Source of the DNA: Alphaproteobacteria bacterium
Lineage (GTDB): Bacteria > Pseudomonadota > Alphaproteobacteria > Micropepsales > Micropepsaceae
Assembly (NCBI GenBank): GCA_009693985.1
Contig: SHWE01000003.1
Location: 1-64,000 of the forward strand
Length of the DNA: 64,000 nt
Direction: 5' to 3'
Shown here: one piece after another, positions 1 to 64,000 of the stretch
Position numbering within the stretch: position 1 is the stretch's first letter
Layout of the letters: each line of letters begins with the position of its first letter
Program-made: the position numbers and the translations under genes
The notes under the pieces: model-generated
The model's database searches: none
What the model was told of the DNA's origin: nothing
The model's input: the letters and a program-made list of their open reading frames with translations, nothing else

Positions 1-98
1 CGGCAGGCGATTGGGGTCGATTTGCCATGACCCATCGCGACTTCGATCTGGCGAAGCAACGTCACAATTTGCTCCGCGCTAAACCTCTTCTTCGGCAT
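1..98 (-). CDS. IS3-family transposase OrfA (partial, N-terminal 32 aa)
   Basis: Reverse-complement translation from CAT at 96-98 gives MPKKRFSAEQIVTLLRQIEV...; not in the ORF track because it is short and truncated. Confidence 0.75.
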   Translation of the reverse strand, partial: MPKKRFSAEQIVTLLRQIEVAMGHGKSTPIAC

Positions 99-163
99 GA
101 CCAAGCTCCTTTCCAAGACGGTTTCTAACAAACCGCTTGGTCCCAAAAAACCCGGTCAGGTCA
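1..163 (-). mobile_element. End of an IS3-family (IS407-like) insertion sequence, cut by the window edge
   Basis: Minus strand from 98 encodes MPKKRFSAEQIVTLLRQIEVAMGHGKSTPIACR, a typical IS3-family OrfA N-terminus; upstream sequence ends in TGACCTGACCGGG (reverse complement of about 151-163), plausible terminal inverted repeat. Confidence 0.7.
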
Positions 164-382
164 GGGTAGCCTCCGTTCCCGGCGTCGGCCCCGGAGTAAT
201 TTCCCTTAAGTCTCCAATGGAGCTGGGAAACGAAACGGCGAGGCGGGCGAGCCCAAAACCGCCGGGCGTGAGGGGCCGGGAGCGGCACCTTTTTCAAACA
301 ATTGTGGCAGCCCCACCCGGCGCCTCACGCCGATCCCTCATGTTCCCCGCGAATCGACGCGGGCGGAAAGACCTATGTGCGG

Positions 383-2725
383 TTAAGTCCAGGTGAGGTC
401 ATGATTGCGGAAGGGCAGGTCCCGATAACGCTTCCCGGTGATCTGGAAGATGGCGTCGGCAATGTTGGATTGTATCGAGAGGCCGCGGTCGTGCCCCATG
501 CCATCCAGCCAATGCCCCGTCTTGAAGAAGGTGACGTTGATTTGCGGCGGGTCCTCATTGATGCGCGACAGCAGGAATGTGTCGAAATTGTTCTCCGCAA
601 TGCGCCCCTCCGTGACGTTGCACTCCTGATACATCGCGTCGTTGTAGAACCACGTAACCTGACCTTCGATCTGTTTTCGCACCGACAGCGGATTGACCAA
701 GCCGAAGCCTTCGTCATGCGCGACATCGACGCGCTCCAGACGCACCTTGCCGTCGCGGCTGATCGAAACGGTATGGACTTGGGCGCTGATCGTCGCATGG
801 CCGCCGGCCTCGGCTCCGCGTTCTTCCAGCGCAATGGCCCGCGCCGTGCCTTCGGGGAGCTTCGTGCCCCAGCCCGACATTTCGGCGGCAATGTCCAGCG
901 CCTTGATCATGTCCGCTCTGTAGGGAAGGTTGGTGCGCGCGATCAGCTCGCGGCGATAGAGATACGGGTCCTTGCCGGCGGCGCGGGCAAGTTCATCCAT
1001 GAAGCTCTCACGATAAAAATGTTGGGCGGGCGCGCCGACGCCGCGCCGCGTGCCGACGGGAATGTGGAAGCGCCCGCTGTGGGTCGAGAAACGGTAATTG
1101 GGCGCGAAGTAGCGCGCCGCTATGTCGAAGCCGGCGGTGGCACCAGGGGCTTCCGCATCCGTGGCTGTCCTGACGTCCATCGCGATCGGCCAGCCATCTT
1201 TATCGAGCGCGGCACGCAGCTTTGCTACGCCAATGGAGCGAAACGTCGTGTTGATGAAGTCTTCCTCGCGCGTCCACAGCAAATGGATGGGTGTGCCGCG
1301 GTTCTGGTTGGCGACGTAGATCGCCTGTTCGGCTTGCGGGCCATTGCCGTTGCGGCCGTAGCCGCCACCCAGATGGCACATGTGGAGATAGACGTTCTCT
1401 TCCGGAATACCGGTGATCTGGGCGGCGGAGCGGCGTGTTTCCTGCGGGCTCTGGTCGCCGATCCAGATGTCGACACGGTTGTCGGCGACAAGCACGGTCG
1501 CGTTTCCGGGCTCCATCCGGGCACGCGGCAGATACGGCACGGAGTACGTTGCTTCGACGATCCTGGCGGCGCTCCTGAAGACGCTGTCGCAGTCTCCGAC
1601 GTTCACGCGCACAGTGCCTGGCTCATCCAGGCTCGCTATCAGCGCTGCCCGTATGTTGGCGGTGTTCCGCGTCGCGTTCGCGGCCGGCACATCCCATTCG
1701 ATCGGCATCTTGTCGATCGCCGTTTTGGCCTGGTACCAGCTGTCGGCAATCACGGCGACGCCGCCGCCAAAAATGCGACCCCGGATCAATACCGGATCGG
1801 GGATGGGGAACTGGATCGCCGAGATGACGCCCGGCTCGTTCCGGATCCGCTCGAAATCGTAACTCTTCACCTTGCCGCCATAGACCGGGCAGGATTTGAC
1901 GGCCGCCCATTTCATGCCAGGCAAATGGACGTCGATGCCGTAGACGGCTGTGCCGGTGACTTTCGAAGGGACATCGAGATTCTTCTGCTCGGTGCCCATA
2001 AGCGTCCATTCCGACGGCGGCTTGATACGGATGCGCTGAGGGTTCGGATGAGGCGTCTCAGCCGCGAGCGAAGCGACCTTGCCATAGGTGGTGGTGCGCC
2101 CGCTTCCGCGATGGGTGATAACGCTGTTTACCGAACTCACCTCTTCGACCGGCACCGCCCACAGTTTCGCGGCCGCCAACAGCAGCCGGTCGCGCGCTTC
2201 CGCGCCGGCAAGTTGAAGATAATAGCGGCCGTCCTTGACCGACGCCGCGGCGTTGGTCCGCATGCGCCGGTAAAGACTATCCGGGATTCCTGCGAGCCCG
2301 GTCCGGTCGCGGGTGCCGAACTGGGGCTCGCCGCCGCCATTAGGATCGGTCGCGCCATTGCCCATGACGTTGAGCGTCCAGGCGGGCGCCATTTCCTTGG
2401 CGTCACGATTGGCGGACGCGTATTGCGGCCGGACCTTGCTCCAGTCGCATTGGAGTTCCTCGGCGACCATCATGGCATTGGAGGTCCACACGCCTTGGCC
2501 GAGCTCGGTCTGGGCGATACGGACCGTGACGGTATCGTCGGGCGCGACGACGACCCAGGCGTTGACTTCATCGTCGCCGGTTTCGTTGGACCATGCGGCG
2601 CCTTCCGGATTGAAGCTCTGCGCCTCTGTGCGCCGCGGAAGCCAGAAACCGATGACGAGCGCGCCTGTGACGGCGGCGGCTGTGGCGAGAAGACCGCGCC
2701 GGGAAAAATTATCGGTGATCGTCAT
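383..2725 (-). CDS. Molybdopterin-binding large subunit, isoquinoline 1-oxidoreductase beta-like (IorB/aldehyde dehydrogenase family), Tat signal
   Basis: [32 protein letters not shown] Tat-type leader; [38 protein letters not shown] motifs; pairs with the downstream-coupled 2Fe-2S subunit. Start chosen inside the longer ORF. Confidence 0.88.
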
Positions 2726-3195
2726 AGCGCGCCTCCTCTCGCCGAAATGCTGGCGGCGGCCACGCGGATCGCCTTGCGGATGCGGTGGTAGGTGCTGCAA
2801 CGGCACGCATTGGTGATCTCGGCGTCGATCTCCGCATCGGTCGGATTTGGCCGTCTCTTAAGCAGACCCACGACGCTCATGATCATGCCCGATTGGCAGT
2901 AACCGCATTGCGGTACGTCGAGCTCCATCCAGGCGAGCTGCACGGGATGAGTGCCATCGGGCGACAGGCCTTCGATCGTCGTCACAGCCTTACCGACCGC
3001 GGCCGAGACCGGAACGCTGCACGAGCGGACGGGCCGGTCGTCGATATGCAGCGTACAGGCGCCGCATTGAGCAATGCCGCAGGTGAATTTGGTGCCCGTC
3101 AGCCGAAGCTGGTCGCGGATAACCCAGAGCAGCGGAGTTTCAGGCGCTACGTCGACCGAATGGCGAACGCCATTCACGGTCAGGTCCATTGCCAT
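2722..3195 (-). CDS. (2Fe-2S)-binding small subunit, IorA-like
   Basis: [14 protein letters not shown]...C and [10 protein letters not shown]...[15 protein letters not shown] cluster motifs; overlaps the large-subunit start by 4 nt. Confidence 0.92.
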
Positions 3196-3289
3196 GGCGG
3201 TCCCTCGCTAATCGCTGTGCGATACACATTTCCAATCGAGCCTGCGGCACTATCTTAACAGAGCAGAGGAACCATCTCTACGCGCCCCT

Positions 3290-4405
3290 TCACTTTGTCG
3301 CTCCTGCCAGCCCAATCTCGCGGAACAGCGCATTCCAATGCCCCATCAGGTTCTCTTCCGAGAAACGCTCGCGCGCTTCGGGGGGGCGCGCGCTCATGCG
3401 GGCACGCAACGCATCATCGTCCATCAATTGCGCCATCGTGCGTGCCAGCGCCGCCACATCGCCCGGCGGCACCAAGGCGCCATCCAGCCCATCGCGGATG
3501 ATCGTGCGCGGCCCGTAATCGCAATCGAAGCTGATGGCGGGCACACCATGCGCCAGTCCTTCGATCAGCACATTCGGGCCGCCTTCGGTCGCCGAGGTCA
3601 CGGCCACCAGGGATGCGCGCCGATACCACGTGGCCATGTCGGACGCCTGACCGGGTAGGAGAACGCGCGTCTTCAGTCCGAACGCTTCGATCTGCGCTTC
3701 GAGCGCTGGCCGGCAGGGGCCTTCGCCGAGAATGACGGCAATCCAGCCGGGCCGCGCGGCGGCGATGGTGGCGAACGCGGCGATCAACGCATCGAATTGC
3801 TTCTCGGGCGACAAGCGGCCGGCGGCGATGATGATCTTCCGCAAAGGCTCCACGAAATGGTCTGGGGCCGGCCCGGGCCCGGTCGGCAACAGCGGCCACT
3901 GAACGCTCTTGGGAATCGTCACGGCGCGCCGCGCCGACGTGTTGTGTTTAAGCCAATCGCGCACCGCATCGGTCTCGCCGGTCACCGCATCGAGATACCG
4001 GTAGCTCCGGCGCCGCAGGAATTCGCCGATGGAGCGAAGCCTGTTGCGAGTGGGATCGCCGAACTCGCATCCTATCCGGCGGCAGGAGAGTCCGAGCGTG
4101 GCGAGCACCACGAACAGCGCGTAAATGCCGCCGAAGCCCACCACGACATCCGGCCGCTGCCGCACGATTTCCCGCCGCAGCGCGAGAATGGCGCGGATGA
4201 TCCGAATGGGCCCTCGTTTCGGCCCGCTCCAGCCGAGGACGATCCTGTTGATGTCCGGATGCAGCCGGTAGGCGTCCTGCGATTCATCATTTTCGGTGAT
4301 GACGGTTACCGCGTGATTCTCCTCCGCCCAACAGCGGGTATGATCGACGAGGATGCGCTGCACGCCTCCGAGCGACAGCGCGTGATAGATCGCAACGATG
4401 CGCAC
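3290..4405 (-). CDS. Glycosyltransferase family 4-like protein
   Basis: N-term MRIVAIYHALSLGGVQRILVDHTRCWAEE, AAGRLSPEKQFDALIAAF, TSATEGGPNVLIEGLAHGVPAISFDCDYGPRTII. Confidence 0.88.
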   Translation of the reverse strand: MRIVAIYHALSLGGVQRILVDHTRCWAEENHAVTVITENDESQDAYRLHPDINRIVLGWSGPKRGPIRIIRAILALRREIVRQRPDVVVGFGGIYALFVVLATLGLSCRRIGCEFGDPTRNRLRSIGEFLRRRSYRYLDAVTGETDAVRDWLKHNTSARRAVTIPKSVQWPLLPTGPGPAPDHFVEPLRKIIIAAGRLSPEKQFDALIAAFATIAAARPGWIAVILGEGPCRPALEAQIEAFGLKTRVLLPGQASDMATWYRRASLVAVTSATEGGPNVLIEGLAHGVPAISFDCDYGPRTIIRDGLDGALVPPGDVAALARTMAQLMDDDALRARMSARPPEARERFSEENLMGHWNALFREIGLAGATK

Positions 4406-4919
4406 CGGGTCTGTCCCAACGCTTTGCCGTGAAGCGCCCTATATAACAGCCGCCGGCCTGGCCCCCTGGCAGCGCCCACGGCACGGGGCTTGCTCCGTCT
4501 CCCGCAACCGGGGACCGGGAGCCGCTTATGGACGAATTATTGTATCAAAATGCCACAGAGGATGTTGCCCAAGACGCGGGCAATTCGCGCTATTCCGCTC
4601 CGCCGGAACAGAAATGGCCAGAACAAGTGTGGGGAAAAATGGATAATTTCGAACGTCTCGAATTGGAGCAACTCCGCGCTACCGCACCGCCCTTTGGACG
4701 CCGTTCCCATGTCGAGACCACGGGCTTCGGCCGCCGGGCCGGTGTCGCTCTCGCGCTTTCTCCCTCGTAGCGGGCGCAGATGCGCCACAAACAGGTCCAA
4801 CTGACAGCCTTCACGAAACGCTGAACCTCCCCTCATTGCCGCTACGCCGCCCGTTTGGGAAACAGACGGGCCGAGGTTAACATCGCACCGTCGCGGCAAG
4901 CCCCCGACGATAGAGCGAT

Positions 4920-5894
4920 ATGACGAAGCTGCGTCTCTCCCTTGCCTGCAACGATTACGACCGCACAGCAGCGCTATTCGACGGGCGCGTGACGGCCGAG
5001 GGCATCGATCTCGACCTGCATATGCTGAAGCCGCGGCAGCTTTTCCCGCGCATGCTGGACCACCAGGAATTCGACGTCGCCGAGATATCGCTGGCCTCCT
5101 ACGCCGCGCTGGTGGCGCGCGGGGACAGTCCTTTCGTCGCCATTCCGGTCATGCTCTCGAAGCTGTTCCGCCATTCCTGCATCTATGTCCGCGAAGGTTC
5201 CGGCATCGCGAAGCCCGAGGATCTGAATGGCAAACGCATCGGCACCACGCAATATGGCGCGACGGCGATCGTCTATATGAAGGGCCTGTTGCAGGACGAA
5301 TATGGTGTGAGACCTGCGGACATGAATTGGTTCATCGGCGGGCTGAACACGCCCACCGAAAAGCCCCTGATCCCGCTGAACTTGCCCAAATCCATTGCAA
5401 TCGAATTTCTTCCTACCGGCCAGACGCTGGAGAACCTGCTGGTTCAGGGCGAGCTCGATGCTTTGTTCGCGATTCTGATCCCGAAGCTGTTCCTCGATGG
5501 TAGCCCACGCATCGCGCGGCTGTTTCCCGATTATCGAAAAGCCGAAGAGGACTATTACCGCCGCACGCGGGTCTTTCCGATCATGCATACGGTCGTCATC
5601 CGCAAGGAGATCGCCCGCGACAATCCCTGGGTGGCGCGCCGCCTCTATCGCGCCTTCTCCGCTGCGCGTGATCTCGCGATGGAGCCGCTCTACGACACCG
5701 ATGCGCTGATGGTGGCGCTTCCCTGGTTGATAAGCCATATAGAGGAGTCGCGGCGCGTGTTCGGCGAGGACATTTGGTCTTACGGAGTCGAGCCGAACTT
5801 CGCGTCGCTCGACGCCCTTTGCCGTTACGTGCACGAGCAGGGGCTGGCGCCGAGGCGTGTCGCACCCGCTGAGCTATTCATGCCGGTGGATTAG
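4920..5894 (+). CDS. 4,5-dihydroxyphthalate decarboxylase-like / periplasmic-binding-protein-fold protein (no signal peptide)
   Basis: KLRLSLACNDYDRTAALFDGRVTAEGIDLDL...EISLASYAALVARGDSPFVAIPVMLSKLFRHSCIYVREGSGI...LNGKRIGTTQYGATAIVYMKGLL. Confidence 0.75.
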   Translation: MTKLRLSLACNDYDRTAALFDGRVTAEGIDLDLHMLKPRQLFPRMLDHQEFDVAEISLASYAALVARGDSPFVAIPVMLSKLFRHSCIYVREGSGIAKPEDLNGKRIGTTQYGATAIVYMKGLLQDEYGVRPADMNWFIGGLNTPTEKPLIPLNLPKSIAIEFLPTGQTLENLLVQGELDALFAILIPKLFLDGSPRIARLFPDYRKAEEDYYRRTRVFPIMHTVVIRKEIARDNPWVARRLYRAFSAARDLAMEPLYDTDALMVALPWLISHIEESRRVFGEDIWSYGVEPNFASLDALCRYVHEQGLAPRRVAPAELFMPVD

Positions 5895-6778
5895 AAATTG
5901 GCCTTGTCCGCCTGCGGGATGGCAACGGATTCCGATCCGAAATAGGAGAACGGATTTTCCGCGCAGGACATCTCGTTGAGCGGCCCGGCGGCGGAAGAGG
6001 ACGACACTGCATTGACGGGAACATTGTTCTCGGCGACGCCCGGCTCGACGCGCCGCCAGCGCTGGATCGCGTTCCACGGCATGGTGAAGGCGCCGGGGTC
6101 ATCGACATGGATGCTCACTTCCATCGTCTTGCCGCCGTCGATCATGCGGAAGCGCTCGACGATGTGCAGCTTCTCGGTGTGCGGCGTGTAGAACCCGTCC
6201 ATATAGGTCTTGGTGTTGAACCCGATCGTGTCGACCACCAGCGTATCGCCCTCGTAATGGCCGATCGATTCGCCGAACCATGACGGCTTCGGATTCGTCG
6301 AATGCTTGTCGGTGAGATAGATACGGCGCACCTGATGGTCGCCCTGCCAGATCATCACGACTTCCGTCGGTCCTTGGACGATGAAGATCGGATGGATCAC
6401 ATGCAGCACGAAAGCCGGGCCGGTGGGCCAGCAATTCGCCTGACGGCTCGTCCCGCCCTTGCCGGATTGCACAAGCTCGCGCTGCTTACGCAATTCCTCG
6501 CGCGCCCAGGGTTGCAAAATGGGCGCGTTGAGATCGGCCAAGGCGATGGTCGGCTGCCGGCCGGTGCGGCGGAATTCCTCATTGGTGACGCGCGGAAATT
6601 TGGGGTCCTGGCCGACGGGCCCGGCGCCGCGCGGCGGTGCCATGAAGTCGCCGCCCAGCGAAATCCAGCCGACGCTCGGGTTGGGCGAAAAATTCGGCGG
6701 TGAAGCCGGCGCGGCCCATGCGGCGCCGAGGCAGAGGAACGAGACGGCGGCCATCGTCTGCAACGAAAATCCGGACAT
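5891..6778 (-). CDS. Secreted uncharacterised protein, nine-member paralog family (member 1, subfamily A)
   Basis: NPKPSWFGESIGHYEGDTLVVDTIG...TPHTEKLHIVERFRMIDGGK; NCWP and CAEN cysteines; C-term ADKANF. Confidence 0.85.
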   Translation of the reverse strand: MSGFSLQTMAAVSFLCLGAAWAAPASPPNFSPNPSVGWISLGGDFMAPPRGAGPVGQDPKFPRVTNEEFRRTGRQPTIALADLNAPILQPWAREELRKQRELVQSGKGGTSRQANCWPTGPAFVLHVIHPIFIVQGPTEVVMIWQGDHQVRRIYLTDKHSTNPKPSWFGESIGHYEGDTLVVDTIGFNTKTYMDGFYTPHTEKLHIVERFRMIDGGKTMEVSIHVDDPGAFTMPWNAIQRWRRVEPGVAENNVPVNAVSSSSAAGPLNEMSCAENPFSYFGSESVAIPQADKANF

Positions 6779-6790
6779 CGTCAGCGCTCC

Positions 6791-7690
6791 TCAGAAATAG
6801 GGCTTCTCCGCTTGCGGTATCGGGTAGGCATCGACGGCGCCGAACAGCGCATTCGGATTCTCGGCGCAGCTCGATTCGAGCATCGGCCCGGCATCGCCGG
6901 TGGACGACACCGCGTTGAGCGCTTCGGTCGCTTCGGCGACGCCGGGCTCCGAACGCCGATAGCGCTGCATCGCGTTCCACGGCGTCGTGAAGGCGCCCGG
7001 ATCCTCGACGTGAACGTTCACTTCGAGCGTCTTGCCGCCGTCGATCATGCGGAAGCGCTCGATCACGTGCAGTATTTCGGTGTGGGGCGTGCGAGAACTG
7101 TCGATGAAGGTGCGCGGGTTGACGCCGATCGTATCGACCACCAGCGTATCGCCTTCGTAATGACCGACGGACTCGCCGTAATCGGAAACCTTTGGATTCG
7201 CCGAATGGCGCACGTCCAGATAGATGTGGCGGACTTGATGATCGGCCTGCCAGATCATCAGCACTTCTTTGGGTGCTTGCACGAAATAGACGGGCTGCAC
7301 CGGATAAAGCAGGAAGCCGGGCACGCCGATGGGCCAGCAGCTCGCTTGCCGGCTATAGACGGATTTTCCGGCCACCACGTCGGCGTTATGTTTGCGCATC
7401 TGCTCGCGCGCCCAGGGTTGCAGGATCGGATTACTCAGATCGCCGACCGGAAATGTCGGTTGCGCGCCGCGTTCGCGCAAATCGTTATTGTTGGCGCGCG
7501 GACGGCCAGGATCGAATCGCACCGGCCCGGGGCCCGAGGACGGCGGAAGGAATTGCGCGCCGGCGGCGATCCAGCCGACGCTCGGATTGGGCGCGAAGTC
7601 GGGCGCGCCAACGCTCGGCGCGCCGAACGCGGCACCCAAGCACAGCATCCCGCTAGTTGCGCTCAAAAGCACGGACGCGAATCTGGACAT
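6791..7690 (-). CDS. Secreted uncharacterised protein, paralog family (member 2, subfamily A)
   Basis: GESVGHYEGDTLVVDTIGVNPRTFIDSSRTPHTEILHVIERFRMIDGGK; CWP/CAEN; C-term AEKPYF. Tandem with member 1. Confidence 0.85.
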   Translation of the reverse strand: MSRFASVLLSATSGMLCLGAAFGAPSVGAPDFAPNPSVGWIAAGAQFLPPSSGPGPVRFDPGRPRANNNDLRERGAQPTFPVGDLSNPILQPWAREQMRKHNADVVAGKSVYSRQASCWPIGVPGFLLYPVQPVYFVQAPKEVLMIWQADHQVRHIYLDVRHSANPKVSDYGESVGHYEGDTLVVDTIGVNPRTFIDSSRTPHTEILHVIERFRMIDGGKTLEVNVHVEDPGAFTTPWNAMQRYRRSEPGVAEATEALNAVSSTGDAGPMLESSCAENPNALFGAVDAYPIPQAEKPYF

Positions 7691-7725
7691 GGTCCCCTTC
7701 GCCTAGGCCCGCGCGAACGATAGCA

Positions 7726-8724
7726 CTAAATCTCGTCCTTGCGGATGCAGGCGGCGAGATGGCCGGGATGGAAATTGGGGTTCGATGCCGCCAAGGGCTC
7801 CAAGGGCGGCACGATGGTGCGGCAGGCGGGAATCGCGAACGGGCAGCGCGGATGAAACGGACATCCGGGCGGCGGCGAAATCGCGCTCGGGGTCTCGCCA
7901 CGCACTGGCACGACATCCCGGCGCTGCTTCGGATCGGGCACCGGAATCGCCGCGATCAGCGCGCGCGTATAGGGATGGGCGGGCTTGTCGAAAATACGCT
8001 CGGCCGGGCCGGTCTCGACGATGCGGCCGAGATACATGATCGCGATGGAATCGCTGACATGCTCCACCACCGAAAGATCGTGGCTGATGAAGATATAGGT
8101 CAGGTTCCGTTCGCGCTGGAGGCGCACCATCAGGTTCAGAACCTGGCTGCGCACCGAGACGTCGAGCGCGGAAACCGGTTCGTCGGCGATGACGAGCTTG
8201 GGATCGAGCGCGAGCGCCCGCGCGATGCCGATGCGCTGGCGCTGGCCGCCGGAGAATTCGTGCGGATAGCGCTCTAGCATCTCGCCGGTGAGCCCGACCG
8301 TCTCCAATAGCGCGCGCACCTTCTCGATCTGCTCCGCCTTGGTGCCGAGTTTGTGGACGAGCAGCGGTTCGCGCACGATCTCGCCGACCGTCATGCGCGG
8401 ATTGAGCGAGGAATAAGGGTCCTGGAAGATCACCTGGATTTCGCGGCGCAAGCGGAACAGCTCGGCTTTCGAGGCGGTGGCGATGTCCTTGCCTTCGAAG
8501 AAGACGTGGCCTTCGGTCGGCTCTTCGAGCCGCATGATGTTGCGCCCGAGCGTCGATTTTCCGCAGCCCGATTCGCCGACCAGCCCGAGCGTCTCGCCTT
8601 CCTTGACGGTGAGGTTGACGCCGTCGACCGCGCGCACATCGCCGATCTTGGCGCCGAAGACGCCGCCGCGCACCGGATAATATTTCTTCAGGCCTTCGAC
8701 GACGAGAAGCGGCGTGTCGCTCAC
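7726..8724 (-). CDS. Oligo/dipeptide ABC transporter ATP-binding protein (DppF/OppF-like)
   Basis: Walker [13 protein letters not shown], signature [43 protein letters not shown]-term [10 protein letters not shown]. Confidence 0.93.
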
Positions 8725-9719
8725 GGTTCTTCTCCCGTGACCGGATAGTGGCAGGCGACGAGGCCGCCATCATAGGGGTGCAATTGCGGGTCTTCGCTGA
8801 AGCAGCGTTTCTGCTCGGCTTCGGAAAGGCGCTTGCGCTTCCAGCAGCGGTCGGCGAAGCGGCAGAAATCCGGCGGGTTAAGAAGCGAGGGCACCACCCC
8901 TTCGATGGTCGGAAGCTCCGCCTTCTTGGGCGTGTCTTTGCGCGGTAGACTTCTCAGCAGGCCCTTGGTGTAGGGATGACGGGGCCGCTCGAAGATGTCG
9001 ATGACATTGTCCTGCTCGACGACGCGGCCGGCATACATCACGGCGACCTCGTCGCACATCTCCGCCACCACGCCCATATCGTGGGTGATGAAGAGGACGG
9101 CGGCGCCGGTGCGCTTCTGAAGCTCGCGGATGAGTTGAAGGATCTGCGCCTGGATCGTCACGTCGAGCGCGGTGGTCGGTTCGTCGGCGATTAGGAGCTT
9201 GGGTTCGGTGAGAAGCGCCATCGCGATCATCACGCGTTGCTTCATGCCGCCGGAAAGCTCGTGCGGATAGCTGGTCAGCCTTGTCGCGGGGTCGGGAATG
9301 CCGACGGTCGTGAGCATTTCGATCGAACGGGCGCGCGCGACTTGCTTGTCCATGCCGAAACGCAGTTTCAGCACTTCGCCCATCTGCTTCTCGACCGTGA
9401 ACACCGGATTGAGCGATGTCATCGGGTCCTGGAAGATCATCGCGATGTCCTTGCCGCGGATTTTCGGCAGCTGCTCGCGTGGGAGCTTGAGGATGTCGGT
9501 GCCGTTAAAGCGGATTTCGCCGCCCATGATGCGTCCCGGCGGGCTCGGCACCAGACGCAGGATCGACGTCGCCGTCACGCTCTTGCCACAGCCGGATTCG
9601 CCGACAAGCCCGAGCGTACGCCCCGCATCGATGGCGCAGGAGACGCCGTCGACCGCACGCACAAGGCCGACCTCGGTGTCGAAGCCGACCTTCAGATTGT
9701 CGATTTCAAGCAGCGCCAA
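8721..9719 (-). CDS. Oligo/dipeptide ABC transporter ATP-binding protein (DppD/OppD-like)
   Basis: Walker [60 protein letters not shown]-term CRFADRCW. Confidence 0.93.
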
Positions 9720-9760
9720 GTTCGCCCCTCAATGTGCGCGGCAGTGTTGATGCAATGCGC

Positions 9761-11701
9761 TTATTGGACTCGTTGGCGGATGCCGTAGAAGTCCTTATCC
9801 ATTTCCGTATCGAGCGGATAGGCCTTGTTGGTGCGCTTGGCTTCTTCCAGCGCCGCCTTCTTCGCCGGGTCGATCCAATAGACGAACCAATCGGTCGGGG
9901 TCTGCGTCCGCTTCGGCAGATAGAATTCCGGAAATTGCACGTAGTCCCAGTGGACCAGCCTTATAAAGGGCGGATACCAGAACGGAATATAGAACGCTTC
10001 GTCATACACGATCTGATCGATGCGCCACATGGCCTCACGCCGTTTGTCCGCATCGAGATCCTCTTCATAGGTCTTGACCAGGGCATCCACCTCGGGCGTG
10101 CCGAAGCCCCAGAAATCGTTGTTGTTGGTGGCATTCTTGAACTCGGTATGGAGATATTGCCGCGGTTCGGGAAACAGGCCGCCGGACATTCCGATATTGA
10201 CCATCTCGAATTTGCGCTCGAGTGCGCGCTCGAAGGCGGTTCCGGGTTCCAGCAATTGCAAACGCATGTCGATGCCGGCGCGGCGCATGTCCTGCTGGAT
10301 GACGGTGAAGTGCCGCTCTAGCCCCTTGGCGGCATAGAGAAGCGTGAAGCTCGCCTTCTCGCTCTTGTCATTGACCAGAATGTCGTCGGTGTCGGTGCGG
10401 GTGAACAAAAGGCCGTAGGCGACGTTGCGCAGCTGCGCCAGCGTACTGCGGTTGCTTACATTCGCGGGACGACTATAGCCCGCGCGTTCCAGATGCATGC
10501 GCGCCATCTCCGAGTTGAATTCGCGCGTCATCAGATTGGGATTGGCGTATTCGGTTCCGTCGAAGAACGACCGCTTCCGGAAATACTCGCTGTACATGAG
10601 GTTCCGGTTGATGCGCTGGAAGTTGAAGAGATATTGCAGCGCGGTACGAAAGTCCTTGTTCCGGAAGATCGGCGCTTCCAGGTTCATGTGGAGGCCAGAA
10701 ACGCCGTCGGGCACGTCGGTGAAGACACGCACGCGGCGCAGCCAGCCATTGGTGACGGCGGGGAAGGTGTAGCTCTCGTTCCAGTTTCTGGCGCTGCCTT
10801 CGACCATCATGTCGAGTTCGCCGAGCCGCAAATAATCGAGCTCCCGTTCGGGCGAAATCACTCTCAGCTTGATCTCGTCGAAATTATACATGCCGATGAA
10901 GTAGCGCTTCTTGTTGCCCCACCAATTCGGCGTACGCTTGAAGGTGATGGTTTGTCCGCGTTCGACCGCGGAGACGGTGTAGGGCCCCACCGCGATCTGG
11001 AATTGATTGGTGGTGCGCGTCACCCAATTTTCGTCGAGCTGGGTGGCGTGGGCCGGCGTCGGCCATATGCCGCCGTAATCGACCAGCGGGCGCCAGGAAG
11101 GGCGCGTCCCCACGATACGCAGCGTGTAGTTGTCGATCTTGTCGACCGATTGGTAATAGCGCTCCGCATAGGAATTGTAGAACGGATCGACGATGAATTT
11201 CGATTGCATCATCTTCCAGGTGAAGACGTAGTCGTCCGCCGTGATGGGCTTGCCGTCGGAGAATTTCGCATCCGGATCGAGCTTGAAATAGATCGTCTTC
11301 TGATCCTTCTGGATCGACCAATGCGTCGCCATCACCGGAATGAATTTGTCGGTGACGGGATGCATGCCGACGAGGCCGAAGGCCATGGTGAAGGCTCTGT
11401 TCCAGGCGGCGAAGAAATCGTTGTTGTTGGGTCCCATCAGGCGGAAGGTCAGCGGATAGGCCCCGATGGCGACGTTGAACGTGCCGCCGCGCATGGCCTT
11501 CTCCGATCCGATCAGCGGCTCGTCATTGTCGGTTTCCCAGACGATGTCGGCTGGGAGCGTTGCGGGCGCGGCCGGCGTCGCCGACGCCGACGCAGGAGCG
11601 GTAGCGGGCGCCGGGGCAGGCGCGGGAGCCGCCAGGATCGGAGCACTTGCCGGCGCCAGCATGAGGCCGCCAAGCACGAGGGCCGCGAGCAATCTCTTCA
11701 T
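9761..11701 (-). CDS. ABC transporter substrate-binding protein, SBP family 5, YejA-like
   Basis: Signal peptide MKRLLAALVLGGLMLAPASA, Ala/Pro-rich linker, then RGGTFNVAIGAYPLTFRLMGPNNNDFFAAWNRAFTMAFGLVGMHPVTDKFIP...LDPDAKFSDGKPITADDYVFTWK. Confidence 0.9.
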   Translation of the reverse strand: MKRLLAALVLGGLMLAPASAPILAAPAPAPAPATAPASASATPAAPATLPADIVWETDNDEPLIGSEKAMRGGTFNVAIGAYPLTFRLMGPNNNDFFAAWNRAFTMAFGLVGMHPVTDKFIPVMATHWSIQKDQKTIYFKLDPDAKFSDGKPITADDYVFTWKMMQSKFIVDPFYNSYAERYYQSVDKIDNYTLRIVGTRPSWRPLVDYGGIWPTPAHATQLDENWVTRTTNQFQIAVGPYTVSAVERGQTITFKRTPNWWGNKKRYFIGMYNFDEIKLRVISPERELDYLRLGELDMMVEGSARNWNESYTFPAVTNGWLRRVRVFTDVPDGVSGLHMNLEAPIFRNKDFRTALQYLFNFQRINRNLMYSEYFRKRSFFDGTEYANPNLMTREFNSEMARMHLERAGYSRPANVSNRSTLAQLRNVAYGLLFTRTDTDDILVNDKSEKASFTLLYAAKGLERHFTVIQQDMRRAGIDMRLQLLEPGTAFERALERKFEMVNIGMSGGLFPEPRQYLHTEFKNATNNNDFWGFGTPEVDALVKTYEEDLDADKRREAMWRIDQIVYDEAFYIPFWYPPFIRLVHWDYVQFPEFYLPKRTQTPTDWFVYWIDPAKKAALEEAKRTNKAYPLDTEMDKDFYGIRQRVQ

Positions 11702-11714
11702 TGTCTTAGCTCCG

Positions 11715-13073
11715 CTATTCGTATTTCGCATATTGCTTGGGATCGAACGCTTCGCGAATCGATTCTCCGATGAACACGACGAGCACGAGCGTGACCGTGA
11801 TCGCGCCGAACGGCGCCAGCGTCAGCCAGATCTTGTCGCGGTTCTCTTGCAGCAGCGCCTGATCGATAAGTTGGCCCCAGGACGGCGTCGGCGCCGGCAG
11901 GCCATAGCCGAGATAATCCAGGCCCGTGAGAGCGAAGATCGCGCCGACCACGGCGAAGGGTGTGAACGTCACCAGCGGCGTCAGGCAATTGGGCAGAAGA
12001 TGGCGGAAGATGATGCGCAAATGCGAAGCGCCGTAGGATTTCGCCGCCAGGCAATATTCGCGCGTCTTCTCGCGATACATTTCGGTGCGCATATAGAAGG
12101 TGATGGTGATCCACTGGAAGATCGCCATGATGCCGACCAGCAGCCAGAAGCTCGGCGTCAGCAGCGCGGCGAGGATGATCACCACATAGAGGAACGGGAT
12201 CGTGACGAGGATTTCGATCACGCGCTGGCTCAACAGATCGAAGCGCCCGCCAAGATAGCCTTGCAGACTGCCGATGGCCGTCCCGATCACTTGGCCGAGG
12301 ATCACCAGGATCAGCGCGAAGAAGATCGAGATGCGGAAGCCGTAGAGCAGCCGCGAGGCGACGTCGCGCCCCTGGGAATCCGTGCCCAGATAATGCCGTC
12401 TGAGAGAATCCGGCGCGTTGGGCGGAACCTGGGCAAGGCTCGCGAGCGAAGGCATCGTGCCGCCGCGCGCCAGGCCGATGAGATTTCCGGTCGGCGATTT
12501 GGCGCGGTCGGCCAGGACATTCGTGATCTCGCCGCTATAGATGAGGTCGGCGAGCTCGGTCAGCCCGTCGCGGCGCGCCAGTCGCTCCGCCGCCTCGCGA
12601 TTGCCCGCGGTCAGCTCGATCTGAATCTCGTTGAGGATCTCGTTGTACCAGAAGTCGCTGACATAGGGGTCCCACGGGATCGGCGGCATGATGACATAAT
12701 TGCCCCGGTTGGGATATTTCGCGTCGATCTGGCTTTGCGTTTGTCCGTTCGGCATCGCGCTGTCGCGGTCGTGGAGAAAACGTTCAGTCTGCCATTCGCG
12801 CTGCAGACGTAGATATTCGGTCTCGATGTCGCCGGTGGACCAGCCCGGCGGCGGCGTCTGCGCGAAATTCGCCATGCTGAAATACTGAAAGCTCGGGAAG
12901 TACCACTGTCCCTGATAGCTCACGAACAGCGCGCGGCTCTCGGCCAGGAGCGGCGCGAAGATCGACAGCACGATCGCGGCCAGGAGGATGAGAAGCGAAT
13001 AATAGCCGCGCTTGATCTGGCGGAATTTGGCGAAACGCCGCCGCGTGATGGGATCGAGCTTGATCCAAGCCAT
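11715..13073 (-). CDS. ABC transporter permease, YejE/DppC-like
   Basis: HYLGTDSQGRDVASRLLYGFRISIFFALILVILGQVIGTAIGSLQGYLGG; EYCLAAKSYGASHLRIIFRHLLPNCLTPLVT. Confidence 0.92.
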   Translation of the reverse strand: MAWIKLDPITRRRFAKFRQIKRGYYSLLILLAAIVLSIFAPLLAESRALFVSYQGQWYFPSFQYFSMANFAQTPPPGWSTGDIETEYLRLQREWQTERFLHDRDSAMPNGQTQSQIDAKYPNRGNYVIMPPIPWDPYVSDFWYNEILNEIQIELTAGNREAAERLARRDGLTELADLIYSGEITNVLADRAKSPTGNLIGLARGGTMPSLASLAQVPPNAPDSLRRHYLGTDSQGRDVASRLLYGFRISIFFALILVILGQVIGTAIGSLQGYLGGRFDLLSQRVIEILVTIPFLYVVIILAALLTPSFWLLVGIMAIFQWITITFYMRTEMYREKTREYCLAAKSYGASHLRIIFRHLLPNCLTPLVTFTPFAVVGAIFALTGLDYLGYGLPAPTPSWGQLIDQALLQENRDKIWLTLAPFGAITVTLVLVVFIGESIREAFDPKQYAKYE

Positions 13074-13076
13074 GGT

Positions 13077-14129
13077 CTACTCGAACCGCACGCGCGGATC
13101 GACGAACGCGACCGCGAGATCCGAAATCAGATTGCCGAGCATCATCACCACGCTTGAGATCACCAGAAAGCCCATGACGACGGGATAGTCGCGCGACTGG
13201 ATGGCTTCGAAGGCGAGCAATCCCACCCCCTGAATGTCGAAGACGCGTTCGATCAGCAACGAACCGGTGAGGAAGATGCCAAGCAGGCCGCCGATGCTGG
13301 TCGCCATCGGAATCAGCGAGTTGCGCAAGGCATGAACGAACACCGCGCGCCTCCAGGAGAGCCCCTTGGCCAGCGCCGTGCGGACGTAATCGGCGCTCAT
13401 ATTCTCCATCAGGCTGTTCTTCATCAGCATGGTCTCGACGGCGAACGCGCCGGTGAGATAGGCGATGAGCGGCAGCACCGAATGCCAGACGATGTCAGTG
13501 AACTTGGCGAACATGCCTAAGTTCTCCGCACCCTGCGATTGGAAGCCGCCGAGAGGGAAAATCTGAATCTGCACGCCGAGCAGATTGACAAGCACCGCGC
13601 CGAGCGCAAATCCCGGTATGGCGTAGCCCGTGAAGATCAGCACCGAAGTGAGATTGTCCACCACCGTTCGGTGTCGGATGGCTTTCAGGATTCCGAGCGG
13701 AATGCAGATCCCGAAAATGAAAATGGTGGTCACGATCCCATAATAGATCGAGACGGGCAGGCGCTCGGCGATCACCTCTATGACGGGCTCGTTGTAGCGG
13801 AAGGATTGTCCGAGATTGAGCTGCACGGTTTGAAGCAGCCAGGTGCCGTAGGCGATCGGCAGCGGCTTGTCGAAGCCGTAATATTCGTTGAGTTGCTGGA
13901 GCTGGCCTTCGGGGATGGTGAACTGGGCTCTCGGACCGGCGCCCCCGCCGCCCCCCGCTTCGCCGCTGCCGCCCGCGCCGGCCAATTGCAGGCGCATCTG
14001 GTCGATGGGGCCGCCGGGCACGAACTGGCACAGCAGGAAGGTCACGAAGGTGATCCCGATAAAGGTCGGGATCATCAGCAGGACCCGTCTCAGCACGTAA
14101 TCGCGCAGTGCTTCGCCGCGTGATTTCAC
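13077..14129 (-). CDS. ABC transporter permease, YejB/DppB-like
   Basis: YVLRRVLLMIPTFIGITFVTFLLCQFVPGGPIDQM; YVRTALAKGLSWRRAVFVHALRNSLIPMATSIGG. Confidence 0.92.
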   Translation of the reverse strand: MKSRGEALRDYVLRRVLLMIPTFIGITFVTFLLCQFVPGGPIDQMRLQLAGAGGSGEAGGGGGAGPRAQFTIPEGQLQQLNEYYGFDKPLPIAYGTWLLQTVQLNLGQSFRYNEPVIEVIAERLPVSIYYGIVTTIFIFGICIPLGILKAIRHRTVVDNLTSVLIFTGYAIPGFALGAVLVNLLGVQIQIFPLGGFQSQGAENLGMFAKFTDIVWHSVLPLIAYLTGAFAVETMLMKNSLMENMSADYVRTALAKGLSWRRAVFVHALRNSLIPMATSIGGLLGIFLTGSLLIERVFDIQGVGLLAFEAIQSRDYPVVMGFLVISSVVMMLGNLISDLAVAFVDPRVRFE

Positions 14130-14191
14130 GATTGCATCCCTTCGCTGGCCGCGAGGGGACGATCTTACTCACCTTGAAGGTGGCGTCACTC

Positions 14192-14593
14192 TCAACTTTC
14201 GTGGATCGGGGCCCGAAAGGGCTTTCGGCGGCCGGAATCGACCAGGACCCGGCGGCGTTCCTGGGTCAGGATGTCGTTGCCAGCCCGCGGCAGTCTTTCG
14301 ACCAGCAGGCGCCGCAGGAACTGCATGTCGGGCTGGATCAGTTCCTCGGATCGGTAGGTGTTGAGGAATTTGAGGCCGATTTCCTTGGCGCCGACCCAGA
14401 TGACGGCCGCCTCGTGCATCAGGTCCTTGGTGCCGACGAGGAGATAGAAATGGGCCGGGATGACCTGATCCTTGGGAACCTGAAGCTTCGCGCCCGATGC
14501 CGAGATTTCCCGGATCGGCGGAAGCTCCTCGAAATCGTGGGGCCCGGTCATGGCGCCCATTTTGGGGCGCTGCGGCTTTGCCGGACATGTCAT
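14192..14593 (-). CDS. Small PilZ-like domain protein
   Basis: LPPIREISASGAKLQVPKDQVIPAHFYLLVGTKDLMHEAAVIWVGAKEIGLKFLNTY resembles a PilZ fold; internal ATG at 14593 chosen over the upstream ORF start. Confidence 0.55.
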   Translation of the reverse strand: MTCPAKPQRPKMGAMTGPHDFEELPPIREISASGAKLQVPKDQVIPAHFYLLVGTKDLMHEAAVIWVGAKEIGLKFLNTYRSEELIQPDMQFLRRLLVERLPRAGNDILTQERRRVLVDSGRRKPFRAPIHES

Positions 14594-14639
14594 GGGGGTT
14601 CGCTCGCTGTCGCGTTCTTCGGGAAGACACGTTGCCGGA

Positions 14640-15425
14640 AGCGACGAACCCCTCGCGCTGATCGACGCAGGCTTCGCGAAGGGTGCGCCTGCCCATGTGA
14701 AGCCGTCCCTCACGCGCGCGGTTAAGATTGCCGCGATCGGCCTTCTTTTGTGGCTGGCTCCGCTCGTTTTCCTATGGTGGTTCCTCGGCGCCGATAATGT
14801 CTTCACCGCGATCACCGCGTTCAACAGCAAGATGGCGCTCGTCACCTTCGGCGGCGCCTATGCGGCGCTCAGCTACATGGCGCAGCAGGCGGTTGAGAAT
14901 TACCACTGGCTCCAGCCCGACGAGATGCTGGTCGGCCTCGGCTTTGCCGAAACGACGCCGGGCCCGCTCATCAGCGTGGTGCAATTCGTCGGCTTCATGG
15001 GGGCGTTCCGCGCGCCCGGCGCGCTCGATCCGGCACTCGCGGGAACGCTGGGCGGCGTGCTCGCGATGTGGGCGACCTTCGTTCCCTCCTTTCTCTGGAT
15101 ATTCCTCGGCGCGCCCTATGTCGAAGCGTTGCTCGGCTACAAGCCTTTGGATGCGGTGCTCTCCGCGATCACGGCGGCCGTGGTCGGAATCATCCTCAAT
15201 CTCGCGGCCTGGTTCGCGCTCCACACGCTGTTCGCAAATGTCGCCGAAGTGCAGACGCTCGGAATGCGCCTCAGTATTCCTGATCCGGCAAGCCTCGATG
15301 TCGCGGCGCTTGTGCTCTCGGCCGGAGCCATTGTCGCGATGTTCGGCTTTCGCGTCGGGATGATGCCGGTCTTCGCCGTCTGCTCGGCGCTCGGCGTTGC
15401 GATGTATCTCGCCGGAATCCGTTAG
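14640..15425 (+). pseudogene. chrA: 5'-truncated chromate transporter (C-terminal CHR half only)
   Basis: LIDAGFAKGAPAHVKPSLTRAVKIAAIGLLLWLAPLVFLWWFLGADNVFTAITAFNSKMALVTFGGAYAALSYMAQQAVENYHWLQPDEMLVGLGFAETTPGPLISVVQFVGFMGAF matches linker plus second half of long-chain ChrA; first half absent. ORF in track starts at 14550. Confidence 0.72.
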
Positions 15426-15524
15426 GTCCAGATGCCCATCGCGCGCCCTAAGCGGCTGGTATTAGCGGCCTTGGCGGATAGTATGGGCTTTGTCGAATGA
15501 CGGGTCCGAGCGGACCTCACGGGG

Positions 15525-16793
15525 GTGACAATGTCCGAGGCGATCAAGCCTGCGCCCATAGCGGCGCCTGCCACGCGCTGGATACAGCTTGGCCTCGGGC
15601 TGATCGCCATGATGTCCATATCGAGTCCGCAATATGTATGGACTCTGTTCGTGGCGCCGTTCCAGGAGGCGACGGGCGCCGGCCTGCCAGCCATCCAGAT
15701 CACGTTCTCGCTGCTGATCGTGTTGCAGACCTGGCTCGCCCCGGTGCAGGGCTGGCTGGTGGATCGCTTCGGTCCGAAATTGCTGATCGCACTCGGCGCC
15801 GGACTGAGCGGCCTCGGTTTCGTGCTGTCGGCGCAAGCAACCAGCGTGACCGCGCTCTATCTCACCTATGGCGGGCTTTGCGGCTTCGGCACCGGCATCG
15901 TCTATATCGGCATTGTCGGTCTGATGGTGAAGTGGTTCCCCGATAGGCGCGGCTTCGCGGTCGGCATGGTGGCGGCGGGCTACGGCTCCGGCGCGATCCT
16001 GACGACGTTCCCCATCGACATGATGCTGCGCACCTCCGGTCACGGGACGACGCTGGTGACTTTCGGGGTGATCCTCGGCGCCGTCGGAATTTGCGCCGCG
16101 CTTGGTTTGCGCTTTCCGCGGCCGGGTGAAGTCACGGCACGTGGATCTTCCGTCGTCGCGGCGAGCACCGTCGACTACACGCCGCGGCAAATGATGGGTA
16201 ATCCCATCTTCTGGCTGCTCTTTCTGATGATGGCCATGATGTCGACCGGCGGGTTGATGGTGGTGGCGCAGTTCGGGCCCGTCATGCGCGATTTCGGCAT
16301 CGCCGAAGTGGCGATCTCCGGCATGGCGGCGCTGCCATTCGCGCTGACGCTGCAGCGCATCGCCAACGGTTTGACGCGTCCGTTCTTCGGTTGGGTCTCG
16401 GACGTGATCGGCCGCGAGAACACGATGTTCATCGCCTTCGGCCTGGAGGCGATTGCCGTCTGGGCGATGCTGGGCGCGCGCGAGGACCCTGCGCTTTTCG
16501 CGCTGATGTCGGGCATCGTCTTCTTCGGCTGGGGCGAGATTTTCTCGCTCTTTCCCTCAACGCTGACGGACACGTTCGGCACCAAATACGCGACGACCAA
16601 TTACGGCTTTCTCTATATCGCGCAAGGGGTCGGCTCTGTGCTCGGCGGACCGGCGGCGGCGTGGATGCACGATGTCTCTGGGACTTGGTTCCCGGTGTTC
16701 TACACCATCATCGCGCTGGATGCGCTGACCGCAGGCTTGGCGCTGTTCGTTCTGAAACCGATGCGCAAAAACTGGCTGAAGACGCAACGCTAG
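15525..16793 (+). CDS. MFS transporter, oxalate/formate antiporter (OFA)-like
   Basis: 12-TM hydrophobic pattern; SSPQYVWTLFVAPFQEATGAGLPAIQITFSLLIVLQTWLAPVQGWLVDRFGPK; FGTKYATTNYGFLYIAQGVGSVLGGPAAAW. Confidence 0.87.
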   Translation: MTMSEAIKPAPIAAPATRWIQLGLGLIAMMSISSPQYVWTLFVAPFQEATGAGLPAIQITFSLLIVLQTWLAPVQGWLVDRFGPKLLIALGAGLSGLGFVLSAQATSVTALYLTYGGLCGFGTGIVYIGIVGLMVKWFPDRRGFAVGMVAAGYGSGAILTTFPIDMMLRTSGHGTTLVTFGVILGAVGICAALGLRFPRPGEVTARGSSVVAASTVDYTPRQMMGNPIFWLLFLMMAMMSTGGLMVVAQFGPVMRDFGIAEVAISGMAALPFALTLQRIANGLTRPFFGWVSDVIGRENTMFIAFGLEAIAVWAMLGAREDPALFALMSGIVFFGWGEIFSLFPSTLTDTFGTKYATTNYGFLYIAQGVGSVLGGPAAAWMHDVSGTWFPVFYTIIALDALTAGLALFVLKPMRKNWLKTQR

Positions 16794-19130
16794 TCAGACC
16801 TTCGCACGCTCTAACAAAGCGTGAAGTCGCGCCGGGGTGAGCGGCAGATCGGTGATGCGTACACCGAAAGGCGACAGCGCATCTTCTATCGCGGACACGA
16901 TGGCGGCGGGGGCTCCAATGGTGCCGCTTTCGGCCGCGCCTTTCACGCCCAGCGGATTCACCGGCGTCGGGGATTCCATGTGGTGGATTTCTATGCGGGG
17001 GATCACGTCCGCGGTCGGCAACAAATAATCGGCATAATTGGCCGTGAGCGGCTGGCCGTTGGAATCATATTGCATCCATTCGTAGAGCGTCGCGCCGATG
17101 CCGTGCACGACGCCGCCGAGGATCTGCCCCTCCACCATCATCGGATTGATCATGCGCCCGCAATCATGGACGACGACATAGCGCGTCAGCGTCACATGGC
17201 CAGTGGCGATATCGATTTCGACTTCGCAGACATGCGCGCCATTGGTGTAGGTCATCGCAGGCGGCGAAAAATCGTCGGAGGCCGCCAGACCGGGCGCCAA
17301 ATTCCCCGGCAGCGTCAGGCCCGGCACGCCGGAAAGTGCCCGCGCGATATCGCGCAAGGAAATCTGCACGCCCTGCATGCCACGGCCACGCACGAAACCA
17401 TCGGCCAATTCCAAATCCTCGACCGCCACTTTCAGCATCGCGGCGGCGGCACGCTTTGCCTTGTCAGCGACGTTGGCGCTGGCGCGTTGTGCCGCATTGC
17501 CGGCGGTCACCGCCTGACGGCTCGCAAACGCGCCAAGGCCGTGGGGCGAGGCGGCGGTGTCGCCGTCAATGACGCGGATGGCGTCGGGGCGCATCCCGAA
17601 AACTCCGGCGGCGATCTGCGCCAGCATGGTCTTGACGCCTTGGCCCTGCGCGGTCGCGCCCGTCGCAAGCACGATCTCGCCGGACGGGCCAATGCGGATA
17701 TGCACGCTCTCGAACGGCCCACGCCCCGTGCCCTCGACATAATTGCAAAGCCCGATGCCGATGAAGCGCCCTTTGCTTCGCGCGGCGTTCTGGCGGGCGG
17801 GAAAGTCGCCCCAGCCTGCGGCTTCGAGCACACGGCGCTGACATTCGGGATAGTCGCCGCTGTCATAGACCATGATGCTGCCGTCGCGCTGTTTGACTTC
17901 GGTGGCATAAGGCATCGAAGCGGCGGCGATGAGATTGCGCCGCCGGATTTCGTCGCGTGGCAGGCCGAGTTTCGCCGCTATCGCGTCGAGCAGCCGTTCC
18001 ATCACGAACGTGCCCTGCGGGCGGCCGGCGCCGCGTGTCGGCGCTGCGGGCGTCAAGTTGGTAAGGCATAGAGAGATGGTGAGATCGCAGGCGGGCAGAA
18101 CATAAAGCCCGATCATGTTCGTCGCGGCATTGTAGGGAAGCGCGACGCCATAGGGCGTGTTGGCGCCGTGGTCGTGGCGCATGTGTCCGCGAACGGCGAG
18201 GAGGCGGCCGTCGGCATCGCAAGCCGCTTCCATATCCCAGTCCTGCACGCGTTCGAGCACCGTCGCGGTGAAATTTTCGACGCGGTCCTCGATCCATTTG
18301 ATCGGCGCGCGAAGCGCCAGCGCCGCCGCCGGAATCGCCAACTCCTCGGGATGGAACGGCGCTTTGGGTCCAAAGCCGCCGCCGACATCGGGCGCGATCA
18401 CGCGAATCTGTTCGTCTTCCAACCCGAGCGCCGCGACGAGCACGGATTTCGCGCGATGCGGCATCTGCGTGGTGTTCCAGACAGTGAGCAGATTTTCCAC
18501 TGCGTCGAAGCGCGCGACAACCCCGCGCGGCTCGACCGAGTGACCGCCGCCCTTGTGCAGTTGAAAGCGCTCGGCGATGCGATGAGCCGCGCATCCGAAC
18601 GCGCCGTCGGCATCGCCATATTTAAGAAAATGCTGGGCGACAAGATTGTCCGGGCAATCGAGCCGCGCTTTTGGGGAATTGGGTTCGAGACCCGCGCGCA
18701 CGTCGACGATGGCGGGAAGCGGCTCCGCATCGATGTCGATGAGGCGCAATGCGTCTTCGGCTAGGGCGCGGGTCTCAGCGACGACAAGCGCGATGGGCTC
18801 GCCGACATAGGTCAGTTCGTCATGCGCGAGCACAAAAGGATCGACCGCGAAACGGATCGCGCCCGAGGGTAGCGCCAGCGGAATGCAGTCGCCGGTCAGA
18901 AGAGGGCGCAGATCGCCATAGGTAAAGACCGCGCGCACGCCGGGCGATGCAAGCGCCTTGGCGATGTCGATGCCTTTCAGCCGCGCATGGGCGTGCGGCG
19001 AACGCAGGAACGCCGCATGCAGCAGACCGGGCAGGCGAATGTCGTCGACGAAGCGCCCGCGCCCGCGCAGCAACGGCCCGTCCTCGACGCGCAAGATGCG
19101 CTGGCCTATGAGGCTCGTGTTGATCGGCAT
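16794..19130 (-). CDS. Xanthine dehydrogenase-family molybdopterin-binding large subunit (CoxL-like), without neighbouring small/medium subunits
   Basis: RVEDGPLLRGRGRFVDDIRLPGLLHAAFLRSPHAHA; DVGGGFGPK; PTRGAGRPQGTFVMERLLDAIA; GATAQGQGVKTMLAQIAA. Confidence 0.92.
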   Translation of the reverse strand: MPINTSLIGQRILRVEDGPLLRGRGRFVDDIRLPGLLHAAFLRSPHAHARLKGIDIAKALASPGVRAVFTYGDLRPLLTGDCIPLALPSGAIRFAVDPFVLAHDELTYVGEPIALVVAETRALAEDALRLIDIDAEPLPAIVDVRAGLEPNSPKARLDCPDNLVAQHFLKYGDADGAFGCAAHRIAERFQLHKGGGHSVEPRGVVARFDAVENLLTVWNTTQMPHRAKSVLVAALGLEDEQIRVIAPDVGGGFGPKAPFHPEELAIPAAALALRAPIKWIEDRVENFTATVLERVQDWDMEAACDADGRLLAVRGHMRHDHGANTPYGVALPYNAATNMIGLYVLPACDLTISLCLTNLTPAAPTRGAGRPQGTFVMERLLDAIAAKLGLPRDEIRRRNLIAAASMPYATEVKQRDGSIMVYDSGDYPECQRRVLEAAGWGDFPARQNAARSKGRFIGIGLCNYVEGTGRGPFESVHIRIGPSGEIVLATGATAQGQGVKTMLAQIAAGVFGMRPDAIRVIDGDTAASPHGLGAFASRQAVTAGNAAQRASANVADKAKRAAAAMLKVAVEDLELADGFVRGRGMQGVQISLRDIARALSGVPGLTLPGNLAPGLAASDDFSPPAMTYTNGAHVCEVEIDIATGHVTLTRYVVVHDCGRMINPMMVEGQILGGVVHGIGATLYEWMQYDSNGQPLTANYADYLLPTADVIPRIEIHHMESPTPVNPLGVKGAAESGTIGAPAAIVSAIEDALSPFGVRITDLPLTPARLHALLERAKV

Positions 19131-19174
19131 GGCGGCTTCGATATACAGCAGGGAAGGAAATAGTGGGAGGCTTT

Positions 19175-20248
19175 ATGTCCGATCCGAGATTGCACCATGC
19201 CCTGAATTGGGAAGCGCGCTTCACCGTCAATGGCGTCGCACCGAGCGATTTCCATGATGTGATGTCGTCGCTGACCCGTTGGGACGATTGGTGCCGCGTC
19301 TGGTCGGCCCGCGCCAAGGTGCATGAGGATTTGGGCCGCGAGGCGCTCGCCGGCAAGCATTTCGTCAGCGCCGGTGAACATCTGTCGCGCGCCGCCGTCA
19401 CCTATCACTTCGCCAAATATCTCTTCGTGCAGGACATGGAGCAAATGCGCGCCGCCCACATGAAGGCGGTGGATTGCCTCAACCTCGCGCTGCCGCATCT
19501 CGACCCGCCGGGGGAGCGCGTGCTCATTCCCTATGAGGGCAAGCACCTCGTCGGCACGCTGCGGCTACCGAAAGTCTTGGCCAAGGGAGCCGCGCGCCCG
19601 CCTATCGTGCTGATGACGATGGGCCTGGATTCGACCAAGGAAGAACTCCTCACCTTCGAGATGGATTTCCTGCGCCGGGGTCTGGCGATCCTCGCCTTCG
19701 ACGGGCCGGGGCAGGGCGAGGCGGAATATGATTTTCCCATTCGCTACGATTACGAGAACGTGGTTGGTCCCGTCATCGACTGGCTGAAGGCGAATGTGCG
19801 CGATGTCGATACCGACCGCATCGGTCTATGGGGCATCAGCCTCGGCGGTTACTACGCGCCGCGAACGGTGGCGTTCGAGAAGCGCGTCAAGGCTGCCATC
19901 GCCAATTGCGGACCCTATAATTGGGGCGCGCTGTGGGAGAAGCTGCCTGGGCTGACACGCGATGCCTATATCGCCCGCAGCCACAGCAAGACCGATGCGG
20001 AAGCGAAGGGAAAAGCCTTCACTCTGTCGCTCGAAGGATTGGGCCCGAAAATTAACTGTCCGCTTTTCGTCATCGCGGCGGGGCTCGACCGGCTCTGCCC
20101 GCCCGAGGACGCCGAACGCCTCGCCAACGAAACCAAAGGCAAGACCACATTGTTCGTCGTCGAAGACGGCAATCACGTTGCGCATAACCGCTTCTACAAA
20201 TACCGCGCCACATCGGCCGACTGGATGGCGCAGCAACTCGGCGCTTAA
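19175..20248 (+). CDS. Alpha/beta hydrolase (FrsA / 2,6-dihydropseudooxynicotine hydrolase-like)
   Basis: FDGPGQGEAEYDFPIRYDYENVVGPVIDWLKANVRDVDTDRIGLWGISLGGYYAPR nucleophile elbow GISLGG; C-term DGNHVAHN. Start within 19163-19175. Confidence 0.82.
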   Translation: MSDPRLHHALNWEARFTVNGVAPSDFHDVMSSLTRWDDWCRVWSARAKVHEDLGREALAGKHFVSAGEHLSRAAVTYHFAKYLFVQDMEQMRAAHMKAVDCLNLALPHLDPPGERVLIPYEGKHLVGTLRLPKVLAKGAARPPIVLMTMGLDSTKEELLTFEMDFLRRGLAILAFDGPGQGEAEYDFPIRYDYENVVGPVIDWLKANVRDVDTDRIGLWGISLGGYYAPRTVAFEKRVKAAIANCGPYNWGALWEKLPGLTRDAYIARSHSKTDAEAKGKAFTLSLEGLGPKINCPLFVIAAGLDRLCPPEDAERLANETKGKTTLFVVEDGNHVAHNRFYKYRATSADWMAQQLGA

Positions 20249-20261
20249 TTTTCGCAAAGAA

Positions 20262-20293
20262 AAACGGCGCCCGCGCATCCGCAGGCGCCGTTT
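20262..20293. terminator. Bidirectional intrinsic-terminator-like hairpin between convergent genes
   Basis: AAACGGCGCC (20262-20271) / GGCGCCGTTT (20284-20293) perfect 10-bp inverted repeat ending in TTT. Confidence 0.7.
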
Positions 20294-20311
20294 CATTTCC
20301 GGCGAAGAAGA

Positions 20312-21211
20312 TCAGCGATAGGCTTGCTGCTGCTCTTCGGCCAATTGCTTTTTATAGGCCTGCATGGCGCCCGCGATCTTGGCCTTATAGGCGTTCAGAT
20401 CGCCGAAGCGCGCCGGATTATACGGATCGCCAGGTTTATAGACTTGATGCAAATTGAATTGGCCGGCATGCGAAGACACCCAGATGTCGGGCGTCATCTG
20501 CGCCTGCTTCTCCAGCGTCTCGCGGAAATCCTTGATGATGGTCGGATAGCCGGGTTCATACAGCAGCTTCACGCCGCCATTGATGCCGTTCATGTTGATG
20601 ATGCCGACATTATAGGTCCGGCCGCCCTCGGTGACGGGGAAGGTGAAGCTGGTTGAGCCCGGCGTGTGTCCCGGGTGGGCGTGCACGGTCAACTCGACAT
20701 TGCCGAGCGCGATCTTGTCGCCGTCCTTGGTGCGGACATCGACCTTGATCGGTTCGTAGATGATGCCGCGTCCGCCGGGCCGGCGGTAATCGAGATTGCC
20801 GCCCGATTCGAGCACGGGCGCATCGATCTCGCTCATATAGACTTTGGCGCCGCCGATCTTCTGGAACGCCGCGAGGTCGGCCACGTGGTCCGCATGCCCA
20901 TGCGTCGCGGTGATGACCTTGATGTCGGTGAGCTTGAAGCCGAGCTTCTCGATGCTCTCCTTCATCAGCGCGAAGGACCCTTCCGCGCCGGAATTGACCA
21001 GGATAAGGCCCTGATTGGTCTGGATCAGATAGCAGCCGAGATCTTCGGTGCCGACATAATAGAGATTGCCGACGATCTTGAATCCAGGGAACGGCGTTTC
21101 CCATGCCTTGTTCGTAATCGGAATATGAATGCGCGGCGGCGGTTGCTGTGCGCTGGCGGTGACCGTGGCGAGCGTCAGCGCCGTGGCGGCGAGAAGGAAA
21201 CGCGATTTCAT
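20312..21211 (-). CDS. Secreted metallo-beta-lactamase-fold hydrolase, subclass B3-like
   Basis: Signal peptide; ITATHGHADHVADLAAF (HxHxDH), VHAHPGHTPGSTSF, WVSSHAGQFNLHQVY. Confidence 0.85.
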   Translation of the reverse strand: MKSRFLLAATALTLATVTASAQQPPPRIHIPITNKAWETPFPGFKIVGNLYYVGTEDLGCYLIQTNQGLILVNSGAEGSFALMKESIEKLGFKLTDIKVITATHGHADHVADLAAFQKIGGAKVYMSEIDAPVLESGGNLDYRRPGGRGIIYEPIKVDVRTKDGDKIALGNVELTVHAHPGHTPGSTSFTFPVTEGGRTYNVGIINMNGINGGVKLLYEPGYPTIIKDFRETLEKQAQMTPDIWVSSHAGQFNLHQVYKPGDPYNPARFGDLNAYKAKIAGAMQAYKKQLAEEQQQAYR

Positions 21212-21360
21212 GGATGTGCCTCCCTAAAGATACGATGGAACTGAAATGGGAACGCGACCGTGATTGGCAGGTCCCTCGATTTTGCCCCAACTTGCCCGCC
21301 GGCAAAAGGGGCGGGAAACCCGCTTCTACCGCCGGAAAATCCAGATGAGGAGAAATCTCG

Positions 21361-22029
21361 ATGAAGAAAACCACCCTTATCCTCGGCCTGATGGCGACGG
21401 CAATGGGCTCGGCCGCGGTGCTGGCGCAGGGTCAGCCGGCGCAGCCGCCCCAGCCGATGCGCTTCTTCGTCTCGAGCGAAACGCATAACGGCAATTATGG
21501 CGGCCTTGCCGGGGCGGACGCGGTCTGCCAGCGCTTGGCGGCGGCAGCGGGCGCGGGCAATCGCACGTGGCGCGCCTATTTGAGCACGCAAGCGGCGGGC
21601 GGGCAGCCGGCCGTGAATGCGCGCGACCGCATCGGCAACGGCCCCTGGCACAACGCCAAGGGCGCGATGATCGCAGCAAGCAACGCTGATCTTCACGGCG
21701 ACGTGGAGCGCGACCGCAACAACATCAACATCGAGAACTCGCTTACCGAAAAGGGCGAGCGCGTCAAAGGGCGCAGCGAGATGCCGAACGAGCACGACAT
21801 CCTCACCGGTTCCGATTCCACGGGCCGCGCTTTGCCGGCTGGCGAAGACCGCACCTGCGCCAACTGGACCTCGGCGAACGACACCAACAAAGCCATGATC
21901 GGCCATCATGACCGCATGAGCGGCGGCAACGTGTCGTGGAATTCCTCGCATATGACGCAAGGCTGCAGCCTCCCGACGCTCAACCGCACGGGCGGGGCAG
22001 GCCGCATCTATTGCTTCGCGACGAACTGA
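21361..22029 (+). CDS. Secreted lectin-like (endostatin/C-type-lectin-like fold) protein
   Basis: Signal peptide MKKTTLILGLMATAMGSAAVLAQ; MRFFVSSETHNGNYGGLAGADAVCQRLAAAAGAGNRTWRAYLSTQ; CANWTS and GRIYCFA cysteines. Confidence 0.65.
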   Translation: MKKTTLILGLMATAMGSAAVLAQGQPAQPPQPMRFFVSSETHNGNYGGLAGADAVCQRLAAAAGAGNRTWRAYLSTQAAGGQPAVNARDRIGNGPWHNAKGAMIAASNADLHGDVERDRNNINIENSLTEKGERVKGRSEMPNEHDILTGSDSTGRALPAGEDRTCANWTSANDTNKAMIGHHDRMSGGNVSWNSSHMTQGCSLPTLNRTGGAGRIYCFATN

Positions 22030-22050
22030 ACCGCACCACGCTTTAAGCGC

Positions 22051-22077
22051 GAAGGCCCGGGCGATGCCCGGGCCTTC
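22051..22077. terminator. Intrinsic-terminator-like hairpin between convergent genes
   Basis: GAAGGCCCGGGC (22051-22062) GAT GCCCGGGCCTTC: perfect 12-bp stem with 3-nt spacing. Confidence 0.75.
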
Positions 22078-22087
22078 TGTGTTTGGC

Positions 22088-23404
22088 CTAATCGAAAAAT
22101 CCGGATTCGATATATTTCATCCAGACATTGCCGACGGTCTTGATGCTGTCCTGCGTGAACAAATAATGGTGCATGCCTTCGATGCGTCCGACGCGGTATT
22201 TTCTCGCATAAGGCTCCATGATCTTGCGGTTGGCATCGACCGTCGCGGGCGGCAGCGCCTCGTCATTGGTGCCGTTCAATTCCAGCACCGCCACCTTCTT
22301 CAATTCCGCCGGCGGATAGCTCGGTTCGAACATCTCCTGCATCAGGGCCCCAAGCCCGCGCGCCCGAATATCGGCGGGCAGGAAATCCGACTGCCATAGG
22401 CGCAAGCCATGTTCGGTGAGCGCGGCGGCGCCGAACATCATCGACGCGTCCTCGGTGCTTTTGAAACGCGGATCCTTCAGCGCCGCCTTCCACCAAGCCG
22501 CGCGCGTCGCTGGGTCGATGTTCTTGGTGTAGAATTCGAAATCCTCGATCCCACGCTCGCGCACGCGCAGCGCGCTGTGCTCGTAGATATCGTTAAGATT
22601 GCCGACCAGCACCTTGCCGTTGACGTAAGCAAGGCCCGTCGAGCTGGTGCCCCAGCCGAGATAGCCGTCCGGGGTGTAATATTTCGCCAGCGGATAGAGG
22701 CTAGCGCCGCCCGTCGACATGCCCCAGAAGAGAACGAATGAACCATTGCGGTCGGGGATCGCCTTTTCGATCGCGCGGCGGTAGCCCTCGACGAAGACGC
22801 GTGGCGTCGCCGCCAGCATCTGCTTCTCGAGTTCCGTTCCCTTGCGCGGGAAGCGGTAGACCAGGCTGGCGCTCGCGGTCAGGGCGCCTGCGACCCCGGA
22901 TCGTTTCGCTTCGTATTCTCTCTTCGGCCAATGCGCTTTCTGTGCGCGGTTGAACATCGGCATGCGTTCGCCGATGGGGACCGCTTCCCAGGAACCGGTG
23001 GAGCTGAGGAAATTCCACCGTCCGACGCGGGTTAGTGCGACGAAGCTAATCCCGCGCTTGGCAAGCCAGATGCCGGGACCTTCCTTGCCCTCGACCGTGG
23101 TGACGAAATCCATCGCATATTCGCTGCCCGGTTCGCCGCCGACCACGACGAGCTTCTTGCCGTTGCGCAGGCGAGGGGTGTCGGGCGTCAGCGTCACGAC
23201 GACTTGGGTGAAGTTCTGCCCGTTGGCGGCAAAGTCGATGAACGCGATTTCCTGCCGAAAGCTGGAGGTCTCGGGATAGGTATTGCCCCCCAAAATCTCT
23301 GCGATGGAAGCCGGGCCAACCGTCCCATTGTCGGGGGGCAGCTCCCAGGCCATCGCTGGACCGGCAAGGAACCCGAGCAAACCAAGCACAATGCGCAATT
23401 TCAT
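22088..23404 (-). CDS. Secreted alpha/beta-hydrolase-like protein of unknown substrate
   Basis: Signal peptide MKLRIVLGLLGFLAGPAMAW; FWGMSTGGASLYPLAKYY nucleophile-elbow-like; LELNGTNDEALPPATVDANR; GMHHYLFTQD. Start moved to ATG at 23404. Confidence 0.6.
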   Translation of the reverse strand: MKLRIVLGLLGFLAGPAMAWELPPDNGTVGPASIAEILGGNTYPETSSFRQEIAFIDFAANGQNFTQVVVTLTPDTPRLRNGKKLVVVGGEPGSEYAMDFVTTVEGKEGPGIWLAKRGISFVALTRVGRWNFLSSTGSWEAVPIGERMPMFNRAQKAHWPKREYEAKRSGVAGALTASASLVYRFPRKGTELEKQMLAATPRVFVEGYRRAIEKAIPDRNGSFVLFWGMSTGGASLYPLAKYYTPDGYLGWGTSSTGLAYVNGKVLVGNLNDIYEHSALRVRERGIEDFEFYTKNIDPATRAAWWKAALKDPRFKSTEDASMMFGAAALTEHGLRLWQSDFLPADIRARGLGALMQEMFEPSYPPAELKKVAVLELNGTNDEALPPATVDANRKIMEPYARKYRVGRIEGMHHYLFTQDSIKTVGNVWMKYIESGFFD

Positions 23405-23507
23405 GGCGGCGCCTCTCGAAAATAGCTGGGTGCCGGCAGAATAGCGGGTTGCCCCGAAAATTGATAACCTCCGGCCCAACGAGAAGCCGTGAACAGGGGC
23501 GGGAACC

Positions 23508-24038
23508 ATGAAGGCGAATCTCGTACGAGCACTCGGCGCGGTTGCGGTCATCGCGCTCGTCCTTGGCCTAGGTTTCTGGTTCGGGCAGCGCGCGCCGGTC
23601 GAGACAGCGGGCGCACCGCAGCAGGCATCCGCCGTGCCGCCGGAACCGGTTCCTGCAACACCGGAGTCGCGCGACCCCTATCAGCGCTCGCAAGCGATCT
23701 TCGAATTCACCAAGGCGGCGACCAGCGGCATCGATCGGGGGCGCGAGATTTTCTATTACAAATGCTGGTTCTGCCACAATGAATGGGCCGAAGGCGCGCC
23801 CAGGCTCACCGGCATCTATCAGAAAGATCAGTTGCTTTCCGGCCGGCCGGCGAATGATGCGGGCGTCCGGGAAGAAATCCGCGAAGGCGGCGCTGGCATG
23901 GCGGCCTACAAATATACGCTGAGCGAACAGGATCTGAACGATCTCGTCGCCTTCGTCCGCGAGGGCTGCTGCTGGAATTCGGACGCGCCGCCGCCCAATC
24001 CCGATTATCGCGCCGACGGGGAGAATGTCGGCCAATGA
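23508..24038 (+). CDS. Membrane-anchored/secreted c-type cytochrome
   Basis: N-terminal hydrophobic segment; single heme motif CWFCH in GREIFYYKCWFCHNEWAEGAPRLTGI. Confidence 0.85.
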   Translation: MKANLVRALGAVAVIALVLGLGFWFGQRAPVETAGAPQQASAVPPEPVPATPESRDPYQRSQAIFEFTKAATSGIDRGREIFYYKCWFCHNEWAEGAPRLTGIYQKDQLLSGRPANDAGVREEIREGGAGMAAYKYTLSEQDLNDLVAFVREGCCWNSDAPPPNPDYRADGENVGQ

Positions 24039-25096
24039 GCGAGCAATCCGAATCCGAACCGGGATTCAATCGCCGCGATCTCTTCCAGGCGATGGCGGTG
24101 GGTGCGGCCCTATCGGGCGTCGCGAGCACGCAGGCCTTCGCGCAAAATTCGCCCGGCATCGCGTCGACTGCCGATTATGTGCGCGACCCGCAGCGCTGGG
24201 GCACTCCCGAAGTGGCGGCGCTGTTTCCGGGCTTCCAGCATCTCGACATGAAGACGTCGGGCGCGGTAATCCGCGTGCGCCACGGCGGTTCGGGGCCGCC
24301 GCTGCTGCTTCTGCATGGCAATCCCGAAAGCCATGTCTGCTGGTACAAGATCGCGGCGCGCCTGGCGCAGCGTTACCATGTCGTGCTGCCCGATTTGCGC
24401 GGCTATGGCGATTCTTCGCTGCCCGAGCCGGGCCCCAAGCACATCAATTACAGCTTCCGCGCCATGGCGCAGGACAATGTCGAAATCATGGAACAACTCG
24501 GCTACCGGCGCTATTTCGTCGCCGGCCATGACCGCGGCGGGCGCACCACCTTCCGCATGTGCCTCGATCATTCCGAACGCGTGATCAAGGCCGCCTGCAT
24601 GGACATCCTGCCGAACTATCATGTATGGACGAATACGTCGAAGGAATGGGCGCTCGCTTCGTGGCATTGGATGTTCATGGCGCAGCCCGAGCCCTTCCCG
24701 GAACGGCTGATGAGCGCGGCGGGCGCGGAATTCTTCCTGCGCAGCCGGATGCAGATTCGCGGCGGCACCGGCACCGGCTTCCTGACCGATATTGCGTTCA
24801 ACGAATATGTCCGCGCCTACACGCTGAAGACGATCACCGGCTCATGCCGCGACTATCGCGCCACCGCGACCTGCGATCTCGAAATGGACACCGCCGACAA
24901 GGACCGCAAGATCACCAACCCGCTGCTTGTCCTCTGGGGCGCGCGCGGACCCGATCGCAGCGACGAATTCATTAATATTTGGCGCCGGTTCGCCAGCAAC
25001 ATCCAAACGTTCGAAGGGCTTCCGTCCGGCCATTACATGCAGGAGGAAGTTCCCGAGCTTGTCTACAATCATTTCATCAAATTCTTCGTCGCTTAA
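24035..25096 (+). CDS. Tat-exported alpha/beta hydrolase, fluoroacetate dehalogenase-like
   Basis: Twin-arginine leader FNRRDLFQAMAVGAALSG; GHDRGGR; DILPNYHVW; WHWMFMAQPEPFPE; CRDYRA; SGHYMQEEVPE. Overlaps cytochrome stop by 4 nt. Confidence 0.85.
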   Translation: MSEQSESEPGFNRRDLFQAMAVGAALSGVASTQAFAQNSPGIASTADYVRDPQRWGTPEVAALFPGFQHLDMKTSGAVIRVRHGGSGPPLLLLHGNPESHVCWYKIAARLAQRYHVVLPDLRGYGDSSLPEPGPKHINYSFRAMAQDNVEIMEQLGYRRYFVAGHDRGGRTTFRMCLDHSERVIKAACMDILPNYHVWTNTSKEWALASWHWMFMAQPEPFPERLMSAAGAEFFLRSRMQIRGGTGTGFLTDIAFNEYVRAYTLKTITGSCRDYRATATCDLEMDTADKDRKITNPLLVLWGARGPDRSDEFINIWRRFASNIQTFEGLPSGHYMQEEVPELVYNHFIKFFVA

Positions 25097-25114
25097 GCCC
25101 TCGCGGAGGAATCC

Positions 25115-26761
25115 ATGATTGCTCGTATGGCAAGAAACAGCGCATCGCTGATCGCGATTCTGGTCGCGGGTGTTTCGCTGGGCGCGGAGCCGGCTGAGGC
25201 ACAGAGCGGGCACAAATTGCTCGGCGGCGCGCGCGGTCTCGTGACGACTGACAAGGGCGTGCCGCTCGAAGGCATCGCGGTCCAGCTCGTCGCGCCGACG
25301 AGCGCCATCCGCACGACGGTCTATAGCGATGCGGACGGCAATTACGAATTTCCCCGGCTCGCTTCCGGCACCTATACGCTGCGCGTCGCGAAACCGCGGG
25401 AGTTCAACGCCTTTGTGAAGGAGAAGGTGGCGATCAACGGGCCGACCCAGATCGAGAATATCTCGCTTACGCGCGTCACCACGCTGGAATTGCTGCCGCC
25501 CTCGCGCGAGGTGATGGGACAGATGTCCGGCAGCGAATGGCTGATGAGCCTGTCAGGCACGGGCGAAGAGAAGAAGCTCCTCACCCAGAACTGCAATTGG
25601 TGCCATTCCTACCAGCAGATTTTCCGCAACCGTTATGACGAAAATGGCTGGCGGCAGATCGTCAACCGGATGACGCATGGCGCGGGCTCGCCGCTGATCC
25701 TGATGCGCCCCAATGGCCGCTTCAACGATGCGCTGGAGGCGAAGCTGGTGAAATGGCTCGCCACCGTGCGCGGGCCGGAAGCCGCCGATCCGTTCTTCGT
25801 CACGCTGCCGCGCGCCAAGGGCCGCGCGACGCGCATGATCGTCACCGAATATGAATTGCCGCGTCTCGAAGTGGCGACGCATGACGTCTCGGGCGATGCC
25901 GCCGGCAATATCTGGTACAGCACCCATCGCAGCTCCTATGTCGGCAAGCTCGATCCCAAGACGGGCAAGGTCACCGAATATCACGTGCCGCTGCCCGACA
26001 AGACGGCGCTTCCCGGCACGCACTGGATTCATGTCGACAAGAACGGGATCGTCTGGGGCTCGGAAAACTGGGCGCATAATATCTGGCACTTCGATCCGAA
26101 GAGCGAGCAGTTCACCAAGGTGCATTGGGACGTGCGCGAGCCGATCAACGCGCCGATGGGCGGTAATTATGCGCTCGATCCCGAAGGGCTGATCTGGAAG
26201 GCGCGCAACAATGCCGTCTCCGCCGTCGATCCCAAGACGGGCAAGGAAGTGAAGGCCATCAAGACGACGAAATTCCCCGGCACCTATGGCAGCGCGATGA
26301 GCGTGGACGGCCGTTATTTCGGCGGCGGCGCCTGGCCGCGCGACGGCGTCATCGTCGCCGACGTCAAGTCGGGCGAAGTATGGGAGCCCGACACCGGCCC
26401 CAATTCCGGCCCGGCGCGCGGCGAGTTCGACCTTCAGAACAATTATTGGGCGGGGATGCGCGGCGGCGGCCTCGTCAAGTTCGACATGCAGAAGAAGCGC
26501 GTGTCCGAATATCCCTCGCCGACGCCCTATACGGCGTTCTACACCGCGCGCCCCGACAAGAACGGCGAGGTGTGGGCCGGCGAATCCCATAGCGGCAAAT
26601 ATGCGCGGCTCAATCCCAAGACCGGCGAATGGGTGGAATATGTGCTTCCCGAACCTTACGGGCTCGACCGGGAATCCTGGATCGACAACTCCACCGATCC
26701 GGTGACCGTGTGGTACACCGACCATGACGGCTGGATCACTCGTCTGCAGCCTTTGGATTAG
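25115..26761 (+). CDS. Vgb/streptogramin-lyase-like beta-propeller with N-terminal carboxypeptidase-regulatory-like domain and a CxxCH motif
   Basis: VTTDKGVPLEGIAVQLVAPTSAIRTTVYSDADGNYEFPRLASGTYTLRV; LTQNCNWCHSYQQIFRNRYDENGWRQIVNRM; propeller repeats such as DVSGDAAGNIWYSTHRSSYVGKLDPKTGKVTEY. Confidence 0.85.
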   Translation: MIARMARNSASLIAILVAGVSLGAEPAEAQSGHKLLGGARGLVTTDKGVPLEGIAVQLVAPTSAIRTTVYSDADGNYEFPRLASGTYTLRVAKPREFNAFVKEKVAINGPTQIENISLTRVTTLELLPPSREVMGQMSGSEWLMSLSGTGEEKKLLTQNCNWCHSYQQIFRNRYDENGWRQIVNRMTHGAGSPLILMRPNGRFNDALEAKLVKWLATVRGPEAADPFFVTLPRAKGRATRMIVTEYELPRLEVATHDVSGDAAGNIWYSTHRSSYVGKLDPKTGKVTEYHVPLPDKTALPGTHWIHVDKNGIVWGSENWAHNIWHFDPKSEQFTKVHWDVREPINAPMGGNYALDPEGLIWKARNNAVSAVDPKTGKEVKAIKTTKFPGTYGSAMSVDGRYFGGGAWPRDGVIVADVKSGEVWEPDTGPNSGPARGEFDLQNNYWAGMRGGGLVKFDMQKKRVSEYPSPTPYTAFYTARPDKNGEVWAGESHSGKYARLNPKTGEWVEYVLPEPYGLDRESWIDNSTDPVTVWYTDHDGWITRLQPLD

Positions 26762-27029
26762 AGCATGATCTTCTTAGGTGGGAACACCCTGCGTTGCGCG
26801 CGGGCGAGGCGATCCGCCAGGCGCGACGCGAAGAGCGATGCAGGTACATCGGTCGAGCGGCGCAACGAAGCGGGCGCCCGCCCGCGCGCAACCCGTAGGG
26901 CCGGGGGCTTTTGCGTCGTGGGTTCGTCGAAGAGCTTGCCCGTAGTTCCTGCTACGCGCTTCGCCCTTCTCCTGCCCACGCCGCAAAATCCCCTCGGCTC
27001 ACGCGTTTCCACCTAAGAAGATCATGCTC
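26761..27029. mobile_element. MITE-like non-coding element with terminal inverted repeats
   Basis: GAGCATGATCTTCTTAGGTGG at 26761-26781 inverted at 27009-27029 (GGAAAC/GGGAAC extends with one mismatch); nested perfect 14-bp inverted repeat GTTGCGCGCGGGCG 26793-26806 / 26879-26892. Confidence 0.65.
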
Positions 27030-27052
27030 CAGGTCGAGAGAGGGTCATTCGC

Positions 27053-27967
27053 GTGTTGAAGGAAATGAGAATCGCCGGTTTGGGCGTGGCGTGTCTGTGC
27101 GGTTCTTGGCTTTCCTCGGATGCTGTGGGCGCGCAAGGTGTGAAACCCATCCCCGATTTCTCCGGCTATTGGGCGCGCTCGATCTTCGGCCAGGAATCGC
27201 CGGAAAGCGGTCCGGGTCCGATCCTCAATCTGAAGCGCCGCCCCGACGGCAAGAGCGACGCGCAGCAATTGGTCGGCGATTACAATTCTCCGATCCTGAC
27301 CCCGCGCGCGGCCGAAATTGTCAAGAAGCATGGCGAGCAATCCATCGCCGGCATTGCCTTTCCGGATCTTTCCAACCAGTGCCGGCCGATGGCGCCGCCC
27401 TACATCCTGCGTGTGCAGGAAGTGCAGCTTCTCCAGCAGAAACATCAGGTCATCATCCTCTACCAGCAGGATCATCAATATCGCCGCATCCGGCTCAACG
27501 ATTCGCATCCGAAGGATTTGCAACCGAGCTGGTGGGGCGATTCGATCGGCCATTACGAAGGGGGCACGTTGGTGGTCGATACGGTGGGCGCCAAGGTGGG
27601 CCCTGCCTCAATGGTCGATATGTTCGGCACGCCGCACAGCGAGCAGCTGCATGTCGTCGAGCGCTATCGCATGGTGAGCGGCGCAGAGGCCAAGGCGTAT
27701 CAGGACCGCAGCGAACAAGAATATGGCCGCCCCGACGGTCCTTCCGGCGACGGCATCTTCGTCGATTTCGATTATACGGGACCGGGCCTACGGGTGGAAT
27801 TCACCGTCGAGGACAAGGTGATGTTCAAGACGCCGTGGTCGGGCGCGATCACCTATCGCAAGGCCGCGCGTGCCGAAGGTGAGTGGGAAGAGCGCGTCTG
27901 CGCCGAGAACACATTCGAATATCACGAGGTCAATTTCATTCCGCAGGCGGCAAAGCCGGATTTCTGA
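27053..27967 (+). CDS. Secreted uncharacterised protein, paralog family (member 3, subfamily B)
   Basis: IPDFSGYWARS; LVGDYNSPILTPRAAEIVKKHG; PSWWGDSIGHYEGGTLVVDTVG; TPHSEQLHVVERYRM; VCAEN; C-term AAKPDF. GTG start, or ATG at 27065. Confidence 0.85.
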   Translation: MLKEMRIAGLGVACLCGSWLSSDAVGAQGVKPIPDFSGYWARSIFGQESPESGPGPILNLKRRPDGKSDAQQLVGDYNSPILTPRAAEIVKKHGEQSIAGIAFPDLSNQCRPMAPPYILRVQEVQLLQQKHQVIILYQQDHQYRRIRLNDSHPKDLQPSWWGDSIGHYEGGTLVVDTVGAKVGPASMVDMFGTPHSEQLHVVERYRMVSGAEAKAYQDRSEQEYGRPDGPSGDGIFVDFDYTGPGLRVEFTVEDKVMFKTPWSGAITYRKAARAEGEWEERVCAENTFEYHEVNFIPQAAKPDF

Positions 27968-27970
27968 TTC

Positions 27971-28333
27971 TCACAGGGCCTTGTTGTCCGTCGTCGCGAT
28001 GAAGGTCGGATCGTTCTGGATGTTCCGCTCGGCGGAGAGAAAATCGTAATAGCCGCACCGCCCGCCCGGATAGGACCGGCAGGTCGCGGGCCGCGCCTCA
28101 TAGATTGTGCAGCGGCGCTCGTCGGTGTCGAAGAACCGGCAGATGCGGCCGAAGATCTTGTCCTTCTTCCGGCGCATCGCGTATTTCGCCCAAGCGTCGA
28201 CCTTGGTGAATTTCTTGCGTGCTTCTTCGAAGCCGAGATCGAAATGCTTGGCCAGACGCTCGACGTCGCGTTTGGTGAGGGCGATCAGCGGATAGGAGCA
28301 GCAATAGCCGGGGCATTTGTTGCAATTGTACAT
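27971..28333 (-). CDS. YkgJ-family cysteine cluster protein
   Basis: MYNCNKCPGYCCSYPLIALTKRDVERLAKHF...GRICRFFDTDERRCTIYEARPATCRSYPGGRCGYYDF. Longer ORF begins at 28429; internal ATG start estimated. Confidence 0.8.
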   Translation of the reverse strand: MYNCNKCPGYCCSYPLIALTKRDVERLAKHFDLGFEEARKKFTKVDAWAKYAMRRKKDKIFGRICRFFDTDERRCTIYEARPATCRSYPGGRCGYYDFLSAERNIQNDPTFIATTDNKAL

Positions 28334-28435
28334 GCAGTGACTCTCCGGCGGAACGCGACGCTTCACTGAGATGCAGACGGGGTGAGAAGTCAAGCGCGGG
28401 CGTGGCGGAGCCTCATCTACGACCGTCAATAAGCG

Positions 28436-29200
28436 TCAAGGAGCAGCGGCGGCTGTTGGCGGCTCCTGTGGCGTAGCGATGGGCCACACGCCGGTGATTT
28501 CTTTCCCTGCTATCCTCATTCGAAGCAAAGTTTTGTCGATGCTGTCGCCAAAAATTTCCGACATCACATCGTGCATCTTGCCAACTTGCTCTGGCGTCGG
28601 GGTCGGACGCGATTCCGCCCAGAGTGCATCATCGACTCTCAGGAAGGGAGTTGGGCTCAGATATTTCGGGCTCGAAGCCGCAGGCGCCACGCGCAGAATT
28701 TTGAGTGTCCGTGCGTCGACAAGGGTCACCGCGTAATGCGCAAATACCCCGGTCATCGAGCGAATAGAGATCGGCCGCCAAATGCCAAACCCCGAAACCT
28801 CGAAATTGTTGGCCTGTAATCGCATGGGGATTGCCGTTAAAATGAGATAGGCGTCGACGTCTTCCGTCATCGGCACGCCGGGAAAACTCGGTGCGAATTT
28901 ACCGTCCTTGTCGAGAAGCGAGCTGTTCAAGACCTGCGCGCGGTCAATATCCCAGTCGGATACGTCGATCCGCTTGTCCGTCGCTCCCGACAACGACAAC
29001 GTCAACGACCACTTATTGATGTTTCTCAAGAGCAGGTTGGGGCAGAATCCCGACAGGATCGCGATATTAGGTATCCCTTCGTAGCTTCCGACCTTTGGTT
29101 CGGGGAGCCTCTCAATAACGGGAACGAAAACGACGATCTGTGCTTGCGACGGCGCGACGATGAAGAGTGCCAGAAGCGCGGCTAAGAAAGCTCTGATCAT
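28436..29200 (-). CDS. Secreted hypothetical protein
   Basis: Signal peptide MIRAFLAALLALFIVAPSQA; otherwise unrecognised. Confidence 0.6.
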   Translation of the reverse strand: MIRAFLAALLALFIVAPSQAQIVVFVPVIERLPEPKVGSYEGIPNIAILSGFCPNLLLRNINKWSLTLSLSGATDKRIDVSDWDIDRAQVLNSSLLDKDGKFAPSFPGVPMTEDVDAYLILTAIPMRLQANNFEVSGFGIWRPISIRSMTGVFAHYAVTLVDARTLKILRVAPAASSPKYLSPTPFLRVDDALWAESRPTPTPEQVGKMHDVMSEIFGDSIDKTLLRMRIAGKEITGVWPIATPQEPPTAAAAP

Positions 29201-29269
29201 TACTGTCCCCTCAAGTCAGTTATGACTTCAGGAGAATAGCGGATTGGTTGCTTTCTGTCTGTGTGGTCT

Positions 29270-30742
29270 TCACTTCCCGTCCAGCAGCCAGCCGAATTTC
29301 TCACGCGCCTTCTTCAACGTCTCGGGGCTCGGCGTGTTCGAAGGCGGGAACTTGTCGCGCCAATGATAGGGCTTGCAGGCATTGATGATGGCGACCGAGT
29401 GCGTCATGTCGCCGGCGGCGCGCTTCTCCGGAGAAAGCGCCGGATCGGCGGGACTGTCCCATGAACCTTCGATGAACTGGATGGACTGCTTGGGATCGGT
29501 GCGCATCAGCATCGCCCACAGCAAATGTTCGAGATTGGTCACATCGACGTCGTCATCCGTTACCACCACATATTTCGACGCATAGGCCGAGCCGCCGCAT
29601 TGGGCCGCAATGGTTCCGGCCTGTATCGCGTGGCCGGGATAATTTTGTGTGATCGACACGCCGTGCAGCGTGCGCGCGGCGCCGACTTCATGGCACCAGA
29701 CCTGCGCGATTCCCGGTACGCCTGCGCGCGTCATGTTCTCCTTGATGGTCGCGGATCGCATCACCGCCCGGTAGCGCGCCATCTCGTCCGCGCCCGCGCC
29801 CATCGGCGGCACGCCGACAAGTATGGGGTCGTTGCGGTGATAGATCGCCTCCACCTCGAGCACCGGCCAGCGCGCTTCGCCGCCCGCATAATGTCCGCTC
29901 CATTCGCCGAACGGCCCTTCGAGATGCGTCCGATTGGGATCGACCCAGCCTTCGAGCACGATTTCGGCGTTGGCGGGAAAGGGCAGGCCGGTGACGCGGC
30001 CCTTCACCATCTTCACGGGTGCTCCGCGTATGCCGCCGACGATGTCGAGCTCGAAGGTGCCGTAAGGGGCTTCGATGCCGCCATAGAAGAAGGACAGGGG
30101 ATCGCCGCCCAGCACCATCGCGACCGGCATCTTCTCGCCGCGGCGCTTGTACTTCTCGAAATGGATCGCGCCGTGATGGCCCGCCGCCATGACGAGGCCG
30201 ACGGAGTTGTGGGTATGAATCTGCGCGCGGTAAGCGCCTGCGTTGAGCCAGTGCTCCTCGGGATCGCGCGTGATGCTGAACGTGCCGGTGCCGATATAGC
30301 GGCCGCCATCCTTCTCATGCCAGATGGGCGCTGGGAATTTCTCCACATCGACGTGACCGCGCGTGACGATATTCTCCAGTACCGGGCCGCTCTCCACGAT
30401 CTCGTGCGCGATCAGTCTGGGGGTCTTGAGATAGGCCTCGCGGTAGGAATCGGAGAGTTCCCATTTGCTCAAATGATCGGGAAAGCCGAGCGTCATGTTG
30501 CGCCTGGTGCCGGCGAACATGTTCATCAGCAGACGAAAGCCCTTGGGGCAGCCCGGCACATCGTCGAACACCACGCAGGGACCGTTCTCGACCCGTAAGA
30601 TCGCTTCGGCGGCGAGCCCGATGTCTTCTTCCCAGCTGGCGCCGGCGACATGGCGCACTTCGCCCATGCGCTTGGCCAGCACCAGCCATTCGCGCAAATC
30701 CTCATAGGCGATGTGGCCGGTGAGATTGGGTCGTTCGGTCAT
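29270..30742 (-). CDS. UbiD-family (prFMN-dependent) decarboxylase, copy 1
   Basis: LNAGAYRAQIHTHNSVGLVMAAGHHG; HLEGPFGEWSGHYAG (E-x4-E); ILVGVPPMGAGADEM; HLLWAMLMRTDPKQSI. Confidence 0.92.
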   Translation of the reverse strand: MTERPNLTGHIAYEDLREWLVLAKRMGEVRHVAGASWEEDIGLAAEAILRVENGPCVVFDDVPGCPKGFRLLMNMFAGTRRNMTLGFPDHLSKWELSDSYREAYLKTPRLIAHEIVESGPVLENIVTRGHVDVEKFPAPIWHEKDGGRYIGTGTFSITRDPEEHWLNAGAYRAQIHTHNSVGLVMAAGHHGAIHFEKYKRRGEKMPVAMVLGGDPLSFFYGGIEAPYGTFELDIVGGIRGAPVKMVKGRVTGLPFPANAEIVLEGWVDPNRTHLEGPFGEWSGHYAGGEARWPVLEVEAIYHRNDPILVGVPPMGAGADEMARYRAVMRSATIKENMTRAGVPGIAQVWCHEVGAARTLHGVSITQNYPGHAIQAGTIAAQCGGSAYASKYVVVTDDDVDVTNLEHLLWAMLMRTDPKQSIQFIEGSWDSPADPALSPEKRAAGDMTHSVAIINACKPYHWRDKFPPSNTPSPETLKKAREKFGWLLDGK

Positions 30743-30811
30743 GGCGGTCAGTATGGATCGGTTCTCGGCTCTAAAGTAGTCTCACCGCACGACGCAAACA
30801 AAGGTCCCGCG

Positions 30812-31660
30812 ATGCCCCGGTTTTCTGCTTCTCAATACCTTCTCATTGCCGCGCTTCTTGGCATGCTCGCCGTACCTGCGAGCCTTGCGCAGCAAGGAAC
30901 CAGCATCCCCAATTTCACCCCGGACGCGGAGACGAGCTGGGCCCCGGAGGGCGATGATTTCATCGCGCCGCCGAGTGGGCCAGGCCCGGTGACCTTCGAT
31001 CCAGCCCATCCCTATGTGCCGAATTTCACGCCCGGCAAGGCACCGACCTACCGGGTGGCGGATCTCACCAATCCAATCCTGAAGCCTTGGGCAGTGGAGC
31101 GGATGCGCAAAGACAATGCGGCGGTGATCGCCGGAGGCATCCCGTTCCGCGCCCGCGAGCGCTGCTGGCCGCCAGGGGTTCCGGCCTTCGCCATCTACAG
31201 CCTGGTCGAGCCGCTCTATTTTCTGCAAGAGCGAGGCAAGGTCACCATCATCGACCGCGGCAATGCCGAGGTGCGGCGCGTCTATCTGAACGTCCCCCAT
31301 TCGGCGAATCCGAAGCCCTCCTGGTATGGCGAATCGGTCGGCCATTACGAGAACGGCGACACGCTGGTGGTCGATACGATCGGGCTGACGGAAAAAAGCT
31401 TCGTCGACAATTACCGCACCCCGCATACGGAAGAGATGCGAGTCGTCGAGCGGTTCCGACTGATCGAGGGCGGCAAACGGTTGGAACTCACCATCCGCGT
31501 CGAGGACCAAGGCGCCTTCAACACGCCCTGGACGGCGGTGCAGCGTTTCCGGTCGCGGCCGAAAGACCCGCTGGATGAGCGGATTTGCGCCGAAAGCACC
31601 GAGAATTTTTTCAATCACGATCTGGTGCCGATTCCACAAGCCGAACGCGCGGATTTTTGA
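30812..31660 (+). CDS. Secreted uncharacterised protein, paralog family (member 4, subfamily A)
   Basis: NPKPSWYGESVGHYENGDTLVVDTIG...RTPHTEEMRVVERFRLIEGGK; RCWP/ICAES; C-term AERADF. Start moved to ATG 30812. Confidence 0.85.
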   Translation: MPRFSASQYLLIAALLGMLAVPASLAQQGTSIPNFTPDAETSWAPEGDDFIAPPSGPGPVTFDPAHPYVPNFTPGKAPTYRVADLTNPILKPWAVERMRKDNAAVIAGGIPFRARERCWPPGVPAFAIYSLVEPLYFLQERGKVTIIDRGNAEVRRVYLNVPHSANPKPSWYGESVGHYENGDTLVVDTIGLTEKSFVDNYRTPHTEEMRVVERFRLIEGGKRLELTIRVEDQGAFNTPWTAVQRFRSRPKDPLDERICAESTENFFNHDLVPIPQAERADF

Positions 31661-31683
31661 TTCGGGCCTTGCGCCGCGCCGCG

Positions 31684-32964
31684 TCAAGCGCGCTTGCGCG
31701 ATTTGGCGGGCGCCGAATGCCGCCCGATGGCGGCTTCGAGCTTCTTTTGGTCGAGCGCGTTATCCCATTTGGCGACGACGATGGTGGCGATGCAGTTCCC
31801 GACCACGTTGACGAAGGTGAGGGCTTCGGCGAGCAGCCGATGGATACCGAGCACGAGGGCGACGCTCGCGACCGGAACCGTGCCGACCGAGGACAAGGTC
31901 GCCGTCAGCACCACAAAGGCGGCACCGGCGACGCCGGCGGCGCCCTTCGAGGTCAATAGGCACACGGCGACGATGACCAGCTGCTGGCTTAGATCGAGTG
32001 GGGTGTTGGTCGCCTGGGCTAGGAACACCGCAACCGTCGCGAGATAAAGACAGGTACCGTCGAGATTGAAGGAATAGCCGGTCGGGATGACGAGGCCGAC
32101 GACGGATTCCTCGCAGCCTAAAGCTTGCAGCTTCTGCACGAGGCGCGGCAGCACCGTTTCCGACGAGGTGGTCGCGGCGACGATCAAGAGCTCGTCCTTG
32201 ATGTAATAGAGCAGGCGGAACATGCTGATCCCGCACCAGCGCGCGATCGCGCCGAGCACCACGAACACGAAGAGAAGGCAGACGACATAGAATTCGACGA
32301 TCAGTGCGCCGAGCGAAATAAGCGAGGACGCGCCGAAGCGCCCAACCGTGTAGGCAATCGCGCCGAATGCGCCCAGCGGCGCCGCCCACATGATGAAGCC
32401 GACGATGCGGAAGAAGACCGAGGTCAGATTTCCGATCAGGTCCAGAACCGGTTTGCTGCGGTCGCCCATCAGCGCAAGCGCGAAGCCGAACAGCACCGAT
32501 ACGAACAATACCTGAAGCACGTCGCCTTCGACGAAGGCGGAGGTGAAGGTCCTTGGGATGATGTTGAGCAGATATTGGCCGAGCGTGCGTCCCTGGGCGC
32601 TTTCCGCGTAACCGCGCACGGCGGTCGCATCGAGCGCATTGGCATCGACATTCATGCCGGCGCCGGGCTGCCAGAGATTGACAGCGACAAGCGCGAAGAG
32701 AAGCGCCAGAAGCGTGATCGCCTCGAAATAGATGAGCGCCTTCAAGGCGACGCGTCCGACGCGCTTCATGTCGTTCATGGAGGCGATGCCGTGAACGACG
32801 GTGCAAAAGATCACCGGCCCGATGATCATCCGCACCAGATTGACGAAGGCATCGCCGAGCGGCTGCATCAGCGTGCCTGACTCGGGCGCGAAATGGCCGA
32901 GCGCCGCCCCCAACACCATCGCGGCGAGCACCTGAAACCACAGCTGGGTGAGAAGACGAGGCAG
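31684..32964 (-). CDS. dctA: C4-dicarboxylate:cation symporter (DctA)
   Basis: LGDAFVNLVRMIIGPVIFCTVVHGIASM; SSETVLPRLVQKLQALGCEESVVGLVIPTGYSFNLDGTCLYL; VGNCIATIVVAKW. ORF track starts at GTG 32931, but conserved N-term LTQLWFQVLAAM extends in frame to a CTG at 32964. Confidence 0.9.
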   Translation of the reverse strand: MPRLLTQLWFQVLAAMVLGAALGHFAPESGTLMQPLGDAFVNLVRMIIGPVIFCTVVHGIASMNDMKRVGRVALKALIYFEAITLLALLFALVAVNLWQPGAGMNVDANALDATAVRGYAESAQGRTLGQYLLNIIPRTFTSAFVEGDVLQVLFVSVLFGFALALMGDRSKPVLDLIGNLTSVFFRIVGFIMWAAPLGAFGAIAYTVGRFGASSLISLGALIVEFYVVCLLFVFVVLGAIARWCGISMFRLLYYIKDELLIVAATTSSETVLPRLVQKLQALGCEESVVGLVIPTGYSFNLDGTCLYLATVAVFLAQATNTPLDLSQQLVIVAVCLLTSKGAAGVAGAAFVVLTATLSSVGTVPVASVALVLGIHRLLAEALTFVNVVGNCIATIVVAKWDNALDQKKLEAAIGRHSAPAKSRKRA

Positions 32965-32991
32965 AGAATGTCCCCCTTGGACGGCGTTAGT

Positions 32992-34134
32992 TTAGACTTG
33001 TGAGCGCGGCTTCGTCGAGCCGCGCGCCTGGTAGGCGGCGACGAATTCCGGCGAGGTGGTTCGCAAGCGTTCCAGATCGATGCGGCCCGACCGCGTGATG
33101 TAGGAATAGGCGAAGTCGAGCGGCGGCGAACGCATATGTTCGGCGAAATGCTCGTACCATTCGGCGCTGGCATTGGCGGCTTGAACCAGCTTCTCGACCA
33201 CTGGCTTGCGCGCGGCTTCGTAGGCGATCAGCGCGGCCGGAAGATCGGATGGATGCTGCAGAATCGCGTTCGCAAGCGCGATGGCGTCTTCCATGGCGAG
33301 CCGCGTTCCCGAGCCGATGGAGAAATGGGCGCTGTGCAGCGCATCGCCGATCAGCACGCAATTGCCGCTTGACCAGCGCTGGGTGGAGAGTTTCGGGAAT
33401 TGCCGCCAGATCGAATTGTTGGAAATGAGGGGCGCGCCGCCGAGCGTGCCGGCGAAGATTTTCGCGCACATCGCTTGCGCCTCTTCCAGGCTCATCCGGG
33501 CGAAGCCGCAAGCGTTGAACGTTGCTTCGTTCACCTCGACGACGAAGGTGCTCATGCCGGGCGCATGGCGGTGATGATGGGCGTTGAAATGGCCCTGCGG
33601 CGTCTCGATGAAGCTGTGGCCCAGGGCTTCGAACCGTTTCGGCGTGCCGTACCAAGCGAAACGGTTGGTGAAGTGCTCCAGCGTGGTCCCGAAATCCCGC
33701 CCCTTGCGCACAATGGAATTAGCACCGTCGGCGCCGACGATCAGATCGGTATCGCCGAAATCCTCTAACGTCTCCACGCGGCTGCCGAAGCGCGGCACGA
33801 TTCCGACGGCCTGCGCGCGGGCTTGGAGGATTTCCAGGAGGCGCAGTCGCCCGATGCCGGCATAGCCGATGCCGTCGATGCGAATCGGCTCGCCGTTGAG
33901 GACAATGATGCCGTCGCTCCAGTTTTCGAGCGACGGGGCCATCGCGGCATAGGTCTCGGGATCGGCGCGCTTGAGAAATTCGAGCGCGCGTTCCGAGAAG
34001 GCGATCCCGAAACCGAACGTCGTGTCCGCTTGGTTCTGTTCGAAGAGTTCGATCTCGTAATCCGGGCGGCGACGCTTCAGCAGAAAAGCGAGATACAATC
34101 CCGCCGATCCGCCTCCGATGATCTTGATCCGCAT
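32992..34134 (-). CDS. FAD-dependent aromatic monooxygenase (salicylyl/anthraniloyl-CoA hydroxylase-like)
   Basis: MRIKIIGGGSAGLYLAFLLKRRRPDYEIELFEQN; TDLIVGADGANSIVR; GNCVLIGDALHSAHFSIGSGTRLAMEDAIALA. Start at ATG 34134. Confidence 0.85.
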   Translation of the reverse strand: MRIKIIGGGSAGLYLAFLLKRRRPDYEIELFEQNQADTTFGFGIAFSERALEFLKRADPETYAAMAPSLENWSDGIIVLNGEPIRIDGIGYAGIGRLRLLEILQARAQAVGIVPRFGSRVETLEDFGDTDLIVGADGANSIVRKGRDFGTTLEHFTNRFAWYGTPKRFEALGHSFIETPQGHFNAHHHRHAPGMSTFVVEVNEATFNACGFARMSLEEAQAMCAKIFAGTLGGAPLISNNSIWRQFPKLSTQRWSSGNCVLIGDALHSAHFSIGSGTRLAMEDAIALANAILQHPSDLPAALIAYEAARKPVVEKLVQAANASAEWYEHFAEHMRSPPLDFAYSYITRSGRIDLERLRTTSPEFVAAYQARGSTKPRSQV

Positions 34135-34141
34135 CGCGGCC

Positions 34142-34591
34142 TCAGCGCGGAACGACAGTCTGGCCTTCGGGATCGGAAAGGCTGGCGATGATCTCCGGCG
34201 GGATGCGTTCGGCCTTGATCTTGCCCGGCGTGGCGGGATCGACCGCGGCCCAGACGCGCTTCTCGAAGCCTTCGACCGCGAGCACACCGTCTTTCAGGAT
34301 GCGGTGGCGCACCTTGAAACTCGAACGGCCCCATTCCCCCACTTCGCTCTCCAGCACGATCTCGTCGTCGAAGCGGCAGGGCAGCAGGAATCGCGCCGAT
34401 TGCTCCACCAAAGGCATGCCGACAATCCCGTATTTTTCGCGCAATCCGCGCGGCGACAATCCGGTGCGCCGGAAAAGCTCGCCGGTCGCGCTATCGAACA
34501 TCATCAGATATTGCGGATAGAACACGATGCCGGCGGGATCGCATTGGCCCCATTCGATGCGAAGCGTGCGGCGATGTATGAGCCCAGCCAT
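34142..34591 (-). CDS. 4-hydroxybenzoyl-CoA thioesterase-like hotdog protein
   Basis: IEWGQCDPAGIVFYPQYLMMFD active-site Asp motif; 149-aa hotdog length. Confidence 0.85.
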   Translation of the reverse strand: MAGLIHRRTLRIEWGQCDPAGIVFYPQYLMMFDSATGELFRRTGLSPRGLREKYGIVGMPLVEQSARFLLPCRFDDEIVLESEVGEWGRSSFKVRHRILKDGVLAVEGFEKRVWAAVDPATPGKIKAERIPPEIIASLSDPEGQTVVPR

Positions 34592-34598
34592 GACGATC

Positions 34599-35939
34599 CT
34601 AACGCGGTAAGGGTTTGCCCACCGTCTCCGGCAGGAACCAGGGCACGATCAGCCCCAGCACATAGATCGAGCTGATGACGAGGGCGGCGTTTGTGATGCC
34701 GCCGAAATTCGCCACCATGTTCCCCGCGATGATGGGAAACACCCAGGCGACCATCCGCGCGCCGTTGAAGATGACGCTCGCCGCCGTCGACCGCACCGTC
34801 GAAGTGAAAAGTTCGACCGGATAGATCGCCATCCAGGAATAGCCGAAGCCGAGCGTGATCATGCCGTTGAAGAACGCGATTGCGGAGAACATCCAGAGAT
34901 CGCCGGTCCACAGATAGGTCAACCAATTGATGCCGAGCGCTGCCGCAAAGAGCAGCAGCAAATAGAGCCGCCGACCGAGCGCGTCGGCCACGAAGCCGGA
35001 CACCACATAGGCGATGAGACCGCCGAAGGTGTAGACGAGCGCGATGCGCGGGCCCCACACGCCGGCAGCAAAGCCTTGCGCATTCGCCAATTGTTCGGCG
35101 TAGACCGGAAGCCAGGTCGAGATCGCCCACCAACCGGTGGTGGTTGCCAGCGACAGCAGGAAGGTAAGCCAGACGCGCCGCCGCGCTTCCTTGGAGCGGA
35201 AAAGGATCGCGAGCGTGAAGGGCCGCTTGCCGTCCGCCGGCCCGACGGCATTCTCGCCTTCGACCGCGTCCCAGCGCTGCTCGCGCACCGCCTGAAGCCA
35301 GCGTTCGGATTCCTCCAGCGCGCGGATCAGATAGAACACCAGCAATCCCGGCAGCGCGCCGATGACGAAAAGAAGACGCCACGTGTCGTCGCCCATCGGT
35401 TGGCTCATGTTGAGCACGAACCAGACGGCGGCGGCGAGGAACGAGCCCATGCCGAAGCCCGATTGCAGAAAACCGAGTCCCTTGGGCCGGGCCTTGTCCG
35501 GCCAGGATTCGGCGACCAGCGCGATGCCGGTGCTCCACTCGGCCCCGAGCGCAAGGCCGGTCAGAAAGCGCATCGCGATCAGCATCGTGAAGCTGGTGCT
35601 GAACGCGGTCAGCCCGGTCAGCAGCGCATAGAAAAAGATCGACCACAGCATCATCCGCTTGCGGCCGAAATAATCGGCCATCACGCCGCCGGCGAGGCCC
35701 CCGATGCCCCAGCCCAGAAGCGTCAGCCCGATGGCGAGCCCGGCATAAATCGCGCCCGATTGCGCCGCCTCCTCGGCGGGCAAAAGTGTGCGCAGCGCGG
35801 GCGGCAGAGCGACGACAAGAGCGAAGGTCTCGTAGCCGTCGAAGATCCACCCCAAATAGCTTCCCCACAGCACGCGCCAATGCTTGGGTGTCAACCCCGC
35901 ACGCCATGACGCCGCCGCTGTTGCCGCTCGTGCCGTCAT
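34599..35939 (-). CDS. MFS transporter (aromatic acid/H+ symporter or sialate/shikimate-like)
   Basis: WGSYLGWIFDGYETFALVVALPPALRTLLP; LGWGIGGLAGGVMADYFGRKRMM; LTGLALGAEWSTGIALVAESWPDKARPKGLG. Start at ATG 35939. Confidence 0.88.
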   Translation of the reverse strand: MTARAATAAASWRAGLTPKHWRVLWGSYLGWIFDGYETFALVVALPPALRTLLPAEEAAQSGAIYAGLAIGLTLLGWGIGGLAGGVMADYFGRKRMMLWSIFFYALLTGLTAFSTSFTMLIAMRFLTGLALGAEWSTGIALVAESWPDKARPKGLGFLQSGFGMGSFLAAAVWFVLNMSQPMGDDTWRLLFVIGALPGLLVFYLIRALEESERWLQAVREQRWDAVEGENAVGPADGKRPFTLAILFRSKEARRRVWLTFLLSLATTTGWWAISTWLPVYAEQLANAQGFAAGVWGPRIALVYTFGGLIAYVVSGFVADALGRRLYLLLLFAAALGINWLTYLWTGDLWMFSAIAFFNGMITLGFGYSWMAIYPVELFTSTVRSTAASVIFNGARMVAWVFPIIAGNMVANFGGITNAALVISSIYVLGLIVPWFLPETVGKPLPR

Positions 35940-37498
35940 GACGTGGGACCGCGCCGCTTCGCCAATTTCGCGCCGGTGTCGAAATAGCGCCCGGTGAGCG
36001 CCTTCTCTGCTTCGTCCGCGTTTTCTTCCGTCCATAGGCTGAGCGGATAGCCGTGCCAGGGCGCTTTCAATTCGAGCGCCGGCAGACCGAGCGCGTCCCA
36101 GCGGGCGCGCGCTTTCTCCATCAGATCGCGGCGGGGCAGCGAGACCGGCAGATAGGGATATTCGCGGCAGGCATTGATGAGGATTGCGGAGGCATCCTCC
36201 AGCCCCGGCGTGACGGACGGATCGAGGCGCGGGATCTTGCCGCGGAAGATCTCGACATCGCGATGGGGCTGCATCGAATAGGACAGCGCCCACAGAATTC
36301 CGTCCATGGAATCGGGATCGACGTCGGAATCGACCGCGATCAGAATTTTTCCCAGTGAGGGATCGAAATTGGCGGCTTCATGTAGAGCCCTTTGCGGCTC
36401 GCCGGGCGCGGGGTTGGTGAGTTGGATGACGAACATCATGTTGCAGCTTGCCGCCTCGTGGCTGGCGACGCGTGTGACCGATGCTATTTTTTTTACATTG
36501 CGCAGATGATTGAGAAGGATCGCATCGAACGCCGCTTTGCGGATGACGGTGCTTTCGCTCGGCGGGAATTCGCTGATGATGCCTTGATAGATCGGCTGGG
36601 CACGATGGGTGATGGCGGTGACTTCGAAAATCTTCTCCATCTTGCGCGGGCCGAGATAGCCAGACGCCTCGCCGAAGGGCGCCTCGGGCTCCAGCACATC
36701 GGTACGGATGCGGCCCTCGATGACGATCTCGGCATGCGCCGGCACCACGGCATCGAAGGTTTCGGCGCGCGTCACCTCGATAGGTGCGCCGTTGAGCGCG
36801 CCGGCCAGCCCATATTCGTCGACGCCATAGGGCACTTTGCTGGCGGCTGCGAGCAACAGGGCGGGCGGGCCTCCGATGAAGATGGCGGCCTCGAGGGGCC
36901 TGCCCATGCGCCGCGCCTTTTCCCATTGGATCGCCAGATGCTGCGTCGGCACGTCGGTGGCGCAGCCGACGCGATCCTCGGCTTTTATCATGCCGCGATA
37001 GATGCCGAGATTGTAGGCGCCGTTTTCCGGATCGCGCGTCACCCACACGCCGGCGGTGATGAAGGGCGCCGGATCGAAGCCCGGCGTGGAAATCAAATGC
37101 GGAAAACGGTCGACGCCGCCGCCGAGCGCGGGCGCGTGGACAATGGTCTCCTTCACCGGTGCGGCGCTTGGCTCCACCATGCGCGGCGGCAGATGATTGC
37201 TGTGCGCGCGTTGCCACGCGGCGGCGATATTGTCGGCATCCGTGCCAAGCGCCGCGCCATAAACGCTGCGCGAGCTTCCGAGCGCGCCGAGCACCACCGA
37301 GCCGTCGAACTTGCGCCCGCGCGCATCCGTGACGTTGCGGAACCAGAAGGCTTTGCGCTCTGCTTCGGGAAGGCCGCGAAATTGCAGGCGGACCAGCGGC
37401 ACCAGCTCTGTGTCCTTGCAGATTTTCTCGTCGATGGTGTGGAGAAGTTCGCGGCGCGAAAGTTCGGCAATGTAATCGCGCAGGTCCCGGTACGGCAT
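35936..37498 (-). CDS. UbiD-family decarboxylase, copy 2
   Basis: YRDLRDYIAELSRRELLHTID; YNLGIYRGMIKAEDRVG; LEPEAPFGEASGYLGP (E-x4-E). Overlaps the MFS start by 4 nt. Confidence 0.92.
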   Translation of the reverse strand: MPYRDLRDYIAELSRRELLHTIDEKICKDTELVPLVRLQFRGLPEAERKAFWFRNVTDARGRKFDGSVVLGALGSSRSVYGAALGTDADNIAAAWQRAHSNHLPPRMVEPSAAPVKETIVHAPALGGGVDRFPHLISTPGFDPAPFITAGVWVTRDPENGAYNLGIYRGMIKAEDRVGCATDVPTQHLAIQWEKARRMGRPLEAAIFIGGPPALLLAAASKVPYGVDEYGLAGALNGAPIEVTRAETFDAVVPAHAEIVIEGRIRTDVLEPEAPFGEASGYLGPRKMEKIFEVTAITHRAQPIYQGIISEFPPSESTVIRKAAFDAILLNHLRNVKKIASVTRVASHEAASCNMMFVIQLTNPAPGEPQRALHEAANFDPSLGKILIAVDSDVDPDSMDGILWALSYSMQPHRDVEIFRGKIPRLDPSVTPGLEDASAILINACREYPYLPVSLPRRDLMEKARARWDALGLPALELKAPWHGYPLSLWTEENADEAEKALTGRYFDTGAKLAKRRGPTS

Positions 37499-37502
37499 GA
37501 CG

Positions 37503-38780
37503 TCAATATTTCCGCATCAGCGGGATCATCGCAAGCGACGTCACCATGCAGGACAGCACAAGGAAGATCAGTCCGGCCTGGAAATCGCCCGTGCGGCTGA
37601 CGAGCACCCCGATGATGAACGGTGCGGCGGAACCGACGAGATTGGCGAACCCGGCAAAAAGGCCGAAGCCCATGGCGGTTATGCGGGCGGGAATGATCTG
37701 AAGGCTGAGAGCGAAGAGGGGGGGCGTGGCGCCGCCCCAGAAATATGCGCTCAACGCGATGCAGAGGGCCGCGGTATCGGCATTGGGCGCGACAGCGGCG
37801 AGATAGACGGACACGCCCGTCATGAATTGCGCGAAGCCGCAAACGGCGGCGCGTTTTCCCGTTCTGTCCGCGAGCCAGGCGAAAGACAGCTGGCCGACCA
37901 TCATCGCGGCGAAGGTCAGCGCCGAATAGGCCCCCGTCATCGTCAGGCTGAATCCGCGGGCCTGCTGAAGATAGGTGGGCAGCCAGCTGTTGAGGCCCCA
38001 GAGATAGATCAGCGTGCCGGAATTAAAGATCGGCAGCATCCAATACCGCCAATTGCCCGCGAGGATGCCGAGCGCTTCGCCTACGGATATGGAGGCTTCC
38101 TTGGCAGGCGTCGCGGAGACCGGGCCGCCCGGCGGGTTGTCTCTCAGGAAGAACCAGATAATGGGAAACACGATCAGCGCATTCAACGCGGCGAGCACGA
38201 AGAACGAGGCGCGCCAGCCATATTGCGCGACCAGGAAGATCACCAGCGGGAAGCCGATCATGGAGCCCAGCGGACTGCCGATGGTCCAAAAGGCGGTGGC
38301 GAGCGCTTGCTCCTTCGGCGCGAACCAGCGCTTGACCGTGGCCGTGGCGGTGCCGAATTGTGGGCCCTCGACCACGCCGATAGCGATGCGCGATGCGATC
38401 ATCAGCGAGTACGAACTGACCGATCCCATAAAGGCCATGATGAAAGCGAGCGCGGCGGCGATGGCCGAAAGCGTCCGGCGCGGTCCGAAGACATCGCCGC
38501 TGACGCTGAACAGCATGACCGAAGCGCCATAGGGAAAGACGAAAGCCGTCATCAGAAGGCCCATCAGTGCCGGATTGGCGATTCCGATCGCCTCCTGAAA
38601 CTCCCGGTTGCCGAACAGCACGGCCACGTTGATGCGGTCGAAGAACGCCGTGGTGATGGCGAGGAGCAGGATGGCGGTCACGCCCCAGCGCGCCCGGGAA
38701 TACCCCTTCGCGAGCGCTGAAACCGTCTGCGTTGCCGGGCTCGCGTCGTTCAAATGGGTCCCCTCCCGTAACCCGAGCAT
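37503..38780 (-). CDS. MFS transporter (anion:cation symporter-like)
   Basis: RWGVTAILLLAITTAFFDRINVAVL...MTAFVFPYGASVMLFSVSGDVFGPRRTL...RIAIGVVEGPQFGTATATVKRWF. Start estimated at ATG 38780. Confidence 0.88.
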   Translation of the reverse strand: MLGLREGTHLNDASPATQTVSALAKGYSRARWGVTAILLLAITTAFFDRINVAVLFGNREFQEAIGIANPALMGLLMTAFVFPYGASVMLFSVSGDVFGPRRTLSAIAAALAFIMAFMGSVSSYSLMIASRIAIGVVEGPQFGTATATVKRWFAPKEQALATAFWTIGSPLGSMIGFPLVIFLVAQYGWRASFFVLAALNALIVFPIIWFFLRDNPPGGPVSATPAKEASISVGEALGILAGNWRYWMLPIFNSGTLIYLWGLNSWLPTYLQQARGFSLTMTGAYSALTFAAMMVGQLSFAWLADRTGKRAAVCGFAQFMTGVSVYLAAVAPNADTAALCIALSAYFWGGATPPLFALSLQIIPARITAMGFGLFAGFANLVGSAAPFIIGVLVSRTGDFQAGLIFLVLSCMVTSLAMIPLMRKY

Positions 38781-38858
38781 AGATAGTGTGGTGTCCTTCC
38801 GCCAGCAGCCCCACCATCCCGGGGCGCTTTTGCGCATGGTCCCGCTATAAAATTTCAG

Positions 38859-38871
38859 CTAACAAAGTTAG
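38859..38871. promoter_or_regulatory. Candidate MarR operator
   Basis: Perfect inverted repeat CTAAC-AAA-GTTAG, 31 nt upstream of the marR ATG, in the divergent MFS/marR intergenic region. Confidence 0.5.
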
Positions 38872-38902
38872 TTTGGAGACACAGTTCGCAAAGAATGGTC
38901 AC

Positions 38903-39433
38903 ATGCGCGTCATCGACGCCGCGCGCCTGGAGAAGCGCCGCGAGAAGGCCGTGAAGGCCCGCGGGACGGAAGACCGGCATGTCTATTTTTGCGGCGTCGC
39001 CGAGGCGCGCTATGTGCTGCGCAAGGTCTACCGGCTGGTGGAAGATGAAGCCAAGCGCGCGGGGCTCGATCCGCTGGCGCATCAGGCGCTCATCCAGATC
39101 TACGGCAGCGACGAGCAGATGCTGCGGGTCAAGGAAGTTGCGGAGCGGCTCGACATCACCGCCGCTTTCGCTTCCAGCCTCGTCAAGATGCTGGACGGCA
39201 AGAACTACGTTGCCCGGTCTCGCGACAAGCACGACAATCGCGTCATCTGGGTCAAGATAACAAAAAGCGGGCGCGACCTTCTTCATCGCATCGACGAGCA
39301 GGTGCAAATCCACGTCGATTATTTCACCCGCGGATTGACGCCGCATCAGACCGAAGCCGCGCTTTCCATCCTGATGTTCTACGCCGGCGCATCCTTGCGC
39401 CAAGCGCCGAAACGGGCCGGGCGGGGAGAATAA
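38903..39433 (+). CDS. MarR-family transcriptional regulator
   Basis: MLRVKEVAERLDITAAFASSLVKMLDGKNYVARSRDKHDNRVIWVKITKSGRDLL winged-HTH signature; start at ATG 38903. Confidence 0.88.
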   Translation: MRVIDAARLEKRREKAVKARGTEDRHVYFCGVAEARYVLRKVYRLVEDEAKRAGLDPLAHQALIQIYGSDEQMLRVKEVAERLDITAAFASSLVKMLDGKNYVARSRDKHDNRVIWVKITKSGRDLLHRIDEQVQIHVDYFTRGLTPHQTEAALSILMFYAGASLRQAPKRAGRGE

Positions 39434-39440
39434 AAGATGA

Positions 39441-39457
39441 GTAGACAAAGCTAGTTG
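39441..39457. promoter_or_regulatory. Candidate second (degenerate) MarR operator upstream of the hpaC-like gene
   Basis: GTAGACAAAGCTAGTTG resembles CTAACAAAGTTAGTTTG at 38859-38875. Confidence 0.3.
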
Positions 39458-39495
39458 AGTGACATAAAATTAACCCTATGATATAGGCGCTTTCC

Positions 39496-40005
39496 ATGCC
39501 GGCAGAAGATTTGACGTTCCGCAACGCCATGCGGCTGCTCGCCGGGGGCGTCACCATCATCGCCACCACATGGGAAGGCGAGCGTAGCGGGTTGACCGCG
39601 ACGGCGGTGTGTTCGCTCGCGCTCGGTCCGGCGCGGGTGCTCGCTTCGGTCAATGTGCAGGGACTTACCTATGAACTCGTGTCCAAGAGTCGAATCATGT
39701 CGGTGAACATGCTCGCCGCCGATCACGCAGGCCTCGCGGAGCGCTTTGCAAGACGGCGCGAAGGAAACGGCGAAGATCGTTTTGCCGGCTCCGACTGGCG
39801 CGAATGCAAGACGGGAGCGCCGGTGCTTGCCGATGCGCTCGCGGCCCTCGATTGCCGCGTGACGGACATCGTGCCGATCGACAGCCACGCCATTCTTATC
39901 GGCACGGTCGAGGACATTCTGTTCGGTCCGCCCCGTCAGCCGCTGATCAATTTCGAAGGCGGCTTCACCTCGATTGCCAAAGATTTTCCGGAAAGAACGA
40001 CATGA
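39496..40005 (+). CDS. Flavin reductase, HpaC-like
   Basis: FRNAMRLLAGGVTIIATTWEGERSGLTATAVCSLALGPARVLASVN; INFEGGFTSI. Confidence 0.87.
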   Translation: MPAEDLTFRNAMRLLAGGVTIIATTWEGERSGLTATAVCSLALGPARVLASVNVQGLTYELVSKSRIMSVNMLAADHAGLAERFARRREGNGEDRFAGSDWRECKTGAPVLADALAALDCRVTDIVPIDSHAILIGTVEDILFGPPRQPLINFEGGFTSIAKDFPERTT

Positions 40006-41492
40006 ACGATGTGAAGTCCTCCATCGCGTCCGTTCGGTCCATGCGCAGCGGAGCCCAATACCTCGACTCGATCCGCGCCGACGGGCGGAAGGTCTATCTC
40101 GACGGCGAGGCGGTAAGTGACGTCACTACGCATCCGGCGTTGCGTGGCGCCGCGCGTTCGATCGCGCGCCTCTACGACGTTGCCGCCGATCCGGCGAATG
40201 CCGAATTGATGACGTTTACGTCGCCCAAAGGCAGTCCGGCTTTACGTTGCTACCACATCCCCAAGACGCCGGTCGATCTGGCGGCGCGGCGCGGCCTCTC
40301 CACGCGCTGGGCGGAAGAGAGCTTCGGCTTGATGGGGCGAACGCCCGATCATGTCGCGGGGTTCCTCGCCGGCTATGCGGCAAAGCCCTCGGTCTTCGCC
40401 GAAGCGGGACAGCAATATGCCGATAATGTCGTGCGCTATTACGAGCATGCGCGCGACAATCATCTTTATCTTTCCTACGCCATCGTGCCACCGCAGATCG
40501 ATCGCTCCAAGCCCGCGCACAAGCAATCCGATCCGACACTTCACGCGGGCGTGGTCAAGGAGCGCGACGACGGCATCGTGCTGAAGGGCGCGCAACAATT
40601 GGGGACGGGCGCCGTGTTCTCGGACGCCATCTATATAAGCTGCATCCATCCTTTGACGCCGGGCGATGAAGCTTATGCTTTCGCCGTTGCCGTACCCGCC
40701 AATGCGCCGGGCGTGAAGATCTTCCCGCGCCGGTCTTATGCATCGGGCGCGCCCAGCAGCTTCGATTATCCGCTCTCCAGTCGGTTCGACGAGCTCGACG
40801 CGCTGATCGTGCTCGACGAAGTGTTCGTGCCGTGGGAAAACGTATTCTGCTATCGCAATTTGCAGCTTTGCCGCGACCAATGGTGGCGAACGCCGTCGCA
40901 TTCCTACGGCAATCATCAGGCACAAATACGTTACAGCGTGAAATTGCGCTTCCTGCTCGGGCTCACCAAGCGGCTCGTCGAGATCACCGGCGTCGACGCT
41001 ATGCCGCCGGTGCAGATTCAACTCGGCGAGATGGCGGCCTTCGCGACCATCGTCGATTCCATGGTCAAGGCGCAGGAATCGCAGGCGACGGTCGATGCCG
41101 AAGGCACGGTGTGGCCGTCGAAGGCGGCGCTGTACGCCGTGATGGCGCTGCAATCGGAGATTAATCCGCGACTGCTCGACACGGCCCGCGAGCTTGCTGG
41201 CGGTTCGATCATCATGCTCCCGTCATCGCTCAAGGATTTCGAATCCCCCGAAATAGCGGCCCAGATCGAGCGCTACATCGCCTCGCCGGGATTTCCGGCC
41301 CGCGAGCGCGTCGCCGTCCTGAAGCTCGTCTGGGACCTCATCGGAACCGAATTCGCCGGCCGCCATGAGCAATATGAGAAGTTCTACGGGGGCGCCTCCT
41401 TCCTGGTGAAGCAGAACATGGCCCGTACCTATGATTTTGCTGCGGCAACCAAGATGGTCGACCGCGCGCTTTCGTTACCTGCGGAAAATTGA
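40002..41492 (+). CDS. 4-hydroxyphenylacetate 3-monooxygenase oxygenase component, HpaB-like
   Basis: RSGAQYLDSIRADGRKVYLDGEAV; DNHLYLSYAIVPPQIDRSKPAHKQ; FDELDALIVLDEVFVPWENVFCYRN; ATG overlaps hpaC stop. Confidence 0.9.
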   Translation: MNDVKSSIASVRSMRSGAQYLDSIRADGRKVYLDGEAVSDVTTHPALRGAARSIARLYDVAADPANAELMTFTSPKGSPALRCYHIPKTPVDLAARRGLSTRWAEESFGLMGRTPDHVAGFLAGYAAKPSVFAEAGQQYADNVVRYYEHARDNHLYLSYAIVPPQIDRSKPAHKQSDPTLHAGVVKERDDGIVLKGAQQLGTGAVFSDAIYISCIHPLTPGDEAYAFAVAVPANAPGVKIFPRRSYASGAPSSFDYPLSSRFDELDALIVLDEVFVPWENVFCYRNLQLCRDQWWRTPSHSYGNHQAQIRYSVKLRFLLGLTKRLVEITGVDAMPPVQIQLGEMAAFATIVDSMVKAQESQATVDAEGTVWPSKAALYAVMALQSEINPRLLDTARELAGGSIIMLPSSLKDFESPEIAAQIERYIASPGFPARERVAVLKLVWDLIGTEFAGRHEQYEKFYGGASFLVKQNMARTYDFAAATKMVDRALSLPAEN

Positions 41493-41564
41493 AGCCAAAA
41501 AGGGGCGTTGCAAAACCTGCCCCAATGCTCGACAAAACCGCAATCGAACGGGTGGGAGTAGGAC

Positions 41565-43091
41565 ATGGCGGCTGACCGCAAACCGGTCGCTTTCGGCGAT
41601 CTTCGGAACTGGATCGAGACCTTGCGCGAAAGCGGCGAGCTCAGCGAAGTTGCGGCCGAAGTCGATTGGAACATCGAGCTCGGCACCATCACGCGGCTCG
41701 CCCAAGGCACCGGCAAGGGCCCGGCGCTGCTCTTCAACAACATCAAGGATTACAACAAGAAGGATTCGCGCTGCCGTCGCATTTTCGCCTGCTCGCTGTC
41801 GAGCTACCGGCGGATCGCGATGATGTTGGGTCTTGCCGCCGACACGCATCCGCGCGACATGGTGAAAATCTGCCGCACCATCGTCGGCGGCAGCGTGCCG
41901 CCGAAGATCGTCGCCAGCGGTCCGGTGAAAGAGAACATCGTCAAAGGCAAGGACGTCGATCTCTATCAACTGCCGGCGCCGCATTGGAACCGCGCCGATG
42001 GCGGGCGCTATATCATCACCTATGCGGGGTGCGTCAGCAAACATCCCGACACCGGCGTAATGAATATCGGCGTCTATCGCGGCATGGTGACGGGCAAGGA
42101 CAAGATTTCCGTCCTGATGTACCGCGCCCAGAACATCGGCCATCACGTCACCGCCTGGCAGCAAAAGGGCGCCAAGGAAATGCCGGTCGCCTTCGTGATC
42201 GGCTGGGAGCCGTCGCTCGATTTCTGCGGCGGCGTGCCGGTGCCGGCGGGCGTGTGCGAATATGACGTGATGGGCGCGATACGCGGCGCCCCCGTCGAGC
42301 TCGTCAAATGCGAGACCGTCGATCTTGAGGTGCCGGCCACGGCGGAGATCGTCATCGAAGGCATGCTGCAATTCGATCCCGCGACCCATGAGCTGGAAGG
42401 GCCTTTCGCCGAGTTCACCGGCTATGTCGCCGGCGAGCGCGCGCCGCGCCCGACCGTGCGCGTGACCGCGATCACCCATCGCAACGATCCGATCCTGCGC
42501 GGCACCATCGAGGGCGCGTTGCCGAAGAGCTTTTCCGAGAATGCCTTCACCAGCTCCGTCATGCGTTCGGCGATTGCCTGGAACGTGCTCGACCGCGCCG
42601 GCGTGCCGGGCGTTACGGACGTCTGGGGCCCGCCGGTGCAGATGGGCGTGAACCTCAACGTCGCCATCAAGCAGACCTATCGCAATCAGGCCAAGCAGGT
42701 GGCGAACGCGCTGTGGGGCAGCTCCGCCGCCCATGTGCGCTACAAGCATGTCACCGTCGTCGATGAGGACATCGACATCCACGATTATTCGGCGGTCGAT
42801 TGGGCCATCGCCTATCGTGTGAATGCGGGCGAGAACGATATCGTCATCATGCCCTCGACCTTTGGCGTCGGCCTCGATCCTTCGACGCGCAAGCGCGACC
42901 GCAACATCGGCATGTACGGCACGGGCAAATGGAACCGCGTGCTGATCGACGCGACCATCAATCTCGATTACGACCCCGATCCCGATTTTAACGGCGCGCG
43001 CTTCCCGCCGACCGTGTGGCCGTCGCCCGAGGACGAGAAGGCGGCGTTAGCGCGCTGGAGCGAGCTCGGGCTCAAGAAGAGCGAATCATGA
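41565..43091 (+). CDS. UbiD-family decarboxylase, copy 3
   Basis: DLRNWIETLRESGELSEV; NIGVYRGMVTGKDKIS; HELEGPFAEFTGYVAGERAPRPTVRVTAITHRNDPI. Confidence 0.93.
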   Translation: MAADRKPVAFGDLRNWIETLRESGELSEVAAEVDWNIELGTITRLAQGTGKGPALLFNNIKDYNKKDSRCRRIFACSLSSYRRIAMMLGLAADTHPRDMVKICRTIVGGSVPPKIVASGPVKENIVKGKDVDLYQLPAPHWNRADGGRYIITYAGCVSKHPDTGVMNIGVYRGMVTGKDKISVLMYRAQNIGHHVTAWQQKGAKEMPVAFVIGWEPSLDFCGGVPVPAGVCEYDVMGAIRGAPVELVKCETVDLEVPATAEIVIEGMLQFDPATHELEGPFAEFTGYVAGERAPRPTVRVTAITHRNDPILRGTIEGALPKSFSENAFTSSVMRSAIAWNVLDRAGVPGVTDVWGPPVQMGVNLNVAIKQTYRNQAKQVANALWGSSAAHVRYKHVTVVDEDIDIHDYSAVDWAIAYRVNAGENDIVIMPSTFGVGLDPSTRKRDRNIGMYGTGKWNRVLIDATINLDYDPDPDFNGARFPPTVWPSPEDEKAALARWSELGLKKSES

Positions 43092-43555
43092 AGTTCAGCG
43101 GTGAACTTCTGGTGGCGGGCACTCCGCGCGAAGCCGTATTCGACAAATTGAAGGACGCGCGCTTCTTCGCGGGTTGCATTGAGGGCGTGCACGATCTCGT
43201 CGAAATCTCGCCGACCCAATACACCGCCATGTTCGAGACCAAGATCGCCTACATCAAATTCAAATTCGAAGTCTCGGTCGAGTTGACCAAAGCGGATAGT
43301 CCCGATTCCATCGCCGCCAAGATCGAAGGAAAACCGCACGGCATCGTCGGTCGGCTTTCCGCGATTTCGTCCGCGAACTTCGTCGAAAAAGATGGCGGAA
43401 CGGCGATACAATATGTCGTGGAAGCCAATCTGACGGGTCGGCTCGGCAGCATCGGCCAACCGGTGCTGAAGTCGAAAGCGAAGGAGATGGAAAAGCAATT
43501 CGTCCAAAACCTGCGCGCCGGCTTCGAAGGCAAGGGTGAGGCGCGCGCCCCATGA
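43088..43555 (+). CDS. CoxG/SRPBCC-family protein
   Basis: MKFSGELLVAGTPREAVFDKLKDARFFAGCIEGVHDLVEISPTQYTAMFETKIAYIKFKFEVSVEL; 4-nt overlaps on both sides. Confidence 0.83.
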   Translation: MKFSGELLVAGTPREAVFDKLKDARFFAGCIEGVHDLVEISPTQYTAMFETKIAYIKFKFEVSVELTKADSPDSIAAKIEGKPHGIVGRLSAISSANFVEKDGGTAIQYVVEANLTGRLGSIGQPVLKSKAKEMEKQFVQNLRAGFEGKGEARAP

Positions 43556-44424
43556 TCCCGTTCGATTGGGTGGAACCGCGAAGCTTTGCGGAAGCCGTGG
43601 CCTCCCTCGATCCGGAGGATCCGACCGTGCGGCCTGTGGCCGGCGGCACCGCGCTGATGCTGATGATGAAGGCCGGCGTCTTCACGCCCACGCGTCTCAT
43701 CAGTCTCGCGCAGATCGAGCCGCATTATTCCGCCATTACAGTTGAGAAGAACGGCGCGCTTCGCATCGGCGCCATGGCGACTCTTTCGGCGCTGGAGCAA
43801 TCATCCGCGGTGGCGGAGCATTTCCCGGTCATCACCGAAACCCTGCTTACGCTTTCCAATGTGCGCGTGCGCAACGTCGCCTGCGTCGGTGGCGCGCTCG
43901 CCCATGGCGATCCGCATATGGATTTGCCGCCGCTCTTCGCGGCGCTGGGCGCGAAGGTCCTGGTGCGCGGGCCGGCCGGCGTTCGCGAGATCGATGTCGA
44001 TTCGCTCTATGCCGGCTATTACGAAACCATGCTGGCGAAGGACGAGCTGATCGCGGAAGTCTTTGTGCCCGCCCTTAACGGCGCCAAATCCGCCTATATG
44101 AAATGCACGTCGCGTTCGGCAGACGATTGGCCGGCGCTGGGCCTCGCGGTTCGGTTTGAGGTCGAGGGGCACGCCCATATCCGCAATCCGCGGCTGGTGG
44201 TGAGCGCCGCTACCGAAAAAGTCACGCGGCTCACCCAAGCCGAGGATATTCTCAAAAATGCCGAAGCGGATTCCGTCGTGCTGAAACGCGCGGGCGAAGC
44301 GGCGGCCGAGGAAGTGACTCTGCTTGGCGATGCACATGGCTCCGCGTCCTATAAGCGCGAATTGCTGCGCGTCTATCTTGCCCGCGCGATCCGCCATGCG
44401 CTTGCCGGAAAGTCCGCGCAATGA
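43552..44424 (+). CDS. FAD-binding medium subunit of Mo hydroxylase (CoxM-like)
   Basis: VRPVAGGTALMLMMKAGVFTPTRLISLAQI; NVRVRNVACVGGALAHGDPHMDLPPLFAALGA. Confidence 0.9.
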   Translation: MIPFDWVEPRSFAEAVASLDPEDPTVRPVAGGTALMLMMKAGVFTPTRLISLAQIEPHYSAITVEKNGALRIGAMATLSALEQSSAVAEHFPVITETLLTLSNVRVRNVACVGGALAHGDPHMDLPPLFAALGAKVLVRGPAGVREIDVDSLYAGYYETMLAKDELIAEVFVPALNGAKSAYMKCTSRSADDWPALGLAVRFEVEGHAHIRNPRLVVSAATEKVTRLTQAEDILKNAEADSVVLKRAGEAAAEEVTLLGDAHGSASYKRELLRVYLARAIRHALAGKSAQ

Positions 44425-46697
44425 GCCAGATGGGCCGCTCCATCCCGCGTCTCGAAGCCCGTTCCAAGGTCACGGGCCGTGCCGAATATGTGCACAATAT
44501 GCGTGTGCCCGGAATGCTCACCGCCAAGATCTTCCGCAGCACGGTCGCGCATGGCCGCATTCTTTCCATCGATGCGGAAGAGGCGCGGGGGATGGAGGGT
44601 GTCTATGCCGTCGTCACCGGCGAAGACGTAAGGAAGATCATTCCTAACCCCTATTTCGGACCCGCCTTTCACGATCAGCCGATCCTTGCGCTCGACAAGG
44701 TGCGCTATGTCGGCGAAGCGGTCGCAGCGGTGCTCGCCTCCGATCCCCATATCGCCGAAGCCGCCGTCCAGACCATCTCCGCCGAATATGAGGAATTGGA
44801 GCCGGTGTTCGACGAGGTCGAAGCAACCTTGCCGAACTCTCCCATCGTCCATGACGAATTGAAGCCGGCCGGGACGTTCGCGGATTTGAAACATCTCGCG
44901 GGGCGCAAGAACACCAATATCGCGCTCGATTACCAATTGCGCCGCGGCGACGTCGATAAAGCCTTCGCCGCCGCCGTTCATGTCTTCGAGCACGAATTCC
45001 GCACCCAGCATGTTCTGCATGTGCCGCTCGAATCTCATGCGTCGCTGGCCATTCCGGGAGAAGGCACGCTGACGCTGCATACGTCGTCGCAAACGCCGTC
45101 TTTCGTGCGCATGGAGATCGCGCGCCTTCTCGGATGGCCGGAAAACCGCGTGCATGTGAAGGTGCCGTTCCTCGGCGGCGGCTATGGCGCGAAGGTCTAT
45201 GTGAAGGTCGAGCCGCTGGCGGTTGCGCTGGCGCTCATCGTGCGCCGCCCCGTCAAAGTTGCGCTCACGATGGAAGAGCAATTCTACACCATCACCAAGC
45301 ATCCGGTGACGTTCCGCATCAAGAGCGGCGTCGACAAGGACGGCCGCATCACCGCGCGCAAATGCGACGTGTATTGGAACGGCGGCGCCTATGCCGATAT
45401 CGGTCCGCGCGTGGCGCAGAAGACGGGCTTCACCGCGCCCGGGCCTTACGACATCGACAATGTCAGCATCGATTCCTACGAGGTCTATACCAACCGGCCG
45501 CCGGCGGGCGCGCTGCGCGGCTTCGGCGTGCCGCAACTCGTCTGGGCCTATGAATCCCACACCGATCTGATCGCGCGCGAGCTTGGGCTAGATCCGGTGG
45601 AGTACCGCCGCAAGAACATCCTTCGTGACGGGCGGCCGCACGCGACCGGCACGATCATGAAGGACGCCGGCATCGATGCGGTGCTCGATCGCATCGCCGA
45701 GCGGATGAATTGGAGCGTGGCCATCGACCGCGGCACGGGTCGTATCAAGCGTGGGCGCGGCATCGGTATCGGCTTCAAGGCCTCGATCTCGCCGACCACC
45801 TCGGGCGCCATCGTCAATGTCAGCGCCGACGGCAGCGTTGTCATCTTCACCAACACGATCGATATGGGGCAGGGCTCCGACACCGCGATGGCGCAGCTCG
45901 CGGCCGAAGTGCTCAATATCGACGCCGAGAAGGTGAAGGTCGTGCATGGCGATACCGATGCCGCGCCCTATGACATGGGCACGCTGGGCTCGCGCTCGAC
46001 CTTCCATATGGGCAACGCGGTCAAGCTTGCCGCCGAAGACGCGCGCGACAAGCTTGTCGCATTGGCCGCTGAAGTGGGCCTGCCAGCCGGCACCAATTAC
46101 GACGTCCAAGAGCTGTTCCGAAAGCGTTACGGCATGCGTGCCGGCAACATCGTCGGCGTCGGAAGCTACGTTCCGAGCTACACGCCGCCCGATCCGAAGA
46201 CAGGCCAATCCGCCAATGTCACGCCGTTCTGGATGGTGGGCGGCGCGGGCGCCGAGGTGGAGGTCGATACCGAAACCGGCCATGTGCGGGTGACCAAGCT
46301 CGTCAACGTCGCCGATGGCGGCAAGATCATCAATCCGAAAATCGCGCGCACGCAGATTTCGGGCGGCGCGATCATGCAATTGGGCTTCACGCTGACCGAG
46401 AGAATGGAGTTCGACGGCGGTCAGGTCACCAACGCGTCCTTCGCCGATTACAAGATCCCCGGTTTCCGCGATGTGCCGCCGATGGAATCGGAATTGATCG
46501 CGGCCAATCAGGAAAATGGCCCCTTTGGCGCCAAGGGTATCGGTGAGTCGGCGACCTTCGGCGTGTCGCCGGCCATCGCCAATGCGATCCATGACGCGGT
46601 GGGCGTGCGGCTGACCTCACTCCCCATCAAGGCCGAAGCGGTGTTGCGCGCCCTTCGCGCTGCGCAAGGTAATCCCCTCGCAGAGGACGAGGAATGA
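44421..46697 (+). CDS. Molybdopterin-binding large subunit of Mo hydroxylase
   Basis: SIPRLEARSKVTGRAEYVHNMRVPGML; FLGGGYGAKV; GALRGFGVPQLVWAYESHTDLIA; DMGQGSDTAMAQLAAEVL; GAKGIGESATFG. Confidence 0.93.
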   Translation: MSQMGRSIPRLEARSKVTGRAEYVHNMRVPGMLTAKIFRSTVAHGRILSIDAEEARGMEGVYAVVTGEDVRKIIPNPYFGPAFHDQPILALDKVRYVGEAVAAVLASDPHIAEAAVQTISAEYEELEPVFDEVEATLPNSPIVHDELKPAGTFADLKHLAGRKNTNIALDYQLRRGDVDKAFAAAVHVFEHEFRTQHVLHVPLESHASLAIPGEGTLTLHTSSQTPSFVRMEIARLLGWPENRVHVKVPFLGGGYGAKVYVKVEPLAVALALIVRRPVKVALTMEEQFYTITKHPVTFRIKSGVDKDGRITARKCDVYWNGGAYADIGPRVAQKTGFTAPGPYDIDNVSIDSYEVYTNRPPAGALRGFGVPQLVWAYESHTDLIARELGLDPVEYRRKNILRDGRPHATGTIMKDAGIDAVLDRIAERMNWSVAIDRGTGRIKRGRGIGIGFKASISPTTSGAIVNVSADGSVVIFTNTIDMGQGSDTAMAQLAAEVLNIDAEKVKVVHGDTDAAPYDMGTLGSRSTFHMGNAVKLAAEDARDKLVALAAEVGLPAGTNYDVQELFRKRYGMRAGNIVGVGSYVPSYTPPDPKTGQSANVTPFWMVGGAGAEVEVDTETGHVRVTKLVNVADGGKIINPKIARTQISGGAIMQLGFTLTERMEFDGGQVTNASFADYKIPGFRDVPPMESELIAANQENGPFGAKGIGESATFGVSPAIANAIHDAVGVRLTSLPIKAEAVLRALRAAQGNPLAEDEE

Positions 46698-47173
46698 GCG
46701 AGACGCGCACCATCCGGTTCACGCTCAACGGCCGCTCCGAGAGCGTCGCGATTCAGCCGCATTGGAATCTCGTCGAGTTGCTGCACCATTTCGGCCTTAC
46801 CGGCGCGCGCGAATCTTGCGGCCAGGGCTTATGCGGCGTCTGTACCGTGCTGGTCGACGATGTCGCGGTGTCGGGCTGTCTTTATCTGGCGGTGCGGGTG
46901 GACGGCAAAAAAATCACGACGGTCGAGCATCTCGATGAGGGAGGCACTCTATCGCCCGTGCAGCAGGCCTTCATCGAATGCGGCGCTTTTCAGTGCGGCT
47001 TCTGCACGCCCGGCTTCGTGCTGATGACGCACCAGCTTCTGGCGCGCAATCCCGATCCCAGCGACGACGAAATCCGCCATTATCTTTCGGGCAATCTCTG
47101 CCGCTGTGCCGCCTATCCGGAGATCGTCGAAGCGGTGAAACTCGCCGCGAAGCTCCAGAAACAAGCGCGTTGA
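46694..47173 (+). CDS. (2Fe-2S)-binding small subunit of Mo hydroxylase (CoxS-like)
   Basis: [52 protein letters not shown]. Confidence 0.94.
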   Translation: MSETRTIRFTLNGRSESVAIQPHWNLVELLHHFGLTGARESCGQGLCGVCTVLVDDVAVSGCLYLAVRVDGKKITTVEHLDEGGTLSPVQQAFIECGAFQCGFCTPGFVLMTHQLLARNPDPSDDEIRHYLSGNLCRCAAYPEIVEAVKLAAKLQKQAR

Positions 47174-47267
47174 GGCTCACGGCCCCGTTATTTCATAGGC
47201 CCGGGACGTCCGTTTGACCGGTTTCTACAACCGGCTAAGGTCTTGCCGTCTCGCATTCGGGGAATCC

Positions 47268-49169
47268 ATGGCATCCTGGCGTCGCGGCGGCCATCTGCTG
47301 GGCTGTATCGCGCTTCTCGCTCTGTTCCCGCTTGCGGCAACCCCCGCCGCCACCCAAGCTGTTCGCGCAAATCAGACGAGCAATACACCGATGTGGGATC
47401 TGACCGATCTGTTTCCGACCCCGGAATCCTGGGCCGTCGAATATGATTCGACGAAGGCCGCGGCGGACATGCTTGCCGCTTTCAAGGGCTCGCTCGGAAC
47501 CAGTGCGAATGCGATGATGAATGCGCTCAACGCCATCAGTCAGGTCAACAAGCGGGCCTCGCGACTGTTCACCTATGCGAGCCTGATGTCCGACGAGGAT
47601 CTCTCGGTCGCGCGCAATCAGGAACGCAAGCAGCAGGCCGGCGCGCTGATGACGTTGATCAATGAGCGCACGTCATGGCTCGCGCCCGAAATCCTTGGCG
47701 TCGGTGCGGAGAAGGTGAAAGCGTTCCAAGCCGAGGAAAGCGGGCTCGCCACGCGCCATTCGTTCTTCCTCGACAATACGCTGCGCGCTTCCGCCCATAC
47801 GCTTGGGCTCGAGGCCGAAGGCGTGCTCGCCGCCGCCGGCGATGTGCTGCAACAGCCCGATTTCATCTATGGCCAGCTCGCCAATAATGATCTGCCCTAT
47901 CCGAGCGTCACGCTCGCGGACGGTACGGCGGTGACGCTCGATCAATCCGCTTACGAGAAATACCGCCAGGCCCCCAATCGCGCCGACCGCAAGCTGGTGT
48001 TCGATGCCTTCTGGGGCGCGTGGAAGAAATACGAGAGCACTGACGGGGCGGTGCTCACCGCGCAGATCATGGGCGATGTGTTCGTCGCCAAAGCGCGCAA
48101 GTATCGCAACGCGCTTTCGGCTGCGCTCTTTCCCGACAACATGCCAGAAACCGTCTATCGCACGCTGGTGGGGGAGGCCAATAAGGGGCTTCCGACGCTT
48201 CACCGCTATTTCTCCTTGCGCAAGCGCCTGCTCGGCATCAATGGCGATCTTCATTATTACGACGTCTATCCGACCATGTTCCCGAACGGGGTGACTCCGA
48301 AATTCGACGTCGCCCAATCCGAGCGCCTCACGCTTGCCGCGCTGGCGCCCTATGGTGAGGAATATCTCGACCTGCTGCGGCAAGGCTTCGCCGGCAAATG
48401 GACCGACGCCCATCCGCGGCCGCACAAGGCCTCGGGCGCTTATATGAACGGCAGCGCTTACGACGTGCATCCTTATCTGCTGCTCAATCACAATGACGAT
48501 TATCAATCGCTCTCGACGCTGGCGCATGAATGGGGCCACGCCGTCCACACCATGTTGACGACCAAGAACCAGCCTTACGAGAAGGCGAATTACTCCACCT
48601 TCATCGCCGAATCCGCCTCGATCGCCAACGAGATGCTGCTCGACGATTACATGGTGGCGCACGCCAAGACGCGCGAAGAGAAGCTCTATTATCTCGGCGA
48701 GGGACTGGAATCGATCCGCGGCACGTTCTTCCGCCAGGTGATGTTCGCGGAGTTCGAGCTCAGCATCCATGAGGAGATCGAGCGCGGACGTCCGCTATCG
48801 GGCGCGCGGCTGACCGATATCTATTGCAGCTTGTTGCGCAAATATCATGGCGAGGCCGAGGGGTTCATGAAGATTGATCCCGCCTATTGCATCGAATGGG
48901 CGTTCGTTCCGCACTTCTTCTTCGATTTCTACGTCTATCAATATGCGACGTCGATGGCGGGAGCGGCCGAATTCACCGACCGGATCGCCAGGGAAGGGCG
49001 CCCCGCCACCGAACGGTTTCTCGACATGCTGCGCGCGGGCGGTTCCGAATATCCTTACGATCTATACAAGCGCGCAGGCATCGACATAGCAAGCCCGGCA
49101 CCCTACCAGGCGCTGATCGCGCGCATGAACCGCATCATGGATGAGATCGAAAAGCTCGCGCCGCGCTAG
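47268..49169 (+). CDS. M3-family oligoendopeptidase F-like metallopeptidase with signal peptide
   Basis: HEWGHAVHTM zinc motif; WDLTDLFPTPESW; leader GCIALLALFPLAATPAATQA. Confidence 0.88.
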   Translation: MASWRRGGHLLGCIALLALFPLAATPAATQAVRANQTSNTPMWDLTDLFPTPESWAVEYDSTKAAADMLAAFKGSLGTSANAMMNALNAISQVNKRASRLFTYASLMSDEDLSVARNQERKQQAGALMTLINERTSWLAPEILGVGAEKVKAFQAEESGLATRHSFFLDNTLRASAHTLGLEAEGVLAAAGDVLQQPDFIYGQLANNDLPYPSVTLADGTAVTLDQSAYEKYRQAPNRADRKLVFDAFWGAWKKYESTDGAVLTAQIMGDVFVAKARKYRNALSAALFPDNMPETVYRTLVGEANKGLPTLHRYFSLRKRLLGINGDLHYYDVYPTMFPNGVTPKFDVAQSERLTLAALAPYGEEYLDLLRQGFAGKWTDAHPRPHKASGAYMNGSAYDVHPYLLLNHNDDYQSLSTLAHEWGHAVHTMLTTKNQPYEKANYSTFIAESASIANEMLLDDYMVAHAKTREEKLYYLGEGLESIRGTFFRQVMFAEFELSIHEEIERGRPLSGARLTDIYCSLLRKYHGEAEGFMKIDPAYCIEWAFVPHFFFDFYVYQYATSMAGAAEFTDRIAREGRPATERFLDMLRAGGSEYPYDLYKRAGIDIASPAPYQALIARMNRIMDEIEKLAPR

Positions 49170-49175
49170 GCGGGC

Positions 49176-49901
49176 TCACTGGATCGCGCAAGTCATCGTC
49201 ACGTTGACGGTCACGGTCTCTTCGCCGGACGCGACGGGCGGAGGTCCGGCTTCCGCTGCCAAGGCCCGCGCCATGGCGAACATGGGCACCGGCCTGCTGC
49301 TGCTACCTTCCTGGATCGTCATCACCGCGCTCAAATTCACCCCGGCTGCGCTTGCGAGCGTGCGGGCTTTCGCGGCAGCGTCGGCGACGGTGGCGTCGCG
49401 CGCCCGCTCGGCCAGCGGCTTGGGATTGGTAATGAAGAAGGCGATGCCGCCCACCTCGTTCGCGCCGCTGCGCACCAACGCATCGAGCGTCGGTCCCAAT
49501 TTGGTCAGATCATCGACGATGACGGCGACTTGGTTCGAGACCTGATAACCGACAATGCGCTGCGGCTGAGGATTGTCCTGGCGGAAGGGCGCATATTGCG
49601 GTTGGACCGAAAAGTTCGAGGTCTGGATTTTGTTCTCCGGGATGCCCGCCATCCGAAGCGCCGCGAAGACCCGGTTCATCGCCGTCGTATTCGCGTTCAG
49701 CGCGGCGGCGGCGGTCGGCGCTTGGCTGACAACGCAGGCCGAGAGGCGCGCCGAATCGGGCTTGGCCGAGGCTTCGCCTTCGCCATTGACGATGATGGTG
49801 CGCGAAGCTGCTTCGGCGGCCGCGGCTTGGTGCGCCGGGCCCGCGATGAGAAGCGATGCGGCAAGGGAAACCGGCAGCAGAAGCCGACGCGAAACGACCA
49901 T
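49176..49901 (-). CDS. SIMPL-domain (DUF541) secreted protein
   Basis: TIIVNGEGEASAKPDSARLSACVVSQAPTAAAALNANTTAMNRVFAALRMAGIPENKIQTSNFSVQPQY. Confidence 0.9.
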   Translation of the reverse strand: MVVSRRLLLPVSLAASLLIAGPAHQAAAAEAASRTIIVNGEGEASAKPDSARLSACVVSQAPTAAAALNANTTAMNRVFAALRMAGIPENKIQTSNFSVQPQYAPFRQDNPQPQRIVGYQVSNQVAVIVDDLTKLGPTLDALVRSGANEVGGIAFFITNPKPLAERARDATVADAAAKARTLASAAGVNLSAVMTIQEGSSSRPVPMFAMARALAAEAGPPPVASGEETVTVNVTMTCAIQ

Positions 49902-49992
49902 GGCAGAACCATCCTTGAGGGGCGGTTTCAGATTACCATCGCAATCGCGGCGGTTGTGATACCAATCCGTGGTGGAAAAGCGGAAAGAGAGC

Positions 49993-50388
49993 TTAGTCCA
50001 ATTCGTGCTTGGTAAGCTCGTCCATCACGATGACGACCGTGCCGTCGAATTCGTGCCGCGCGCCCGTCAAATGGTCGATGCCGTTCGAAAACGGAACATC
50101 CCATTTCCCTTCGGCCGGCGCGAGGTAGACAAGCGCATCCTCGTAGCCATGGGCGCTGCACAGAAGGGTGAGCTCGGCTCTGCTGCGCGGGACCGTCATG
50201 GTGTGGAAGGTCGGATAGTAAATGCCCACAATCTCGCCGTGCTGCCAGCCGGTGCAATCGGCATCGACCGGGCTGACATTCAGGAAAATGGTCTGGGACG
50301 TGCCGTCCATGATAGTGGCGCAGCCGGCAAGCAGGGCCGCAGCCACGCACGCCGTCAATCCCAACCGATGCTTCAAGCCTTTAGCCAT
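49993..50388 (-). CDS. Putative lipoprotein of unknown function
   Basis: Lipobox AALLAGC; TIMDGTSQTIFLNVSPVDADCTGW. Confidence 0.65.
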   Translation of the reverse strand: MAKGLKHRLGLTACVAAALLAGCATIMDGTSQTIFLNVSPVDADCTGWQHGEIVGIYYPTFHTMTVPRSRAELTLLCSAHGYEDALVYLAPAEGKWDVPFSNGIDHLTGARHEFDGTVVIVMDELTKHELD

Positions 50389-50497
50389 GCCGCGTAGCCC
50401 CTTGGACAGAGCGATTAAACGCCACTTCCCTTAAGAGCGGGTTTCGAAGCGGCGCCTTCGCGATTTTCGGCTTTCCTGCTATCAACAGCGGCCCTTT

Positions 50498-50574
50498 GGG
50501 CCTGTAGCTCAGTTGGTTAGAGCCGGCCGCTCATAACGGTCTGGTCGCTGGTTCGAGTCCAGCCGGGCCCACCA
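50498..50574 (+). tRNA. tRNA with CAT anticodon, best read as tRNA-Ile2 (lysidine-type) rather than tRNA-Met
   Basis: 77-nt cloverleaf: acceptor GGGCCTG/CGGGCCC, D arm GCTC..GAGC, anticodon stem GGCCG-CTCATAA-CGGTC, T arm GCTGG-TTCGAGT-CCAGC, encoded CCA. C4-G69 and C5-G68 pairs fit tRNA-Ile2. Confidence 0.93.
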
Positions 50575-50623
50575 CTATTTACTTCGCTGATGTTCGCAGC
50601 GGTCCGCAGTTGTCCATATTGCA

Positions 50624-50805
50624 AAATCGCGCCCAATAATGACCCCACCCCAAAAGCGCCTTACCTCTTTGAACTCGCTGCAAACAATTCGAATTTGTGC
50701 AGTTTGGTTTCGCGTCCAATCGTGAACCCACCAAATTCAGCCATTACGTAACCGATGCAACGCGTTGGGTGCAGTTGAGGGTGGGGTCATTGTTGGACGC
50801 GATTT
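50624..50805. repeat. Inverted-repeat-bounded element (MITE or IS remnant)
   Basis: AAATCGCGCCCAATAATGACCCCACCC (50624-50650) vs reverse complement of 50779-50805 AAATCGCGTCCAACAATGACCCCACCC: 25/27 identical. Confidence 0.7.
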
Positions 50806-51151
50806 CACAGTCGAGCCGTGGAAGCTCGTGGGCGGTCTCAATTATCGCGATCCCTCGGAGCGTTTCGGCGGTCAGCTCATCGCCACCTATTCGGCGGCGA
50901 AGGATTCGTCGCGCATCGGGGCGGTTTGCGTGCCCTCCTGCTTCGCCTCCCCATCATTCTTCATCCTGGATGCGACGGCTTTCTGGAACTTCAATAAAAA
51001 CCTGTCGCTGCGCGCGGGCGTGTTCAATATCTTCGACGAAAAATATTGGTATTGGGGCGACGTGCGCGGCCTGTTATCGACGTCGGTAGCGCGCGATGCC
51101 TATTCGCAGCCGGGGCGTAATATCGCGGTGTCTTTGACCGCTCGTATGTAA
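50804..51151 (+). pseudogene. C-terminal remnant of a TonB-dependent (heme-type) outer-membrane receptor
   Basis: PWKLVGGLNYRDPSERFGGQLIATYSAAKD...FILDATAFWNFNKNLSLRAGVFNIFDEKYWYWGDVRGLLSTSVARDAYSQPGRNIAVSLTARM is a TBDR C-terminus; upstream barrel and plug absent. Confidence 0.82.
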
Positions 51152-51253
51152 CGGTTCAACGCAGATGGAGGTGTCATGTCTTCTCTCGAGTTGCGGGCGG
51201 CCGACATGGCCCTCCGCTATCCCAACATCGCTGGTCCCGATTGGCAGGAGAGA

Positions 51254-51565
51254 TCACCAGATGTCCAAGCTGGACATGCCGGCGACATGAGCCCGGTCGC
51301 CCTCGATGACGACGTTATATTCGGGGCCTGGAGCACTGAACGTGTATTCTCCCTTGACGTCCGTCATTCCGGACGACAGCACCCGTTCTTCGTCATCGAT
51401 GATGATGATGGGCAGACGCCGGGCGAGTTCGCCGTCGCTGAAAACGCCCCTGCAAATGACATTGGCTCCTGTCGTCTTCTTGCACTCGATGCGCAGCGTG
51501 TGCGCGTCGACGGCCGTCGAAAGCATCAAGGCGGCGGCGCTCACGGCCAGACCGATTGTCTTCAT
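51254..51565 (-). CDS. Small secreted hypothetical protein
   Basis: Signal peptide MKTIGLAVSAAALMLSTAVDA; remaining sequence unrecognised. Confidence 0.55.
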   Translation of the reverse strand: MKTIGLAVSAAALMLSTAVDAHTLRIECKKTTGANVICRGVFSDGELARRLPIIIIDDEERVLSSGMTDVKGEYTFSAPGPEYNVVIEGDRAHVAGMSSLDIW

Positions 51566-51654
51566 GTCTTCCTCCCTCTTGGCGGGCGGCTGACTGACCT
51601 TGTCTGACCCGTCGGCCATCATCTTCGATCAATTCATTCCGGAAGCAAAGGTTC

Positions 51655-52218
51655 CTATCGGGCTTGGCTTCCGGAAAACAACCGCACAATCGCGCGCTTT
51701 ATGCGCGCGAACAGACCGGGCTTCTCGCCCGCGCTTGGCGCATGCGGGCGCGGAGAGGCGGCAGGTTCGGGCGCCGCGATGGGTTTCTCCACCACGCCGG
51801 CGAATTTCTTGAAGAATTGCTCGGCGAGAGATTTGGCGGTGGCGTCGATCAGGCGCGCGCCGACTTGCGCGATCTTGCCGCCGACCTGCGCATCGACCGT
51901 ATAGGTCAGAAGCGTGCCCGCGTCCCGATCGATCAGCCGCACCTCGGCGCCGCCTTTGGCGAAACCGGCCGGGCTCTGGCCCTCGCCGCTGATCTTGTAG
52001 CCGTTCGGCGGATCGAGGTCGGAGAGAGTCACCTTGCCCTGGAACTTGGCCGACACCGGACCGAGCTTGATCCCGGCCACCGCCTTCATCTGCGTGTCGG
52101 AAATCTTCTCGATGCTCTCGCAGCCCGGTATGCAGGCTTTCAGGACTTCGGGATTGTTCAGACCGGCCCAGACGGCTTCGCGCGGCGCGGCGATGAACCG
52201 CTCTCCTGTCATGTTCAT
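51655..52218 (-). CDS. CoxG-family (SRPBCC) protein with C-terminal extension
   Basis: MNMTGERFIAAPREAVWAGLNNPEVLKACIPGCESIEKISDTQMKAVAGIKLGPVSAKFQGKVTLSDLDPPNGY; start at ATG 52218. Confidence 0.9.
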   Translation of the reverse strand: MNMTGERFIAAPREAVWAGLNNPEVLKACIPGCESIEKISDTQMKAVAGIKLGPVSAKFQGKVTLSDLDPPNGYKISGEGQSPAGFAKGGAEVRLIDRDAGTLLTYTVDAQVGGKIAQVGARLIDATAKSLAEQFFKKFAGVVEKPIAAPEPAASPRPHAPSAGEKPGLFARIKRAIVRLFSGSQAR

Positions 52219-52339
52219 TCGGCGAAGCTCCTTGGCCGGGACGCGGGCGGCGGTCCTTTGTATGTCTGTCTTACAATAGCACCGGCAAAACGATAGAACA
52301 CCTGTCGAAAGCCATGGCGCGTCCATTTGCGCGCGCGCC

Positions 52340-53083
52340 ATGCGGCAGGGGGAAGCGTTGGCAGTCGAGCCTACAGCCAGATTGACGCCGCTGCAGCATC
52401 AGGCGGCACCCTTGCGCAACAAGATCATCGCCGCGCTCAGGGGCGCCATCGAATCGGGCGTGCTGCAGCCGGGCGCGCGGCTGGTGGAGCGCGATCTCTG
52501 CGGACAGCTCAATGTCAGCCGGACGTCGCTGCGCGAGGCGCTCCGGGAGTTGCAGGCGGACGGCATATTGCTCCAGGCCGGAGCGCAGGGCCTCGCCGTA
52601 AACAGGGTCACGCGCGAGGAGGCCGCCAATGTCTATCGCATCCGCTCCGTGCTGGAAGCGCTGGTGGTGGAACAGTTCATCGAACGCGCCGGCGATGACG
52701 ACATCGCGCGTATCGTTAGGGACGCGGACGGATTGAAGACGGCCTATCGCTCGGGCGACATCGCGCGGATTTTGACCAGCAAGCGGGCCTTCTACGACCG
52801 CATCTGCACCGTGGCCGACAATGCGCTCGCCTTCGACATCCTCAATCGGCTGGTGCTCAGAACCTCCTCCTTGCGCAGCCGCTCGCTCGCCCGAAAGCAG
52901 CGCCAGCAGCAGAGCCCCGGCGAGATCGATGCGATTCTCAAGGCGATCCGCAATCGCGATGCCGCCGCCGCCAGGAAAGCGGCCATCGCCCATGTCGAGA
53001 GCGCGGCGGCTTCGGCCTTCGCCGCCAGTTTTCCCGACCCGGAAATTCCGCCCGCCGCAAAGACGAAGAAGAAACGGCCCTGA
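52340..53083 (+). CDS. GntR-family (FCD/FadR-type) transcriptional regulator
   Basis: IIAALRGAIESGVLQPGARLVERDLCGQLNVSRTSLREALRELQADGIL; C-terminal helical FCD-like domain. Confidence 0.9.
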   Translation: MRQGEALAVEPTARLTPLQHQAAPLRNKIIAALRGAIESGVLQPGARLVERDLCGQLNVSRTSLREALRELQADGILLQAGAQGLAVNRVTREEAANVYRIRSVLEALVVEQFIERAGDDDIARIVRDADGLKTAYRSGDIARILTSKRAFYDRICTVADNALAFDILNRLVLRTSSLRSRSLARKQRQQQSPGEIDAILKAIRNRDAAAARKAAIAHVESAAASAFAASFPDPEIPPAAKTKKKRP

Positions 53084-53086
53084 AAT

Positions 53087-53902
53087 CTATTTGAACGACT
53101 GAAGCGCGCCGGGCTTCGCCACCGCGCGGCCCGCGAGCACGCGGATCAGATGGGCGCGATATTCCCCGGTGGCGTTCAGATCGTTGAGCAGGGAATCGGG
53201 ATCGACGCTGCAATGCGCCACCGCTTCGGGACGGAAATCGGCGCTCAGCGCGGCTTCAAACTCCGCTGGACGGAACACGCCGGATGCGCCCGCGCCCGTC
53301 ACCGCAACCCGCACATTCTTGCCGGTTCGCGCCACGAACACGCCGACGATGGAATAGCGCGAAGCGGGGCTGCGGAATTTGGCGTAACACGCGGAATCGG
53401 GAATGGGGAACTCGATGCGCGTGACGATTTCGCCCGGTTCGCGCAGCGTCTGATAGAGACCGGTGAAGAAATCGTCGGCCGCGATACGCCGCCGGTCGGT
53501 CACGATGGTCGCGCCCAGCGCCAGAACCGCGGAAGGGTAATCGGCTGCCGGATCATTGTTGGCGGTCGATCCGCCGATAGTGCCGCGGTGGCGCACATGG
53601 CGGTCGCCGATGGAACCTGCGAGCCCCGCGAGAACCGGAATGGCATCGCGCACGATTTTCGATTCCGCCACCTCGGCGTGCGTCGTGGCGGCGCCGATCT
53701 TCAACAGGCGTGCCTCCACGGCGATGCCGCGCATCTCGGGGATAGCGGTCAGGTCGATCACATCGCTGGGCGCGGCAAGGCGCTGCTTCATCGTCGGCAG
53801 AAGCGTATGGCCGCCGGATAGAAAGGTCGCGTCCGCGCCGGCGCCGAACAGTTCCTTGGCTTCGGCCAGCGTCTTGGGGCGGTGGTAGACGAGAGGATAC
53901 AT
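53087..53902 (-). CDS. FAD-binding medium subunit of Mo hydroxylase (CoxM-like)
   Basis: ATFLSGGHTLLPTMKQRLAAPSDVIDLTAIPEM; VRHRGTIGGSTANNDPAADYPSAVLALGA. Confidence 0.92.
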   Translation of the reverse strand: MYPLVYHRPKTLAEAKELFGAGADATFLSGGHTLLPTMKQRLAAPSDVIDLTAIPEMRGIAVEARLLKIGAATTHAEVAESKIVRDAIPVLAGLAGSIGDRHVRHRGTIGGSTANNDPAADYPSAVLALGATIVTDRRRIAADDFFTGLYQTLREPGEIVTRIEFPIPDSACYAKFRSPASRYSIVGVFVARTGKNVRVAVTGAGASGVFRPAEFEAALSADFRPEAVAHCSVDPDSLLNDLNATGEYRAHLIRVLAGRAVAKPGALQSFK

Positions 53903-53904
53903 CG

Positions 53905-54423
53905 CTAGCCCTCCGTCTTCGCGTGGTCGGATGCGGGCTGCACGACACGATCCGGTCCCAGCATTTCTTCGGCCGCCGTCAAAATGGCGCGCACGATATT
54001 ATGGTAGCCCGTACAGCGGCAGAGATTGCCTTCCATCTCCTCGCGCACGACATGCTCGTTCAGGGTACCGGGATAGGTGGCGATCAGTTCGGTAGCGGCC
54101 ATGATCATGCCGGGCGTGCAGAAACCGCATTGCAGGCCGTGACATTCGCGGAACGCCTTCTGCACGGGATGGAGTTGGCCACCTTCCGCCAATCCTTCGA
54201 TGGTGGTCACCGCATGCCCGGCCGCTTGGCCGACGAGCACGGTGCAGGACTTCACCGATACGCCGTCCAGATGCACGACGCAGCAGCCGCATTGAGTCGT
54301 GTCGCAGCCGACATGGGTGCCGGTCAGTCCCAGATGCTCGCGCAGGAATTCCGACAGCAGCGTGGGATCGGCCACGTCCTTCGTGATGTCCGCGCCGTTC
54401 ACCTTCATCGCGATTCTGGACAT
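53905..54423 (-). CDS. (2Fe-2S)-binding small subunit of Mo hydroxylase (CoxS-like)
   Basis: [54 protein letters not shown]; start ATG at 54423 overlaps the large-subunit stop. Confidence 0.93.
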
Positions 54424-56843
54424 CAGGCGCTTTTCCCTTTGTGAATAGCGGTCCAGATCTTCAATGGCGTCGCCGGCATCGAGACGTCTGGCGGGCCGTA
54501 ATCGAGCAGCGCGTCCTCGATGGCGCTCATGATCACGGCGGGCGCGGGCGTGGTGCCGCCTTCGCCACCGGCCTTCACGCCCAACGGATTGGTGGGAGAA
54601 ATCACCTCCGCGATCTCGGTGACGAAAGAGGGCATGTTGTCGAAGCGCGGCATGCCGTAATCGGTGAAGGCGGCCGCCAGCGGCTGACCGGATTCGGGAT
54701 CGATCACGCAGCCTTCCCACAGCGCCTGACCGACGCCTTGCGCGATGCCGCCATGCGTCTGGCCATGCACGATCATCGGATTGATGCAGCGGCCGACATC
54801 GTCGACGGTGGCATAGCGCAACAGCTCCAGCCCGCCGGTCTGCGGATCGATCTCGATCTCGCACATGCACGAGCCGTTCGGGAAGACCGGCGTGTGCATC
54901 TCATTGTCGCGCCGCACCTTCACCCCATCGGCGTGATCGGGCGAAAGTGCGATGGCAAGGCGCGCCAGATCGAACCAGTCGATGGTGCGGTTGCTGGCGG
55001 TGCTGCGGAAGCAGCCATCGTCGAATTCGACCGAGGCCGGATCGATGTTCAGGCTCGCCGCCATGATGGCCTTGCCCTTGGCGATCATGTCGGTGACGGC
55101 GAGAGAGATGACGGCGCTGGCATGGCGCATCGAGCGCCCCGAATGGGTGCCGCCGCCCGCCGACACCACATCGGTGTCGCCGAGCGTGATCTTGACCTTC
55201 TCGAACGCGATGCCGAGAAGATCGGCGGTGACTTGCGCGAAGCTGGTCTCGTGGCCTTGTCCCGCGGGCTGGGTGCCGATGACCACTTCGACTCCGCCGG
55301 GGCGCACGATCAGATCGGCGCGTTCCTTGGGCGTGCCGATGGAGGATTCGACGTAATTGGCGAAACCGATGCCGAGCAGCTTGCCGCGCGCCTTGGCTTC
55401 TTCTTTGCGTTTCTTGGCGCCTGCGAAATCGCCGATCTCCAACAGGCGGTCCATGTTTTTTTCGTACTCGCCGCTGTCATATTTCGAGCCGACCGCGTTG
55501 GTATAGGGCATCTGCGACGGCTTCACGAGATTGCGCCGGCGCAGCGCGATGCGGTCATAGCCGAGCTCGCGCGCCGCCTTGTCGATCAGACGCTCAATCG
55601 CGAAGGTCACCTCGGGGCGGCCCGAACTGCGATAGGCCTGGGTCGACATCGTGTTGGAATAGACCGCGCGCGAATGCAGCGTGGCGTAAGGAATGTCGTA
55701 GGAGCCGGTGATCAGGCCCGATCCTTTGCTGAGCGGCGACAGCGACACGCAGCGCGCGCCGACATTCGAAAGATTGTGCGCGCGCAGTGCGAGGAACTTG
55801 CCGTTGGCGTCGATGGCCAGCGAGACTTCGGTGACGAGATCGCGACCCTGATAATCGGTGAGGAAGGATTCGGAGCGGTCGGCACGGAATTTTACCGGAC
55901 GGCCGAGCTTCTTCGCCGCCCATACCACCAGTCCGAATTCTATGAAGGCGCGGTTGCGGGTGCCGAAATTGCCGCCGACGTCGAACGAAATAACGCGCAT
56001 CTTGTCGGGCGTCACGCCCAGCACCGAAGACATCTCGTGCTTTTGACGCACGGCGCCGCCGCTGCCGGCATAGAGCGTGTAACGGCCGGTCTTGGCGTCG
56101 TAGTCGCCGAGCGCGGCGCGCGGCTCCAACGGCACGCCGGTGACGCGGCCAAGATGGGTGCGCATGCTGACCACATGGGCGGCGCCGGCGAAGGCGGTGT
56201 CGGTGTTCTTCACATCGCCGAAAATGCTGTCGACCAGCACATTGTCGGGGAGCGCGTCCCACAGGCGCGGCGCGTCCGGCGCGGTGGCGGCCGTCGTGTC
56301 GGCGACCCAGGGCAGGGGATCGTAATCCACCATCACGGCTTCCGCGCCCGCCTGCGCTTGCTGGCGCGTTTCGGCGACCACCATCGCCACCGCTTCGCCG
56401 ACATGCCGCACGCGATCCATGGGGAGCAAATAATGTTCGCCGATATAGACGGGAGTCCCGCCGCGCCCCGTGAGCTTCACGTCGTATTTGGTGGAGGGCA
56501 CCGGATTGTGCGCGATCTGGCCGAGCCCGTCGGCGGCGAGATCGGCGCCCGTGTAAACGCCAAGTACGCCGTCCATCTCGAGGGCCGCGGAGACATCGAT
56601 GCCTTTGATCGTCGCGTGCGGATGGGGCGAGCGCACCATCACCGCGAAGACCTGGCCCGGTAGGCTGAAATCATCCGTGAACCGGCCACGGCCAGTGATC
56701 AGCCGCTCGTCTTCATTGCGGCGAACGGGTTTGCCGACGGATTTGAATTTCTGCGGTGGCAGGCTCAATTTTATGCGCTCTTGCAGGGGGGCGAATTGGT
56801 CTTTTGTATTATGGTCGACCAAATTCCACAAGGAGGCCAACAT
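54423..56843 (-). CDS. Molybdopterin-binding large subunit of Mo hydroxylase (CoxL-like); start uncertain (56768-56843)
   Basis: [85 protein letters not shown]. Confidence 0.9.
56812..56821. promoter_or_regulatory. Candidate operator palindrome (GntR/FCD-type)
   Basis: Perfect palindrome TGGTCGACCA within ATTATGGTCGACCAAAT between the divergent CoxSML operon and the secreted-protein operon. Confidence 0.35.
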
Positions 56844-56929
56844 GGGAACGCTGCCGCGGGCTATCGCTAAGGCCTTATCGGCCCCGAGCCTGCGGTGTAT
56901 CGTTCCCCCATACACAAGGGGAGGTTGGC

Positions 56930-57421
56930 ATGCGCGGTCTTGCTCTATTCGTGGCAGGCATTCTGGCTGGTGGATTGGCGGTCCATACGGCCGTCGCCCA
57001 AAACCAAAATCGGGGTCCGAACCGTGGCGTCGTCGGGCTCAATCATGTCGGGATCATCGTGCCCGACCTCGATAAAGCGGTCGAGTACTACACCAAGACG
57101 ATGGGCTTCCCCGAAGCCTTCCGCTTCGTCAATCCGCAAGGACAGGTGCAGCTGGTCTATGTCCAGATCAGCCAGAACACTTTCGTCGAACTGCAACCCG
57201 CCAATGGACGCCCGCTCGGCGTCTCGCATTTCGGTTTGCACGTCGAGAACATGAATGCGGCAACGGCGATGTTCAAGGCGCGCGGCGCCAATGTGGCCGA
57301 GACGACGCTCAGCGGCACCAAGGCGATCCTCTCCAATATCGCCGCTCCGGACGGCATCCGCATGGAATTGTCCGAGCTTCCCCCTGAATCGCTGCACAGG
57401 CAGGCAATGAATCGCTGGTGA
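56930..57421 (+). CDS. Secreted VOC (glyoxalase/dioxygenase-fold) protein
   Basis: Signal peptide MRGLALFVAGILAGGLAVHTAVAQ; GLNHVGIIVPDLDKAVEYYTKTMGFPEAFRF; HFGLHVENMNAATAMFKARGA. Confidence 0.88.
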   Translation: MRGLALFVAGILAGGLAVHTAVAQNQNRGPNRGVVGLNHVGIIVPDLDKAVEYYTKTMGFPEAFRFVNPQGQVQLVYVQISQNTFVELQPANGRPLGVSHFGLHVENMNAATAMFKARGANVAETTLSGTKAILSNIAAPDGIRMELSELPPESLHRQAMNRW

Positions 57422-57460
57422 GAAAATCACACGTCATGGCAAACAAATGGAGGGACCACC

Positions 57461-58582
57461 ATGAAACATCGATCCGTCATCGCTAACGGAGTGCTATTTG
57501 CGGCCGTCTGTATGCTTGGTCTGTCGCACGAAGCGGCGGGGCAGGCGGGACAGCAGAACGGAATGGTTCTGCTCACGGACGGAACAAGCCTCGCCAATTT
57601 CGATCAGGCCGGCAACGCGAACTGGCATGTCGCCGAACGCACCGTCGTTTCCGACCGGGGCGCCGGTTTCCTGGTCACCAAACAATCCTATGGCGACTTT
57701 CGCTTCCGGGCCGAGTTCTGGGCGGATGAGGAAACCAATAGCGGCATCTTCATCCGGTGCGCCAATCCGCAAGCGCCCAGCGCCGCGACTTGTTACGAAG
57801 TGAATATTTTCGACAACAATCCCAATCGCGGCAACGCCACGGGTTCGGTCGTCGGTATCGCCAAACCAACTCCCGTGCCTCAAACCGCTCTCAAATGGAA
57901 CGTCATCGAAGTCGAGGCCAAGGGCACGCTGCTCAACGTCTCCGTCAACGGAGAGCGCACCGTCAGCGTTCATGACACGAAGCACGCGCGCGGCCGCATT
58001 GCGCTGCAACGCAACAGCGGCGTGATCCGGTGGCACAAGGTAGAAGTCCAGGCGCTCACCCCGGCCGATATCGCGGAAAACGCAACCCCGCTTGCCGCCA
58101 ATTGCCAATATGGTTTCGCCGTGATCTGGCCCGGTCAGCCGATGGTCAGGGACATAAGCTATACGACCTCCACCGGGATCAACGCTCCCGCCAAGCAGTT
58201 CTATGTGGAGCAGAACGGCAGCAAATATTGGGAGACCGTCGTGGAGCTCCCGAACGGGCCGAGGGCGGACTATGAGATCGTCATGCAGGCGCTGGCCGAG
58301 CTGAGCAAGAAGGGCGAAGTTCGTTTCCGCGGCTTTGGCGATTACGATCCCGGAATGCCTGGCGGCCAGCTCAATATCTTCCAACCGAACGGAAGGCAGA
58401 TTCGCGCGTCGATCTATATGGCCAACCACCGCCTCTTCATTACCGAGACGGAGGCTGTTGCCGGCGAACAGGCCGCCCTTCTGTTCGAGCAATCGATCAC
58501 GCTGATCAATCACGTCGGAACCAGCATCGATCGGGTCAACGCACAGAACGACCCGGGACCGCCCTACGATTGCGGGCGGTAA
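57461..58582 (+). CDS. Secreted DUF1080-like (3-keto-disaccharide hydrolase/LamG-type) domain fused to a C-terminal domain shared with 63422-63967
   Basis: YGDFRFRAEFWADEETNSGIFIRC...NWNVIEVEAKG-type pattern; C-term ANCQYGFAVIWPGQPMVRDISYTTS...RQLNIFQPNGR-like block. Confidence 0.8.
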   Translation: MKHRSVIANGVLFAAVCMLGLSHEAAGQAGQQNGMVLLTDGTSLANFDQAGNANWHVAERTVVSDRGAGFLVTKQSYGDFRFRAEFWADEETNSGIFIRCANPQAPSAATCYEVNIFDNNPNRGNATGSVVGIAKPTPVPQTALKWNVIEVEAKGTLLNVSVNGERTVSVHDTKHARGRIALQRNSGVIRWHKVEVQALTPADIAENATPLAANCQYGFAVIWPGQPMVRDISYTTSTGINAPAKQFYVEQNGSKYWETVVELPNGPRADYEIVMQALAELSKKGEVRFRGFGDYDPGMPGGQLNIFQPNGRQIRASIYMANHRLFITETEAVAGEQAALLFEQSITLINHVGTSIDRVNAQNDPGPPYDCGR

Positions 58583-58603
58583 TTCACCGAGGGGGGAAGC
58601 AAC

Positions 58604-59461
58604 ATGTCCTCGTTCACTGGGAGACAAAGGCTTCTGGCGGGCGCCATTCTCGCAAGTCTCTTAGGCATGGCGCCGATGGTCTCGACACTGGCGCAGCAAC
58701 AGGCCGCTCCCCCCGATTTCTCGTCGAACCTCGCCGGCTGGATCGGACTCAATGGCGGCGGTCCGTTCTTCGAAGCCGCGCCCGGGCGTGTTCCGGGACC
58801 TGTCGTCAGCGATCCGGCGCATCCCTTCGTCCCCAACGGCACCGACAAGCAGCCGACTTTCCGGATCGCCGATCTTTCCAATCCCAATCTGATGCCCTGG
58901 GTGAAGGAGTATATGAAGAAGGACATCGACGAGATTCTCGCCGGCAAGAAGCCTGCGTTCACCGCGCAATCGAGCTGCTGGCCGTCGGGGGTTCCCGGCT
59001 TCATGGGATATGGCGGGCCGGACCCCATCGTCTTCCTGCAAACGCCCAAAATCGTCTGGCTCATGTGGCAGGAGGATAACCAATCCCGGCGCATCTATAT
59101 GAACGTGCCTCACTCCGCCAATCCGAAGCCGTCATGGTATGGCGAATCGGTCGGCCGTTACGAAGGCGACACGCTCGTCATCGACACGATTGGGTTGAGC
59201 GACAAGACCTTCGTCGACATCTACCGCACGCCGCACACCGAAAAGCTGCACGTCGTCGAGCGCTGGCGCATGATCGACGGCGGCCGGATGATGGAAGTGA
59301 TATTCACGGTAGAAGACACCGGGGCCTTCTATCAGCCCTGGACTGGAATGCGGCGCTACCGGCGCGTGACACAGGAGGCTTATGAAAAGATCTGCGCCGA
59401 GAACAACACGTTCAACCTCATCGACTATAAGGTTCCAAGCGCCGAGAAGCCGGATTTCTGA
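58604..59461 (+). CDS. Secreted uncharacterised protein, paralog family (member 5, subfamily A)
   Basis: NPKPSWYGESVGRYEGDTLVIDTIGLSDKTFVDIYRTPHTEKLHVVERWRMIDGG; SCWP/ICAEN; C-term AEKPDF. Confidence 0.88.
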   Translation: MSSFTGRQRLLAGAILASLLGMAPMVSTLAQQQAAPPDFSSNLAGWIGLNGGGPFFEAAPGRVPGPVVSDPAHPFVPNGTDKQPTFRIADLSNPNLMPWVKEYMKKDIDEILAGKKPAFTAQSSCWPSGVPGFMGYGGPDPIVFLQTPKIVWLMWQEDNQSRRIYMNVPHSANPKPSWYGESVGRYEGDTLVIDTIGLSDKTFVDIYRTPHTEKLHVVERWRMIDGGRMMEVIFTVEDTGAFYQPWTGMRRYRRVTQEAYEKICAENNTFNLIDYKVPSAEKPDF

Positions 59462-59471
59462 GGAGTCGCCT

Positions 59472-60317
59472 ATGTCAAAGTTCCCATTCGCAGCGCGGCT
59501 TCTGGCCGGCGGCACGGCAATTCTCGCCGCGGCAATTTTTGTTGCCGGCGCGGCCGCGCAAACGCCCGCCTCGCCGCCCGATTTTTCCTCGAACGAAACC
59601 GCGTGGCAGGGCGGCAACGGCGTCAACTTCATCGCCGTTCCCGGCTCGCCCCGTCCTGTGACCAACGATCCGGCCCATCCCCATATCAGCAATGGTGAAG
59701 CCACGCGCAGGAACATCCAGCCGACCTACCGCATCGCCGATCTTACCAACCCCAATCTGAAGCAATGGGCCAAGGACGTCATGAAGAAGGACAATGACGA
59801 GGTCCTCGCCGGGAAGGTCGGCTACACGCCGGGCTCGTCCTGCAAACCGGCGGGCGTTCCCGCCTTCATGCTGGATGGCGGCCCGTTCTTCTTCGTCCAG
59901 ACGCCCAAGAAAGTCACGATCATCGCGCAAGGCGGGCCGGATGTGCGCCACATCTATATGGACGCGCCCCATTCGAAGAACATCAAACCGTCCTGGTACG
60001 GAGAATCGGTCGGCCATTACGAGGGCGACACGCTGGTCATCGATACGATCGGGCTGAACACCAAGAGTTTCGTCGATCATTTCCGCACGCCGCACACCGA
60101 GAAGCTGCACGTCGTTGAGCGCTGGCGAATGATCGAGGGCGGCAAGCAGATCGAATCCCTCATCACCATCGATGACCCGGACACGTTCAATCAGCCCTGG
60201 CAGGCGGTCCTGCGCTGGAACCGCGTGCAGAGGACGTTGCCGGAGATCATCTGCGCCGAGGGCAATTTGACGCTTTTCGATTACGATACGCCCATGGACG
60301 ACACACCGGACTTTTGA
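59472..60317 (+). CDS. Secreted uncharacterised protein, paralog family (member 6, subfamily A)
   Basis: IKPSWYGESVGHYEGDTLVIDTIGLNTKSFVDHFRTPHTEKLHVVERWRMIEGGK; SCKP/ICAEG; C-term DDTPDF. Start ATG 59472. Confidence 0.88.
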   Translation: MSKFPFAARLLAGGTAILAAAIFVAGAAAQTPASPPDFSSNETAWQGGNGVNFIAVPGSPRPVTNDPAHPHISNGEATRRNIQPTYRIADLTNPNLKQWAKDVMKKDNDEVLAGKVGYTPGSSCKPAGVPAFMLDGGPFFFVQTPKKVTIIAQGGPDVRHIYMDAPHSKNIKPSWYGESVGHYEGDTLVIDTIGLNTKSFVDHFRTPHTEKLHVVERWRMIEGGKQIESLITIDDPDTFNQPWQAVLRWNRVQRTLPEIICAEGNLTLFDYDTPMDDTPDF

Positions 60318-60330
60318 GCGAGGACTAAAG

Positions 60331-61179
60331 ATGAAAAAGCGGATTTTCACGGGCGCGGCTTTTGTCGCGGCAATCGCCTTTTTTGCCGCCGGAGCGGAAG
60401 CACAGAACAATGCCATTCCCAATTTCAGCTTCATCGAGTCCGGCTGGCTGCTTCAGGGCGGCATCAACTACCGGCCCATTCCCGGCAAGGTTGCGCCGAT
60501 CGCCGCCGACCCCGCCTATCCGCAAACGGGCGAGGGCAATCAGCGCGGCGTGATGGAGCGCATGTCCGATGCCGAGAACGCCAATCTGAAGCCGTGGGCG
60601 AAGGAATTGATGCGGAAATACAATCGCGATGTGCTGGACGGCCACCGCGCTTTCTCGTCGCAATCGCGTTGCTGGCCGGGCGGCACGCCGGGCCAATTGC
60701 TGTTTCCGGCCGAGCCCGTCTTCTTCGTCCAGACGCCGAAGCTGGTGCTGATGATGTGGCAGCGCCAGCAGGAGGTGCGCCGCATCCGTATGAACGTGCC
60801 GCATTCGCGCAATCCGAAGCCGTCCTGGTTCGGGGAATCCGTCGGCCGTTACGAGAACGGCGAGCTGGTCGTCGACACGATCGGTTTCCTCGACCGCAAG
60901 GAATTCGATTTTCTGGACAATTGGCGCACGCCCCATACCAAGGATTTGCATGTGGTGGAGCGGTTCAAGCTGATCGACGACGGCAAGGGACTCGAGGCGA
61001 CCGTGACGGTCGATGATCCCGGCACGTTCAACCAGCCCTGGTCGGGTACGGTGCGGTGGCAGAAAGTCGATCGCGGTCCGATTGGCGAGTCAATTTGCGC
61101 GGAAAACAACGACGTCTTCGAGAAATTTTTCGGACTTCAGGAATATCCGATGCCGCAGGCCAAGACGCCGGATTTCTGA
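60331..61179 (+). CDS. Secreted uncharacterised protein, paralog family (member 7, subfamily A)
   Basis: NPKPSWFGESVGRYENGELVVDTIGFLDRKEFDFLDNWRTPHTKDLHVVERFKLIDDGK; RCWP/ICAEN; C-term AKTPDF. Confidence 0.88.
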   Translation: MKKRIFTGAAFVAAIAFFAAGAEAQNNAIPNFSFIESGWLLQGGINYRPIPGKVAPIAADPAYPQTGEGNQRGVMERMSDAENANLKPWAKELMRKYNRDVLDGHRAFSSQSRCWPGGTPGQLLFPAEPVFFVQTPKLVLMMWQRQQEVRRIRMNVPHSRNPKPSWFGESVGRYENGELVVDTIGFLDRKEFDFLDNWRTPHTKDLHVVERFKLIDDGKGLEATVTVDDPGTFNQPWSGTVRWQKVDRGPIGESICAENNDVFEKFFGLQEYPMPQAKTPDF

Positions 61180-61215
61180 TTCTTTGAGGAAGCAATTTCA
61201 CATTTGGAAGGAAAC

Positions 61216-61623
61216 ATGCTCATGACATTTGTTCGGTCGGGACTGTTTGTTGCGATAGCGATGGTTGCGATGGCGCCCGCCGGCGCGGCGCTGGCGCAGG
61301 ATTTGCCGCAGCGGAAGGAAATACGGCGGATCGACCTGTCCGGCGCGCCGGGCATGGAGGTCGTCAGTTCCGTCAGCACATTCAAAGCAGGCGACGAATT
61401 CCCCCGTCATCTCCATCACGGCGTCGAGTTGGGCTATGTCGTTCAGGGAGCGATGATTCAATTGCCGGGGCAAGCGCCGGCGATGATGGCGACGGGGGCG
61501 CCGATCCAGAACCTGCGCGATGCGGTCCATGGCGGATTCAAGGTCGTCGGACCCGGCGACCTCATCCTCTTCACGGTGCACTCGGTGGATAAGGGAAAAC
61601 CGCTTTACGATTGGGTTAAGTAA
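61216..61623 (+). CDS. Secreted single-domain cupin protein
   Basis: Signal peptide; FKAGDEFPRHLHHGVELGYVVQGAMIQLPG cupin motif 1; PGDLILFTVHSVDKGKPLYDWVK. Confidence 0.82.
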   Translation: MLMTFVRSGLFVAIAMVAMAPAGAALAQDLPQRKEIRRIDLSGAPGMEVVSSVSTFKAGDEFPRHLHHGVELGYVVQGAMIQLPGQAPAMMATGAPIQNLRDAVHGGFKVVGPGDLILFTVHSVDKGKPLYDWVK

Positions 61624-61643
61624 TTCGAGGCGAGGATAGGACG

Positions 61644-62519
61644 ATGAAGAAGCGCGTCTTCGCGGGTGCGATCGCCGCGATGGTGGTGGTGCCCGTCACT
61701 GCGACGCCGGCCGAAACCATTCCCGATTTCTCGGGGATATGGTGGCATCCCTCGCTTCCCGGTCCCGAACCGCTGGCGTCCGGTCCCACGAGCTTGCGGA
61801 ACATGACGCGGCGTAAGGCCGACGGCGCGAGCGACTACAACGAGCTGGTCGGCGACTACAGCAATCCGATTCTGAAACCCGAAGCCGCGCAAATCGTGAA
61901 GAAGCACGGCGAACTTTCCAAGGCCGGTGTCGTTTACCCGAACCCGGCCAGCCAATGCTGGCCGGAACCGTTGCCGTTCATCTACAAGAATTTTGGACTC
62001 CAGATTCTTCAGCAACCGCACCAGATCACGATGCTCTACGAGCAGGATCACGAGGTTCGCCGCGTGCGCATGAACCAGGCGCATCCCGCTGTGGTGACGC
62101 CGTCCTGGTATGGGGATTCGGTCGGCTATTACGACGGCGACACGCTGGTGATCGACACCGTCGGACAAAAGGCCGGGCCGTTTTCGATGCTCGATCTCTA
62201 CGGCACGCCCTACACAAAGGCGCTGCATGTCGTGGAGCGTTATCGGCTGCTCGATTACGATGAAGCGAAAGAGGGCTTGGACCGCGACACCAAAGAGAAT
62301 TTTCATGCCCCGGTCGGCATCGACCGCACCTATCGCGGCAAGCACTTACAAGTGCGCTTCACGGTCGAGGATGACGGCGTCTTCACCACGCCGTGGTCGG
62401 CCACCGTCACCTATGGGCGCGGCTCCACCGACTGGCCGGAAACGGTCTGTGCCGAAAACGTCCGCGTCTATTACAGCACGGACACCGCCGTTCCGACCGC
62501 GGACAAACCGGATTTCTAG
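61644..62519 (+). CDS. Secreted uncharacterised protein, paralog family (member 8, subfamily B)
   Basis: IPDFSGIWWHP; LVGDYSNPILKPEAAQIVKKHG; PSWYGDSVGYYDGDTLVIDTVG; QCWP/VCAEN; C-term ADKPDF. Confidence 0.88.
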   Translation: MKKRVFAGAIAAMVVVPVTATPAETIPDFSGIWWHPSLPGPEPLASGPTSLRNMTRRKADGASDYNELVGDYSNPILKPEAAQIVKKHGELSKAGVVYPNPASQCWPEPLPFIYKNFGLQILQQPHQITMLYEQDHEVRRVRMNQAHPAVVTPSWYGDSVGYYDGDTLVIDTVGQKAGPFSMLDLYGTPYTKALHVVERYRLLDYDEAKEGLDRDTKENFHAPVGIDRTYRGKHLQVRFTVEDDGVFTTPWSATVTYGRGSTDWPETVCAENVRVYYSTDTAVPTADKPDF

Positions 62520-62521
62520 CG

Positions 62522-63418
62522 ATGCGCTTCTCGACCGGTCTCACGCTTAGCCTTTGCGCCGCTGCCGTCGCCGCGTCCGTAGCGGCGGCGCCTGCTCCTT
62601 CCGCGACTCCCACTCCGGATTTCTCCGGCATTTGGTCCCACCCTTTCCTCACCGGCATGGAGCCGCCGAAATCTGGCCCCGGCCCGGTGACGAACAAATC
62701 GCGCCGGCCCACTGGCGTGGCCAATTTCCAGATTCTGGTCGGCGATTACACCAATCCGATCCTGAAGCCCGACGCGGGCCAGATCGTCAAGCAGCACGGC
62801 GACCTTTCGCTCGGAGGCATCGGCTATCAGACCCCGAGCAATCAATGTTGGCCCGGCGGCGTGCCCTATGTGTTTTGGGATTTCCTGGTGCAGATATTCC
62901 AGACGCCGGACCACGTCACCATGCTCTATCGCCACGGCAATGAGACGCGCCGCGTGCGCCTGAACGCGTCGCATCCGGCGAAGGTGACGCCGTCCTGGTA
63001 TGGGGATTCGGTTGGCCGCTATGAAGGCGACACGCTGGTGATCGACACGGTGGGGATCAAAAAAGGGCCGTTCGCCATGCTCGACATGTACGGCACGCCG
63101 TTCACCGAGAAGCTGCATGTGGTGGAACGCTACCGCCTCGTCGATTACGACACCGCCAAGGACGCGATCGACCGCAATGCCAAGGAGAATTCCATGGCCG
63201 GCGAGGGCTGGGGCTTCGATCCCAACTATCGGGGCAAGGTGCTGCAGCTCCATTTCACGGTCGAGGATGAGGGCGTTTTCACGACGCCTTGGACGTCGAC
63301 CATCACCTATCGGCCCGCCGTGAATCCCTGGCCGGAACTCATCTGCGCCGAAAACACGCGCGAATATTATAACAACCGGGACTCCGCCATTCCGACGGCC
63401 GACAAACCGGATTTCTAG
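62522..63418 (+). CDS. Secreted uncharacterised protein, paralog family (member 9, subfamily B)
   Basis: TPDFSGIWSHP; LVGDYTNPILKPDAGQIVKQHG; PSWYGDSVGRYEGDTLVIDTVG; QCWP/ICAEN; C-term ADKPDF. Start ATG 62522, 2 nt after the previous stop. Confidence 0.88.
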   Translation: MRFSTGLTLSLCAAAVAASVAAAPAPSATPTPDFSGIWSHPFLTGMEPPKSGPGPVTNKSRRPTGVANFQILVGDYTNPILKPDAGQIVKQHGDLSLGGIGYQTPSNQCWPGGVPYVFWDFLVQIFQTPDHVTMLYRHGNETRRVRLNASHPAKVTPSWYGDSVGRYEGDTLVIDTVGIKKGPFAMLDMYGTPFTEKLHVVERYRLVDYDTAKDAIDRNAKENSMAGEGWGFDPNYRGKVLQLHFTVEDEGVFTTPWTSTITYRPAVNPWPELICAENTREYYNNRDSAIPTADKPDF

Positions 63419-63421
63419 AAA

Positions 63422-63967
63422 CTATTTCCGACAATTGTACTGGCGTGACGGCTGATTGCCGTTCTTGTCGAGATCGGTGCCCATGGCATTGATGATCGAG
63501 ACCGATTGCTCGAACTGAAGCGCGCGAAAATCTCCCGGCGCGGCATTGGCCTCCGTGATGTAAAGACGGTGGTCGTGCATGTAGACCGACGCCCTGTGCT
63601 GGCGGCCATTGGGCTCGTAGATGTTGAGCTGGCGGCCCGGGATTCCCGGATCGTAATTTTCGGCAAACTGGAAACGTACCTCGCCGCGCCGGCGTATGGG
63701 TACCGCGGCGGCCTCGACGATCGCGGCGTCCACGGCCGGCCCGGGCGAGAAGTCGGCGATGATCACGCTGAACGTATCGGTGCCCTGTTGGGCGGAGAAC
63801 TGCCGCGCCGGAACGCTGCGGCCGCTATTCGTGTAGATGAAATCCCTGATCGTCGGCGCCGCCGGGAAAATGGCGGCCATCCGGTACTGGCAGTTCACAT
63901 AGACGTTCTCGTCATAGGTGGGTTCGTCGAGCTGAGACCGGGCGGCAGCGCCTGTGAAGAGGACCAT
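63422..63967 (-). CDS. Secreted protein consisting of the domain found at the C-terminus of 57461-58582
   Basis: YVNCQYRMAAIFPAAPTIRDFIYTNSGRSVPARQFSAQQ...RGEVRFQFAENYDPGIPGRQLNIYEPNGRQHRASVYMHDHRLYITEANA...FEQSVSIINAMGTDLDKN aligns colinearly with the 57461 protein C-term. Confidence 0.8.
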   Translation of the reverse strand: MVLFTGAAARSQLDEPTYDENVYVNCQYRMAAIFPAAPTIRDFIYTNSGRSVPARQFSAQQGTDTFSVIIADFSPGPAVDAAIVEAAAVPIRRRGEVRFQFAENYDPGIPGRQLNIYEPNGRQHRASVYMHDHRLYITEANAAPGDFRALQFEQSVSIINAMGTDLDKNGNQPSRQYNCRK

Positions 63968-64000
63968 GGCGGCGCAGGAAAGGAGGATGGCGCGGAGTGG

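Follow-up and report, generated by a model that had tools for sequence, protein, structure and literature searches.

The eight-gene operon and its leaders

The window analysed here is the whole 64,000-nt stretch at the start of contig SHWE01000003.1, from a genome assembly of a soil alphaproteobacterium of the family Micropepsaceae. As the initial annotation had described, eight genes lie head to tail between positions 56930 and 63418, all on the plus strand and separated by gaps of 39, 21, 10, 13, 36, 20, and 2 nt in order of transcription. The first gene (56930..57421) encodes a predicted secreted glyoxalase-fold (VOC) protein of 163 aa, and the second (57461..58582) encodes a predicted secreted fusion of a 3-keto-disaccharide hydrolase (DUF1080) domain with a PsbP-like C-terminal domain (approximately 58070-58579). 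These are followed by three paralogs that are predicted to be exported beta-barrels, p3 (58604..59461), p4 (59472..60317), and p5 (60331..61179), which scored 456, 454, and 453 bits, respectively, against the family profile. A predicted secreted cupin-like protein of 135 aa (61216..61623), with the cupin metal motif at residues 59-78, separates them from two further paralogs, p7 (61644..62519; 402 bits) and p8 (62522..63418; 416 bits). The proposed division of the paralogs into subfamilies A and B was also confirmed, since p3, p4, and p5 (subfamily A) share 47-59% identity and p7 and p8 (subfamily B) share 57%, while identities between the subfamilies are 37-41%. A promoter scan revealed no promoter-like site, and a terminator scan gave terminators at no more than the chance level.

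A signal-like N-terminus had been noted on every product, and all eight indeed passed a Sec-leader heuristic that demands a positively charged start, a hydrophobic core, and small residues ahead of the cleavage site. The background rate of this heuristic was 31% in the same genome (534 of 1718 called genes) and 44-47% in paralog-rich stretches. The operon is the longest co-directional run of genes with leaders throughout in the 97% of the assembly that was read (1.95 of 2.01 Mb); the automatic run-finder listed seven genes, and the eighth, the short VOC gene, had been missed by the gene caller. A few members of the paralog family were missed in the same way, and copy numbers were therefore taken from profile searches. 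Because five of the eight genes are homologous, the eight leaders do not represent eight independent events. Leaders were also present on the orthologs of the VOC protein, the cupin, and the DUF1080 fusion, and their sequences diverge while the mature parts remain similar, which supports their being true leaders.

Genes around the operon

The block of genes for secreted proteins extends past the edge of the window, and the contig reaches position 71718. Tail to tail with p8, at a distance of 3 nt, a minus-strand gene (63422..64147, of which 63422..64000 falls inside the window) encodes a secreted stand-alone PsbP-like protein homologous to the C-terminal domain of the DUF1080 fusion (phmmer, 1.4e-43). 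Beyond it lie two further paralogs at contig positions 64169-65077 and 65093-65959, the latter of which belongs to a type designated N. Past 65959, a minus-strand series encodes a GSDH-type PQQ dehydrogenase (66048-67574, 2.6 kb downstream of the operon), a di-haem peroxidase, a Vgb-type propeller protein, and an amidohydrolase.

On the other side, the large subunit of a Mo-hydroxylase (54423..56915, minus strand; MoCoBD_1/2, start codon uncertain) is encoded divergently from the operon and is followed by the small subunit (53905-54870, likely shorter) and the medium subunit (53087-53902). A plus-strand gene for a GntR regulator (52340-53083, GntR/FCD match) and, beyond it, coxG (51655-52341) complete this Mo-hydroxylase block. 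Elsewhere in the window we found three UbiD genes, an HpaB-type hydroxylase, further Mo-hydroxylases, and, by profile search, four more members of the paralog family, two on the minus strand (5891-6778 and 6791-7690) and two on the plus strand (27053..27967 and 30650..31660, the true start of the latter being probably near 30800).

VOC, cupin, and DUF1080 proteins

The VOC protein scored above the Pfam cut-offs of PF13669 (45.1 versus 27 bits) and PF00903 (42.1 versus 20.6 bits), and its nearest relatives are methylmalonyl-CoA epimerase and glyoxalase I. It shares with these enzymes the fold family and a four-ligand metal motif, which sequence inspection found complete (His39, Glu87, His100, and Glu146; a putative site) and which is kept in the orthologs of the congeneric genomes G001 and G005. 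However, the operon protein is predicted to be exported and fell far below the NCBIfam cut-offs for glyoxalase I (37.7 versus 120 bits) and methylmalonyl-CoA epimerase (36.5 versus 114.95 bits). The cupin-like protein remained below the Pfam cut-offs of Cupin_2 (23.2 versus 27.2 bits) and Cupin_7 (22.7 versus 27 bits); by inspection, it carries the complete motif G(X)5HXH(X)3E(X)6G at residues 59-78, which is kept in its orthologs. Each of the two genes occurs as one copy in four of the seven genomes of the genus, with identities of 64-68% for the VOC gene and 69-79% for the cupin gene, and the cupin gene adjoins a paralog in each. The four genomes are the same for both genes, neither of which was found in the other three (some genomes are incomplete).

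The DUF1080 domain of the fusion was clearly recognized (PF06439, 103.3 versus 26.8 bits). Its C-terminal domain matched no Pfam family, and its model (pLDDT 90) gave four top matches in the PDB that were all of the PsbP type (CyanoP/PsbP; E 2.0e-3, TM 0.54). Both this domain and the protein encoded at 63422-64147 may have a fold resembling PsbP, CyanoP, and DcrB-like proteins, but the domain here stands outside any photosynthetic context and is joined to a hydrolase domain. Fusions of the same kind, 52% identical, were also found in G002 and G005. DUF1080 proteins act on 3-keto-glycosides, a function known for few members, and one of them has been proposed to be periplasmic in Caulobacter (PMC9007349). 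As in the Caulobacter pathway of LacABC and DUF1080 for periplasmic 3-keto-glycosides (PMC9007349), the operon places a predicted exported DUF1080 protein in a proposed periplasmic catabolic gene set. It differs in containing no LacABC-type dehydrogenase and in having its DUF1080 domain fused to a PsbP-like domain, beside VOC, cupin, and barrel paralogs.

The predicted barrel paralogs form a large family

An AlphaFold model of mature p3 (pLDDT 91, pTM 0.89) consists of an N-terminal region with one long helix, followed by eight strands that form an antiparallel barrel. The best matches among PDB entries were the lipid-binding proteins FABP and CRABP, and these were weak (E 2.2e-3, TM 0.48 normalized by target and 0.28 by query); no solved structure matched at E <= 0.001. 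We therefore describe the predicted fold as a calycin-like barrel and do not assign it to the calycin superfamily. The predicted eight-stranded antiparallel barrel of the paralogs recalls FABP and lipocalins only weakly. The paralogs have no sequence similarity to these proteins and differ from them in an N-terminal extension of about 100 residues, in their invariant polar positions, and in two cysteines. A search of solved structures with a five-row profile returned only antibody heavy chains (best E 0.014); the 110-row profile returned nothing up to E = 1, and we regard this candidate relationship as chance.

Among 110 divergent sequences, Cys94 and Cys233 (mature p3 numbering) are invariant and probably form a disulfide, which would be consistent with export. 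Arg131, His139, Ser151, Asp163, Thr164, and Asp207 are likewise invariant, and His185, Glu188, and Arg189 are conserved in at least 98%. Such a conserved polar set suggests a shared chemistry and, judged from the alignment, would be as compatible with an enzyme as with a carrier.

None of the 110 aligned relatives matched a Pfam or NCBIfam model (0/110), nor did the distant members that were tested against Pfam, and our literature search found no paper describing the family. Its size is considerable. At a threshold of 1e-3, we counted 25 matches in the genome under study, which is 63.6% complete; one of these matches is weak. G001, a congener that is 99% complete and 3.9 Mb in size, contains 91 copies, and the relative G006 contains 30; in every one of the six congeneric genomes other than the one under study, the count is at least 20. 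In other genera of Micropepsaceae, none of 30 genomes had a match at 1e-10, and a sample of 298 other genomes drawn from across the phylum yielded 8 with matches, which were weaker and limited to the core. High copy numbers recurred in two Acidobacteria MAGs (113 and 74 copies) and in Centralia_MAG_73, which is labelled Hyphomicrobiales (91 copies). From these profile matches the family appears broad with expansion in some lineages, and transfer between phyla is possible. We also observed that distant members adjoin DUF6152 genes, on which no literature was found. The unusual feature of the locus is the very large unnamed family, of which the operon is one cluster, and not the eight-gene arrangement.

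Synteny and functional association

The full eight-gene order was not found in G001, G002, or G005. Its pieces were found separately. In G002 and G005 the VOC gene directly adjoins a paralog of the p3 type, and PQQ dehydrogenase genes are located next to it. G001 has the order p5, cupin, cytochrome c, PQQ alcohol dehydrogenase, and N-type paralog, in which the p5 and cupin orthologs are 85% and 79% identical to those of the operon; the corresponding orders are A-type paralog, cupin, N-type, B-type, and B-type in G005, and cupin and N-type in G002. At the G001 locus L014, the p3 ortholog (70% identity) lies beside the large, small, and medium subunits of the Mo-hydroxylase (large subunit, 74% identity), GntR, and CoxG. 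The G001 ortholog of p4 adjoins a GSDH gene that is 76% identical to the one downstream of the operon. Because these pieces are separately syntenic in relatives, the operon brings together smaller units (VOC-p3, p5-cupin, and B-type pairs) that occur apart elsewhere. The expected conservation of the VOC-DUF1080-paralog-cupin neighbourhood therefore holds for VOC-p3 and p5-cupin but not for the whole unit, and the DUF1080 fusion is located elsewhere in G002 and G005.

We then examined which genes accompany the family. In the fetched loci, 10 of 11 PQQ dehydrogenases (base rate 45%, p=0.002) and 8 of 8 DUF6152 genes (base rate 45%, p=0.0016) were no more than two genes away from a family member, in a set of loci that was collected by searching for the family itself and whose sources overlap. 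The PQQ alcohol dehydrogenases were identified by scores above the TIGR03075 cut-off. Counted by eye, five of the nine PQQ alcohol-dehydrogenase-like loci of G001 lie 5 kb or less from a family member, compared with about 1.3 expected; in the genome under study, none of the four such genes lies near one. Genes for PQQ alcohol dehydrogenase and cytochrome c, a known pair in periplasmic oxidation, neighbour the cupin and family members in G001 and are next to VOC-p3 in G005, whereas the operon itself contains no such dehydrogenase and has only the GSDH-type enzyme downstream.

Aromatic-type genes were enriched near the family in the genome under study (14 versus 2.3 expected, p 0.0016 by a shift test with a gene set chosen after viewing the neighbours). 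When the UbiD and Rieske families were tested separately, the association was not replicated in G001 and was weak in G006 (Rieske), and we did not rest the interpretation on it. Since it is post hoc and failed to replicate in G001, we propose periplasmic catabolism without claiming aromatic substrates.

A possible role in periplasmic catabolism

The initial annotation had suggested an extracytoplasmic reaction or binding cascade. The reaction part is in line with the exported-looking products, the complete metal motifs of VOC and cupin, and the PQQ dehydrogenases and cytochrome c that are their neighbours in relatives and that fit an extracytoplasmic process; the cascade itself we infer. Our preferred, though tentative, reading is that the operon is an extracytoplasmic (periplasmic) catabolic cluster of small modules, in which each paralog would be paired with one specific oxidative or metal enzyme. 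It builds on the observed gene order, the leaders called by heuristic, domains, predicted folds, module synteny, and copy numbers. In its favour are the eight leaders, the module synteny, the co-presence of VOC and cupin, the proximity of PQQ genes, a barrel nearest to FABP, and the activity of DUF1080 proteins on 3-keto-glycosides. Against it stand the unconserved full order, the lack of PQQ alcohol dehydrogenase genes near the family in the genome under study, the weak FABP likeness, the aromatic-gene association that did not replicate in G001, and an operon gene content in which we found neither a transporter nor a 3-dehydrogenase of the LacABC kind. It stops short of an even chance in our estimate.

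Three alternatives were weighed against it. The barrel family may consist of enzymes rather than carriers, with one conserved active site and one reaction type (for example, hydrolysis, lysis, or isomerisation) applied to many substrates; His139, Asp163, His185, Glu188, Arg189, and Asp207 would be the candidate active-site residues. The polar residues kept invariant or at 98% or more across the 110 sequences argue for this, because carriers of different ligands need not keep such residues, and very different oxidoreductases adjoin family members. However, the paralogs have no sequence similarity to any enzyme family, their fold matches are binding proteins, and the conserved residues may be structural. 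We regard this main rival as rather unlikely. It is less likely still that the operon has no common function and is a tandem array, produced by duplication within a secreted family, that has acquired unrelated neighbours. Tandem arrays are indeed numerous, with 27 adjacent pairs among the 91 members in G001, and the eight-gene order is unique to the genome under study, with the DUF1080 fusion placed elsewhere in two relatives. This account has difficulty with linkages that recur independently over three to four genomes, of the cupin to p5-type or N-type paralogs and of VOC to p3-type paralogs, and with the finding that the four genomes (of seven) carrying VOC are also those carrying the cupin. 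Moreover, the paralogs of the array are 33-63% identical to one another and have separate orthologs elsewhere, which argues against recent duplication.

Calycin-like, PsbP-like, and cupin folds include binding proteins without catalysis, and the exported proteins might accordingly sense or bind extracellular compounds, in signalling or envelope homeostasis, without carrying out any catabolic step themselves. Genes recognized by eye as resembling TonB receptors were near family members in five of seven cases, which was not significant (p=0.15). Neither a receptor nor a kinase or anti-sigma partner was identified among the operon genes, the GntR regulator nearby is part of the conserved Mo-hydroxylase block, and VOC and cupin have kept complete metal-ligand motifs; a purely sensory or binding role thus seems very improbable.

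In the periplasmic catabolic cluster that we prefer, each paralog would handle small and rather hydrophobic compounds of a single kind, derived from plants or soil, by binding them in the barrel and perhaps modifying them. We propose that p3 would pair with the Mo-hydroxylase and p4 with a soluble sugar-type PQQ dehydrogenase; the cupin would be the partner of p5, and the N-type paralog (65093-65959) would act together with cytochrome c and a PQQ alcohol dehydrogenase. VOC and cupin may each contribute a metal site in the periplasm, the DUF1080-PsbP protein probably frees the sugar part of glycosides following 3-oxidation, and the Mo-hydroxylase block would finish the products in the cytoplasm. 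Actual export, ligand binding or catalysis, the nature of the substrate, the pairing of paralogs with enzymes, and the flow of electrons are what we infer in this scheme, while p5-cupin, VOC-p3, p4-GSDH, and p3-Mo-hydroxylase are conserved, concrete pairs.

Taking these results together, the predicted barrel family of this soil alphaproteobacterium probably contributes to the extracytoplasmic degradation of recalcitrant carbon compounds. A wider proposal, which we consider doubtful at present, is that the paralogs represent an undescribed class of exported barrels that serves as a general periplasmic platform for handling substrates, each copy being matched to its own oxidoreductase or metal enzyme. 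If so, the repertoire of copies would mirror the range of carbon compounds that a cell can use, and the class would have expanded, within one alphaproteobacterial genus and among Acidobacteria, to tens or about 100 copies in a single genome. The family, which has neither a Pfam nor an NCBIfam model, is present in 91 copies in a 3.9 Mb genome and in more than 100 in an acidobacterial MAG from soil. Should its members prove to be periplasmic catabolic proteins, each specific for a substrate, many hypothetical genes of soil bacteria would gain a testable function, which would help to explain how uncultured soil bacteria use plant-derived carbon.

Genomic neighbourhood of the barrel family

DUF6152 proteins were encoded no more than two genes from a member of the barrel family, the large unnamed family of predicted exported beta-barrel proteins, in eight of eight cases (loci L089, L090, L092, L093, L095 and L096, together with other loci), and this proximity also held in distant genomes. 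Both the DUF6152 proteins and the barrel-family proteins look exported. The barrel family was also found in metagenome-assembled genomes of Acidobacteria, with 113 copies in the source genome of locus L067 and 74 in that of L078, the majority of which were divergent from the members in the window.

A small putative lipoprotein gene in the window (49993-50388) resembled, by eye only, one immediately following the VOC gene in the congeneric genome G001 (L096, 5869-6255); in BLAST, this pair failed to reach the 1e-30 cut.

Other genes in the window and its genome

The single 64 kb window carries three UbiD-type decarboxylases (29270-30742, 35936-37498, and 41565-43091), one HpaB-type hydroxylase (39804-41492), and several Mo-hydroxylase large subunits (383-2806, 16794-19130, 44421-46697, and 54423-56915). 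Proteins resembling 4,5-dihydroxyphthalate decarboxylase or NMT1-type binding proteins adjoin barrel-family genes three times in the same genome (window 4920-5894; L110, 9714-10703; L113, 3879-5961). A further run encoding only predicted secreted proteins, consisting of six co-directional genes, lies elsewhere in this genome (L103, contig C15, approximately 7939-13096), and this stretch also contains tandem PsbP-like genes homologous to the second domain of the DUF1080 fusion protein of the operon.

Follow-up and report, generated by a model that had tools for sequence, protein, structure and literature searches.

The 64,000-nucleotide stretch of alphaproteobacterial DNA analysed here (the window) encodes nine paralogous proteins which all end in phenylalanine and carry two cysteines in fixed contexts, and this raises the question of what such a strictly kept C-terminus is for. 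The original prediction took it for a recognition signal, read by the BAM machinery or by PDZ proteases, and added a structural periplasmic disulfide. It assigned all nine genes to positions 58604-63418; the set proved to be real, with the C-termini as listed, but that interval contains just five of the nine genes, and four are located elsewhere in the window. The genes are given below, together with two parts of paralog 5, whose residue numbers (C125, C264, F285) are used as the reference throughout.

5891..6778, minus strand: tailed-clade paralog 1, 295 aa, C-terminus ADKANF
6791..7690, minus strand: tailed-clade paralog 2, 299 aa, C-terminus AEKPYF
27065..27967, plus strand: tailed-clade paralog 3, C-terminus AAKPDF (ATG at 27065, alternative GTG at 27053)
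30812..31660, plus strand: tailed-clade paralog 4, C-terminus AERADF
58604..59461, plus strand: tailed-clade paralog 5, 285 aa, C-terminus AEKPDF
58673-59458, plus strand: modelled mature region of paralog 5 (AF2)
59435..59458, plus strand: C-terminal motif P-x-A-x-x-P-D-F of paralog 5, the last eight codons before the stop
59472..60317, plus strand: tailed-clade paralog 6, 281 aa, C-terminus DDTPDF
60331..61179, plus strand: tailed-clade paralog 7, 282 aa, C-terminus AKTPDF
61644..62519, plus strand: tailed-clade paralog 8, 291 aa, C-terminus ADKPDF
62522..63418, plus strand: tailed-clade paralog 9, C-terminus ADKPDF

The terminal Phe is present in all nine proteins, exactly as first described, and the two mature cysteines, in the contexts C125-x-P and C264-A-E, are equally invariant. 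The positions that do not vary in the nine-paralog alignment include C125, P127, C264, A265, E266, P278 and F285, while the extra cysteines encoded by the genes starting at 5891, 6791, 27065 and 62522 are signal peptide residues. The other eight paralogs carry the C-terminal motif of paralog 5 with small variations, and two further tailed copies are found past the window end (contig positions 64211-65074 and 65117-65956).

This conservation held in a wider set of homologs. From 251 sequences (fetched loci and the window) we retained 208 close-family members with a complete 3' end and a profile score of at least 190 bits, many of them from fragmentary MAGs and with copies of one genus dominating. 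The terminal residue was F in 203 of these (98%), S in two, and G, K and Y in one each; C264 was present in 208/208 and C125 in 206/208. The exceptions comprise a substitution (locus L092), a Tyr (L108), an altered end (L046) and C-terminal extensions in two adjacent genes of L028. For comparison, a terminal F is seen in only 12 of 422 long non-family ORFs of these loci (2.8%). The Phe ending is therefore far above chance, yet about 16 internal positions are conserved to at least the same degree: F285 ranks 17th among the conserved columns (97.6%), on a par with internal core residues, and P278 and D284 are kept in 206/208 and 194/208 sequences, respectively.

Counted from the right end, the profile of the 208 sequences reads F (98%), D at -2 (93%), P or A at -3 (68 and 20%), A at -6 (78%) and P at -8 (97%), with variable positions at -4, -5 and -7 and a further Pro at -10 in 57%. 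C264 and the Pro at -8 are separated by 11 to 25 residues, while the spacing of the last eight residues is fixed. This is the behaviour of a docking motif, i.e. a short linear motif carried on a linker of variable length. The terminal Phe is encoded by TTC in 113 cases and by TTT in 80, and the genes stop at TGA, TAA or TAG (143, 42 and 23, respectively), which points to selection at the protein level and not to a common stretch of DNA; a DNA-level cause, such as gene conversion or an overlapping signal, was rejected on account of this variation. As a separate observation, the last two codons show a mild GAT/TTT bias relative to Asp and Phe codons inside the genes (Fisher p 1e-14 and 2e-6, uncorrected for ancestry).

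The relationships of the tailed proteins were examined with a tree from which all columns beyond C264 were left out, to keep the tail from influencing the grouping. The 203 Phe-ending sequences and the five exceptions formed one clade (support 0.991), and none of the 75 sequences outside it ends in Phe. Such a distribution is what would be seen if the tail had simply been inherited from recent duplications. We consider this very improbable, as the aligned relatives share only 32-74% identity with paralog 5, the adjacent tail positions, the synonymous codons and the stop codons all vary, and copies belonging to another phylum have retained the motif.

The cysteine pair predates the terminal-Phe tail. 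Across the whole superfamily both cysteines are present in 278 sequences, both are absent in four (one of them a rearranged gene) and one is absent in a single sequence, and 202 of the 208 tailed-family mature regions contain exactly two cysteines. Near-perfect joint retention or loss of two cysteines is the pattern that a disulfide predicts and, together with an export-signal-like N-terminus in 197/203 proteins, it lends support by inference to the predicted periplasmic disulfide, which would join C125 to C264.

The family proteins are predicted to be exported to the periplasm. By a simple heuristic, an h-region-like N-terminal segment was found in 197/203, an AxA-like site in 198 and a lipobox in six, and a membrane-like segment within the mature protein, scored in the same simple manner, in only 2/208. 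AF2 modelling from 140 sequences (pLDDT 91, pTM 0.88) gave a helix followed by eight strands, in which the last ~22 residues were all coil (pLDDT 63-65); a model from the nine sequences likewise left the tail without resolved structure. The PDB matches listed by Foldseek were of the FABP/CRABP/myelin P2 type, with a best E value of 2.4e-3 and TM values by target of 0.42-0.51; none of the PDB fold matches reached an E value of 0.001 or better, and no match was obtained in the viral fold library. A soluble, eight-stranded FABP/lipocalin-like (calycin-like) sheet with a coil tail may thus be regarded as a lead from modelling, not as an established assignment.

With the tail profile and the model in hand, the proposed readers of the C-terminus can be weighed. 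An outer-membrane beta-signal recognised by BAM, as suggested in the original prediction, has the C-terminal Phe in its favour (203/208) and nothing else in the pattern: the expected alternation at -3, -5, -7 and -9 is missing, since -3 is P/A and not aromatic, -5 is D/A/K/E and -7 is Q/T/E, so that only -9 is hydrophobic. Prolines at -3, -8 and -10 and polar residues at -5 and -7 do not suit such a signal, nor does a soluble model with helices, short strands and 22 residues of coil at its end. A beta-signal read by BAM was rejected on these grounds, and we see hardly any likelihood left for it.

A general sorting or PDZ tag should also occur on other proteins. In G001, a genome of the same genus as the source, a DNA pattern search for P-x-A-x-x-P-D-F followed by a stop gave 49 matches, against 0-1 in the reversed control. 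Forty-seven of the 49 were family members, one was a family remnant and one a chance out-of-frame match (a 22-codon frame), those beyond 30 loci being assigned by coordinates to the family matches of G001. No unrelated protein with the tail pattern was found in this genome. Established sorting-tag systems (LPXTG, PEP-CTERM, T9SS CTD) were also considered and set aside, as there the tag is common to unrelated exported proteins, which is not the case in G001.

The same search bears on the possibility that the terminal D-F and the Pro-rich stretch act as a protection or turnover signal, tuning periplasmic tail-specific proteases (Prc/Tsp, DegS/DegP-like PDZ proteins). A conserved hydrophobic C-terminal residue and a Pro-rich tail would fit this. 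However, a general signal of this type would be expected on other exported proteins, of which none in G001 carries it, and the motif is longer than needed, as tail-specific periplasmic proteases usually require only a few C-terminal residues; we find this explanation quite improbable. As the tail fails the beta-signal pattern and is absent from unrelated proteins, the BAM and general-tag readings both fall. What survives of the predicted recognition signal is a possible docking motif specific to the family, with which the fixed spacing and the variable linker are compatible.

The reading that we favour, tentatively and with slightly less than even confidence, is that of a disulfide-stapled C-terminal docking motif on a flexible linker, specific to this periplasmic family and attached to a calycin-like body. 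According to it, the nine genes would encode exported periplasmic proteins with a soluble eight-stranded calycin-like beta body, whose most likely role is to bind a small molecule or convert it. A disulfide between C125, immediately ahead of the barrel, and C264, immediately behind the final strand, would staple down the base of a C-terminal arm, composed of the 11-25 residue linker and the fixed eight-residue motif P-x-A-x-x-P/A-D-F-COOH. This motif might dock via its terminal Phe, Asp and carboxylate into a groove of its own body or into a family-dedicated partner, and would be a part of the working or stability unit of the protein rather than a general sorting tag. Of these elements, the conserved motif, its restriction to one clade and the coupled occurrence of the cysteines were observed directly, export and fold are predictions, and the disulfide, docking and ligand binding are inferred.

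Docking onto the own body remains putative, given the coil state and low pLDDT of the modelled tail. The five sequences without the terminal F retain the conserved body almost intact, and the copy L101:702-1631 has lost several conserved body residues while its tail is retained. The roles of tail and body are thus separable. These same sequences reveal no docking site on the body; accordingly, when we looked for body residues that disappear along with the tail, there were none.

Separable body and tail, a fixed-spacing motif on a variable linker and an invariant free C-terminus also agree with a tag dedicated to the family, i.e. a motif for which all the paralogs would share one specific reader in the periplasm or the outer membrane (receptor, transporter, chaperone or PDZ protein). 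The presence of up to 82 tailed copies per genome argues in the same direction, and, if this were true, tens of ligand-specific bodies would plug into one machine. It does not accord, however, with the lack of the tail on unrelated G001 proteins, with heterogeneous genomic neighbours among which there is no single constant partner gene, or with the retention of the tail in Acidobacteria genomes that have only one tailed copy. We therefore hold a dedicated tag to be possible but rather unlikely. Its boldest form, in which P-x-A-x-x-P-D-F on the stapled arm is a universal plug by which up to ~82 ligand-specific periplasmic bodies per genome dock into one new shared machine or partner, seems to us unlikely, too.

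The genes surrounding the paralogs in the window encode molybdopterin dehydrogenases, a UbiD decarboxylase, ABC peptide transport, VOC and DUF1080 proteins. The occurrence of the UbiD decarboxylase and several xanthine-dehydrogenase-type molybdoenzymes near the paralogs (29270-30742, 383-2806, 16794-19130, 44421-46697 and 54423-56915) suggests aromatic or heterocycle catabolism. In a sample of 145 genes neighbouring the tailed ones we noted MFS transporters (8), PQQ beta-propellers (6), SGL (5) and DUF6152 proteins (3), as well as amidohydrolases and cytochrome c. Such a neighbourhood is compatible with periplasmic small-molecule metabolism and names no ligand. One arrangement was recurrent: a DUF6152 gene near an untailed member of the CGE-HRD type, which itself lies immediately upstream of a tailed member or next to it (loci L093, L094, L100, L101, L103, L088 and L179, from Alphaproteobacteria and Acidobacteria; the DUF6152 identity was confirmed in 7/7). 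In the window, the C-terminal part of the DUF1080 protein at 57461-58582 resembles, by eye, the whole of a small protein encoded on the other strand (63422-63967), for which no Pfam match was found.

The source genome (2.0 Mb, 64% complete) contains 25 family matches and G001 (3.9 Mb, 99% complete) 82 tailed and nine untailed copies, separated by a score gap (at least 221 bits for the tailed clade, at most 131 bits for the untailed members). Twelve genomes from other genera of the taxonomic family gave no match, and neither the class sample (386 genomes) nor the phylum sample (398), source genome included, held a tailed copy outside the genus, the remaining matches there being untailed and weak. 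Genomes reached through loci of Acidobacteria- or Acidimicrobiia-labelled MAGs contain 78-139 superfamily members each; in three of them, listed individually, the tailed range is reached by the top-scoring member alone, and the tailed copies bearing these labels also end in PDF. In G001, contig C7:49776-65694 (mostly L180) is a ~16 kb run of tailed paralogs, mainly head to tail. Elsewhere, L164:1230-1880 is an internally deleted family copy which retained its tail, and L199 (minus strand, around 9210-9460) contains an 81-aa frame with only a copied family tail; these remnants suggest that gene birth and decay are still under way.

Searches of Pfam, NCBIfam, PDB sequences and PHROGs with the tailed group gave no meaningful match, the core of the untailed members matched no family model, and a literature search on DUF6152 and the core motif retrieved no paper from the library searched. 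The 82 genes of a 3.9-Mb genome represent a secreted family without a Pfam or NCBIfam model or a solved relative, for which the fixed C-terminal motif and the cysteine pair are the first handles on how it works. A curated model of the family would by itself give a name to many genes currently called hypothetical.

Among known systems, the FABP/CRABP/lipocalin (calycin) proteins may be the closest in form: the modelled body has a predicted up-and-down eight-stranded beta fold, in line with the listed PDB matches, and its N-terminal part carries a conserved Trp (W46, 93%) close to the first strand. The family proteins differ from them in showing no sequence match and no fold match better than 2.4e-3, in being roughly twice the size, and in having an additional N-terminal helical part, the Cys pair and the C-terminal motif. 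Untailed superfamily members share the core S-x-G-x-[YW]-E-G-D-T-L-V-V-[DE]...P-H-[ST]-x-x-[LM]-x-V-x-E-R...[DE]-D-P and also the Cys pair, whereas their C-termini are variable (0/75 with a terminal Phe). DUF6152 (PF19649), a small exported protein adjoining the tailed/untailed pair in several genomes, is a neighbour and not a homolog. The Bug/TctC periplasmic receptors of Bordetella are venus-flytrap receptors, unrelated in fold and sequence to the tailed family, and they provide an example of the expansion of one periplasmic family within one genome on a similar scale.
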